Source: Pomacea canaliculata
Lineage: Eukaryota; Mollusca; Gastropoda; Architaenioglossa; Ampullariidae
NCBI RefSeq assembly: GCF_003073045.1
Contig: NC_037599.1
Span: 2,604,001-2,668,000, forward strand
Length of the DNA: 64,000 nt
Direction of reading: 5' to 3'
The notes under the pieces are model-generated. The model saw only the letters and a program-made list of their open reading frames with translations. It had not been told where the DNA came from and did not search any database. The translations under genes were made by a program, and so were the position numbers. Below, piece by piece: positions 1 to 64,000 of this stretch (position 1 is its first letter; each line of letters starts with the position of its first letter).

Positions 1-487
1 TTTTGTGGCATCTTCTTGCCCAGACAGCACAAAGAAAAGCATGATGTATCAATATTACTTTTCTTCCTATTATGTCATGCTTTATCACCTGCCTGCATGT
101 TGTATTGTAAACCACATTCTCAGTACGTTTTTAGGCATTAGGGGATTCTGAATTGTTGTGACAATGTGGTAAATAGCAGCAGCATAAGTTTCTGTATCAA
201 GTTTTGTTAAATGGTGGTTAAACAGTGTTGCTTCTTGTTACATTTTAAGATTGTTAAACATAATTGTTAAAAAAATCTATTTAAAAATTTTTGTTATTAA
301 TGATGATTATAAACAGAGATCTCTAATACTATAAGCTATTTTTCTGTGTTCAAATGTTTGTGTGATCTTGGGTATCACTAAAAATTTTATGTAACTGATG
401 GACTGGGTGGTTATTTCTAGTTCCTTATTAAGCTGCATATCATTTTCTCTGCTGTTATTAAAACAACTGCTCATTTTTTTGTTGCAG
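1..487 (+). other. Intron of the VLDLR-like gene, upstream exons outside the window
   Basis: AT-rich sequence ending in a polypyrimidine stretch and the AG acceptor at 486-487. I see no class A (ligand-binding) repeat or other exon here. The LDL-receptor class A repeats expected before the first EGF module must therefore lie to the left of the window. Confidence 0.6.
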
Positions 488-3400
488 AAACAAACCCATG
501 TGCAGAGGACAACGGTGGCTGTAGTCAGATATGTCATCGCTCTCCTTCAGGCCATATTTGTGATTGTCATCGCGGTTTTCATTTGATGGCCAATTCTACA
601 ACAAAGTGTGTAGACATCAATGAATGCGAGCAGCCAGGTGTGTGTTCTCAGATTTGTGACAACACCCATGGCTCTTACAAGTGCAGCTGTTTGGCGGGCT
701 ACACACTCACTGGCCATCATGTCTGCAAAGCAAATGGTGAGTTAAGGCAGCACAGCACTAGAAGTAGTTAATTTTTGGCATAAAAGTATATAAAAATTGA
801 TGTTAAAATGTCCTCATAATCTTATTATATTTTACTAATGAAATTTTACCTTTTTCTCTTCCCCAGAAGGAGAGCCAGAACTCTTGCTGACAGACAGGAA
901 GGAACTGCGGCGGTACCATTTGGAATCAAACCGCTATTCTCTGCTGCTAGGTGATGGCAATAGTAATGTCTCAGGAGCTACTGCCATTGACTACCATTTC
1001 AGTGCAAATCTCATTTTTTGGACTGATGTATCCCAAGAGCACATTATGAGGTAAGGTTGTAGTTTCAACCTATTATGTACACATAAGAAAGAGTTTCTCT
1101 GCAACTTTGACTCTTGATTAGGTGAATCCTGTAGATTCTAAAACTATAAGGACTACCTTCTGTCTTCTTGCAGAGTAAACATGGAGACGAACCAGATTGA
1201 TGTTGTTGCATCAGAAAATGTAAAGGTTCCTGATGGTCTTGCTGTGGACTGGGTGCATGGGCACCTGTACTGGACAGATACAGGCCTTGATCATATTGAA
1301 GTGGCAACCTTGGATGGCAAAATGAGAAAAATCCTGATAAATGAGGGATTGGATGAACCCCGTGCCATCGTTCTTGATCCTGAAAATGGGTAAGGTTTTG
1401 TCACATTACATTTGACACCAGTGTGCAGTACCAATTGCTTTGCTGTGTGATCTAGCATAAACTTCCTGACTCTGTCTGAAATAAACAAAAAAAAATTATG
1501 TCACTGATATAATATGGTGCTGGAAAGTGTATTGAGTAAGGGACGTGGAAGAGCTAATATAATAATTTGGACTATTATTAAAACCAGTTTTTGTGTCTGC
1601 ATGCAAGACTGACGTTCTTAAACACAGTACTACAGTTTTATAGATGATGCATCCTGTTTCTTTGCAGTTTCATGTATTGGACTGACTGGGGAATGAAGGC
1701 AAAGATTGAGAAATGTGGCATGAATGGCAAGAATCGCAAAGTCCTCATTGAGAATGACATCACATGGCCCAATGGACTGACAATAGGTTTGTAAGCATTC
1801 TATATTTTTCTTTCTTTCTTTTTAAAGGGGTTGTAACAGTACCTTGCTGTAAATGAAATGACTAGCTGTCCTTAAAATAACAAATGGCTACTGTTCACTC
1901 ATTGCAGATTATGTTTCTAGTCGTCTTTACTGGATCGATGCTAAAATACACATGATTGTTAGTACGGATTTGGATGGAAAGAACAGACAAGTGATTCTGC
2001 GAGGGCACCAGCATCTTGGCCATCCATTTGCAATTACAGTTTTTGAGGTATGTGCATGTGTTATAAACACTCAAGAGTATTATTTGAGTATGAGTTTTTA
2101 AATGCTGCATGGAGGACATAAAGACGGAAGTGTATATTTTCATTTTCTGATAAGTATCGAGAATTTATTTTTAGCATAGAGATATGTGCATAATGCAGTT
2201 TGATTCTCAGTTATTGAACTACAGCATAACATTATCAGATTGTGAATATTGGGACAATGTACATTAATGCCATTTCTATCTCGTGTGTGTATATACATAA
2301 AAAAAAAACCAACCTTGCTTCAGAGGCATTGTTTTGTTGTTAGGACTATCTGTACTGGAGTGACTGGCCATCAGAGTCCGTGCGTCGGTATAACAAGTTT
2401 GGCAGAAGGGAAAATGTGACCACCATTGCTCAAGGCCTTGAATATCCCATGGACATTCATGTCTACCACAAATATCGCCAGCATAATTGTAAGTGTCATC
2501 ATTTTCCCTTTCCACACCCCAATACTATGCATTATTTCAGATCTCTTATACTTGTTGGGATTATAATATGCTGCATTTGCAGGGATTTTGACTAAGTGTG
2601 TAAAATGATGCTGGTAGGAAAAAAAAACAGATCTCTTATTACTAGTTTTAAATGTTTTGCTAATGATTGTCTTCTGAAGTTAGAATAATTTTTTTTCCCT
2701 TATCAGATACAAATCGCTGTGGCAACAACAATGGTGGCTGTGAGCAGTTTTGTCTACCAGATACAGAATCAAAAAGTTACACTTGTGAATGCATGAATGG
2801 CTATTACATCAGCCCAGATAACAAAAAGAAGTGCTTATTAGGTAAGAATCTGTTTCTTTCTGGTTTATTTTTTCCTCTTTTTTTTTTAATTCTGTGTGAA
2901 TGGAGAGTGGGAGAGTTCTTTGAGTGTTTTATGTCAAATGAACATCAGAAATTACCAAATTTGTGTATTAATACCAGAAATGCTTCATTAGAAACATGGC
3001 AACATTTTGAAGCTGTGGAGGAAGTGAGTTTAGAGAAATGACGAAGTGCATGATCTTCATAAATTTTTAGTGGTACAGGTTTCGTTTGTGCTTTTTTTTT
3101 AAAAACGATGGGCGATGCAGGTTATTCCCCAGCCTGCAAAAGCTCATGAGCCTCCATCTCAGCCCTACTTGGGCTTTAAATGAGCCACTTAAGGTGAAGC
3201 CCATCACCAGTGGGTTTTGCATGTGGAGGCCACATTGAGCCCTACATGGAGCTGCTTATCACAAAGCTGTCAAAATAGTACATTTATATGGGCAAACACA
3301 CCATGGCACTAGCATGTGGGCTGACCTATCAACTACTTTATGTCCATCAATATTCCACCTCTTCACATTTGTATCGTCTGCACACCATGGCACCACTTCA

Positions 3401-6259
3401 TTACCAGAACTTAGCAAGAATTAATGCACAAGTCTACAACATGGAGTACAGATATTAACAATAGTGTCAGTAAGTAAAATAATTAAAAATTAAATGGCGG
3501 CTGAAAGAAAATATCTTGCACCAAACTGTCACATGGCAAAAGACACGTAAAGGCTCCTTCAATAATAAAATCTGCAGAAATTCTTTAAAATTGTTTGTAA
3601 AACAGACTGTTAAATAATTTTCAATTACTGTAAGCAGTCTTGTACAAACTTACGATTTACCTTGATACAGGATCAAATTATATGTTGAATTCTTCAGAAT
3701 GTTCATAGAAAAGCTTTGTGATGTGTGTTGTGCACATTATTGTCTTATGCGAGAACAATTGGGTAGCTAGTCATGCACACCATAAACCACCTAACTGGTC
3801 ATACCACTTTTCGGGTCATAACTGTGTTTAGTTCAAGGCCGATCGACAACCCACCAAACACTAAGCTTAAGTGTTACAGGTCAGCCTACAGTTTATGTAC
3901 AGGGTGGCTACCTTTTGTGGGGCCCACAACTAGCCTAAGAGCTTTGCAGGCTGGGTTTGTAACAAATAATAGAGATCGGTCCCATCTGACGGTTTTCTTT
4001 TGTGAATGAAAATGTGTAACAAGAATGAGTGCACAGTTTGCTGACTTGCCCATGCCCTTGTTAAAAGGCAATGAGACAAGTCCAGCACTGACCACAGAAA
4101 GCAGCACAACTAACACCAGTAGATCGCCTAACCAGAGTAATCATTCTAACAGAACTGGTGAGGATGTGACTGTCGTGTTCAGCCCTGCTTTTTATCAGTC
4201 TTGTTGAAGGCTTGTTGCCTGTTATCTGTGGCTCTGCATGGCATGCAAGAGCAGCCAGTCAAGAAATGCTGCATGTGCAAACTGATCTCTTTAGGAAGAA
4301 CTTTGATTGATTTTATTTTTGTTTTAAGTTGAAGCTTTTAGATGATAGCTTTGAGATATGAATTTATTTTCACTTTTAGTCCCCTTTACTCAGCATGTTC
4401 TAAATTATTCATGCCTCTTCAACTGCTGGGCATCTGTCGTATGTCCACAGTTTGCTTGTTTTCTCAATGACCAAGGCTAAGCTGTTGAGTGAAATGTGTT
4501 ACACTAAACTCACAGCTGTCTCCTGCAGTTTTGTAGATCTCTTCACCACAAACGTTGTGTGGTTGCTTCTTATTTTCTTTATCTGGAACATTATCTTTTT
4601 TCCCAACTTGCAGTTTTGCATGGATGTGCTGAGTTCCATTCAGATGCCTTTGTGATTGTTTACATTTTCCTTTGCCCATGATTGTTTATGTCATGACTAG
4701 AAGCCATATTTTTCTCTGCAAAATTAGTGTTAAAACTGTATATTTCAGCTCCCTTTTTGTAGTTGTTTAATACAAAAGATTGAATGAAAGCACTGTTTCA
4801 AATAGTATTTATTTAAATGGCAAGCAGAAGTATTGTATTTGTAAGTTGTTTCCCATTTACAAGAATGAATTGAAATTCCTTTATGTATTCAAAAAAAAAA
4901 AAAGAAATGGCCACCTTACAGAAAAGAAATATGTGCTTGTTACATAGATTTTTTAAATAGAGTAACTCATTTATTTTTTAAGTATACAGACATCGGTGAA
5001 TGTTAAAACCAGAAATAGTAAACGTTGCAGAACGTCAGTCTTGCATGCAGACACAAAAACTGGTTTTAATAATAGTCCAAATTATACATTAGCTCTTCCA
5101 CTGTCCCTTACTCAATACACTTTCCAGCAGCATATTATATCAGTGTATATGGTAGGCTTTGAACAGCCAAATTTGTTTATTGCAGAGGGTACAGTGGTCA
5201 CAACAATCAAACCAGTAACCAAGAAACCCCAGATATCCAGCTCCACCTTAACTCCAAATCAGCCTCCAAACAAGCAAGTCACAGAAGAGAGTGGTATGAA
5301 TACAGTCACTACATCAGCTACATCAACTGCATCAACAACGCTGCCTAAAGCACCTGCTGGCGAGCAGCAAAACGCCACAGAAGATGTGCCAGTGCCACAA
5401 CAAGAGGGGACTGGCCAAGTTGCCATTATCGTCATTGCTGTTGTGGTTTTAGTGGCTGTCGTGTTCATTGGTGTAAGTATTGACTGTCATTCCTGTAATA
5501 GTTAAGTTCTGCATGTGGCATCTCTTAACATGGCTGACTGCCTTGCCATGATATAGCTTTAATTGCTGGCTCAGTGTAAAATACCAATTCTCCCTTTCTC
5601 CTGTAATAGTTACTTGGATTTTGAGCTACATTGGGGTTAACAGTTGTTAACAGTGTAGCAGGTAACGCTAGCTTTAGAAACTTAAAAATGTTCAACTTGC
5701 TAATGCTTCATAATGACATAACTTTCCAAACTACATAATATGAAAAGAAAAAGGCAAACATGCTGTTAGCATTAGTTATCTAGTGCCCTAGTCAACGTAA
5801 ACATTAATTTACAGGTGGGCATTTTTGTGTACCGACGCCACCGCAAGAGGAATATCAAGAGCATGAACTTTGATAATCCTGTATATCGCAAGACAACCAC
5901 AGATGACCAACTGATAATGGAAAAAGCAGGATCTCGGCAAAGCCTTCCTGCAGTAAGTAATGCTTTTTTGTTGTATGCAGTCACATTGTCTGCAGTAAAT
6001 TTGAATGCTTTTTAAAATAAATTGAAAATCTTGATATTTGGGTTTTAACACTTTTATTATTATAAATAAAGCTGTGATAATGAAGGGGTATTAATACTTT
6101 CTCTATGGAATTATTCTGTTGGAGAGTTCTTTAAAAAAAAAAAAATCAAAAGAAAACTTTGTCTGCTTGGGGGAAGCTCCCACTTTTTTTTTTAAACCGT
6201 GGTTTGATGTATGTGTGCAGAGTATGCAGCCCTTAAACCCTAATGAAGAAATGGCCTGA
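488..6259 (+). CDS. VLDLR: VLDL/LDL-receptor-family protein (vitellogenin-receptor-like), 3' part of gene
   Basis: Endocytic lipoprotein or yolk receptor of the plasma membrane. Exons seen: 488-736, 867-1050, 1174-1389, 1668-1786, 1908-2047, 2344-2488, 2707-2841, 4068-4157, 5186-5472, 5815-5952, 6221-6259; phases join without a break (579 codons plus TGA). Order: EGF-A and calcium-binding EGF-B (DINEC) together in one exon; a YWTD propeller with FWTD, YWTD, YWTD, YWID and YWSD blades; EGF-C; a Ser/Thr-rich stalk in two exons; a membrane span rich in Val/Ile; then basic residues and FDNPVY, the clathrin-adaptor NPxY signal. The C-terminus is NPNEEMA. The 119-nt and 140-nt propeller exons equal the human LDLR exon 11 and 12 lengths as I recall them. 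The class A repeats lie upstream, so the entry is partial at its 5' end. A VLDLR, LRP8 or vitellogenin-receptor assignment cannot be settled without them. Confidence 0.92.
1502..1617 (+). repeat. Inverted-repeat arm 1 (receptor intron)
   Basis: About 116 bases in the intron between the exons ending at 1389 and starting at 1668. They are the reverse complement of 5030-5145, with about one mismatch and a few one-base indels by eye. I do not recognise a transposon family. The near-identity points to a recent copy. Confidence 0.85.
3042..4067 (+). other. Receptor intron after EGF-C, unclassified content
   Basis: Part of the 1.2-kb intron 2842-4067. Around 3100-3300 there is a more GC-rich stretch with an AGCCC...GGGCT inverted motif that looks like an old repeat of unknown class. 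I see no exon before the stalk exon at 4068. Confidence 0.4.
4068..4157 (+). other. Symmetric O-glycan stalk exon (likely cassette)
   Basis: A 90-nt exon in phase 1-1 (acceptor AG at 4066-4067, donor GTGAGG after 4157). It encodes 30 Ser/Thr/Asn-rich residues, including [19 protein letters not shown]. Leaving it out joins 2841 to 5186 in frame. In vertebrate VLDLR and LRP8 the O-linked sugar exon is alternatively spliced, so the same is likely here; this is inference from phase and position. Confidence 0.7.
5030..5145 (-). repeat. Inverted-repeat arm 2 (receptor intron)
   Basis: Reverse-complement partner of 1502-1617, lying in the intron 4158-5185. The two arms flank five exons (1668 to 4157), so the pre-mRNA could form a duplex of about 115 bp with a 3.4-kb loop. 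Confidence 0.85.
5507..5605 (+). repeat. SINE fragment (3' half)
   Basis: Starts at a CTGCATGTGGCATCT motif and runs through GGCTGACTGCCTTGCC to GGCTCAGTGTAAAATACCAA. These blocks appear in the same order in the SINE at 56027. The tRNA-like head is missing. It lies in the intron after the membrane-span exon. Confidence 0.7.
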
Positions 6260-8126
6260 TGGGATGTGGAAAAAGGTTGACTCAATTTTTCTCCACAAGA
6301 GCTTGTGTGTATGAAGGGCATATGCTGGAATCTACCAAGGATGCTTCATCACACAATAAGAGCAAAGAGATCATCAGCTCCCTGGCAGTACTAATTTTAT
6401 GGCTTGACCACACTGGAATAGCTTTAAGCCTACTGTGCTTGAAGGGTTGTTTGGGAGGGGGGGTGGTGCATAGGATTTCAGATGCTGGACAAGAAATGGT
6501 AGTCTTCTTAGAACAACACTGTTTTGCAGCAGCTTAGTGCCACTTATTGATGAGCTTTCAGAAATTTGCAGTCACCAAATTTAAGTTTGTCTGCAACTTG
6601 TGACATTTTCAAAGAATCTCATTTTATCAGAGAAGGGTTGGGGTGTGTAATTGGTGTTGAACATTTCATAAAAGAATGTCTTTCAAGCCTATCCTTATGA
6701 TTTAATTTACAAATTGGCTTCTTTCCATTTTGAAAGGTCAGAGTGATGTATTACATCCAGTATCATTTGTTTTGGCTAATAAGTTTTTGCAGAGTATGAG
6801 ATAATATTGCAAAGATGTGGCAGATAAGATACTGAATGCCATTGTACTCAGCTGTGGTAAGGCAATGGTTTCACAGACAACTGAGCAAAGGAAAGTTTCA
6901 GTGTGACTCGTGACTAATATGCTGAAGCTGATAGGGAGGGTAGAAATATCAGAAAACTATCAACTCTTGTAATGGTGCTCCTAAGACCTTGAAGAGGAAA
7001 AACAATACCTCGGTGTGCGAACATACGGGAAGAGTTGCTGATCATGGCATCACTTGAGAGTACAAGGCAGGGAAAATGACGTCTTGCCCTATCGCCAGAA
7101 GACTGATCCTCCCTGGGTTGCATTGCACACTCCCAACAATGCCTGTGTTATTTCTGCTCAATTTGAATTCCAGAGTGGCTGCTCGAGAACGATTGGTGTG
7201 CAGGTGGGGGCAGTGAATGTCATACAAGCTTAGCAAAAACTGCCAGGCGTCAGTCTGTTAAAGCGTGTGAAAGTTTGGTATACTCTGCAGAACAGTGCTG
7301 CCATGGTTTGGAGTGAATGAAACCTTAAAACTACAATTTGGGAATGAATGGTTGCACTTGCATAGACATTGATGTAAATTTCTTGCCATCATGGGCCAAA
7401 TTGCATGAGCTGTTGCAGCACCTGGACTGTTTTTCTTTTTTAAACTACTCGATTATCTCAGGTGAAGTGGCATACCTCCAGTTTGTGCAAGTGTATACCT
7501 CAACTTACCATACATAAGCAATGGATGGTAGGTTTTTGCAGTGGCCATTGAATAAGGGAACTAGTGCTAGAACTGTCCTTTCTGCTTGGCAGCTGCACCA
7601 AAAGGAGAGTTCCATAGAGCCTTCCCAATTCCATGAGACACGGATGCATGGTATCCTACTATTATTATTAGTATTAAACTGGTGGCCAACACCTAAATGG
7701 TACAAAATGGAATGGTGCCCAGGTGTAGCAAAGGCTAGTGAGCTGCAAATATAATGCCATGGACTGGTCAGCTGCAAATGAGGCTTAACCATTGGCCTGT
7801 GATAGCTACTACGCTTGTGCAATGCAGTTGTCACATGGATGGCTATTTAAAAGGGAGTTCTGTACTTGTCATTGAGCTTGAAGGGTGAGAGAAGCAGCAG
7901 AGATTTATTTATTTTGAAGAGTGTGATGCAGCTTGTAAATTTGAGTCACTTTCTGTTGAATGTGAGGGAAGTATGTTGTGTATAGTAAAGATTTAATCAA
8001 TTCCAGTCTGTGCTTGTGTGTGAGTTTGGTGGTGTGTGCATTCACATGCATATATGCATGGGTGCAGTTCAGCAAAATGATTGTATATATTTTTGAACCA
8101 TTCACTTGTTCATAGCCTTCCCGTGG

Positions 8127-8172
8127 ATTTTTTTGTTTGTTTGTTTGTTTTTTTTTGTTTGTTTTTTTTTTT
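8127..8172. repeat. T-rich low-complexity tract (TTTG/T)n
   Basis: A run of T with interspersed TTTG units inside the presumed 3' UTR. Confidence 0.85.
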
Positions 8173-9440
8173 GCTGGTTGTATTGATGCAGCTGCCATGT
8201 CATGCTTTGTGTGCAGATTTCCATTGCAGAATGTGGAATTTAGCTAGTTAATGTTACATTTGGCAGTTCTGTGTGGTCTGTGTTGTTATATTTATTAAGA
8301 ATTTTCTTTAGCTTGTAATACTGTTGAATCTCTACCCTATTTTTTAGTGAATGCAGAGTATGGAATGTCTGCTTAGAAGTGAATCTCTAAGTTGTGTGAA
8401 TCTTCATTGTTGCAGCAAAAGGATTTTCCTTCTTAAAAACTTTTGTTTCTTAAGTATTTGGTAACCACCGATGCAAATGCTACTGGCAAATATGTAGCTT
8501 TTGATCATATTGGAGATTATTTTTGTATTGTATTTTTTTTTGGGGGGGGGTGTCTAGTTTTCATATATGCTTTTAGCAACAGATAGGTCTTGAATCTCTT
8601 GTTAATCGGATTAGTGAGTGTATGAGAGCATGGAGATAAGAATGAAGCAGATATGTTCATTAAAGTACCCTCATCCCCTGTTGCATGCAAGGTATGCATG
8701 TCCAGTCATCTTCATCAAATACCCTACATGTTGACCTCCATGTACACTTGTTCACGTTGAATTTCATTATTCATTCATTTTATTTCAAATTGAAAACTTA
8801 ATTTCAGGTGCAGAGAGAGTTAAAGTGCTATAATTTATAGTGTAGATGCTTGGTACATGTCCACAAATGCTAGGGTTTTGGGAAGATGAAGATCCTGCAG
8901 AGTATTTACATAACTGTTTTCATTGTGGTTTTGACTGATTTAGTCTTCTTCATTGTGTTCATTTTTTTCAACTGCCTTTGAGCTTCAGTTCCTTAATAAG
9001 TGTGATCTGAGAGATGTTTTACTTCAAGATATTGTGATATGGTATGTTGTCTGGTTTTTTTTTTTCTTGTTGGCAATTGGTGTAAATGTTCTGATATTTG
9101 AAATGTTGATGTGGTGAATTGTTGTAGCTGAGAGCGAAAATCCCAGCTTTCTGAAGTTTTATTTTAATGATACAGGCATGGAAGCAAGTATGTAATGTAC
9201 AGAAGAGTTTAAAGAGTATCTGGAAATAATACTGTGCTGATTTGTATAGCGAGATGTGCAGTCATCATTATAATCACTTGTTGGGTGGAGTAACATCACT
9301 ATGCATCCGACTTGCTGTAGAGTTGCAAAGAAAGACTAAATTTCAGGGTGTGCATGTAAGGGTGAGATGCTGGTATATGTCTCTATCATTAAATATGAAT
9401 ACAATTTTGTTTAAACTGTACATATAACCAGGCAATCGCT

Positions 9441-9446
9441 AATAAA
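9441..9446 (+). terminator. Candidate poly(A) signal, VLDLR-like gene
   Basis: AATAAA about 3.2 kb after the stop codon, near the point where base composition changes. It is the best candidate for the main receptor cleavage signal. Confidence 0.5.
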
Positions 9447-9470
9447 ATTTGAGTACTGGAATTTCTTTAC

Positions 9471-11623
9471 TTGTGGTTGACATGTTTTTACTGACAATTT
9501 TAGGAAACGAGCGCTGCAGTTAGTACTATAGTCGGTGTGCCAACCATTAACCGGTTTGTAGATAACTCCATCATCAGCGCGTGATTTTCGGCTCGGATTG
9601 GGAACGTGTAGAAAGTGTATTCACACACATACTTCTAGTTAGGCCGGAAAAGTTGCCAAAAGAAGCACCCAGGCTCCTAAGATGTTAAAATTCTTGGTTA
9701 GTGTCCGTGACTGTCTACACCGCCCTTTCCCGTCAGCTAAGGCACGCTTTTCTGAGCGTGTACTGCTGTTTACAGGCCCACCTTTGACAGACGACTTTGT
9801 TACCTCTGGGCGAGAACCTGCTGTCTGGCCACTCTTGAGGTGTCCCAGCAACCGGTCGGACAGACCGAAATACGACTGCGCAGGAGAGAGAGAAAGAACT
9901 CTGCATCAACTGAGCTGTACTCACTTCCCCTCCCCTTTTCATTTTTATTTTACCGGGTGTTTTGTTGTAATGGTCTAGTGCAGATACCTTTCTCTTTAGG
10001 ACGAGGGCTAGATGTAAAGAGAGTGCGCACCATTTTTTTGTTACATCCATTTATAAGAACAGTACTGCTGCACATAAAAAAGTAAACCCAGCTCATCCTA
10101 ACACCCTTCAAAACAATAATTCTAATAAAATATTCTCATTCCCGCGAACGTGTCTTTGCATAATACTCCTCTGCCTTGAAGGACTAGTATTCAAAGTGAA
10201 CACCATGTATGTAAAAAAGCTTAGTAATAAGAGCCCCCCCCCCCTCCCACTCTACTCGGGTTGATTTCCATCGCAAACTTTTCCAGCTGATACATCACCT
10301 TTCAATCTCTTGAGATTTTAGTCCAGTTTATTTAGAAACGGCATCAGTGTAACAAAATACTGAATAACTTCTAAAGTGTCTCTTGTTCGGCAACGGAGGC
10401 ACCAGACACTTTACATCTTTCTCACGGAGCATAGGTCTAGCTTTTGCAAGCACATCCTGTGTCCGGCCATCTGGGCTACCACGGAGCTAAGTTTGTTAGA
10501 AAAGAGTCTGCGAACCGCACAGACACACGAATGCTGCCATATGATTAAATCCACCACCGAAGAATGTTGTCTGATTCCAAACATCGATTGTCAAGATAAT
10601 CCTTTCTTAAAAATACCTCTGAACTGTCTTGTTTCTCATTTATAATTTTTTTAATCTTCCATGTAAGCCGCAGTGAAAGTTGCATCTTGAACCGCCGTGC
10701 ACTTCATTGAAATCTTTTTCTAAATGCACTCCTCTGGATGAGAGCTCATTAATGTGTTGCTAGGATACACTCGGACCTGAACTTACCGGCCATCAGCTTG
10801 TTACTGTTCGATCATCGCAGTTAGTAATTGGCTTGAAGTCGCTGCCAGAATCAAGGCCGCCAGAAATGGTCATGCTCTTAGCTGTTACTGTACCAGGGTT
10901 AGTTCCACACTCCCAGCCCACAGCAATAAGATAACGATTATAACCGCAAGATCCTGTGAAATGATATGAGCACCACAAAGGACACCCCAGAGAATAGATT
11001 GGACATTCCATAATGACTGAAACATTAATTTTAAATAACCACGATCCGAAAGTGTTTACACGGCTAGTGAGCACAGCTCTCACTTTAACCCCTTCGTGGG
11101 AGGGGAAAGGAATCATATGACAGCAACTCATATTACCTTTTCCCAACATCAGGCTTTCCCCCTCTCTCTTTCATTTCCCTCCTCCACAGACATAAGCAGA
11201 CGGTTTGCTGTGTTCTGCTGATCTCTCTTTCTCTCTTCTACCCGAAAGTTTGGCTGCCAACCTCAACAAGTGTAAGAGTACTTATCAGTGTTTCGCCATG
11301 TGTTACAGGGCCACGCCTGTCAATCACACTTCACTCACATGAAGAGGGAGATCGATAGTTGACAATTAACTCACAGTTGGAAGAGTTTGCAGGACAAGGT
11401 TACCCGGGCGATGATACAATACAATGCAGGGTGCGCACAAAGTCCGCATACATGTACCTCTTTGGGAGGATTTTGAAAACTATAAAGGTTTATTCTTAGG
11501 AATCCAAAACATCTGTGTGGGTCCCTCCGTGATATCTGCATAGTCGAATGCGCCGCCAGGTTCTCCTGCTCATGTCCTGCAACATCTGCGAGGTGACTTT
11601 CTGGAATGCTGGGGTCTTTTCTC

Positions 11624-11675
<52 letters not shown>

Positions 11676-12560
11676 AGCACTTTTCTCCACCATTAAAGGT
11701 GAGCTCAAAACGCTTTACTAAAAAGAAAAGCACACAAACATAATAATAACGGATGCTGTTCTCAAAAGCAATCCCCGAAAAATAGCGAAATTCTAGGAGT
11801 AAGATCATCAGGTTAGTATTTACAATACGTACTGCATGAGAAATAGTCAGATTCTGTTCAAGAACTTCCAAACCATCAGCATGTTGGGGTAGTCAGAATG
11901 TTCGCAAGCACTATTGTCTTTAGATGTTTTAGGCTGGCGAGTCAGCGATGCTAATGTTCAATCACAGTTATTACCAAAATTCAGTGTCCAATACGTGTTT
12001 ATGTCAGCTGAAAGTATGCATGCAGTGCACGTGATACAGACCCCATATATTTCAGAGCCATATATATATAAACGCATCGCGGCTGAATTTGGGAATCATC
12101 AAGTTTGGAAAACAGGCTTGGTGAAGTAAAATCAATGTAACATAACAGTTAAAAAAAAACAACTTGTACTTAAAACTCATTTCTTCGTCTTTTCAGCTCT
12201 TCTGCAATGCACACATGCACGCGGAGAAAACTAAATACCCAAATATATATACATTAACAATTTTTAAAGAATTGCCAAAGTACCGTATTTGCTTTTAAGT
12301 GAATGTCAGGTTTACATAACGAAAACGAATAATTAAAAAAATTATTTAATTATTAAAATGAATGTATATATAGTTGCACTACAATGCCAATTATATACAC
12401 GCACGTCCGCCGTTAAACCTCTGCTTTGAGCAACCTAAGATGTGGAGGCTGTTTGTCCATCAGAGGAGTTGTGATTTTTAACTGAAAAACACGTAATACG
12501 CTGGGCGAAATGGCTCAATAAATTATCGCAGTTTTTGGCGGTAAATTAATTGCAGGTTTA
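9471..12560. other. Intergenic region, CpG-richer, no recognised gene
   Basis: CpG dinucleotides become frequent just after 9470. I found no exon chain or known domain. A CAA microsatellite lies at 11625-11675. A GTAAGT donor on the minus strand near 10788 follows an ATG, but nothing supports a gene there. Confidence 0.5.
11625..11675. repeat. (CAA)17 microsatellite
   Basis: Uninterrupted CAA trinucleotide run. The long Val run read on the minus strand is only a translation of this repeat. Confidence 0.97.
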
Positions 12561-12587
12561 ATCAGCTGTTGTACAATGCGGCGACAG

Positions 12588-12605
12588 TGACGTCACAGTC
12601 ACGTG
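12588..12605 (+). promoter_or_regulatory. CRE palindrome plus E-box upstream of PRXL2C
   Basis: A perfect TGACGTCA (12588-12595) is followed five bases later by CACGTG (12600-12605), about 135 bases before the PRXL2C start codon. CREB/ATF and bHLH factors bind such sites. Position and spacing suggest a core promoter; the transcription start is not known. Confidence 0.6.
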
Positions 12606-12634
12606 GTAGAGTTTCGCGGTTTGTTTACGGTTGT

Positions 12635-12682
12635 CATGTCGAAGAGGACACACGAACACGTGCGTACTTCATCTGTTTGCTG
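12635..12682 (+). promoter_or_regulatory. Possible uORF in the PRXL2C 5' UTR
   Basis: A 15-codon reading frame (MSKRTHEHVRTSSVC) ends 55 bases before the main ATG. It would lower initiation at the main ATG if the transcript begins upstream of 12635. That is unproven. Confidence 0.35.
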
Positions 12683-12737
12683 AAGGAAATTTGTCTATTG
12701 TCGTTGTCATCCCTCTTAAAAAGATTAATATTCAGCC

Positions 12738-15700
12738 ATGGAAAAAGACGAGACCCAGTCAGCAACGAAAGACGAAAGCCAGCCGATCCCCGAGGAAGCG
12801 AAAGAGCTGAGAATGTCTAGAGGAATGAAACCTGAGCTCGTGATCGATTTTGAAAAACTGAAAACACTATTTGTTTATGACGAGATGGGGAATAAAATAC
12901 GTTTTTCAGATATATACAAGAAGCAAAAGACCATTATCATTCTAACACGAGTAAGTATGAATTAACTTCAATTCCATGATTGCGAGTACGTTTATAAGTA
13001 ATGTATAGTACGTATTTATCATACCCTTCCGCAAATACTTCATGTTTTATAGCTTGACGAACGGGGAAAACTAATATTTGTAACCAAGTTTCTAGTAAAA
13101 TCTGTTTAAGACCAAACCATGAAGTTATTATAGGAGCAGCATTTAGATTAATAATTTCATTTTTAAATTATGTCGCTGGTCAATTTTAATTGTCTCCCTT
13201 AGACCATGGACTTCTATTATAGGGCAAGCATGACAGTAACTTTTTGCCTGCCTTTGACAGAAATGCATTTGACAGGTAGCTTTCATGTGCGTGCGTTATG
13301 TCTTTTTAGGTCTGAGTTTTGATAGGTCTAAAATCTGTACACATATTCCTTAAAACATTTGATGTGTTTCAGCATTTGTTGGACTTTATCACAAAGGAGT
13401 ATGTAGAAGGTGAGAGAAACAATAAAGCCAAACATTATTTTGTTTCCATTTGCTCTTGTCATACTTCTCGCCATTTCAAACAGTTTAACACTGTTTTATT
13501 TCTAGTGGTTTAGGTGAATAACTGTTAAGTAGTCTACATGCTAACTACTGGAGCACATGCTAACTATACTGGAATATAAATTTAAATTAGAATTCTCAGT
13601 ATTGGGTGCCTGCAATAATGATACTTTAGAAAAAAATTATATTTTTACACATTTAATGATATTCTATATTGTGGTGTTTCAGATCTGGCTCTTATTCCAC
13701 TAGAATATTTGCAAGTATGTGACCTTTTTTATTATTAGCATAAAGCATTATATGTATATAATTGCATACATAGCCATTACCTATGCAAACAGTAGTAGGA
13801 AGACATTTTGACAAATTGTTTCCAAATCTTCACACATTTTTACAGGGTTTAAATAATGAATAGTTATCGCTTAGAAATTAACACAAATCTGCTATTTCTC
13901 TGATCACTTTATGTAAAATTGTTTTGCATTATGCTATTTAAATAATTCATATAAAAATCTTGTTACAGAGCACTTTTCTATCCCTTAATAACAACGTTTG
14001 CAGAACTTTTATAATTAGTATAACAATTTCTTCTTCTTTCTCAGGAAGTTGATGTCCGCTTAGTGGTTGTAGGACCAGCTCATTATAAATTTATAAAGGT
14101 ATGTTTACCAACAGGTCATTTGGTGGCACATTTTTGAGTATTTGAACTACATGAGATTCTTATTTCTGTATTTTGACCATAATCCTTGTGATAAAACAGA
14201 CATAGCTCAGTGGTTGGAAAATAAGCAACTGAAGATAAATATGCGCTCATTAGCTGCTTAAGCTAATTGGTTATCAGTGTGACATAGTGTAGCTCCCGTC
14301 CCTATCCTCTTTTTTGACCCAGCTATCTGAGACTGTAGAGGGTGCAGGAAGGCATGGCAGGAGGGTCATCCCCTTACAAAATATGACCCAGATCAAGTGC
14401 TTTAACACCTCACTCCCCTCTAACCATAAGGTCACGTGACTACCTTTACCCTTAAAAACTGTTCATTTCACACATAAACTTGTGAATACATCATATACAT
14501 TGCATTCATTTATATTTGAAATGTCTCTTTAGGTATGATGGAGTGTGAGAATGTTTGTGTTGGCAAGCATGTTTATAATGTAATTCACAAATGAATGGAA
14601 ATGCTCATATCTTTGATCGTGGAATGGCTGGTGGTGCAGTGGCTAAAGTGCCTGTCACCATGACAATGAGAATTGGGTGTCATGGATTCGCATCTTTGAC
14701 ATACCTTTGAATATGACATGATTACAGGACTGAATGTTGGTGGTTTTCTCCGGTTTCCTCCACCATGTGTGTTTGAGAGAATAGTTATGATTTGAGTGAT
14801 GGTGAAGGAATTTATAAGATGCATTTAATGCCTACTGATAAGTGGTGCTCAAATAGCTTTATGTATATAAGCATATCAAGCTTGTCTTTGCTGGTGAGGT
14901 AAGATGTTCTGTAAATAAACAATCTTCAATATTTGGTAAGATCATCTAAAAATTTTTATTCTTAACATTTTATGAAATTAAACATCAAATCTGGTCTGGA
15001 GGAATTGTAGTGCAACTATTACATTCATTTTAATAATTAGTTTTTTTAATGATTCATTTTCATTAGCATTAATAAGATTATGTAAAGCTGACATTCATTT
15101 AAAAGTGATATTTCAAAAATATTCCAAACTGTCTTCTCTCTTTATTGGTATAAATGTGTAGGATTTCAAGAAACTCACAAGATACCAGCAAACAATGTAC
15201 TGTGATCCAGATCGTCAAGTATACAAGACATTAGGATGTATAGAGAAACTTGCATGTGGACCACTGAGTGGTAAGTTAGTCTCAGTTATAAAGGCTCCAC
15301 TTTAAATCATACTGAGGCTATGTAATTATGAGAATGGGCACAGTCATGCGCATACTTGTGTCTTTTATCAGGGAAGTTGGAAGGAAAATGGCTAGTGTAA
15401 GTGGTGCTTATCAGAAAACAGTCAACACAGATGTCTTAAAATTCTAGAACTGGTGGGATTGACACCATACAGACACATATATGCTTCACAGTTCTAGGCA
15501 TTAGTTCCTGACAATCGTCAAAGACAATTGTTACCCTTTTATCCTTCATCATGCTGTGTTCTATCAGTAAAGAAAAATATACTTTTACCAAGATTTCCAG
15601 ACATTTTAGACACCCCGTAGAAACATGTTCTCATTTTTCAGGTAAACAAATATAAATACAATCTTGTTATCAGAAGCCCCGGTATATAAATTCTGTTTAC

Positions 15701-17628
15701 AAGAAATTAAGGCTTTTAATTTCCTACCCCAATATTGGTTTTAGGTCTTGTAATAAGAAATAGGGATATGAAAAATCAAATTTTATGGCAAGTGAGAGAG
15801 ACTGTGTGCATCTGTTTAATGGTTGTATAGGTATAAGATAACGTATGGTTTGGAAACCTGGAGAGTGACAAACCTTGCCAGTGGACCCAGTTTTGGGCAT
15901 CCCCCTTCAGTTGGACTCATGTGGTTCTGATGTGCTTTGCCTCGCTCTCTATTGTTCTTTTCCAAGTCTGCTTTAGTCTCCCAACTCTCCTCTTCTCCAG
16001 AGGGTTCCAGTCAAGTGCCTGCTTGGCAATGGCGTCAGCTGGTTTGTGCAGGGTGTCCTATCCAGCCCCATTTGCGCTTTTTGATGTGTTGGCTAGTGGC
16101 ATTATGGTTGGATCTTTTCCACAGGCTGCTGTTGGAGATCTTTTCAGGCCATCTTATTCCCAGAATATGGCGTAGGCATCGGTAGGTAAAGATCTGGAGC
16201 TTGTTGTTGATTGTGTTTGTCAGTCTCCAGGTTTCAGAACCATACAGTAGGACTGCCTTCACACTGGTGTTGAAGATGCAGGTCTTACTGCTGAAGGATA
16301 ATGCTCAGGAGTTCCAGATGGGGCGTAGGCTGTTGAAAGCATGCCTGGCCTTGTTGATATGGCTTTTGATGTCATCATCTGCTCCACCGTCCTTGTTGAC
16401 AATGATCCCCAGATACATGAAGTGGTCTATTTGCAGGATGTTCTCTCCTTGAAGTTGGATTGGGAGTTCCTGCTTGTTGATTCTCATCACTCTGGTCTTC
16501 TTTTTGTTGACCTTTAAGCCAGCCTTCGCTGCTTCCTCTGCTAGCTTGCTCAGTTTGGTCTGTGCATGTTGTTGCTGGTGAGACAGAAGACTGATGTCAT
16601 CTGCAAAGTCCAGGTCCTCTAGCTGTTTGGTGAAGGTCCACTGGATACCGGTGTTGTTGTCTTGGGTTGTCTTGTGTATAATCAGTAATTTTACTCATAC
16701 ATAATACAGTACATTAGTGAATTATAAAGTAATTGTTGTTACGTGTTTATCTTCTTCTACATCATGGTCATATAATTGATAATTCTGCAGGTGTTATCAA
16801 GTGTGAAAACATTATCTAGAGAAACTTAGCATAAAACATAACAGCTCTGTCTTCCCTTTAATTTCCCTCTTTCTTTCCACTTCTTCTTTTTTGACCTCCA
16901 TATACCCATTTCATCATTTACAATCTTCTCTAGGTTTTTTCATATCCTTAATCCATCCAGTCTTCTCACAAGTCTTTGAGCTTTACTTTGGGCTATTTTG
17001 AACCTGTCAGTGGACAAACTTTCTTGTGAGCATTTTTAGTTCATGTTGGTACAGTACTAAACTTCTCCATTGTTGTGTGACAGACAGCAAGCACATAAAA
17101 TCTGGAGCATGGGCAGGAACGTTAAAGAGTGTGTGGCGAGCCATTCAGTACCAGGAGTTTCAGGGGGATGTCAAGCAACAGGGAGGAGCATTCATTTTAG
17201 GACCTGGTATGGGATAATTCTTTATGTAGCTGGAGCACAAGGAATATGCCAATGCTGTGTATTCAAAACTTGGTTTAAAAAATGCACAAGGTGGAAAAAT
17301 GGTTGTTCTCCTAAACTAATCTTCAAAAAATGTTGCAGGCCAGATGTAACATGAGGTAATGCAGAGGATTTCATAAATGTTTCAATGACATTACCTTCAG
17401 CTAACAATCTTTGTTTTTGTCATTGAGCTTATTATGATTTTTCCTGTCATTGGGGTAATTTTCCAGAAAAGATTGTGACCGACTCAAAATCTGCTTTCAG
17501 GAGAGGAAGTGCACTTTTCTCACTTAGATGAATCATCAACAGATCACACGAACATTAATGAGTTGCTGAGGGAGGCTGGAGTGCATCCAGTCAACTTTCC
17601 CAAGGACAAGCCAGTCATCCATATCTAA
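12738..17628 (+). CDS. PRXL2C: Peroxiredoxin-like 2C (AhpC/TSA domain protein AAED1)
   Basis: Exons 12738-12950, 13373-13409, 13683-13714, 14045-14098, 15162-15270, 17084-17206, 17501-17628; all phases fit, giving 231 residues (human about 226). The thioredoxin-fold protein aligns over its whole length with human PRXL2C: FSDIYKKQKTIIILTRH, KEYVEDLALIPLEYLQ, VDVRLVVVGPAHYKFIK, YCDPDRQVYKTLG, FQGDVKQQGGAFILGPG and the C-terminus PVIHI. The start is the first ATG in frame with the conserved region, preceded by a charged, poorly conserved stretch. Oddity: after RH the exon at 13373 reads LLDFITKEYVED, where the human protein as I recall it has a CxxC (FLCYICKEYVEDL). Both expected redox cysteines are Asp and Thr here. 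Three other Cys lie in exon 5. The sixth intron carries a LINE piece. Function in animals is poorly defined. Confidence 0.93.
14626..14705 (+). repeat. SINE fragment (tRNA-like head)
   Basis: Begins GGCTGGTGGTGCAGTGGCTA and continues with GCCTGTCACC, matching the head of the SINEs at 53650, 56027 and 61648. A GGATTCGCATC resembles a B box. It lies in the fourth PRXL2C intron. Confidence 0.6.
15871..16680 (-). mobile_element. Non-LTR retrotransposon fragment (RTE-like reverse transcriptase 3' part)
   Basis: Read on the minus strand it encodes the C-terminal part of a reverse transcriptase: FADD in a LDFADDISLLSH context (about 16596-16607), then VNKKKTRVMRIN, MYLGIIVNKDGGADDDIK, LLYGSETWRLT and KWGWIGH. 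One in-frame stop follows RPIWNS, so the copy is dead. It is 5'-truncated and lies antisense in the sixth PRXL2C intron. The 3' end shares GCCAGTGGACCCAGTTTT (plus-strand reading) with the small copy at 26773. The clade is a guess. Confidence 0.85.
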
Positions 17629-20085
17629 ATGAATAATAGACAGTGTAATCTTGTAGAAAACTTCTTTGACAAGGAGTTGACAGTATAGTGTAATCCTGTA
17701 GTAACTTTGACAATTGTGGGAATAGTTGGGGTTTGAGTACAACTGGCACTGCATGGAGAAATTGGATGGATTTTTAATTAAATTATATATGCCTGAGCTG
17801 GTATATTTTGCACGTATGATGAGCAAGCTATTTGTATGTAATTCTTTGTGATAAGGCAACAGATCTTCTATTTAAAAATGTATAGGCAAAATTAACTAAA
17901 TTAACTAAAAAACTAAATGGCAGATCTTCAACTTTTGAAGAGTGTGTCAAGCATGGTACAGATTCTTTTAATGTGGAAAAGCCTTTAAGAAAATTTTGTG
18001 ATTTGTTGCCTTCCCACTGTCAGGTAAGAAAAATTGTTTAAACAACAGTATGAGAAATATCATTCTTTGTTTACACATGTAATAATATTTATGAACCTTT
18101 TGTGGTAATAATAATAATAAATGCAAAATTTGTAAAATGCATACTCACACTCCTAAGGAGCATGCTCTTAGCGCCTGAGAACAAGAACAAAACATGGACA
18201 GCACCAAGAGATTAGAAAACAAACAAATAACATATGAACTATTAAAGAATAAATAACAGTACTAATAAAGAATTGAATCAAAGACAGAAAATGCAAAGAG
18301 GAACCAAATAATAAGAACAAGAACTGAGGGTAACATGATATAACAAAAGGAAAGGGTGTGAAAAAGGACTAGCATTGTATTCCATTTTCAAACTACCTAA
18401 AAAAAAACTTGATACAAAGATTAATCCAAAATGTACATCAAATCAACATAGACTATATGCATTTTTTAGCAGGCGTTCTGTAAAGCATCTTCAAGTATTA
18501 TTTTTTAATATTACATGTGATTTTAGTTTGTTGTTTTATGCTGTGCCAGTAACTAGGGCTATATCATGGAAATTTATGATTTTAGAGGCACACAGTTAAA
18601 AATACATTGCATCACATTTGTCATCTTAAAAATCTTCATAATACATAGTATCAAATTTCATGTTTTTGGAGGGTTTTATATGTGCATTCGTGTGTGTGTG
18701 TGTGGTGTCTGATATTGAAGTGACAAAGCTTCTGTTTTCCCAAGGGCAGTACAGTAGTACGTACAGTTCTGGCTGCCATTTGATACAACCATTAAATGAT
18801 TAAACTATTAGACTGCTGCGCTGTTTGATTTGGCTGCTGCCAAGAGTCGGTTTGACCACATCTACGATCCATTCACCTCCCAAAATAAGGAAACTTTGAT
18901 GTAATTTTGTTATGCTGTTAAAGCATAAGATATTTCCTTGCAATTTAGATAGTTGCAACTTTTTTTTTATTAAAGATTGTAACCCTGCTGTGCATGTTCA
19001 TCTCTTACATTTTGTCAGTTGTTGTGTGCAGTGTAAAGTAACGATGCCAATCTTACACAGTGATCACCGATGATGATGAGCAACTTCTCTCATTAGTGGT
19101 TCAACCGATCATTAGCTATGGTCAAATTGGTAAATGATTGACTGAACCCTACAATTTTTCTCTGGATTGTGGCACCTATTTTTGGGGATAAAGGCCTCAC
19201 CTTTGTACAGGGATGGGGAATGTCCAGCCTGCAGAATGTATAAGGCCCACCAAATTATTTATATGGTCTCTGACCCTGCAAAGTTCATCATAGGCAGAAC
19301 TCGAAATTCACAATTTGAAGACCTTTTTTTTCTTAGCAACATATTTTAAGTAAATCACAATAATAATGTACATTTTGAGATAAGTGAATGTGTTCCTCAC
19401 CCCTACCTCGATCAGAAGCTCACCACAGTAACCATCATGGACTAGAATTACAATAGTTATACATGGTAATTTTTGCCCCTGAACATTGAAAACATGTACA
19501 TTTATATTCATTTAAACATTTTCTTGAGGGGTGGGGTGGAGGATTACCTAAGTGCTTATTCCTAATTCTCTGCCATTAAATTTTTATTTGTTAACCTCGA
19601 GAGTTGTTTAAAATACATAAGCTGGTTTTAATTTGAGGTTGGATTTACCGAAATGCAGTGGCTACATGACCCGTATGGGCAGCATTTCTCCTATTCTCTA
19701 CCAGTAACTTTCCTTGTGTTTATTGTGAACACGCAAATAGTGGCAAAAACATGAGGAAAACTGACATAGACAAAAGCACTTTGTGAAGACAAAGTATTTT
19801 ATCAGTTTTCCCTTACCCCAACCATCCCTTATTTTGGCCTACTTTTCAATTTCATGACCCAGGCCATGAAGAACCCGAACTGACGCTAGTCTCGATCGGT
19901 ATTTGGATGATGTAGTTTGGCGCTAAACTTTACACATGTCTGCACATGTCTGTCGTCGCTTGCACTTGTAAGAAAAGCCGATGAACACTCTCTTTACATC
20001 TCACAAATCGCCTCTTTTCCCAAAGTAGCCGCATTTTACACATTATTTACTACGTTCTGCTTTTTTGAAGCAAAACAGGTTTATC
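17629..20085. other. PRXL2C 3' UTR and spacer to CDC14
   Basis: AT-rich sequence without coding signals. It contains an interspersed repeat at about 18107-18370 and a short GT run near 18692. No clear AATAAA lies close to the PRXL2C stop, so the end of that mRNA is uncertain. Confidence 0.45.
18107..18370 (+). repeat. Interspersed repeat, unclassified (copy 1)
   Basis: A run of AAT units leads into AAGGAGCATGCTCTTAGCGC and GAGAACAAGA...ACATGGACAGCA. A diverged version of the same order occurs at 29430-29700. No terminal repeats were recognised. Confidence 0.5.
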
Positions 20086-20088
20086 ATT

Positions 20089-20156
20089 GGTCAAAGTTCA
20101 AATCGTCATGACGACAGAAGTCACGATAGTCACCATTGGTCGAATAAAGTCACGTG
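20089..20156 (+). promoter_or_regulatory. CDC14 promoter elements: two inverted CCAAT boxes and an E-box
   Basis: CATTGGTC occurs twice (near 20087 and 20135; CCAAT on the other strand). CACGTG lies at 20151-20156, about 290 bases before the CDC14 ATG. The surrounding sequence has more CpG than the gene body. A short uORF (MAVLCPNP, 20188-20214) follows. Confidence 0.5.
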
Positions 20157-20447
20157 CTTTTTCCTGTGCGGTTCCTCAGGTTCAAACATGGCTGTCTTGT
20201 GTCCTAATCCATAGTTTGTTTCTGCACATCGCTGGTAGGACTGGGGGACGTTTTTATTTTTCTTTTATACTTTTATTTTTTAAAAAATTGTTGTCGTACA
20301 AAGACAAGGACAACGGATCGAGTGTTCAGCGCGTCTAAAGCCATCGTGAAAGGGGACTAGCGTTCCCCAGTCGCTGGACTTAGACAGGCTGTTGCCGATC
20401 AGCGATCACTACCGCGTCCTCTTGTTTTTCAAAGTCGACTCTAAATT

Positions 20448-23400
20448 ATGGCTGATGACCACGATGTTATTGGAAGTGCTTCGGAATTCATTAAGGGTAA
20501 GTTCAGTAGTTTGTTTGTTAAGAAGTTTAGATACTGTTTAGCGTTGCCTGAATGTTTTGATCGTTGTGTGTCCATAGTCACAGGGTGGAAGCCTGAGAAG
20601 GAATGCGAATGCATTTCTTCTGTTGTATAACAGATGCATTCACACGAATCAACAGGTGGTCATTGCAGATATATTAATCGTCCACAAATCGGATAGGATC
20701 TGGTGAAATCTTTTGATAATAGGTTTAAGTAAAAAAGTTGTTTAAACTAGCAAAATGCTTAGCAACCGAGTCCAAAGCAATTATTTACTTAACATGGCGC
20801 CCCCATTTTAAAATTAAATCTGTGGTTAAACGGTGTACTTTCACCACCATTTCCAGTGCTATGAATATCCTGAAGTTTAGCATAAAAAGCGAACGAATTT
20901 AACAAATAGTTTCGGTTCTATATGTTTTGCATTATTTTATTGAATAACATGTCATATTTACGTCATCTTACCGCATATCAAGAATCAGCATACAGCAGTA
21001 GGCGTTTTTATTTTTGGCTGTAAAGCTTAAATGGTTCACATCAGCGTGAGACTGCCAATAAATGAATTATATATATATTTCAAGAATAAGTTTAATTTGT
21101 ACACAGATGGCAAGTAAATCAGATTTGTTATCGCAGACATCTGCCTATGTCATTTTGTTTATAATTATCCTCAATTATTTTACGCATTAAATGCCATGTT
21201 TATTGATGTTTCTTGTATTTTATAAATAATAAACAGGTTTTTGTCATTTTTTCTTTATAGGGCTCAAGATCTTTAGTTCTTAGCTACTGATTTACCTTTA
21301 CACTAAATGACTAATACAGCCTTAGTATAAGTGACAACATTTTTATTTAAATAAAATATCTTATTTCCAAAATGTGCATTTCATTTTAGCGTTTTTATTT
21401 TATTTCAGAACGATTGTACTTTGCAACATTGCGTACTCGGCCCAAGTCTACTGCCCACACTCATTACTTCAGTACCGATGATGAATTGGTTTATGAAAAG
21501 TAAGTATGTCAGAAATTATTATACATGATTTATAAATGCTTATCACTTCAGTGCATGTTCTGCTAATCCAAATTTAGCTGTAATCAGAACATGCTCATAC
21601 AAAGTTCAATGTGTCAATTTTAATTCAAATAGGATGAGCTAGGTGTCGATGCTAAAAGTCGGTAACAGTTGTAGCTGAGGTGCTGCTTATGCAAGCAGAG
21701 AGCAGTGTGTTAGTTGGTTCATATCATGGGATTCCTTAAGAACTTTTTTATTTTTATTGTTAGGAAGTTCATATTTAGAAAATCCTAACAGTTACAAGAA
21801 CTAAATTACATCTTTGAATGAATTCCGCTGGCTTCTCCAGGTTTCAGAAACACCACATGCTTTTCCTGAGTTGATCTTTTACATAATTGCAACAAGTAGC
21901 AACATAGAGCTTTTATGATTTGATTGTGATCAAACAAATGATGTGAATTTCAGTAGTTGTTGTGTATACCTTATACATGGATGTAGTGCACGATGTGAAT
22001 GTAGAATTGCCAGCAAGAAGAGGATGTACATTTGTAGGCATTGATAAAAAAAAAAAGATAACCCAGTTTTGGGCTCTATTTTTAAATAACTTTTGTGAGG
22101 GCATATGAAGCGTTACTGTTACTGAGTGACCAGAAAGTGTAAAGAAAACGGAAGTTATACGCTCAAGAGTACTTGATGTAAGGAATAAACAGTGTGTTTT
22201 TAATTCCTACAGTCATATTTCCAGATAAGCCCATTTCCTTATCAGATGTTCTAGTGCAGAATACTGTTAGATCCATGGGTAATGCAGGTTATCTGTCCTT
22301 GTTTCTATCTGTCACTCTCACATACAAACACTCTCACCGACCCCTTGTACAAGTATGTTCTACTTTTACTATCACATCGTCTGTTATAAGTGCCTTGATG
22401 GTTTAAAAAGAGTTCATATCTGAAAGATAAAACAATTTGTACATCACAGATTTATTTTAAAGTTACCATTTCCATGTGTGCAATAATTCTTAAAGATTTC
22501 CAGTGACACTAATGGGCTATTGCTGGAAGCATATCTCTAAAAATAAAGAGAATAATCTTTGTTTATATATTTTCAGCTTCTATGCAGATTTTGGACCATT
22601 GAACCTTGCAAATCTATACCGCTACTGTTGTAAAGTTAACAAGAAGTTGAAGGTATGGTGCATTTTAAAAGAAAATTTAGATTTGTGTGTGCAGCCAGTA
22701 GTTTCTTTTTAAGTAGAAAAATACATGTTTGGAGAAGTTTAACTAAGCAAAACATGCTTTGGGATAGTGTGAGTTGAGAGATAGTGGAAAGGAAAGATCT
22801 AAGAAAAATTTTGAGAAGCCTGTTGTTGAAAGTTATAAGTTAGCATTATTATAATTCTCTGAGTGCTGTAATTGTTGCTCTGTGAAAAAAATGGATTGTA
22901 TTTAAAGATATTTTCCTATGCTTTTTGTAGAAAAACTTCTGTATATCTAAAGTTAACACTAATTTTAAGTTCAGATATTAATAAAGTATATCTAGCAGAT
23001 AATCAGTAATGTTAGTAAACTGATCCAAATTACAGGTCTAGACTATTCACCTTAGGAGTACCTTTTTAATGTTAAAATTTGTTGTCTAGCATAAACTAGT
23101 CTTTTCAAAGCATTGAATATTTTTATTAACTTTTATTTATATATTTATTTTATTTTCCTCATATGATTGAGAAAAAAAGGATGGTCATATAATAATGGTG
23201 GTTTATTTATTGCTGACAGCATGTAATGAACACACATTGTAGGCAGTTGATGATATATCACAAAACATACACATTGGCATAGCAGCCAGAGTAGCCACCA
23301 AGTCTGAGCATCAACAATTAATAATTTTTGTGACTTACCTGGAGAACTGGTGTAGTTTTAATCTGTGCAGGTTTTATCACTGACTGATAAGGGTGATATT

Positions 23401-26400
23401 GAAACAACTGCCTTTTGAGTCATTTGTTGACTTATTATTTGTAATACATTGTTTGTAGTTGGAAATCCAAGCTGTTTCACTCTAGCCTGTTAATTTCCCC
23501 CCACCGCTCCCCACAGATAGTGCATGTTGGAAATCTTAATGACTTGTTTACTTCCAGCTGTGTTATGTTCATGAGTGATATTTCACAGCCTCTGATATAT
23601 CAGGTGATAGTCCATTCACAAAGCTGCACGTGTTTTGGTTTTGAGCTGGTGGTTACTGTGTATGTTTTGATGCATTAATTTGTCAGCGAGAAAGATAATG
23701 ATAGTGGAGATCTAGGTTTGTGCAAAAGTTTTTCAAGTTTGCTAGGAGTTTTTTGTTTGTTTTTGGAGACAAGCAAAGACTAATTTTAAACTGGATGTAT
23801 TTTACACCTTTGTGCTTAATTTTATGTTATTTAGTTGTGCCTTTGATGTTTTCAGAATTTTTAGGATTTGCCTGTCAGTGAACTAATCTTATAGGTGTCA
23901 ATTTTTTTCCCATTGAGTCTTTGGCACAGTATGAGTGAAAACACACATGAATGTGTGTGCTTGTGCATGTATACATGCACGTTGGCTTACACCAGAACAA
24001 ATAGGTTGTCAGTCTGTGTTCTAGATAAGTAAGTTTCCTGAAGCCCTTAAATGGTATGCATTTACTTGTATCTCATTGTGCTAAGTACATGTACCAGAAT
24101 GGGAATAAGGAAGGAAACTTAAAGTCATTGTCCTTGCGTATGAACTGACATCATTTTTCCATTCTCCATTTATTTAATAACATCAGTTTACATGCTTAAC
24201 TTCAGCTTAAAGATGAGGAAATGGGGAATTCAGGGTCTTGTAACTTTTAGATAGTTTCAAGTTGCCTTGATCTATTTAAACTTTATAAGAAGAAGGGTAA
24301 TCATTAATTGGGGTTTTGTTGCAGTCCTTCTCTTTGGCCAAAAAGAGAATTGTCCACTATACAAGTTTTGATGCTAGAAAAAGAGCCAATGCTGCATTTT
24401 TGATAGCCTCATATGCTGTGAGTAATGTTTTACTTATGTAATCACAAGAGGTTGGAAAATGTTAGTGATATGGTGTCTTGAATGCTGTCACAAGTACCAT
24501 CAGCTTAGTTTCTCTAGTTTGATTTGTAAAAACTAAAATTGGGTTTTTTAGATTTTTTTTGCCATAACTTCATCCACTTTTGAGAAATTGGATAAGAGTC
24601 AGTCTTTGGTTGTTTACTAATATAAAGGTGTAACAGCTGAAAAAACGTCAACAGTGGTTTTATACCCTTATAAATTTTCTTTTAGATAATCTACTTAAAA
24701 AAGACACCAGAGGAAGCCTACAAACCTCTTGTTGCGGGGTCCAACCCACCTTTTCTACCTTTCAGGTAAGACAAGCTTGACATGAAAGTCAGGATATAAA
24801 TATTCTCTAGAAGGAAAGCATACATGAATTGGCAGGGCCTGTGGGAGAGTTTTTAATCTAAAACCCCTCAGTGGCATGTCAAGTCCTTAATGTTTTTAAG
24901 CTCTTTCTAGTGTTGATCATTTGTTTACATGCTTACAGTCCTTAACATTTTCTGAATTTTGATATCTGAAGCTACTGGTATATCCTATCATCATTATTGA
25001 TGCCTTCACGAACGTGACTATTTTGGACAGGACTGTTCTTTTCCTTTTTGCTTTGAATGTAAATATTAGATCCAAAGAATAAGAACAGAATGGGGAAGAA
25101 GTTGCATTTGGAAAACTTTCCTGGATATCCAAATTGTATAAATGGCATAAATCAAAATCAAGGATTTAAGTTTTTCATTTAAGCAAAAAACAGAAAAGAC
25201 TTCTTTTTAGCTATTTGTTTTTCAAGGTGCAGCCACGGATGTAAAAGGTTGTGATCTGTGCCTTATTTTATGATCTTAATGATAAACTCAGGTCTGTCAA
25301 CTGACATTGCCTGATAAAAGAAGCTTTTTTTTATAAGGGTTAATGGTTTTGCTTGCTTTGAAAAAAATTCAAAATTTTATGCTCAGAAATGAGCCACTTT
25401 TTGGGTGTCATTCTGTTAATGTATAAAGCAACGCAGTTCACAGGTCAGTTTCATAAATGCTTATCATTTATTATCTAATTGGAACAATGATTTTCATTGA
25501 GGTGGTTGAAGAATTTGTGGTGAAGATGTACAAAATAAGTCAGACTTAAACCCAGTAGCAAAGAAAAGAAAAATCACTACCATGTTTCTACTCATTGGAA
25601 AACTTGCTTTGGAAAATATAGCTAATCATGCATAAGGTGTAAATACAATTTTTTTTTTTTTTGAGTTTTACTCAAGGGCAAAATTAATAACATAAAAACA
25701 AAAAAGATATGTAAGTCTTTGAATTTCATTTTTTAAGCCATGACTTACCTTAAGTTTGACACAGTAGAAAAGTCTTGTTGCCTGCCTTCTGCTTGAAAAA
25801 AGCGTAGGTTTTCATATTCTGATGTGTTATGCTACTTAACATCATCTTAGTTTTACCATTGTTTTTTTTTTTTCCATTCCACTGGTTTAAAGTCAAATAA
25901 CTTAAAATAAATTGAGACAAGTTTTAAACTTTTTTTGTAATATAAGTCATTAGAAGTGGACTGCATTTACTTGTGTGATATATATATATTTTTAATAGTT
26001 GGAACTACTACTTTGAAACTCCTGCATGCTAGTCTTCTTAAGAGCTGTGAAGCAGTATAGTCTCCTAACTGCTGCTGCAACCATGAAAAAAAGTGGGACC
26101 CTGACACAATTCTTGACCACATTTTAAAACACACGATAGCCAAATAAAGAAGACTCATTGTATGTAGCATTCTTGGCTAGGGCCAAGGCATATGACTTAG
26201 CTATGCCTTCCAAATGTAAATTTTGTAAAGTTGCAACTTTTACGTGACCCTTTGACCCTCTGCAAAGTTTTCCTGTCATTGGGCAAGGTCATTACATGTT
26301 GATATGTGGCCTCCATGCCAGACTCCTAGCAAAGTTTATTTTTGGAGGGAGAAGGGGAGGAGGTATTCATGTCTACCATATGTGTAGGCAGCTTAGGTCT

Positions 26401-29400
26401 TGTGCAGTGGTACAGTCCTGGCTGCATTCAAAAGGAAAAAAGGATTGGGGTTGGGGGGGTGAGAAAAGTTGTGGAAAAGTAGGACAGTTGGCCTTCTGCC
26501 AGTCTTCCTTCACACTCCTGGCTATTATGAGACGAAAGAGAATTTATCTACCTGTTCAGCACCATGGAGGCATTAGAATGACATTTTTTGTTGACGCCTT
26601 TCACTGTTTGTAAAGAGGGAAGGTTGTGGTGGGGGAGGTAGGGAACAATATTACTTAAAAGGAAACCAGGATGAAGTAATGTGGTATCTTCTGCTTATCC
26701 ATAAGCATTTAAAAAGTAGTATTTTAATTGGCGTAATTGTCTTTTCATGTTACAAAATTATTTGTTTATTCCTTGTTATTCCTTGAGGATTATAGGGCCA
26801 CAGCAACATCTCGCCAGTGGACCCAGTTTTTGGCAGCCCCCTTATAAAACATTACCTTTAAATAAAAAATAAAGTTTTTGTCTGCTGAGCAAAACTGCAT
26901 TTAAAAGTAATACAGTAATTTTACAATGTCAGCATAACATGAAATAAGCAACAGTTATAATAAAACCACTGAGCAAAATAAAAAATTTTTGTTTTGTATC
27001 TGTTGGAGAAAATTGTATAAGGAGCAAAGGAGACAGCGACATCTTAAAGCGCACAGCAAGAAGATTAAAATCACTGAATAACATGATACAGCCTGGTTCT
27101 AAAATCAGTACATGATGGGATTGAGGTCACGTTTCTGATTAGTGCACAATATGCGCCTACTTATGTACATATGCATCTTTATTTGACATGTACCACCATT
27201 TATAGTGGTCAGTTGGACAATGGGAGTTTGAATACCAACTAACTGCAGCCTACCAACAAGTCTCACTTGCTAAGACAAAGACATATGGACAGAGGAAGGG
27301 GGGAGAAGGAGAGGGGTTGGGAAAGCATAAATTACTTCAATAGGTGATAGCATGGGCTTAGGAGCAATTGAAATAAATGTGATTACATTGCGCAGGTAAA
27401 TGCTGATACTTGACATTTTTGAGTTTGCATAAGATGTTTGTTTCTGGTTGTTTCAGGGATGCATCATTTGGGCCATGTTCTTACAACCTTACTCTTCTAG
27501 ACTGTCTACATGGTCTTAGCAAAGTAAAAGAATTATTACTAATGTGGTTATTTAACTTATTATTATGGAAGTTTAAGATGATGTTATGCAGTGTATCTTG
27601 TAAAAATCTCTATTTAAAAAAGAGAAAAAAATATTGTTTCATTTGTGTAATGGCGAATAGTTGGTGCTCCTAAGATCCAGTTGTTTATGTTAACATGTAT
27701 AGCAGATGCTTTAACCAGCCAACTTTATTTGTGTGTTGAAATTAAAATGTGGCAAATAGTAAATACCAAATGTAATCTTGAGGGTGAATCTCTTAGCAAT
27801 TCATGCATGTGCTTGAAATCCTTTTTATTAAAAATACTCCTCGTTTCTGATACAGGCACTATCAAATGGTTTCTTTAATTTTGAAACATTTGATGTGGAT
27901 GAGTATGAACATTATGAGGTGAGAAACCTTTACTAAACACATAGCATCAAGCATTTTTTATATGTTTAATGCTGTGCAATATTTGGTAGGAAATGTAGGA
28001 AATCATATAGGTGATGCTGTTCTAGTAAAGGACAGTGCTAGTTTACATTTGGTATCAGATAGCAGTGTGATAGTATTTCTTTGCTTGATTTATGTATAGA
28101 ACATTATGTTGGTTTCTTGGACATTACACTTGTAGAAATGACCATGTGTCAATTCAAAAGACTTGTAGGGAACTGATGTGTTTTGATTCAGTACTCAGTA
28201 GGTGCAACCTAACCATTCTGGAGCAACTTTTTAACTTAAAAATTTTGTTTTCAGCTTCCTTTTCAGTCCTTTAATTTTGGTCTTCTTTATAAGTTTGAAT
28301 AAAAATAAAAAGTAAGATTCTTTATTTGAAAAAAGTTCTAGTTGAAGTTTTTGTTTATTTGTTGATAAGTTATGAATAATCAAGTGAGAAGAAATTGACA
28401 AAAGTCTTGAAAAGAAACCAGTAATAAGTGTTGCCTAATGTAAATATGATTGATTGCTATGTTGGGTATTTAAATAATATTTTACATGCATTTGAGTTGG
28501 TACAACAAAAATAAAGTTTAATTTAGAAAAAAAAATTCCTTTGGGATGAATACAATAGATATGATGTTAAATGCGCCCAGCCTTTTAGTCTACTTTGTTT
28601 ACAGTAAGCTTCTATAGCTTCCTGTCTTTTAGGAGATTCATGATTACCTGTTTACTTCCCCTGGTTTCCTGCCCAATATTACTCATTAATGTACAGTTTT
28701 GGAGTAATTCTTGGTTCTCAAATTCACATACTGGTATACATAGTTTTAAAAAGCTATCTCTAAATTGCAGAAATTACAAATCTGAAGATAAATTTTTTCC
28801 TTTTTTTCTGCATGATTGACATGACTTTTAACTATGGTCACCATTACTGTTGTGTGATGATGACTTGATGTCAGACTTTACATTTGTTTATAACCATTTG
28901 CATTTCAGAAAGTAGAAAATGGTGATTTCAACTGGATTGTGCCAGGTAAATTTCTGGCTTTTTGTGGGCCTCATCCTAAATCAAAGATTGAAAATGGTAA
29001 GTAAAATTTTAATAAAAATACAATTTTTTAAGAAGCAAATAAGTACCTACTGCACCATATTAGTGAGTTCTGTTCCACTTCCTTACACCACACCATGTGG
29101 TAAAAATGGAGAGCTTTTGTTGCTCTGTGGTACAAACTAAGGCAGAAAAACCAGCTGCAGGATAGAGAAAGAACTATGTTAGCAGTGTAAAGAAGAGGAC
29201 TGACCATTCTATGCAGGACCAGGCAGTCAGCCCTGCCAGCCACTGCATTTGTCCAGTTGTTCCCTCCATTGATTAGTACCACAAGACCAGTATTTTTCAT
29301 CTGATTCCAGTCAGGGGATGAATGAATGAATTTGTTATTAATCATAGTTGAAAGGGTCACAAGGCAGCAAAAATGAACATCAGTAAGGAGTAATGTCAAG

Positions 29401-32400
29401 AATTGTTGGATACAATGTCTTTAGTTGTCTGAATAATAAGCAATTTATGTAGCATGTGATCATGCTCATAAAGGAATATGTTCTCAGCATTTGAGACAAA
29501 AAGAAGACATGGACAGCATATGATGGAATGGATGGATAAACAACAGTACAGACAGAGATATTATAGATAAAGGAGACACAGACAGGAATGGGTAACAAAC
29601 GGTGACAACTTAGAGTTAATTACATTAATCTGCCGAGGGAGACAGGCAGTCAGACAAGCCCTTAGATGTCATTGAAGTGAGAGAAATGTTTACCAGATGG
29701 ACTAGCATTATGTAAACTGTCAGGAGCAATGCTCATGGAACAAATGTGTTTTAAATGCACGTTTGCAGGTTTCGATGTTTGATAGGTGGCAGGAGAAGTT
29801 GAGAAAACTTCACCATTCTGCCGCACATAAGCTAAAAAGTTGGTGACCGTATGTTATTGTTTTAGTGACAGGAATAGTTCACATATGGTCATTTTGCTTC
29901 ATTGATGCTGTATCTAAGACCAGAACTATACTTTGCAGGGTACCCACTGCATGCACCAGAGGCCTACTTTCCGTATTTCCGAAAACATAAGGTGGCAGCC
30001 ATTGTTCGTCTAAACAAAAAAATTTATGATGCCAGACGTTTCAAGGATGCAGGCTTTGACCATTACGATCTGTTCTTTGTGGATGGGAGTGTCCCCACTG
30101 ATGTGATTGTCCGTCAATTCTTGGAGCTGGCTGAAAATTCAGATGGTGCTGTTGCTGTTCACTGCAAAGGTGTGTTTTAAGCAGTCTTAACACAAATTCA
30201 AGAGGTGACAGATATTGTCAGTAGCTTTGGTGAGAGAACTGCTACATCATTGTTTGAAAGTTTCATCCATTTTTAATCAATGAAGCGGTAGGTTGATAAT
30301 ACAATAACAATATATGACTTAATCCTGGATTTTTTTTGTGTGCCTTTTTGAGAAAAAAAATTATCACTATTTTTTTTAATGAGTTCACTTGTATTCATTT
30401 ATTTTAACATTTATTTTTGCTATAATAATTTAGTACTGATTTCACAATTGCAATGAAATTTTTCATGCAGTGATTTTTTTTTTTTTTTGCTTTGACAAAA
30501 TTGCCCCCAAATAATTACATTATTGACTGAGCTAGTTTGTCATGCTTATCTGTGGCAAGTTCAATAATGTAGAAAAGCTCAGAGAAATACAGTGCACAAA
30601 AGAGCACTAAATTGTTAGTGCATTCCTGTTTGTCCCCAGATCTTTGTCTCTGTTTACTGCAGTAAGGCTTTAGCTGTGCACTAGGTGCTGGCTTCTATGT
30701 CTTCATTTCTGTTTTCTGGTACAGAGAGTAACCATGACATTCGCAGACTTTGCTGTTTTCAGCTGGTCTGGGTCGCACGGGAACACTAATTGGTTGCTAC
30801 ATCATGAAGCACTACAAGTTCACTGCCGCAGAGGCTATTGCCTGGTGTCGTATTTGTCGTCCAGGATCGATCATTGGTCCTCAGCAGAACTTCTTGGAAG
30901 AGTAGGAACAGTAGTGTGACACACATCTTCTCATAAGCTAGATGAATGGAATTCTAGCATATATTAATGGGCATGGGTAGTGGAGAAAAGGTTTTGAGAA
31001 TGCTGAAGCCTAGTCATGTTAGGAAATTATGTTTTAGGGGAATGAAACTATATCTGCTGTGTTAGAGGGTTAGGAAATGGGAGTGTGAGATGCAATTGAA
31101 TAGAAACTTTCATTTACGTTTTATTGTTTGGGTGTGGAAGCTGTTGCAGATGTGTGTACGTAGACCATAGATATTAGTGTGTAGATAAGGTATTTTGAAT
31201 TAAAAGCAAAGATGTCATCAGTTCCTCTAAGCTGGAAATTTTAGGATAAGGCCAGCAGTTCTTTGCGTTTAACTAATTTTACTCATTTAAGTTAATCAAA
31301 TAAATTCAATTTATCATAGACAAGGCATCTTTAAATAGTAATGAATATAAGATTTTATGTTAGCTGTACTCTAGAATTATTACCATTATGTATGACTTGA
31401 CATATTTTATATAGACAGATTTTTTGTTGTATATAAAATATGTCATTACATGGATTATGTTAAATATTTTGTCAGGGTTCCCAGGTCCTTGCAAGGTCCT
31501 TTTAAGTCCTTTTATATTGAATTTTCGCCAAAAGGCCTTTTAAGTCCTTTTATTTGCCATGCGGTCCTTTCAAATTCTCACACAGGTCCTTACATTTTCT
31601 CTGTGACCCTTTTAAGTCCTTTTATCGATAAAATATTACAACAAATTTATTTCCGGAGTAGACTTTGGCGCAAAATACCGACGATTTTTCGCTGCATTGC
31701 TATTTTAATCACATGACTACCCAGTCTCGCTCGCAGCGGGAACGTCCGTTTCGGCCTTTCGCGAGTTCACTCTCGTCGTGTCGACCACATTTCTTTGTCT
31801 GCTTAACAATTTGAAAGATGCCGGGGAAGTGCTCTTTTCAGGAGAAGTGGCTAAAGGAAGACAAGTATAAAGATTGGTTAATAAAAGACTCGAGCAATAA
31901 ACATTTGGCACGATGTGCTGCCTGCAAAATATCTCTGAATCTTTCATCAATGGGCGAAAGTGTTCTGAAACAGCACATGGTTACCGAAAGACACCAAAGG
32001 CAAATAAAAGTATTTCTGAAAGATGCGCGCTTTTGTGTAACTGATTACTTTCGTCATCGAGAACATCCACAGCCCGCTCAAAATCAGACGGCACCGACCA
32101 GCTCTGCAAGTGTGTCCAGTAAGTTGACAATTATTTATCTTTAGCGATTCATTTAGTTAACGATGTGGGTACTTAGAAAAACACATTAAATTAAAGCGTG
32201 CATAACATTTTGCGGTTTTTTTCCACTCTTTATTAAGCCTATCGTCTAATTTACGGTGAAGCCAATAGCTTAAAGATCAGTAAATAGCAAAGAATTATTT
32301 AAATTAAAAAGTTGAGATTTTCATTTTCTCATGATTCGAACTACAAATAGAGTTTTATACAATCACGAATCTTACTACAGCTTTGCTGCAGAAAATTGAT

Positions 32401-35400
32401 CTGAATTTTTGGCATCTGATCAGGAAAGATTAAAAAGAAAGTATAATTAATAATGTATGCTTATTATCCTATTTTACCAGCAAATACATTATTTTTTGGA
32501 TTTTTAAAATCAAACAATTTAACATTAAAGCTAAATCAGTTAGCTGAAAAATAACTTTCATTTTCAACTATGCTGCCATCTTTATACTTTAACTTAGTTT
32601 AGTATTATTTATATTATCATGTCATTAATTATTGCTTTTTGAAACCTGTCTTTTATTCAGACAGAACATAATGTTTACAGACATAATGGTAACTTAAATG
32701 TTTTCTTTGAATAGGTTTCGTGATGAGCAATGAACGATTGAAGGCAGAGATCCTGTGGACTCTCAAGATTGTGGAATCACACTACAGTTTCAGATCTGCT
32801 GAAAAGTCTGCTGAACTGTTTCGACTTATGTTCCCAGACAGCCAAGTAGCTGCAGAATTTAAGTGCGGTCAAACAAAAGCCAGTTATCTAACTTCATTTG
32901 GGCTTGCTCCTCACTTTTCGAAATTGCTTCTGGACTGTGTAAATTCGTCGCCTGAGTATGTTCTTTTGTTTGATGAATCTTCTAACCATAAGACTCAAAC
33001 TAAACAGCTGGATTTCCATGTTCGTTACTGGAGTGACAATGCTGTAAGGACTCATTACCTGACCTCGGAATTTTGGGTCATTCCGCGGCCATAGACCTTC
33101 AACAAAAGTTCAGTAAGGTAATTAGCGAATCAAACTTCAAGCAAGCTAATTTACTTCAAATTTCTATGGATGGACCTTCTGTAAACCTAAACCTTCTTGA
33201 GAAAATTAATAACGACATGATTACCAATCACAATGTTGGTTTGTTAAATGTGGGCAGCTGTGGACTCCATGTTATGCACAATGCATTTAGGCGTGGGTGC
33301 GAGGCTTCTCAATGGGAGCTTGAGTCATTTCTTACATCTGCTTATATCTTGTTCAGAGACAGCCCAGCCAGAAGAGAAGATTATATAAAAGTAACTGGTT
33401 CCACATCTTTTCCAGCCAAGTTCTGTGCTCACCGATGGCTTGAAAACAATTCTGTTGCTGAAAAAGCAATTGTTATGCTTCCATACTTGGAAAAATTTGT
33501 CAAAGCTGCAATGGAGAAAAAAATAACATTGCCAAAGAACAAATCTTTTGATATTGTAAAAGCTGGAGTCTTATCTACCCCTTTGCTTTCATGTCGTCTG
33601 GCTTTCTTTAGTTTAATTGCCAGTATACTTGAACCGAAAATACCAAGCTGATCAGCCTCTTCTTCCTTTCCTTTGTTTAGACTTACATGAAAAATCTGAT
33701 GCACAAATTTATCAAGTCAAATGTACTTAATAAATGTGAAACTGCCCTCCAACTTGTGCAGGTTGATATATGCAACAGTTCTAACCATGTCAATCTGAGC
33801 ATGATCGAACTTGGCTTCAGGGTTGATAGACTACTGGCTGTAGCTAAGAAACAGTCATCAGTAAACGATGGAACTCTCATGGCCTTCAGAGCTGAATGCA
33901 GAGATTTTTTGAAAGCAGTTGTTCTAAAATTGCAGGATAAATCTCCACTGAAGTACACCCTAGTGAGAAACATAACTTTCTTAAACCCAAAGACCATGGG
34001 GGAAAAAGACAAATCAATACAAAAAATGAAAAAGGTTTTGTTGTATTGCCAAGGTGTGAAAAGGTTTGATGATGTGACTTGTGACAAGGTATTGTCAGAG
34101 TTCCGTAATTTTCTTGACAGTTCTGCAGGTGAGTGGTAGTAAGGCTTTTGACCCTATGACACAAAGACTGGATAGTTGGTTTTATGATGCCCTTGCTGGA
34201 AAAGCAGAGTTTCAGGTGTTGTGGTCTGTTGTCAGACAGTTACTCCTACTCTCTCATGGTCAAGCTACAGTGGAAAGAGGATTTTCATTCAACAAAGAAA
34301 CAGTAGCTGACAATCTTAGCCAGACTGCACTAAAAGCACGCAGAGTAATTCTTGATCATATTCACAGTGTGGGAGGGGTGGAAAATGTTGAGATCTCCAA
34401 ACCACTGATGATATCCGCTTCTAGTGCCTATGGCAGGTATGAACGTTACCTCTCTGAGCAGAAGCAGCAGAAGGAAACAGAAGAAAAGCAGGTCCACAGA
34501 AAGAGATTAGGAGATGAGCTGGTAATACTCACAAAAAGGCTAAAGACCACCAGTGCCGAAGAACGACACCTGCTGGAACTGGCTGACAGACATAGTTTCC
34601 AGGCTGAAGAGCAAAAAAGTTTTTCACTTATTGAAAGATCTAACAACATGCGTTTGTTAGCCAAAGACAAGAAGAAGGAGATAACAAAGATTCAGTCAGA
34701 CATTGATAGATTACAGGAAGAAATTAAAAGGTGTTGAATTGTGACATTCAGAATTAATGTTTATTTCAGTTTAAATAAGCCTGCACAATTCTGTACATGT
34801 ATGCTATGGAACATGTTAAAAAACCAGAACTATTTAGAGGAAATTAGGTTGTGTAAAGAAATTGTATTGTTTAGTATTGGTAAAGCTGTAGGGGTGACAA
34901 AGAATTGAATTTCATCAATGAAACTTTTGCTTATAGTAGATGGATTGCTTTGTCATTTTGTAATCTTAATCTTATGTGTATTAGTATATCATGCTGTTTA
35001 TGTATATGTTTGCATGTGTTACATGTATGTGTAATAAGAATGCTTAAATAATATCTCAAGGTTAAAAATAAATGGGCTGTAATGCTTGACAGTTTCGACT
35101 CATTCCATCTTTGGTTTAGCATTAGGATCACACTCTTTTCATTCCTCATCTGATCCTCCAATCCTTGGCATTCCTTGTAGTCACAAGAAAATGTTTGGTC
35201 TACACATCTGTACAACACTAGTTGCCCTTCCGTATTCGCAAAAAACGCTCTTTTTTTCAAAAGTTCTTTAGAAACTTACTCTTTCTTGAACTTTGATCTT
35301 CTAGTACTACTGTGCATAGCTCTATTTCTATCTCTCTCTTCCCATTAGAGTGTGTGTGCGAGAGAGAGACACGTGAACTGACTTTTGTATTACACCAAAG

Positions 35401-38400
35401 AATGGCTTTCAGGTTTTGCAATTATTATTACTTAGATTTCTAGAAAACTTGGAACATTAACGATGTATGTTATCAGCGCGCTAAGGACACTTTTTAAGTT
35501 ATCTAATCTAAATATGGCAGACAGGCATCAAAATTAACTCTTTGATTATTTATTACTAGAAATACATGTATTTGAGAACATAGAGAAGACCACAGATTCA
35601 TAAATAATACATCTTTCCGACCACACAAGAGAAAAACTTAAGCATTGATGACTGTCACTTAGGTCCTTACGAATGCATGAAAGGTACTTTTAAGGTCCTT
35701 TTTTGGCACCATCCCTGATCCCTGGGAACCCTGTTTGTTCATCTTTCAAGTTTTCTAACCTCTATAGATGTTTGTGTTTTTAGAGCAATTTCCCCTAATA
35801 TTTTGTATTTAAACTCTATGTTTTTGTTTTTATGATGATCTTATGATATATTGGTTACAGGAAACAGGCTTGGCTATGGATGCAAGGGGATTTGTATCGT
35901 GCTAAACATAAAGCTGACTTCAAAGAACGCCAACGAGAGCGTCACCATAGTGTGTCTAATCTTCTGTCCAGTGTAGATGATATGCGGATCCATGATGCAA
36001 TCGAGAATGACAACCGATTTAGCTCTTACGACAATGTGAGCATTTGTATAAGCATTCATTTGTAGAACTTTGACAATTGTCTTAGCTCCCAACCCATCTC
36101 AGCTATCGCAGAAGTGTTTTTTGAGTGAGTGGCTTTGCTGTGACAAACAGAGAGATGTCTTATGATTTGCTTCCCTAGAAATTATGCTGCACATTATTTT
36201 TTCTATTCAGTCTTATTAGACATATCCTGCAAGAAAAATAAAATAAAAAAAATGTTTGCTTAGAATTCCCTTATAATGAATGCTTCCATAGCAATACAGT
36301 GACATTTAACAGCAAAGGTTGTTTTAAAGTTGGGGATAAAAATGAGATTCATTATATGCAGGGCAACCAGACAGGAAGGGGAGCTGTTTTTAAGTTTTGA
36401 AAGGTGTTCTGAATTAGTGTGGTTATATAATTTGCATTGACGTGATGCCTACCTGTACATTGAGGTGTACCTGTGATCCTGTTGCAGATCTATGACCCTC
36501 CCATCACACGTAGCTCAGATGTGGAAACTCAGGGTGACAAACTCAACCAGCTCAAGCTGCTGCGGAAGCACCCTCGCTCAGCAACTACAGGCACGGTCTC
36601 TGTGTAAGTAGACAGTTATCAAACAGGCAAATCAAACTTTTGGTTGGCTGTTGTGTGTTCATGGATTGGACAAGCTTTAATTGAAAGTGAACAAGTTAAC
36701 AAATTTGATTTGTTACAAACTTCATTAATTGCTGGTGGGATGCAAACCAATGTAAACATAAAAGATAAAGAGACAAAGCATAACTGATTTTTTTAACTTA
36801 TTTATTTTTTTGCTGCATAACAATGATGAATGTGCCAATGTATCTATTGTTTGTTTTTTGTTGTGGCACGCCGCATGTATCTTTACTGATATCTCTTTGG
36901 CACAACATGGTGTTCAGTGAATTTTATTTCTAGCACTTTTAAGTCCTAGAATGCTAAGTATTTGTAATAATAAATTTACTAAATGAATCTATTTGAATCG
37001 TTGTCTTTCCTACAAATGTATGGCGGCTATCATATTAGTAAACTCATTTTATGATCAGTAACTCCCTTTTTATTTTGTTTAAATTTTGCATGTCACTGAA
37101 CACCATACCTTATTTGGTGCCATCTTGACTCTGTGAATTTGGATCCACAGTTGCTTTATAACTCCTGTCAAACTAGAAGTAAAATCATTCCAACCTCTTT
37201 TTCAGCATATTTTGCTAAACTTTATGCCTTCTTTCACCCTAGCTTTTCATTTGCCCTCTGAAATGTACTAAGTGTCAGTTTAGGAATACCTGAATCATCA
37301 GAGCCCACTTCAATAAATTTTCAGCTTTGTCTAAACTCAAACTTGAGCAGCTGTGGATTTATGTTAAATGATGCAGCCAATAAGCTGTTAAAATGCATAC
37401 TAGTCAAAGAACATTTTGTTAAAAAATGTGAAGAAGAATGGACATCAGAAGAATCTTTTGATGAGACGTAGTATAATCAATCCCTTAAAACTGACATACA
37501 GTGCACGCGAACACATGTGAATATATGCATGCATACCAGAGAGATAGGTAAGTTCTCAGTATTACAGATAGTATAAGAGTTTGTGTTCACAAATGCAGTG
37601 CGTTCCCATTAAGGCAGAAACTGGAAAAGATTGATGCTCTGTACTTTTTTAAAAAGTGTACGTTACACACATAACAGGAGTTGATTTGTGCAATTCGTGT
37701 CTACTGCTTTGAGCCAGTCATTGCCCTTGATTTTAGAGAGCATGATGAGGAAGGGAAATGCTGCTTTGAGCTTGCCGTTTGCTGTATCTGCATGTGGCAT
37801 ATAGATCTGACTGCCCTGCATGAAAATGTGGTTAAAAGTTGACAGCTGATGGCAGAGATTTATAAAATTAAGAATTTACTTCCTTTCTTCATGTTATAAA
37901 TTTCATTCCTCTGTAGAGCACACTCTGGTCAGAACATGAAAAAGATTTTTATGACATTTGTTGCACTCATGCTTTACATCCCTCATTTCTTATGTCATCA
38001 GTATGCTTCTGTCATATACTGTCTACTCTTGCATGTTCTTGTAGATGCACTTAGTTTCCATTTTCATTGTGACTTTTCACAGGAAGATGGTGTCACAGAA
38101 CAAACTTCTGTAGACTTTAGTTCTTTGGGTTGTGTACAATGGTTTTAATGATGTATGAAAGGACCAGAATTAGTTTCTTAACCTGATTACAGCAGTATTG
38201 CTGTTGGGGCTAGGATTAGTTTCACTCATTGGCATTATTTTACATGATGGGTTATCTTTTCTCCAGAACAACACATTTTGTAACTTGTGAAACAAAAGTA
38301 TCTATACACATCAATAAAAAGCTACTTTTAAACAATAATTTAAGCACCAAAAGATTGTTTTTATTTGAAATTTGCATGCCATTGTCATTGCACAGTCAAC

Positions 38401-41400
38401 TTTTGATCAATGCCCCTCTTCAAATGATGCTACAACATCCTTTTCATCTTGACCTACTGGTGTTTAATAATTAATGTGGCTGAAAACCTAAGAATAAGAC
38501 ATTTGCTTCTTTTCTTTGGCTGTATTTCCTTTAACAGGATGTTTGGAAGTGACTCTTTAGAGAACTGATTAAGTGTTTGAGATAATTCTTTTCCTGATAA
38601 AAAGTTACCAAAAGAAAAAAAAATTTAGTCAATGTAAACACTTCAAGGAACCTGAGCAATGTGGAACCTACTGAAATGAGTGCTTTTGTTGTGCAATTTT
38701 TGTTGAATGAGTTGACTATATTGGTCATATCAAAGAGGGGAGAAAATGCAGGCATGTGCACTTACTGGAATGTAGAGTATTCCTTATGCAAGTGTTAAGT
38801 ACCATCTGTTCTTCAGATCATATTTCCAAAGTTAGTTTAAGTTCACGGCACAGCACCCCTTCCCTTGTGCATGTGTGTGCATATATTCACAATAAGCCCA
38901 GTGAAATATGCCCAGTGCCTGCTGTATGATTGCATGTTTTTCCACAACCCACCTGACATTGTGGTTTGATGTGATGCTAGTTAGTGAAGTACTTGGCCAT
39001 CTTTTGTCGTATTTATTCAGATGTTTCTGATTAGTTCCTCTCAGTACTGCAAACGAGCATCTTAGTAGAGAATATTGGTTGACTTTTACTGCTCCTCTTG
39101 TTTGCTTGTACTTTCAGCATTTTTGTTTTTGTGCCAGAACTTTAAACTACATCTCAGTTTGTCACTGCAGCAGCTTTTGATTAATCTGTGATTAGCATCT
39201 TAACTTTTGCCCACTTTATATGTTCCTCAGCCCTGTTCTATTTTGGAGAACACCATGGAAACTTGTTCAACATATGTCAATGCAAACACACAATACCATG
39301 TAACTTGTCGTTTACACAAGTCATGTATGTGTGTGACCTATATGTCAGTTTGTATACAATTTTTAATTGTCTGAGCATTCTTGTTTATTTTGAAATCTGT
39401 GTTTAAATACTGAACACATTTGTGCATGGCCTTTTTTTGTGCACAGCTTTACATTCTTAAGTTATTGTGTTGACAGTTTCAGAATTGTAAACTTGCATTT
39501 TGTCTCATTCACAAGTGTAGATGGGTGACTTGACATACCTTAACATAAGACTGAAGCATAGGAACTAGGGGTTAGTCATACATCAGTCACAGTTGCTAAA
39601 CATTTTGTGGTTATTAGATTTTCACTATTTATTTATTGTTATCTTTAAATTATTTCCCTCAAAATTTTAAAACTCACCTTTGCTAGGTTGACAAATAAGT
39701 TTATAGACATTGTTTTAGAAAGTGACCTAACTAACTGTAAACATGAATTAGTGATCACAAATTATAGATCACAAAGAGTGGTAATGTCTCATGCTTATAG
39801 TGGCTTTCAATTTTTTTTTAAATCCCGGAATGTGCTCTTTGTGTGTGTATGGGTGAGAGGGTGTGTGTGCTTACCCATGATGCTTTAGGGTATATCAACA
39901 GTAATAATTAAAACAGCTGATGTGGTGAAAGGAGTAAAAGCAGTAACAAAGCAAAGGTCTCAAAGTAATGGAAGCAATGTTGAAATTATTACTGGAGTGG
40001 ATAAGTTAAAAACAGGGCTAGAAACACGTATACTATAAAATACTACGAGTAATACAAGGTAGTTATCTGCTGGTTGATACCAAGAACACATTTTAAATAC
40101 ATTTACATTACGTCTTATGGTGTGGGGGTGGGGAGTGTTCAGCACTTGACCAGCCTTCAGAACGGATTGTGGTTGAGTGCCAAGGTACCTTTGTACCAAT
40201 GTCATGCTTGGTGTGGTTGCTAGAAATACTGTTGTAAACTTTAGTGCTTCAGATTAATTGCAATGCTGCTTTCTAGTCATGATCCAAGCACTTCTTCAGA
40301 AGCTGTTTCGCTTATGCTTGTTTTTGTTTTTTTCAAAGTTGCTTATTTTTTTAAAGATACATTAGCATTCAAGCAGGTGTGTTAGACTTCTAGAATATTA
40401 CACCTATAGTGAGGTATTTTGTAATTCAGTCTGATCAACGTGGAATAAATAATAATAAAATAAAGTAGTGAAAGAGAAATTAACAGAGATTTAAAAGTCT
40501 TTTTTGCCATTCTCATCTGATTTTCTTATTTCCATGCCAAAGTTATCAGTTTATACTTGCATGCGTTTAAAACTTCTTTATCTGACCACCTTTCACTTTA
40601 AAGAGATGGGACAGCTGGAGTTTCAAAAATTATGAGACATCAAGTGATTAATTTGAATAAATTCAGATGACAGATACATAGTCATTTGATGTAGCAGTGC
40701 TTATTTTCGTCCTTTTAACAGACAGCATGCATGAGCTGGCATCAGGGCTTGAAATTTGCATTCCCTTTTTTGCAGCAGAAGGTTACATAAAGCATGTCAT
40801 TACACTGAATTCTTTATTTTTACATTCAAACTTTCTACTTCCATTTTGCAAGGTTTAATGTCAATAAAAGTTAAAAAAAAACAACCATACAAAATCTTCA
40901 GTTTATTTAAACATGCATGGGTTTTTTCTCTTCAAATGTTGCTGTAGTGTAGTTTTTTTTCTGTAGAAAATAGCTGTTTAACAGGCTTTTTTTTTTTAAG
41001 TTGGGTGGAGTGGTCCCTTTTAACAATATTATACTAGTAAACTTCTGCGCAAAACTTCTATATGTCTTGGCACCTTTTAAAGTAGAAAGAGTTTGGAAAT
41101 CTTGATGAAGCACAATATCATAAAGTTAAAGACATTTCCAGCCCTGATGGCCACTCATAAAATTACAAGCTTTGTACCCTTTTGTTTCACCCTCTGCCCT
41201 TGGCCTTAAACTGCCTGCAGTGTAGAAGACGGTAAGGGTCACAAGCGCACTACCACCCAGCCCCTGCGTTCTTCTGGTTCCAAAAGTGCCCAGTGTGCTG
41301 TCTCTCCTCTCAAGTCCTCCAAAGTCTCCTCCACCTCCGTCCTGTCCAACAACCACTCCAACGGCAGTGTTAAGCGTGTCCCTCGCCATTCTCTCACCAC

Positions 41401-44400
41401 GACAACCAGTACCAGCACAAAGAGGTATGGGTAAAAAATGTGCTTTTGAGTCACTTGCCTTCAACCACAAAAATTTCATGTTTCATTTTAGTATGACCAT
41501 AGCTCTGTGTGATTTTAGGTTGCATTGTACCTCTTAGCTTTAATACTTGTTGAAAGAGAGTCCCTCCACGGCTCCTCATTCTTTACAGAATTTCCTGTGG
41601 AGTTGATTGCTGACTGCTTGGCATTTGAAATGCTGTATTTGCACTGCAGCTACCTGTAGTGTATGTGATGATTGCTGCTGACTAAGCTTGTTGATTTTTG
41701 GTAGCAAAAGGTGGAGTACAGGTCTTATAACCTAGTTGCTATAGTGGGTTGTGGATGTTGCAGAGCTGTTTTCCCTTACACAATTTTTCTATATTTTTGG
41801 GGGAGAGGAATGAGGTGCAACATGTAGATATGATTTTTTTTTATTTGTGATGTGATATTGTGGCTACCACAAACCCTACCCCCTCCCACTTTTTTTAAGA
41901 TCTGTTTCATTACATTTCTATATGATCTTTCAGAAATGATGGATTTAATTTGAGAATTCTAAAACTTGACTTAGCAGCATTAACAGCAGTCCTACAGTTA
42001 AGGTCATACATTCACAAAAAAAGAAAATTGTGCACCACAAGACGAGTAAAAAACACATGCACAAAATAGGTATTGTTGAAAGTTCATCTCCCATTACTTT
42101 TCTACAAGAATTGCCTTCATAACAAGCTAGGAAAAAAAAAAGAATGGCATCTTCAGGTCACAAATATTGAAGCAGTACTTTACACCATTAGAATAGTTTA
42201 CAAAATTGACGACTTTAACTTGATAGTCAGCAGTAAACATTTTCACCAGAACAGTGATGTAGATGTTCCCAGACTGAAGTAACACAGAAATTCCAATGTG
42301 GATGCAACAAGTCAGTTGCTTTGTAAAACATCTGGCATTCTGAGAAATATTGTAGAGAGAGAGGAAATTGTTGTGAGCCTTTGTAGCACCAGTAGTTTTA
42401 TGATATAAATATAGATTAGCCAGTTATATCAAGCTGCAAATATGGAAATATTTTTCAGTATGTGCAATTTATTAATTTTTGTTGGGGAAAGTTATGATTT
42501 TATGCATAAATAATAAGTGTGATCCCAAGAGTTTACAAAGGGTTAATTATCAACAGTTGTGTATTAAAGGGGATACAAATTCCCTCACCAAATGTAGTTT
42601 TAATTGCTTTAGATCAGTGATGCCCAACCTTTTTCGGCCTGCGGGCCATACACATTTCCGACAAGAGTGTCACGGGCCGCTTCACCTCAAACAAAAAAAA
42701 AAGTAATAGAGCAGATGCCATTTTTATTAGAAACAAGTTGTACTTGCCGTTAATTATGTAGTAATTAGTGGGATATTTGAAGTTGTTTACCCGAAACCAA
42801 CTTTGGAATGTCTGGCTGCATCGTAGAGACACCAAGTCGGAGCACTGAATCGAAATGTTCGTCCATTGAAAAAAAAAATTGAGAGATGCCCCATACGTAG
42901 GGATAAATACTTCTTCTTCCCTTTTTTTTTCGTTCTTTTTTTTTTTAAGGTCTTTTTTTTTTATCACTAGCATGCCGATTTCCTGCACTGTGGGCAGAAG
43001 TTTCGCGGGCCGGATGGCACCGCGTCGCAGGCCGAATATGGCCCGCGGGCCGTAGGTTGGGCATCCCTGCTTTAGATGAATGTAGTATCACATTTGCATA
43101 TGTAGTTAGTATATGGGACATTTGCTTACAAGATGTCCAGATGTCACAACTCTGTCTCTCTCTGACCTTAAGAAGTCTACTGTAATCAGGGTTCCCAGGT
43201 CCTTACAAGGTCCTTATAAGTCCTTACATATTGAATTCTCGCCGTAAGGCCTTATAAGTCCTTATATTTGCCATGCGGTCCTTACAAATTCTCACACAGG
43301 TCCTTACATTTTCTCTGTGACCCTTACAAGTCCTTATATCGATAAAATATTACCACAAATTTATTTTCGGAGTCAACTTTGGCGCAAAATACCGACGATT
43401 TTTCGCCGCATATTTGGTCTACACATCTGTACAACACTAGTTGCCCTTCCGTATTCGCAAAAACACTCTTTTTTCAAAAGGTCTTTAAAAACTTACTCTT
43501 TCTTGAACCTTGATCTTCTAGTACTACTGTGCATAGCTCTATTTCTCTCTCTCTCTTCCCGTTAGAGTGTGTGTGCGAGAGAGAGACATGAACTGACTTT
43601 TGTATTACACCAAAGAATGGCTTTCAGGTTTTGCAATTATTATTACTTAGATTTCTAGAAAACTTGGAACATTAACGGTGTATGTTATCAGCGCGCTAAG
43701 GACACTTTTTAAGTTATCTAATCTAAATATGGCAGACAGGCATCAAAATTAACTCTTTGATTATTTATTACTAGAAATACATGTATTTGAGAACATAGAG
43801 AAGACCACAGATTCATAAATAATACATCTTTCCGACCATACAAGAGAAAAACTTAAGCATTGATGACTGTCACTTAGGTCCTTACGAATGCATGAAAGGT
43901 CCTTATAAGGTCCTTATAAGGTCCTTACTTAGCACCATCCCTGTCCCTGGGAACCCTGTGTAATTAAGGTGCAAGCATGCATTCATACACGTGGTTGCAT
44001 AGTTTCAACATAATTCAGCTGGTGAATTTGCATGAAGAAGGGGGTTAATATATATTTTTATAACTAATCGGCATTAAGACAGTGGATTACAATAAGGTCT
44101 CATTTCATACTTTAGCTGGGGCAAACAATATTGTATTATAATGCTGCATAATTAATGTGTCCAAAGCAAAATTGAAGTTTTAATTGTTCTTGTTTCTAGA
44201 AGAAACCAGATGCATAGTTTGCGGAAGAGTATGCACACTAGGTATGGGTTTATGTATGTGTATTGTAGAGCAGCACCCTATTTTTTTTTTCTGGTCATGC
44301 ACTAATTTTTGTGCTGTGGTTGGCTGTTGTAACAACAGTGTCATGCCTTTCACCACACATACCACCCTCCTGATCATTCTAGTGATTGTCTCCACACTCC

Positions 44401-47400
44401 ACCAAATTTTTATTTTTTAGTCAGCATATATTATTTTCCTTAGTGTTTTGAAAGCTAAATTTGCAGACTTTGGTGATTCTTTCCCCTCCCCTCTTTTTGA
44501 TCAGAAGAGGGTATAAGTTGATTTTTCTCTTTTTTTTCATATTTGTTACTTTATTCATTTTGTTGGATTTTTGTTTTGTTTTGGAGGTTTTGTAGTTATT
44601 CATTACTGATTAGGTGTATTGCAGAAACATGGAAATGTAAATATGTTAATGCTGCTTTGATAACTGTCTTTTAGAAAGTCTAGTTTCCATCAGTGGAGTT
44701 GGCAAAAATTTTTAAAGCACCTAAACTTTTAATTGGTTGTGAGTGTAACCTTTTTTCCTAAATAAATTTTGACATTTATTATACATGTCTGTATTTTACT
44801 GGCTTATGCAGTAAAATCAGAATTATAGAATTCTGTATTCCGATTAAATATTTAATGTAAAGTGACGTGTATTGGCCATGTTTCTGCTTTTTTTTTTTTT
44901 TTAATAAAAAAACACTGTGTGGGCAGGAAATAGCCCTTTTTATTATTTAAGTACCATTAAAATTAATTTTTTTTGTGATAGTTGAGAAGAACACTTAAAT
45001 TCAGTTCAGTTTATTTTCTCTAAAATTTAGATAATGGTTATTTTATTCTTTATGCAGGATTCTCTTTTTATAATTGGCCCAACTACCCTTTTACTTGAAC
45101 ATCTTATTTTGATTATTTTCTTGAAGTTTTTTGTTAAAATTTTGATGTGAACTTTGTGGATTTATATATATCTAAATCCTTGCAGTGCTTAAAAATATTG
45201 GTTTTATTTAATGCATAAAGAATATATGATTACTGAGGTGCCAAAATCAGAATAATTTGCCTTATAGATCTATTTATTAGCTGAGAAAAACAATTTAAAG
45301 GCTCAAAAGAATTTTAGGCTGTCTTAAAAAGTATTGTAATATCATCTAGTAATTAAATTCTCAACTTGAGAAGCATCAAGTTTTGTAATAAACTATGGGA
45401 GGATGTTAATGATGTTCTCAGTATTAACATGTTGCATCATCAGATTTTCACACCTTAAATAATGCGCATGTTCCATATTTTTTGTTGGCTTTTTTTTTTT
45501 AAAGTTGAATGGTGCCCTTGAGTGGCACACATGCATTGTACTGCTGTTGCCATTGAAAATGCTTGGCATAATCAATGATCAGTATGATGTGTTGGCTACA
45601 TCAGTAACATTGTTGGTTTCATGCATATATTGGGATACTGTGACTGTGGATTATAATGATGTTCAGATCACTGCATTTGGATGGTAGGGAAAAGTGTGCT
45701 TTAGGCTCAGGTGTATGGTACAAAAATCTTAAAAATGTTTAAGCCAGGTTGTGGGTAGGGGAATAGGTTAGTGTGCATTACCCAGAGCTAAAATTAGAAG
45801 TTATCACAGACAACACATCTGTGATTCATTCATCTATAGTATATTTATTTACTGACAGAGAGGTATAGGATCTGAAAGAAGTCTACCTACTTTAGTAAAA
45901 TCGTTGCGTTGATAACCACACTCCATTTTTTTCACTGGTCTAGAATGCATGTCTGCCATGCTATGTAACAGAATTGGTCATGTCTTGTGAAAGATAAAAT
46001 GGTTAGAAACTTTAGATTTTTTTAAGGGAGGGGGGAGATACAGTTATATTTACTAACCTTTTTATTCTTAATTAGTCATGATGGGTTCCCCCCTCCCCCC
46101 ATTTGATAAGGCAATGCAGTGAAGAAAGCTAATGTATGTGCTTTGCTTGCCATTTTAGAGTGCTGTTTTTATATTTGAGAAGTATATCATTATCTAACAT
46201 GACTGTAAATGCAGAATGCCATGAACTTTTGAAGTATGCTTTAGTAAAATGTGTTTGGCAATGCAATTCTCTTTCATTCAGCTTCACTGAAATGTTACCC
46301 TTTTTCTTTTCTCATCCTTTTCATGCCAGCTCTACGCGAGTAGGCATGGGTTTAGAGTCAGTCTACTCAGACTATAAAGGCCCGGAGTTAAAAAGCAGCA
46401 TGTTTGGTAGTAGCTGTGATATCTATAAAACGTCCAGTGATTTCACGTCTACATGGCCCTACAAATATCACTTGCGCTCCAACCACACAGTAAGTGACGG
46501 TCTGCAGTCTGGTGTGTCATGTGTTTGTGTATGTGATGTGCATGCTGTGAGGGTCCTCTAGTCTCCCTTTTCCTAAAGTCCTTATAATTTTCTGTTGGTA
46601 TAGCCACCTGTGTCATTGTTATCCCGTTGCTATTATCTTCAATTTTCTCATCATCCCCCTCCTTTGTCAGAGAGGGGTGAATTGATTGTGAGCCCGAAGA
46701 TGTAATTCTAGTATTCTAGTAATAAGTTTGGACAGATGTAATTGTAGTAAGAAGTGTGGACAGTAATCAATATGGAAAGACAGTTTTGCTAAGAAGGTTC
46801 TTGTTTAAATTTAATATGGCTTAGTGATTTTTTTAACATTATAAAATGTAACAAAGGAAGTCTTTTAACTTGGCATTCTGGTCTGGCTTGTGATTGAGAA
46901 GTGATTCATTTCTGACTGGTAACTTATTCCTCCATTGCTGAGCATCATTACCATTTTTCTTCAAACATTCTAGAGACTGGCAAGACTTTATTGACCAGGA
47001 TACCAGATTCCTGCCTGTTACTGTAAGTAAATGGTTAGGGCTTTTATTACCAGTTTCTGTAGTGGCATCCATTCAGTAGACAGTCATCATCACAACTATG
47101 TTAATAAACATGATTTTTTTTTAAAAAATAATCGCAGTGTAAATTGTTTTCCTGTCAAGTACTTGTGCAGATGATATGTTTATTTTATTTTTTTACTTCT
47201 TAACTTTTACAAGACAACAGCCTGTTAAAAGTTTTCAAAAGTGTCTCATGAGTTAGACAAAAAGCATACAAATGCATCTTTTTTGGTATACTGATGCACA
47301 TAATATTTTTAGAAATTTGCACAATGGATTGTTAGTGGTTAGAACGCCCCCCCCCTTCCTTCTCTTGTTTTTATTTTCCCTTCATTCATTGGATATAATA

Positions 47401-49263
47401 CTGTCTCTTATCAGTGTGCATGCTGTGTGGTAGTTGCAGACTGCTGGGTCACGTTTATCCACCCCTTCTTTGTTGTGCCAGTGAATAATTTACATGCAGT
47501 TGCTTATTACTGTTAGTTTTACCTGTTTACTTTCTTTCATGATTCTTTTTATAAGCACGTCAATCTTAAAGCAGTTACAATTAATGGACTTTATTTTGGT
47601 ATAAAATCAGCAAGAGTTCTGGGAGGTTGGTGATACAGTGTAGTAGCAACAACAAAATACATTGTAACTGTGGAAATCCAATTTGCTTGAAGAGGTGAGG
47701 TCACTGGGACATGTTTCTTGATATAGTTTTTGGCTGATAAGATTAGAGATTTTAGAGTGACTTGACTATGACACTTTGATAACTATCAATATTTCTAATT
47801 ACTAGGTTTGACATTTTCATTTATTACTTGACTAGTTCCGTCATAATCATGTGTTTGTAGTTTTAATCTAATTTACATAGTTTCTGTTGTAATTTCACAT
47901 TCCAGTGCATGGCATGCTATGCATAACCTACAGTATGAGTAACAATAATAATTCCCCATGTGAAGATGAGCGCAATGCACTGAGTTAGAAACTTAATGCA
48001 TTAGAATGTAGCTAACATTATTTTAGAGAGATTGCTCCACAAATGTTTTAAATTTATTTTAGTGTATAATGTGTTAGTCTATGAAAGTTGGTATTCATTG
48101 CTTATTGGAATGTAAATCACACAATAAGAGTAAACACTGTTCTGGGTTACTTTGTTGTATATACAAGGGTGTGGTAGTGTTTCATTTTACTGCATAAAAG
48201 GAAAATACAGCCAGAGAGATTTTTGCTTAAATTGAGACATGGGTGATATTTACATTATGCTAGTTAAGTTTTATTACAATTCCTATACTTTTGGATTTTG
48301 GAAGAATAAACTCAGAAGGTACCCATGTTTTCTAAAGCCATGTTTTCTGTTTTTCTATGTTAAATATGTTTGTTTTTTTGTGTGATGTTTAGAAGAGCTT
48401 GGTAAGGAAACATTAAGGATTAAACAGTCATCCATAGTGTTACACAATGGTCTTGGATTTGCTCTTGGCTTTTATGCTTCTGACAGTTTTATTCTTCATG
48501 TGGAAATCTGTACTATAGATTGTATTGCATAGACTAGGCATTCGTAATTGGTTTCTTTTTTTTTTTCTTTCTTTGCTGAGATGGTTGATCCCGCTTTATT
48601 TATTAGCTATACATTTTTTCCAAAGGGCAGGGCTTGTATTTTTTTTTTAATGTTTTGCATTCGAAAAAGTTAGTATGAACTTAGAACTTACACAGGTAAC
48701 AGTTTTCAAAGAGATAGTTCTGGCATTACTCCTTTTCCTATCTAGAAGATTACCATCAACTTATGACCAAAGCCGAGGGATTTTTTTTTTAAGGGCTATT
48801 TTTCAGCATTTTGATATGATATGTCATTTTTTTAATGTGATGGAAGTGATTTAAATTAGTTACCAGTTCACCGATATCATGTAAAATAAGTGAAGGAAAT
48901 TGATAACTATGTGTTGCACATATGCCACTTTTGGGTAACCCTTTAATTTTCCAAGTCTTTTATGCCATGTAATAAGACAAAAGGATGTGAGAATTTCGGT
49001 TACATGCTAAGCTGTAATAACTTTTAACAAATCAGAAGCACTTACAAGTTCTTATATCTACAAGACAGAAGTAGATTACTGGTCTTGTTCAGATAACACT
49101 GATCACTTTAAAATAAGAAAACGAATAAATTAGGCTTGAGACTGAGAAAAGTAATAAAGTGTAATGATTCCATTTTCTGCCTTTTTGAAACAAAATCCTT
49201 TTTCCTACTGATTACAGGTCAGTGCCACATGCTCGCACCAGTAAAGTGACCCTACTGCGATGA
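20448..49263 (+). CDS. CDC14: CDC14 dual-specificity protein phosphatase
   Basis: Removes phosphate from Ser/Thr-Pro CDK sites; the family acts at mitotic exit, centrosomes and cilia. Exons: 20448-20496, 21409-21499, 22577-22652, 24325-24417, 24686-24765, 27457-27523, 27856-27918, 28909-28996, 29939-30169, 30763-30901, 35861-36035, 36488-36603, 41221-41424, 46330-46489, 49218-49244/49263. The N-domain starts [16 protein letters not shown] and has [19 protein letters not shown] and [13 protein letters not shown]. The catalytic loop HCKAGLGRTG spans the exon 9/10 border, and [15 protein letters not shown] follows. All core residues are present. The tail is Ser/Thr-rich and basic ([16 protein letters not shown]). 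Including the 160-nt exon 14 gives 552 residues ending VSATCSHQ; skipping it gives 505 residues ending TSKVTLLR. Large introns hold hAT elements and a LINE tail. One CDC14 gene per invertebrate genome is usual, so A or B is not assigned. Confidence 0.95.
26773..26843 (-). mobile_element. LINE 3'-end remnant
   Basis: A short piece sharing GCCAGTGGACCCAGTTTT and a GGCA.CCCCCTT block with the low-coordinate (3') end of the LINE at 15871. In minus orientation it ends in an AATAACAAGGAATAAAC-like tail. It is a severely 5'-truncated insertion in a CDC14 intron. Confidence 0.6.
29430..29870 (+). repeat. Interspersed repeat, unclassified (copy 2)
   Basis: Contains AAAGGAATATGTTCTCAGC...GAAGACATGGACAGCA, a diverged copy of the repeat at 18107. 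It then runs into a block (TTTAAATGCACGTTTGCAGG) that abuts the acceptor of CDC14 exon 9. No protein coding is seen. Its family is unknown to me. Confidence 0.45.
31473..35733 (+). mobile_element. hAT-like DNA transposon, 4.26 kb, degenerate transposase
   Basis: Terminal inverted repeats CAGGGTTCCCAGG at 31473 and CCTGGGAACCCTG ending at 35733. TTTGT flanks both sides (31468-31472 and 35734-35738) as a likely target duplication, shorter than the usual 8 bp of hAT. The left end has about seven GTCCTT motifs and the right end at least two, all in the same orientation. The transposase lies between. The element is inserted in sense orientation in CDC14 intron 10, between the exons ending at 30901 and starting at 35861. 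Confidence 0.88.
31818..34737 (+). pseudogene. hAT-like transposase with BED-type finger and C-terminal coiled coil
   Basis: Exon 31818-32118 encodes a BED-like finger (CAACKISLN...HMVTERH). Intron 32119-32714 has GTAAGT and TAG borders and joins in frame to [14 protein letters not shown]. The core follows: [29 protein letters not shown]; then the hATC dimerisation segment [16 protein letters not shown] (about 34255-34300). After hATC come about 130 residues rich in Lys, Glu and Gln that look like a coiled coil, unusual for hAT. The core changes frame near 33072, near 33650-33690 and near 34130, so this copy cannot make a whole transposase. The superfamily call rests on the hATC signature and the termini. 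Confidence 0.8.
36604..41220 (+). other. CDC14 intron 12, no recognised element
   Basis: 4.6 kb of AT-rich, CpG-poor intron. I see no exon, repeat family or RNA gene that I can support. Confidence 0.5.
42615..43069. mobile_element. hAT-type MITE with 8-bp target duplication
   Basis: 455 bp with ends CAGTGATGCCCAACCT and AGGTTGGGCATCCCTG, flanked by perfect CTTTAGAT (42607-42614 and 43070-43077). Read on the minus strand, 42860-42765 encodes [20 protein letters not shown] and then GKQLQISH and a stop. That is the C-terminal end of a hAT transposase, so this is an internal-deletion derivative. GCGGGCC blocks lie just inside both ends. It sits in CDC14 intron 13; partial copies occur at 60354 and 62774. 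Confidence 0.9.
43187..43958 (+). mobile_element. Non-autonomous deletion derivative of the 31473 hAT element
   Basis: 772 bp with the same 13-base terminal repeats as the 4.26-kb element. TGTAAT occurs at 43181-43186 and 43959-43964 as target duplication. About 225 bases match the left end and about 545 bases the right end (from 35195). The joint lies near 43410-43415, and the whole transposase is missing. GTCCTT motifs are kept: seven on the left, four on the right. In many places it reads CCTTAT or CCTTAC where the long copy reads CCTTTT, so the two belong to different subfamilies. It lies in CDC14 intron 13, 117 bases after the MITE. Confidence 0.92.
46330..46489 (+). other. CDC14 exon 14, frame-switching cassette
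   Basis: 160 nt (53 codons plus one base), entering in phase 2 and leaving in phase 0, with a GTAAGT donor. It encodes [20 protein letters not shown] and ends at KYHLRSNHT. The next exon can follow either this exon or exon 13 and stays open briefly in both frames. Confidence 0.75.
49218..49263 (+). other. CDC14 terminal exon readable in two frames
   Basis: Acceptor ATTACAG at 49211-49217. After exon 14 (phase 0) it reads VSATCSHQ and stops at 49242-49244. Directly after exon 13 (phase 2) it reads [14 protein letters not shown] and stops at 49261-49263. The second reading looks more like a conserved basic CDC14 tail. Confidence 0.65.
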
Positions 49264-52200
49264 CAAGCCCAAACCACAGAGGTGCACAGCACTGCATTTG
49301 ATTGGCAAGAATACGAAACTACAGCTGTGATAGCTTCACAGGCAGCGAGCAGCGTCTTAGTTCTTAGATCTTACCTCTCCCCTTTGTTATTGGAGAACTA
49401 TTTGTGTGTCTTCTTGTTTGATACAATAATTTTTAATGTACTGCAGCAGAGCTGCATATTTTTTAATGTTTTGGATGAAGTCACTTTAAAAGATAGGAAA
49501 ATAATAGAAAGCCTTTTTGTTCTTAAAAAGATATTGGAGGGACAGAAATACATCATTTACTCTTAACTCCTAATTTTCAATCAGGGTCACCCCATAATTC
49601 TTCTGCTTCACCCCATTCAAAAGAAAAGAACTGACATTTTTCTACATTTGTTCTTTATTTTGTAAAGTACACTTTTAACAGAAAATATGTGATGCAATTT
49701 TTTTCTAGCTTTATGTTTATTGAGACACACAGTTTGGATCATAATGTACATAGTGTCAGCACAAGCTGATCCGGCAGCAGGAGATTCCCACCCACCCACC
49801 CCTTGAATTTGTATCTTCATTTGCAATAGCTGGTAATCACTAGAGTTGTGAGGAGCCATTGTATATGTATTTTTCTGTCTGTTACTGTTAGTGCCCCTCG
49901 TCACTTGCAGCATGCTGGTTGTTCCAAGCATTTCTCAAAAGTTAATAATGGTCATACATGATCAGAATAGGAAAGATCTACCACAACCTTTTACCTGTAT
50001 TAATTTTTTTGTCATGCATCTCGAGGGTGTAGGAGGAGTAAGAATTTTTTCTGAAGATTTAACTTTAAAAAAAAAAAAAGAAAGCTTTACATCTATCCTT
50101 TTCTGCTGGGTGTACATTTGAAATGGTGGCAATAGGGTGGGTGGGATTGTAGTACATTTCTTTTGGGAGGCTGGTAAGAAGCCCCTAAAAATGTTTTGTG
50201 TGGTGTGTGTGAAATGTTCCTTTGAGTTTGCAGTTTTAACATCTTGCAGGGAAGTGTAGACCTGTGTTGCAACAAATAAGGAGAATTGTTTATTATATAT
50301 CAACTCTAAAGTCCACAAAAAATGGTCACTGAAAGAGTGATAAGAAAATTTAAAATACAAAGGACATGAATAAATGTTGACATGATACTTGAAGGAGATG
50401 AAAAGCATACATGTAATTGTGTATGCTATTTGGTTTTAAAATCACCTTTGTTCATGCCACTCACTGGATTTTTTTTTTTTAATCATGGCTTTACTGGAGA
50501 CTTTATTTAGCTACCATTGTTTCCCTCCCCCACCACTTTCCCTTCATTCTATGTGAAACTTGGATTGTAAGTCTTGCATATGCATTGATGTTTGGAAAGT
50601 GTGTGTGTTTGAATATATGGGGAGTGGGGGTTATATTTGTTGATATATATATATACACATTAGATTTATTTCTGGACTGCTTTATTTATTTAGCACAAAG
50701 AGGCTTCCATGTTTGTATAGTCATTAGATGTTGACAAAGAATATGTTCATTTTGAAAATATTTTGCTGGCAAATATAAGTCTTATAGGAGACATTTTACT
50801 TAACATATATTTTTCTGGTTATGTAGATGTAGCACAACTTTTTGATACATTAACAAGATGTACACCGTCCTCAGTTTGTTTTTCTGTGTTTTGTGTTCAA
50901 CACTTCCCAGTCAACACATTAACTTGTTGCCAGTTATCTTTTCTGAACTGTAATGATCAACCATCTTTAACATTTGTTCATTTGTCACTGTTATTCCATG
51001 TGTTGTTGAGATTCTGTGGTTAAAAAAGAAAGCCTGTTTTATAGAGGAAAAAAAATTTACCCTTCAGCTGAGATCTTGTCATAGTGGGCTGGAGGAAGCA
51101 CCTATAGATTTAACAACAGCTAGGAGTGAAAATTTTTTGCATAAAAGCTTCAGCTGGGGAAGAATTGTGTTATTGTCTTAAAGTAACCCATGATAACTGG
51201 GTTTGAAACTGTATACAGAGAAAACAGCCCTTTCCCCCACCAAGTTTTGTTAAAGAGGATATGTAACCTCATATAAAGCTCTGCTGCATTGAGCTATTAA
51301 AATTCCACAGGCATTAATGTATAGAATGATTATGTTTTCATATTTTACTGGTGATGCTGGCCTTTGCTATGGGAGCAATTTTACTGCTTAATTTACATTT
51401 ATGGATAAAAATAAATATCTGCTACCTTTTTTTTCCCCTTTGTGTACATCATGGCTGTTACTATATTCCAGAGGAATTAAAGATATATTCTTGCAAGGTT
51501 TCTACCAGCATTGTGTTTAGCTTTATCTTTTATCTTTTATTCTTTTTTTGGTAGTCTGTACATGTAAAAAAATTAGACATTTTAAATTTTTTAGAAATTT
51601 CTTTCTGGCTGTTTTGATAACTGTCTTTGGAAAATATGTTTACATTTATATTTTTAAAAAAAACCAAAAAGGGAGATCAATATTGTAATGCTAACAGCAT
51701 TTGCAGTGTAAAAAACATGTTTGTAGCAATATGCATGCATGTTGTCAAGCACAGTAGTGAAAAGCATCCATATCTGCATTGGGATAAATGAATACTTCTG
51801 CAGATTTTTAAGGTGTGAATGGATATCTGCATGCATGGCTGGTGTGTATAGTTAACTCAGGTACCCGCGAGAAGTTCAGGAGGATGTTAGTTACCTATTA
51901 AACAGCTTCATTTTCTTATGTAAAGTGGGGTTTTTTTTTAAAAATTTTTAAATTGATGGTCCCCTTTTCTATGTAGCAAGAAAAACTATGCCTGCAGCAC
52001 CATGTGTTGATTTTAAAAATATGCTATATCCCTGTTGCAGACTTCTTTCTATGCACATTTCTTATGTGTGATTGGAGAATTTTTTAGGCTCATTTCAATG
52101 TGCTTCATAATAGTTTGTGCTTAGATAAACATATGCATGCATGAGAGGGAGTCTTGTTCTGACATTCTTACTCTGTCCCACAAGGCCAAAACATTGTTTC

Positions 52201-52971
52201 TTTGAACCTTTTTCAGCATATTTTGTGACCCTAAAGCCTGCCTTTGTAACAACTCATCAGTAAAGGGGGGATAAGACTTGTAGAATGCCTTCTCACTTTG
52301 TGCTTAAGTAACCAAAGACTGTTTTCCCTGTGAGAGAGAGCGATTGAACTATCAGTTAAGAAGCAAGAAATTGTATTGGTCTAGTCCTGCTTTAATGCAT
52401 CTTCTTGCAGTATGTCTTTACTTGGGGACTGGCACTACTGCATGTCCATTCAGAGCATGTTCCTTCTGAATTTACTGATGGATAAACTGCAGGGACAAAG
52501 TGCAGATATGAAATCAATTTTTATGATTTGCAAGATATCTTGCCAGTCTTCGTGGAAGTTACGTGTGTGTGCACACATTCTCACACCTGTAGACTGTAGG
52601 GAAAGCATTACTTGTGTTTTACACCATGTGCTCATGAAATGTCAATAAATCCTGATGATTTGTGCTTTTTAAAAATTTACAATCTTCCATGGTGAAGATT
52701 TATCTGCATAGGGGTATGAAACCACATATATGCCCCTTGTCATTGGTCAGTTTCCAGTTTCTCTTTACCAGTGAATGTGATGGCTTCTTGTGCTAGGGCT
52801 GAGACAAGATAAGTTGATTAAAATTTGTATAATATTATCTTTATTCTAATAGCCTTAGCTGCATATTGTTCAACATCAGACCTTAAAAAAGGGAACTTTA
52901 TGTGCTGAAAGTGGTGCTCTAGGTGGCTTGTGTGAAAATAACAATGTAACTGCTGCTATTCTTTTTTTCAG

Positions 52972-53028
52972 CTGGATGACATACATGTTAAGAATCTATA
53001 CAAAGAGAGTGAGTTTAAAAGGAGTTGA
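52972..53028 (+). other. Candidate alternative CDC14 last exon
   Basis: A strong pyrimidine tract and CAG at 52961-52971 precede an 18-codon frame (LDDIHVKNLYKESEFKRS) and TGA, in phase with exon 14. There is also an internal GTGAGT at 53009. Support is limited to splice-site appearance. Confidence 0.25.
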
Positions 53029-53649
53029 TATTTTTGGCCCCTGCTGAATGGCATACACTTAATTGTGTACTCAATAGTGCTTTGCCGTACAAATAGCTCC
53101 ATGGGATTATGTACCAAGGTATTTTTCTTTTTGAATAAGTGATTGTTTTGCTTTTGTTAACGTTTTCAATGCCAAGTATTTGGATACTTAATGCCAAGGC
53201 AGTTAGGCTGCTCAATGCATAGTGAAATTTGTTCTTCAAATGGAACCTTTTCATGTTTTTATGCCCCTTTCACAGCTAGAAAGGACTCAAAATTTGGAAC
53301 CAGTAGAAACCTAAATCCATTTCACTTGAAAACATGAAGAACATTTACAGGGACAAGAAAAATAAAGGATATGGTTTTTGTGTCCTGTAATAAGATCAAA
53401 CATAGTAAAATGAATGCAGAATAAAAATTAGTTTGAAAGATTTTTTTTTAAAACCCTCTTATTATTTTATTTAATGGGATGTGAAGAGATCCTGTTTCAC
53501 TGTTGCAAGTTTCCTAATTTTTAATCTTTCAATGAAGTTGCTGCTAATCTTGTCATTTATGGATGATAACACCATTAATTATTTTTGGAGTGCAACCATT
53601 TGAATGCAGAAGCAGACTACACATATTTTTTGACAGTTTTCAAAGCAGG

Positions 53650-53820
53650 AGGGCAGTCTGGTGGTGCAGTGGTTAGCACCTGTCACCAGTTCAGGTAGAA
53701 ATGGTTGTCCTGTGTTCAGATCTTATCTCGAACATGCTGCTTTTTCTCTGCATGTAGCATGTTTACAGGGCTTAGTTTCTGGCTTGGTATAAAACACCAA
53801 TTTTGTTCTTCTCCTTTCAA
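53650..53820 (+). mobile_element. tRNA-derived SINE, diverged copy
   Basis: Head GTCTGGTGGTGCAGTGGTTA followed by GCACCTGTCACC, then TTTTTCTCTGCATGTAGCA, GTTTACAGGGCT and a GGCTTGGTATAAAACACCAA tail. It is the same family as 56027, with more changes. Confidence 0.8.
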
Positions 53821-55814
53821 AGCAGTAGAAAATGTTAATTTATGCTCAGTTAAAAGGAAATGCTATTGGGTTTGGCTTATTCTAATTAAATCACTTCTTG
53901 TATTTCGTTATTGCCTAAAGGAGCTTAAAAACATTCTTATTAATAGAGTTGCAAGTGTTTAAAATTACAGGCATCAATAAATTTTTTTTAAATAGAACTT
54001 TGGCCTGTATGTAAACACTTTCACCCCTTTTTTTTTCACTTGTTTAAAGTCATCGATGGTTCTGCTGTGACACTTCTTGTTTTTTTCTCTTGTTTTTGTC
54101 ACCCCCTTGCCATAATGTAATCATTTTAAAACACAAATTTTGTTGGACCTTCAGTGAAGTTCACTAAAAAAGTGTAATTATTTTGACATTGGGTTTTTTC
54201 CATCTTCACCTGGGAAAAGGGTTTAGCTTTTTCCTTCAAAAAAGAATTTTGTATTTATCAGCTCATAGGTTATTGTTGTATTGTAATACTTAAATGAGTG
54301 TAAATATTTTAAATTAATCTACAAGAACGGGCAATAAGATGGGTTAGGTAGTGTACACCACTACTCAGTTTTAAGAAATTGTGTTCTGATCCAGTTTTAA
54401 TTTCAGTTGTGAGTTGTAATTAATGATTTGATTATCAACATATGTTATGTCCTCTTTAAGGAAACCATAGCTATTGAGGATAATCTTTTAATTGTTTGAA
54501 GTTTTCATCCAGACTGCAAACAGAAAATAAGCATTATTGATGACTTTCCGCACATTAAGATCGCATAATCTTGCGATGAAATTATTTCTTCCTTCTCTCT
54601 CCCTCTCTCTCTGTCTTCTCCCATTCCCATTTTCTTTCCTCCACCTTACTACAGGACTAATTTCAGAGAGTAAGGCTGTTTATTGACTGCAGCTATTATT
54701 TCACAACCTCCCACCAAAAGGTCACTGAAGACAAGCAGCTTGTCTTGCTTTTATAAGGTTTTTAAATGATTTTGGGTGAATGTTTTTCTTTAATTACATG
54801 GTAATGGCCATTATTGTCCTTGCTGTTGGTTACGGCAATTATCTTCATGATTTTATTAACCCTATGGAAAGGAAACTTTCTGCTCTTTGAATGGAATTTA
54901 ATGCTCCTAAAATAACATTGACCATCATTTTCTTAAAACAAAAGAATTAGAATAGTTGTGTTTTGTTGTTCATGTATGTATTCCATTCATTCACTCACAG
55001 ATTATTCTTCATGCTAGTCACCTGTCTTAAATGGCTGTGTTCTATAAGTATGAAGTATGTGTAAAATACATGAAGGTGTTGTAATCAGTTATTTGGATTG
55101 GAATCGTTAACCTGGTTGACTTTGTATGCAAGCAGTTTAATATCTGGAACCCTCTGTATTTATGCACTTTCCGTTTTTCAATAGTTGCTTTGAGTACACT
55201 ATCTGCTTTTTATCTTTGCGTCATCATGAACTTCACAGGAAAGATTGTTGATTACGAGAAAAGATAAATTTTTTCTCCTTCCCCCATGGGAGGTTAAAAA
55301 GTTAAATTGTAGTTTCAGTTTTCCAGAGCTGGCAAGTTTGATATTAAAAAAGTCATTCTTGCTTTTCTGTATATTTTAGCCTTAAAAACTGTCTTTAATT
55401 TTTGATTTTGTATTAGCAGATATTGAGTTGATGAAATATAGGTAGGCAGGTGAGGTCTGTGGAAGTTATTTATACAAGCACGTTTGCATGTTTGATTTCT
55501 GTTGTGTTTCTTTGATATTTGACAGTCACGTGTGATTAGTTCACTACATCAAAATGTTTTTTGCACATAAAGTATCTTGTCCACCAGGGTATGACAAGAA
55601 CTGTTGTGCGATTGGAGTAGGTCTTTTATTCTTTTTCTTTTCTTTTGACCTTTTTTTCTTGCAAGAATCTGGAATGCCCAGTACATCTAGAATATCTACC
55701 TTTGTGCAGGGTGACATAGAAAAGCGATTTGGAGTGTATATTTGATACCGTTTTACTCAACCCTTCATTTTGTACAAAAACATAATGATACACAATAGCT
55801 CTTTATATCATAAT

Positions 55815-55820
55815 AATAAA
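55815..55820 (+). terminator. Candidate distal CDC14 poly(A) signal
   Basis: AATAAA at the end of the CpG-poor region, just before the SINE at 56027. The transcript end is inferred only from position. Confidence 0.25.
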
Positions 55821-56026
55821 GTTATTTGTAAATCATATCATGGGGTCCTGTTTAATATTTGGCTTTCAGAGTGCATAGTATGCCACGAGCAGGATGGCTA
55901 TAGTTGGTAAATTGTAAAAAGGCCATAAAAAGAACCCTATAGTGGACTACAAGGAGTTAGCAATCCACCTGATCACTGACACATCGCTAAACTGCTTTAA
56001 AGATGAATTTTACCCGCATTAGTTTC

Positions 56027-56250
56027 GGGCCCGGTGGCACCACGGTTAGTGCATCTCGCCGAAACAGTGAAGGCTGTCTGTCCTGGATTTAGCTCTTGTC
56101 TCGGGCACACTTTTCTTTCTCTGCATCTGACATCTGTTTACAGGACTGGCTGCCTTGCCGTGATACAGATATAGTTGTTGGCTCGGTGTAAAACACCAAT
56201 TACCCAGCTCCCCTAGGTTAGCTTCTAGAACGGTGTTAAACCATAAATTC
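56027..56250 (+). mobile_element. tRNA-derived SINE, near full length
   Basis: Starts GGGCCCGGTGGCACCACGGT (A-box-like), has TCTCGGGCACACTTTTC and CATCTGTTTACAGGACTGGC, and ends with GGCTCGGTGTAAAACACCAA and a run to about 56250. This 3' tail differs from that of the copy at 61648. No clear target duplication was seen. Confidence 0.85.
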
Positions 56251-56576
56251 GCTTGTGGCTCAGTATGAAGAACAGACGATGCGGCGAGCTCACGTTGACA
56301 GAAGTAAGTTTAAGCTTGGTTTTCTGTGGCCTAGAACTTTTGCAAAAAAAACAAAAAAAAAAAAAAAAAAAAAAGGAAATAAAAATTTTTTTTTAAAAAG
56401 TAGCAAATTTATTTGCCAGTTTGTTATTTCAGTTAATTTGTGATTTATTTCAGCTAAAAGATTCCACTTTGGCGTCTAAGGATGCATAAATAATGATGAC
56501 GGCTAACATTAAGGAAGGAAAAAAAAAAGTGAACAGTGGGTTTCACTATGCGTGTGGTTATAAATAGCAGCAACCA

Positions 56577-56582
56577 TGAATT
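56577..56582 (-). terminator. Candidate poly(A) signal of the KCNE-like gene
   Basis: TTTATT on the plus strand (AATAAA on the minus), about 440 bases past the minus-strand stop codon. Confidence 0.4.
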
Positions 56583-57023
56583 TATTAAAAGAAAAGGACA
56601 TCATTTTCAAGAAGTGCTTTGTAGCTCAGAAGATGCGTGGTGAAAAAAATACTAAAGAAAGTTGCAGGTTTTGTAGAGTGAAAAAAAAAAAAAAGGTAAA
56701 ACTGCAGGTGCGTGAGTGGCACAGAAGCAGGGTGGGAGGAAGGGGAGACTATCCCAGCTGGTTGACGTGGAGAACAGTTTTACACCAGTTCTGTCCCTTC
56801 CATCAGCTTGGGCTTCCGACTTGGGCAAGAGAAGCAGTGAACAGCCCACCTTGACTACACTGACACATCTGTCAAAGAGCTTTACGTGGTGCCACCCCAC
56901 CATTACCAAAGCAGTTATTTCATGAGAGAAAATTAAACAATGTAACACACCTTGCTCAGTGGATGAAACAGATTATGCACAGCACCTCGAACTGGGGAGA
57001 GTTCAAATTCTTCCTCACACATC

Positions 57024-58061
57024 CTAGATGGGGAACAAAGCAGACCGGCGACCTCTGAAGTGTCTAATAGCTCTCACCTCAGGATCCATGACTCTGAGTT
57101 CATTCGTACTTTGACGAGGCTTCTGAGCGCTAACAGCGGCCTGCCATACTACTCCACTCTCGCCTGTACTATTGGCAGGAGAAACCGTCACTCCGTTGAC
57201 ATGAATGCTACTGGTCTCCACTGTGTCATCAGTAGATTCACGAAACAAACAGTTAACAGCATGACTTTCGGCGATGATATGATGGTTGGATAGTAGTTCG
57301 ACGCAATTCTCTTGTTTCGATGTAAGTTCGTCGATGAACGTCAGCATCGCTTCATCGTCCTTGACCCCCGAAGACTCGACCTCCGCATCGTCACCTCCAG
57401 CCGGAGCGCGAAGGGGGTCAGTTTCGTCGCTAGAGGAGTTGACAGTTTCCTCCTGCGATCCCCCCAAGGAAAAGTTCAGGTGGTCTTGACCAGGCATGCG
57501 CAGCTTTAACGGAATGCTTACTACTTGCTGGAGAGCTTCCGATGGGCGTGGTTTTTCTCTTTGTGGAAGGAACGATTCGTTGTCGTTGTCCTCGGTGTCA
57601 TCGACCTTCTCTGGGTTGTTCTTGTGATCCGAGTTCTCAAAGCTGCTTCGCGCGTGGCGAGAACTCTTTGACTCGGCATGCGAGGTGAGTTTCAGGTGGC
57701 GACGCTGTCCCAGCGTGGAACACATGAGGGCGCTGGTCTTGAAGCGAAGTACGCGAAACTGGTTCCCGTTCATGTTCACAGGATGGTGTCCATTCTTGAG
57801 GTAGAGCGAGATCTGACGCTCCTCGTCTTTGTTAACATGTCGCTTCTTCACGTGGCTGCCAATGAAGGCGACGATGCTCAACCCGTAGATGCACACTACA
57901 GCGACGCAGAACAGAAAGGCACCCTTGGGGTCTTCTTCGTAGGATGGGGTCGCGGGAACGTCGGAGGAGTTTTGTTGGATGTTGGTGCACAACGAGGAAG
58001 TCGTCACCGAGGTCATCGTGAACAAGTAAGACTCACTCGACTGATCTGTTGCTGACTCCAT
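57024..58061 (-). CDS. Single-span membrane protein, KCNE4-like potassium-channel beta subunit candidate
   Basis: 345 codons uninterrupted, from the ATG at 58061-58059 to the TAG at 57026-57024. An ectodomain of about 46 residues has one N-glycosylation site (NSS at residue 31). A single membrane span (about 48-68, FLFCVAVVCIYGLSIVAFIG) is followed by SHVKKRHVNKDEER. Span position, the YG inside it, the basic border and DEER resemble KCNE4 (YG...KSKRREK...DEERLW as I recall it). KCNE subunits modulate KCNQ and other Kv channels. The cytoplasmic tail of about 270 residues is Ser/Asp/Glu-rich, longer than in vertebrate KCNE4, and has no other domain I recognise. A minus-strand acceptor (CCCCTTTCAG) lies 27 bases before the ATG, so a 5' UTR intron is likely. 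There is no signal peptide. It is CpG-rich compared with the other genes. The family call is tentative. Confidence 0.6.
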   Translation of the reverse strand: MESATDQSSESYLFTMTSVTTSSLCTNIQQNSSDVPATPSYEEDPKGAFLFCVAVVCIYGLSIVAFIGSHVKKRHVNKDEERQISLYLKNGHHPVNMNGNQFRVLRFKTSALMCSTLGQRRHLKLTSHAESKSSRHARSSFENSDHKNNPEKVDDTEDNDNESFLPQREKPRPSEALQQVVSIPLKLRMPGQDHLNFSLGGSQEETVNSSSDETDPLRAPAGGDDAEVESSGVKDDEAMLTFIDELTSKQENCVELLSNHHIIAESHAVNCLFRESTDDTVETSSIHVNGVTVSPANSTGESGVVWQAAVSAQKPRQSTNELRVMDPEVRAIRHFRGRRSALFPI

Positions 58062-58099
58062 GATGAAAGAAACTTATTTCTTCGAACACTGAAAGGGGA

Positions 58100-59484
58100 A
58101 AGTTTCATACAATATCAGCAGACAATATCGTGGCAATCAACGAAATCAAATTAAAAACAAATATATAAAGCACCCGACATACGCTCGGGGACATAAATTT
58201 TATCTCTCGCTTTCACCTTTTCGCTTTTCGTTCTATTCGCGACGGTTGTTTGTTGCCGTACAGTGTAACGTTGTCGATAGACAGTCACACGTCGTTCACG
58301 TTATTCAGAAACTCGCGAAACCTCGAGCAGTGTCCCACGTCTTGACATCGCCAGACGTGCTTGGACACAAAGAACTCACGACACAGTTTGAATAAGTGTC
58401 AGATATTTAGGAATTGGAACCTGGCTTACAGTTTGGATCCTTTGGCTGTTACCGAAGGCTGATATCAATACAAGAAAAGAAAAACATCAATCCCAATAAC
58501 ACTACAGTCGAAAGCTAGAGCTTCGTGTACAGTCCAAAGAATAACACTCGTACCGACATTCAGAAGGCCAGGGCACGCTTTCTTCAAGAGGAACTGCACA
58601 AACCACGAATATATTTATCAGACCTTGGTCGTCTTTTTTAAAACTTCATAACCGACCAGCAGTCATTCCTCTTTGCAGTGAACTGTGGTGTGTGAGTGGG
58701 GTTTTTTTTCAGGTAGGGAATATGGGAGTCATTCACCTGCCTTCGCATTTTGTTTAGAAGGGTGCGGGTTTGGACCTGTTTTCGGTGCTGCAAGTGGTTC
58801 CCGTCATTTTAGAGACCTATTCACAAGCGCAGATAATAAAAGGGTTTGGCTGTACCCAATGCAGTCTGGCTTTTATTACCATGAACCTGTTTAGTATTGA
58901 AAAGATTCTTGCATTCAGTCCGCCAACAAACAAGAACAAAACTGCCGCGAAGAGACTGTTTGCTGGAAATCTTGTCTTCTACTTTCAACAACGTTCATGT
59001 GTGCGTGCGTACATGTGTAAGAGGGAGAGACAAAAAGAATTATAGAGGACAGATACGCTTTAACAAAATAATGTTTATCTCCCCATTGTCTCCCTTCGCG
59101 CTTTCAGTACCTTTTCTCCCTTCCAATTGTTACCTTAACAACCCCCTGGTTTCCAAGTGCATTCTCATATAAATACATTCGTGCAATAATGATTACTCTT
59201 TAAATATAGAAAAATATGAAGCTAAAGACATGCCGGAAATTCAGAATAAAAACACGATGCTATACATTCATACTGTGCGCCTCTCAGATGTGGGATTGGA
59301 GAGGCGAAGGAGCAAGTCGTTGGCTGAATGAGAGACTAGGTCGTCAGTCGATCATTCAACCCCAGGCTTGAAATATTATCTCTTCTAATTCCCCACCCTT
59401 TTCTCCGATTCCTTTGGCATAAAGAAATGTCATGACATAGTCCCCGATCATTGTTGTAGGCAGGGGTTGGACTGTGGACATGTG
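58100..59484. other. Upstream region of the KCNE-like gene
   Basis: CpG-rich sequence to about 58.5 kb that could hold its 5' UTR exon and promoter. The rest shows no gene or repeat that I can name. Confidence 0.4.
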
Positions 59485-59642
59485 CAGACCAAGATCACTC
59501 AGGCGTCAGAGGTACCGTAAATAGGTTACTAGGTATGCAGGGTACCCGGCTTTACTCGGGTTGATTTCTGTCGCTGTCTCTTCCAATTGGGATTATATTG
59601 TCAGCTGTCGGTTCATTCGAGCCAGCATATTCAAAAGAGGCA
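59485..59642 (+). repeat. 158-bp duplicated block, copy 1
   Basis: Matches 62875-63032 in the same orientation over exactly 158 bases without indels and with about three to four substitutions. It begins CAGACCAAGATCACTCAG and ends AAAAGAGGCA. Unclassified. Confidence 0.9.
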
Positions 59643-60353
59643 ACTTTTTCTGTAGTATTGTTTTGGATGTGACTGGGTTTTTTTTTTTCTTGACGGGAGA
59701 GGAGCGGACGGGTTTTTCTATTGCAAAAAAGTCTTGAACGACTTGTGGTGTAGTCCTGAATTTGCTACTTATCTAAAGATTGGTTTTGATTTTCTCTCCA
59801 GGTTTTCTTTGTGTTTTTATTTCACTTTTGGTTAATTGTTGTTCGTCTACTCGCCTTATCCGCCTGGGGTTCCTGACCAGCGCTGAGTTGAAAATAATTT
59901 CAAGAAGATTCCTCGTCTGAAAGGCACTGTAGAGTGCAGGTGACATACTAGAGGCCCCGAAAGGTGTTGAGGGTCAATTTTGTGCAGTTTGACTTTTCTT
60001 TAAAAATGGATTCCTTGGTTATTGAACTAACAGGAAAATACACTGCTATGTTAAACTAAAAGTTAGAAATTGTCTTAAAAAACATTTTAATCGAGGTACC
60101 CCCAGGCGATCCGTCCTGATTTCCACAGGAAAATGACGAAATTCAAACGCTGTTTTGGTATTGTTTCCCTGTAAGAACCGCACTGTCTTATACCTTGCTA
60201 GAAAGCCCGGAGTCTGTATTTTCAATCTGTTTAACGACTGATTCAAGTATTAACCAATCAAAAGACCACTAATCCCCTGTGGAATGCGGCTTCTCTCGTT
60301 CTCAAACACTGGTTCCTTCCAAAGACGAAAATCAAGAATGAAATCTATCAAAA

Positions 60354-60525
60354 GATTGAGAGACGCCCCTACGTAGGGATGAATACTTCTTCTTCCCTTT
60401 TTTTCGTTTTTTTTGGGTTTTTTTTTTTTCATTATTATTACTAACATGCCGATTTCCTGTACTGTGGGCAGAAGCTTCGCCGGCCGGACGGCACTGCTTC
60501 GCGGGCCGTAGGTTGTGCATCCCTG
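60354..60525. mobile_element. Right-end fragment of the 42615-type MITE
   Basis: Shares CTACGTAGGGAT, the C/T-rich tract, CATGCCGATTTCCTG, CTGTGGGCAGAAG and the terminus GGTTG.GCATCCCTG with the element at 42615. The left end is missing. Confidence 0.8.
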
Positions 60526-60529
60526 ATGT

Positions 60530-60836
60530 ATATCAATACCAAGATTCTCATTTGACATTGAGTTGCTAATTCCCCCTTGTGGGGGATGGGATCGAACCTG
60601 GAGCTGCTTACTGCCAGGCCGACCCGTGAGAGACTTGGGGTCTTGCCACGAATACTACGAGGAGGTCTACCTTCAGTTTAAGTCCAAAGTCCTCCGGAGT
60701 AGGACGTATCAGACTTAACCTGAGGACGACTACAACCAGAATGGAATTAGAGTACTTGCAGAGATCTGGCAACCCCAACGACCCTAACGTCCACAACATT
60801 TTAGTCTGGCTTTCCGTGATATTCGGGTTGAGCAGT
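60530..60836 (+). repeat. Unclassified repeat, copy 1
   Basis: Begins with ATTTGACATTGAGTTGCTAA (about 60549), has a CGACCCGTGAGA block, and ends in a 34-base segment (60802-60835, GGCTTTCCGTGATATTCGGG) identical to 62253-62286. The copy at 62070 is shorter internally. Confidence 0.65.
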
Positions 60837-61507
60837 TTTTGGTTTTGTTCTTTTCTGGGATTTTGTTTTTGTTTTTTGTTGGGTTTTTTTTTCGTATTCT
60901 TGCAGGAGACCTTAACTGCATCACTAACTCTAAACTAGACAAAATTGGAGGAAACCCACACAAAGGAAAAGCCGGTCAGGCCGAACTATCGAACTATCCT
61001 ATGCGGGGCCGAGAGCCGTAAGAACACTTACTTTTTAATCGTGAGGCTGTTTGCCTCAGAGTGGTCCGAACCGGTGATGTGCTATTCTTGTCATAGAAAG
61101 GGCTTATCAAACAAGCAAAATTGATATCAAATCACAAAAAAGTGTCATGATCATGATTTTTTGGAGTTGTTTGTATAAAAAAAAAAAAAAAAAAAAGGAA
61201 GCAAATGGCAATCAAAAGAAGAGAAGCAATAACGATATCTTTCTTGGGACTGGTTTTCGTTTTATAAAAGCACTGTCAGAAGCATCTGCTTCTCATTTCA
61301 ATGTATCTTCTGCCTTTTGGAGGATGCAGACACTTCTCCTGTATGAGATGCTGCCACACACACACACAAAAAAAAAAATAGAGAGACATGTCATTACACC
61401 ATACAGAGGCAGCCTTGGCAGTACGCGGGTCCCTGCGGGGCAGAGAGCCACAAGTGTAGACTATATACTGTACAGGGACATGTGTTTCAAAATAATAATA
61501 GATGTTC

Positions 61508-61518
61508 ATGTATAAAGT
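61508..61518 (+). repeat. 11-bp target-site duplication, left
   Basis: ATGTATAAAGT directly before the 5S sequence; the same 11 bases follow the poly(A) at 61923-61933. Confidence 0.92.
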
Positions 61519-61636
61519 GCCTACGGCCATACCACGTTGAACACACCGGTTCTCGTCCGATCACCGAAGTTAAGCAACGTCGGGCCCGGTTAGTACTTGG
61601 ATGGGTGACCGCCTGGGAACACCGGGTGCTGTAGGC
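61519..61636 (+). rRNA. 5S rRNA sequence (head of a composite SINE)
   Basis: 118 nt with GCCTACGGCCATACCACGTT at the 5' end, the internal promoter blocks AGTTAAGCAACGTCGGGCC and TACTTGGATGGGTGACC, and the 3' end CTGTAGGC. The terminal stem GCCTAC/GTAGGC pairs fully, so the copy looks intact. It is followed by CTTTTG at 61641-61646, a possible Pol III stop. Because it lies inside a target-duplication-bounded insertion, it is a retroposed copy rather than a member of a 5S array. Confidence 0.93.
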
Positions 61637-61647
61637 AAACCTTTTGA

Positions 61648-61922
61648 GCGGCCCGGTGGCGCAACGGTTAGCGCTGTTAGCGCCTGTCACCAATACAGTG
61701 AAGGTTGGCTGCCCTGAGTTCATTTCTCGTCTCGGGCATGCTGTTCTTTCTCTGCACGTGGCATCTGTTTACAGGGCTGGCTGCCCTCCGCCAAGGACGG
61801 TCCCAAGCCCGGCTGAAAAAGGAGGAGGGTTGGGCGTGGGGCCTGCACCCCAACCCCGTAAAACAAATCCTTGCTACCAAAACATCGACAACAGGAGGGG
61901 CGAAGGGCCTAAAAAAAAAAAA
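61648..61922 (+). mobile_element. tRNA-derived SINE portion with variant 3' tail
   Basis: Head and body match 56027 and the minus copy at 63520 (CTGTCACC, CGTCTCGGGCA, TTCTCTGCACGTGGCATCTG, TTTACAGGGCTGGCTGCC). After that the tail diverges fully and lacks GTGTAAAACACCAA. The B box is poorly preserved. Confidence 0.85.
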
Positions 61923-61933
61923 ATGTATAAAGT
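61923..61933 (+). repeat. 11-bp target-site duplication, right
   Basis: ATGTATAAAGT immediately after the poly(A), identical to 61508-61518. Confidence 0.92.
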
Positions 61934-62069
61934 AATAATGTATATAATAATGTTCATGCATACAGTGAAACCGTACTAGTGTGCTAGCAGTTCAGAGTTA
62001 AAAGAGAGCGATCGAGCAGACGACACGCAATGACCAATTGGTTATCAAGAGTAACATCATGTTTATTAT

Positions 62070-62286
62070 TATCAAGATTTATTATTTGACATTGAATTGT
62101 TATTTCCCCTTCTGGGGAGTGGGTCGCAGGTCGACCCGCGAGAAAGGTGTGGACATACAGCCGCACTATCTGGAGCAAAATGTTAAAGCGTATTATTAGC
62201 TAATGTTGGCAAAACACCTGTACAACTAATGTTTCTAACGTTGACAACAGTATAGTCTGGCTTTCCGTGATATTCGGGTTGAGCAG
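62070..62286 (+). repeat. Unclassified repeat, copy 2
   Basis: ATTTGACATTGAATTGTTAT near 62089, CGACCCGCGAGA, AACGTTGACAAC and the 34-base block 62253-62286 follow the same order as in 60530-60836, with an internal deletion and many substitutions. Confidence 0.6.
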
Positions 62287-62773
62287 AATAGCATGCAAAT
62301 TAAATAGCTTTTAATGTAGACAACTGCAAGTTTTGTAAGACTTTTTGTAAAAATATGACACACATTGTTTTAAAAATGTTTTACCATATTTTTTACATTA
62401 TTTGTCACTAAGAAAACAGAAGAAACATCGTAATTAAAACGGTACTTATCTTTTCTAAGCATAAACAAGGGAAACAACCCTGCCCTCAGTAGCTTTAGTA
62501 CTTATTAACTAGACACAAACGAGAACTTTTAGGAAAGCTAGGCTGTCACCTAGGGCGCAGTCTATAGCTGTACTAAGCTGGTTGTCTTTGGCAATTGGCA
62601 TGGCGCTCCTTGATCGTGGGTCGTGCAGATGGTGGGACTTGAAGGTTCAGAGGAGCTCGGGTTGTCTCCATGGAACGTATGTGGTCGTGTGGGTCAGGGT
62701 GGCGCGGTTGTTGTCTGCATTGGACTTAGCGGTCACCTTCTGATTTGTTTCTTTGCTCTAGGCCAGTCTAGGC

Positions 62774-62874
62774 CAGTGATGCCCAACCTTTTTCGGCCTG
62801 CGGGCCATATCCATTTCGGACAGCTGTGTCGCGGGCCATATCCATTTCGGACAGCCGTGTCGCGGGCCACTTCA
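62774..62874. mobile_element. Left-end fragment of the 42615-type MITE with internal tandem duplication
   Basis: CAGTGATGCCCAACCTTTTT then GCGGGCC; a unit of about 34 bases containing ATATCCATTTCGGACAGC occurs twice. The fragment runs directly into the second copy of the 158-bp block. Confidence 0.8.
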
Positions 62875-63032
62875 CAGACCAAGATCACTCAGACGTCAGA
62901 GGTACCGTATATAGGTTACTAGGTATGCAGGGTACCCGGCTTTACTCGGGTTGATTTCTGTCGCTGTCTCTTCCAATTGGGATTATATTGTCAACTGTCG
63001 GTTCATTCGAGCCAGCATATTCAAAAGAGGCA
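62875..63032 (+). repeat. 158-bp duplicated block, copy 2
   Basis: Same block as 59485-59642, starting exactly where MITE homology ends. Confidence 0.9.
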
Positions 63033-63379
63033 GCAATTTAGAGAAATAGCGAAAGGTCTACACTTGCTATTTCTTCTCTAACTTAACGGTTTGAGTGAAG
63101 CTAGCAAGTTACTCGCTCATTCGTTTGCTTTTCTCCCCTCCGTCGCTTACTCAACTTTCGCTCCCAATCGGTGCCATCTAAAGTTATAACATAGTCCACT
63201 TTTGATCTACCTAGTAGACGTATGTTGCAGTTTCATTTGTGTAGCTTTTGTTTTTTATTTCTATCATCTGAAGCCACGATAACTTGAATTTTAATAGCTT
63301 CGAATTACCTAAAGCACAGGCGTACACATACGTCCGTCATCATAACTACAGCACTTTTCAAGGAGGTCTGTGTGTGTAG
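63033..63379. other. Intergenic, nothing recognised
   Basis: No coding, repeat or RNA signal that I can support. Confidence 0.4.
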
Positions 63380-63520
63380 GGGGGTAATTGGTGTTTTGTG
63401 CCCAGCCAGTCTTGTCAGTGTAAACAAATGCCACATGCAGAGAAAAAACAGCGTGCCCGAGGACGGCCAACGCTCACCACATAGGTGACAGGCGCTTACC
63501 GCTGCGCCACCGGGCAGCCC
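63380..63520 (-). mobile_element. tRNA-derived SINE, minus strand
   Basis: Read on the minus strand from 63520: GGGCTGCCCGGTGGCGCAGC, GCGCCTGTCACC, CGTCCTCGGGCACGC, TCTCTGCATGTGGCA and ACAAAACACCAATTACCCC. It belongs to the GTGTAAAACACCAA-tail subfamily. Confidence 0.85.
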
Positions 63521-64000
63521 AGTTTCAAGGGAAAGCACTCTAATACCTTTTCGTCCATGTACGCATCACGTTGATAATCTTGTGATTCTGTAAGTTTTAT
63601 AGAACACCTGTCTTAACTTGTGTGTGTGAGAGAGAGAGAAGGAGAGAGCGCGACGCACCCTTTATGCATTGTAATATTTAAGTCATTAAACCGATGAGGA
63701 GAGAGAATTGCTCATGATCTGAGCGAAGTCAGCCGTCTGCGGTCTAGCGCCATCAGCTCCACACAAACACTTTCTACACTTCTTTATGTTACACAAAGAT
63801 ACCATAACTGTTGTCGATATGGTGACATGATATATGATGGGTAATCAGAACATATTCAGTAATACTTTTTTCAAATTACTTGTGCAATTTTCTGAGCTCA
63901 GTTCACGCTCGCAAAGATTGTCGATCGAATCTACAGGTCATGGACGTGCGTATGTACGTGGTTCAGGATATGCCTTCAAGGAAGCACGAGATTGTCTGAT
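63521..64000. other. Intergenic, nothing recognised
   Basis: Contains a short GT/GA run near 63621-63650. No gene is visible. Confidence 0.4.

Follow-up and report, generated by a model that had tools for sequence, protein, structure and literature searches.

A 404-bp insert at positions 61519-61922 of the window (the whole 64-kb stretch of DNA that was analysed) joins a complete 5S rRNA sequence to a SINE, and a single target-site duplication brackets the two together. From its 5′ end, the insert consists of the 5S rRNA, a short linker, the head and body of the SINE, a 3′ module and a poly(A) run (Table 1). That this is a real chimera of 5S rRNA and SINE is confirmed. As for its origin, we lean towards one recent retroposon insertion by a LINE reverse transcriptase that jumped from the SINE RNA to a 5S template. 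Chimeras of 5S rRNA and tRNA-derived SINEs made by LINE machinery are already a known kind and have been reported in other animals; new here are the core of a twister ribozyme in the 3′ module and a TTTT at the joint, neither of which was mentioned in the preliminary description of this DNA.

Table 1. Parts of the insert, its target-site duplications and the related SINE pieces in the window.
Feature	Position	Strand	Identity to insert	Basis
5′ target-site duplication ATGTATAAAGT, 10-11 bp	61508-61518	.		exact repeat of 61923-61933
5S rRNA sequence, complete, including the type 1 internal promoter region	61519-61636	+		Rfam, pairing, fold
Linker AAACCTTTT, 9 nt, ending in TTTT (T4 at 61642-61645)	61637-61645	+		sequence, T-run count
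Head and body of tRNA-type SINE, 5′ end complete to about 2 nt	61646-61785	+		BLAST, alignment to window copies
3′ module with twister-P1 core	61786-61910	+		Rfam match 61784-61833; exact CGGTCCCAAGCCCGG at 61798-61812
Poly(A), 12 A	61911-61922	+		sequence
3′ target-site duplication ATGTATAAAGT	61923-61933	.		exact repeat of 61508-61518
Related SINE piece	56028-56154		75.7%	BLAST of insert against window
Related SINE piece	53672-53772		76.7%	BLAST of insert against window
Related SINE, two pieces	63521-63419	-	70.8% and 90.7%	BLAST of insert against window
Related SINE piece	5508-5542		85.7% over 35 bp	BLAST of insert against window
Weak related SINE piece	14647-14669			BLAST of insert against window

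The duplication ATGTATAAAGT abuts the first base of the 5S rRNA and directly trails the poly(A), and no further copy of it occurs in the window; the 9-mer inside it, TGTATAAAG, has one extra occurrence, at 25420. Since the A-tail runs into a repeat that itself begins with A, the duplication is either 10 or 11 bp long. Hence, the 11-bp duplication put forward earlier is present as an exact repeat at both ends of the insert, with its length to be read as 10 or 11 bp; the poly(A) is also present, its exact extent being 12 A plus the A of the duplication. A chance repeat in the AT-rich flanks was rejected because 11 exact bases at both ends are rare: when the flanks were modelled as a first-order Markov chain, with 0-2 nt of slack permitted on each side, 2 of 400,000 trials gave at least 11 matching bases at the joints, a figure that is only a guide given that the flanks contain an imperfect local repeat (ATGTTCATGTATAAAGT / ATGTTCATGCATACAGT).

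No exact repeat of at least 4 bp was found around the SINE half alone (left end at 61634-61655, right start at 61918-61927). With one duplication around the whole and none around the SINE half, both halves were inserted in one event, as had been proposed; a duplication bracketing the SINE half only, which the preliminary description had named as the observation that would speak against this, is absent from the copy at 61508-61933. For the same reason, we reject a resident 5S gene with a SINE inserted behind it. Two successive insertions are likewise rejected, since neither a poly(A) nor a duplication lies between the halves. The insert has the make-up of a chimeric retrogene, that is, a small RNA in sense orientation followed by a retroelement, one duplication around the whole and a 3′ poly(A). 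Chimeric retrogenes of the 5S/LINE-1 and U6/L1 types have been described (PMC13174262), as have tripartite chimeras with target duplications in a fungus and in mouse (PMC2104539), and these share with the insert a 5′ small RNA, a 3′ retroelement and one duplication.

The Rfam 5S_rRNA model matches 61519-61637 on the + strand with 118.6 bits over model positions 1-120, which makes the 5S sequence complete, and all 34 consensus pairs are standard (three of them G-U). The complete 5S rRNA with a paired stem, as first described, is borne out by these matches. The capital consensus columns of the model agree at 36 of 41 positions, and the predicted fold has an MFE of -50.1 kcal/mol (z = -3.02), with none of 200 shuffles equally stable. 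Compared with human 5S, 102 of 118 positions agree; within approximate box limits, the agreement is 12/15 for box A, 5/6 for the intermediate element and 17/18 for box C. The putative internal promoter region is complete by both the Rfam match and the pairing, in line with the earlier claim. The insert has this 5S-derived head in common with 5S-headed SINEs of the SINE3 class, which are further marked by many copies of one head/body joint, each with a target duplication of its own. The observed/expected ratio of CpG is 1.04 in the 5S versus 0.43 in the window. Together with the standard pairs and the start at the first base, this ratio indicates that the 5S has decayed little, which points to a recent capture, be it as a one-off, as the founder of a family or as a young family member.

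The head and body of the SINE half are common to other copies in the window, as seen by BLAST and by alignment. A box A-like motif (61657-61667) fits a tRNA-derived head and a box B-like motif (61716-61726) is weak, both being judged by eye. The earlier claim of a SINE joined to the 5S is borne out by the shared head and body; its derivation from a tRNA is qualified by the weak box B. ARAGORN found no tRNA in the window, and the absence of such a call is usual for SINE heads. The head of the insert's SINE carries a 9-bp tandem duplication (61667-61684) that is absent in four aligned window copies. The folds of the SINE head and of the 3′ module are no different from those of shuffles (z = -0.26, -0.37 and -0.46). 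Four window copies were tested for their own duplications, with 11 bp found in one, 8-bp candidates only in another, and none of at least 8 bp in the remaining two. The 11-bp case is the copy at 53649, whose duplication, TTTCAAAGCAG, fixes the SINE start at GAGGGC. The insert's SINE starts with GAGC at 61646, which matches that start to within about 2 nt; thus, the joint brings two complete RNAs together at their ends. At the other end, the insert differs from the window SINEs: AAAACACCAATT, exact or with one letter changed, closes four of the five other copies (the copy at 14647 terminates otherwise), and the 3′ module of the insert is absent from all of them.

Such a build could also belong to an amplified composite family with the 5S head and the tRNA head in tandem, of which the insert would be a young copy; Pol III would pass the T4, and the whole RNA would be retroposed. 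We consider this possible, if rather unlikely. The 5S promoter region is complete, 5S-headed families do exist (PxSE4 with 4415 copies and PxSE5 with 1952; PMC8010984), and it may be argued that large families are likelier than one-offs to be represented in a random window. Against it stand the T4 at the joint and the lack of a second copy in the window: across the 64 kb, Rfam gives no second 5S match with an E-value of 1 or below and places no 5S ahead of any other SINE copy. A single copy is in itself compatible with a one-off, a founder or a young family member alike.

The T4 deserves closer attention, as it is the only run of at least four T in the 404-bp insert. It is a potential Pol III stop, and a transcript begun at the 5S would meet it directly ahead of the SINE. 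However, it may be a weak one, since three longer SINE copies in the window have a T4, T5 or T6 inside the body. Given these T-runs, the T4 is a moderate rather than a strong argument against a transcribed composite. In the simplest reading, AAACCTTTT would be the 3′ trailer of a pre-5S rRNA and the T4 its U-tail, to which the 5′ end of the SINE RNA would have been joined; the linker ends in the only T4 of the insert, as would be expected if a Pol III transcript ended there in a U-tail. The accessible text of a paper on Donax 5S genes offers nothing that bears on this trailer.

The same linker could be the 3′ flank of a 5S gene if a SINE had landed behind such a gene elsewhere and a joint Pol III transcript had then been retroposed at the present site. 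Read-through of this kind accounts for the complete 5S and for the one duplication around the whole, yet it requires both that the SINE landed exactly behind the T4 and that transcription ran past it, and we think it very unlikely. Primary Pol III transcripts bear a 5′ triphosphate and a 3′ OH, which are not the ends that RtcB joins. This weighs on a further proposal, in our view an extremely improbable one, in which retroposition acted on a chimeric RNA already formed by ligation of the two. Ligation would account for two complete RNAs joined end to end, and RtcB has been considered as the joining enzyme in the case of LINE-1 chimeras (PMC13174262); by sequence alone, its product is hardly distinguishable from that of a jump.

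The insert departs from the SINE body at 61786, and it is around this point that the twister-P1 match of Rfam begins (61784-61833). Its score is 28.2 bits, versus a gathering score of 67.2. The E-value is 0.067 for the whole window; it is 6.3e-4 for a span of 601 bp and 1.1e-4 for one of 101 bp, both spans having been picked after the finding was known. The 15-mer CGGTCCCAAGCCCGG occurs exactly at 61798-61812, where 2.3e-6 exact copies would be expected in the window. By itself, a twister core pattern with at most three mismatches is not rare, at least one being present in 13 of 100 shuffles. The conserved core of the P1 type, CGGUCCCAAGCCCGG ... GAGGG, is present, and 26 of the 35 capital columns in the model line match; the UAA of the cleavage site is among those lost. 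A working twister ribozyme, which would have this UAA together with P1 and a score above the gathering cut-off, was rejected because the cleavage site is missing. With the UAA deleted and the score below the cut-off, the match is a remnant cut off between the cleavage site and P2, for which no activity is expected. Other Rfam matches in the module (sR34, CDKN2B-AS, mir-1825 and others) lie below their own cut-offs and were set aside.

RTE retrotransposons are stated, as work in preparation, to have conserved at their 5′ ends twisters that are truncated and nevertheless competent (PMC7761336), and an RTE 5′ end is therefore the probable source of the 3′ module. SINEs that incorporate RTE 5′ ends are on record as well, among them MAR4, RTESINE1 and Bov-A2 (PMC3747384). 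The RTE LINEs with a truncated 5′ twister and the SINEs built on RTE 5′ ends resemble the insert in having a twister core in a retroelement module. They differ in that the insert's twister lacks the cleavage site and is not expected to self-cleave. The remnant would thereby point to RTE as the partner. It also gives shape to another alternative, namely a young SINE family composed of the complete 5S, the complete tRNA head and a body made in part of a twister-bearing RTE 5′ end, amplified by means of the captured 5S promoter. We regard this as doubtful; if true, it would be a SINE caught in the act of changing its promoter type.

Returning to the template jump, the LINE reverse transcriptase would prime at the nicked target and copy the polyadenylated SINE RNA (tRNA head, body and a 3′ module probably derived from RTE) to its 5′ end. 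It would then jump onto a 5S or pre-5S rRNA at its 3′ end and copy through to the first base, and the joined cDNA would be sealed in, leaving a single target duplication around the whole. Target-primed reverse transcription with such a jump fits how the parts are ordered, the one duplication around them and the junction of two complete RNA ends. These features are observed directly, as are the complete 5S, the 5′-complete SINE half and the T4 between the two; the jump itself, the pre-5S trailer and the RTE source are what we infer. In its anatomy, the insert fits a composite family no better than it fits a recent chimera made by a template jump, and with a potential Pol III stop at the joint it suits a recent capture better than an old composite family. 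In mammals, 5S/L1 chimeras are usually truncated and in antisense orientation (PMC13174262), which counts against the template jump; in the insert, by contrast, the 5S is complete and sense, and the 3′ partner is a SINE. An argument from a GCC switch site was dropped, since the GCC of the Magnaporthe chimeras sits in the template that is left, unlike the joint of body and module here (PMC2104539).

SINEs with 5S heads are thought to arise by a jump of the reverse transcriptase from SINE RNA to 5S rRNA. The preliminary description placed such elements in fish and in a few mammals; the kind is indeed known, and a moth supplies a further case. HaSE3 of Helicoverpa armigera is a chimera of 5S rRNA and a tRNA-SINE, for which its authors propose template switching from the tRNA-SINE RNA to 5S rRNA (PMC3272025). 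Like the insert, it has 5S rRNA fused to tRNA-derived SINE sequence. However, HaSE3 shares only the body and the 3′ tail with the tRNA-SINE HaSE1 (PMC3272025), while the insert keeps a complete tRNA head behind the 5S; furthermore, HaSE3 is a family, and the insert is known from one copy. SINE3/AmnSINE1 and other 5S-headed SINEs (PMC3747384) also place a 5S head with a Pol III promoter before the SINE, and these are again amplified families, as opposed to the one copy in the window. The 5S and two exon-like ORFs with EGF-type Pfam matches suggest an animal host, and the label "molluscan-type" that the preliminary description gave the SINE would agree with what is known of such SINEs. In the literature covered, which omits most subscription papers, no report of a 5S/tRNA composite SINE in a mollusc was found, and the term "5S rRNA" does not occur in the accessible part of a paper on bivalve transposons (PMC10294476). 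Exact patterns for the 5S, the joint, the SINE and the twister gave 0 matches in viral and genome contig collections without animal genomes, a result that is silent on copy number; blastn of 61519-61922 against plasmids and phages, in collections likewise without animal genomes, gave no match.

Amplified 5S-SINE families display the diverged outcome only. As both RNAs of the insert look complete and little decayed, and a possible Pol III stop is retained at the joint, the founding step may here be on view.

The window holds other repeats. A 165-bp direct repeat, 96% identical (98.1% over 158 bp by BLAST), lies at 59485-59649 and 62875-63039, 3390 bp apart, and flanks the composite. Dispersed repeat pieces pair 42873-43034 with 60350-60508 (83.6%), 60784-60835 with 62235-62286 (92%), 60545-60575 with 62079-62109 (84%) and 42615-42678 with 62774-62837 (89%), and a 31-bp unit stands in two tandem copies, 97% identical, at 62800-62861. 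Two longer pairs are found at 35191-35734 and 43410-43959 (94.8% identity) and at 31472-31697 and 43186-43411 (92.0%). An ORF piece at 16305-16694 (- strand) matches Pfam RVT_1 (E = 6.9e-8) and is a LINE remnant. At 32711-34737 (+ strand), four ORF pieces (127-219 aa) that overlap or adjoin one another, none of the four with a Pfam match, resemble one broken coding region, and a 349-codon open frame at 57024-58073 (- strand) has no Pfam match at E = 0.01. Finally, exon-like ORFs at 421-771 and 2667-3041 (+ strand) match FXa_inhibition and other EGF-type Pfam families, and perhaps belong to an LDL-receptor-like host gene.
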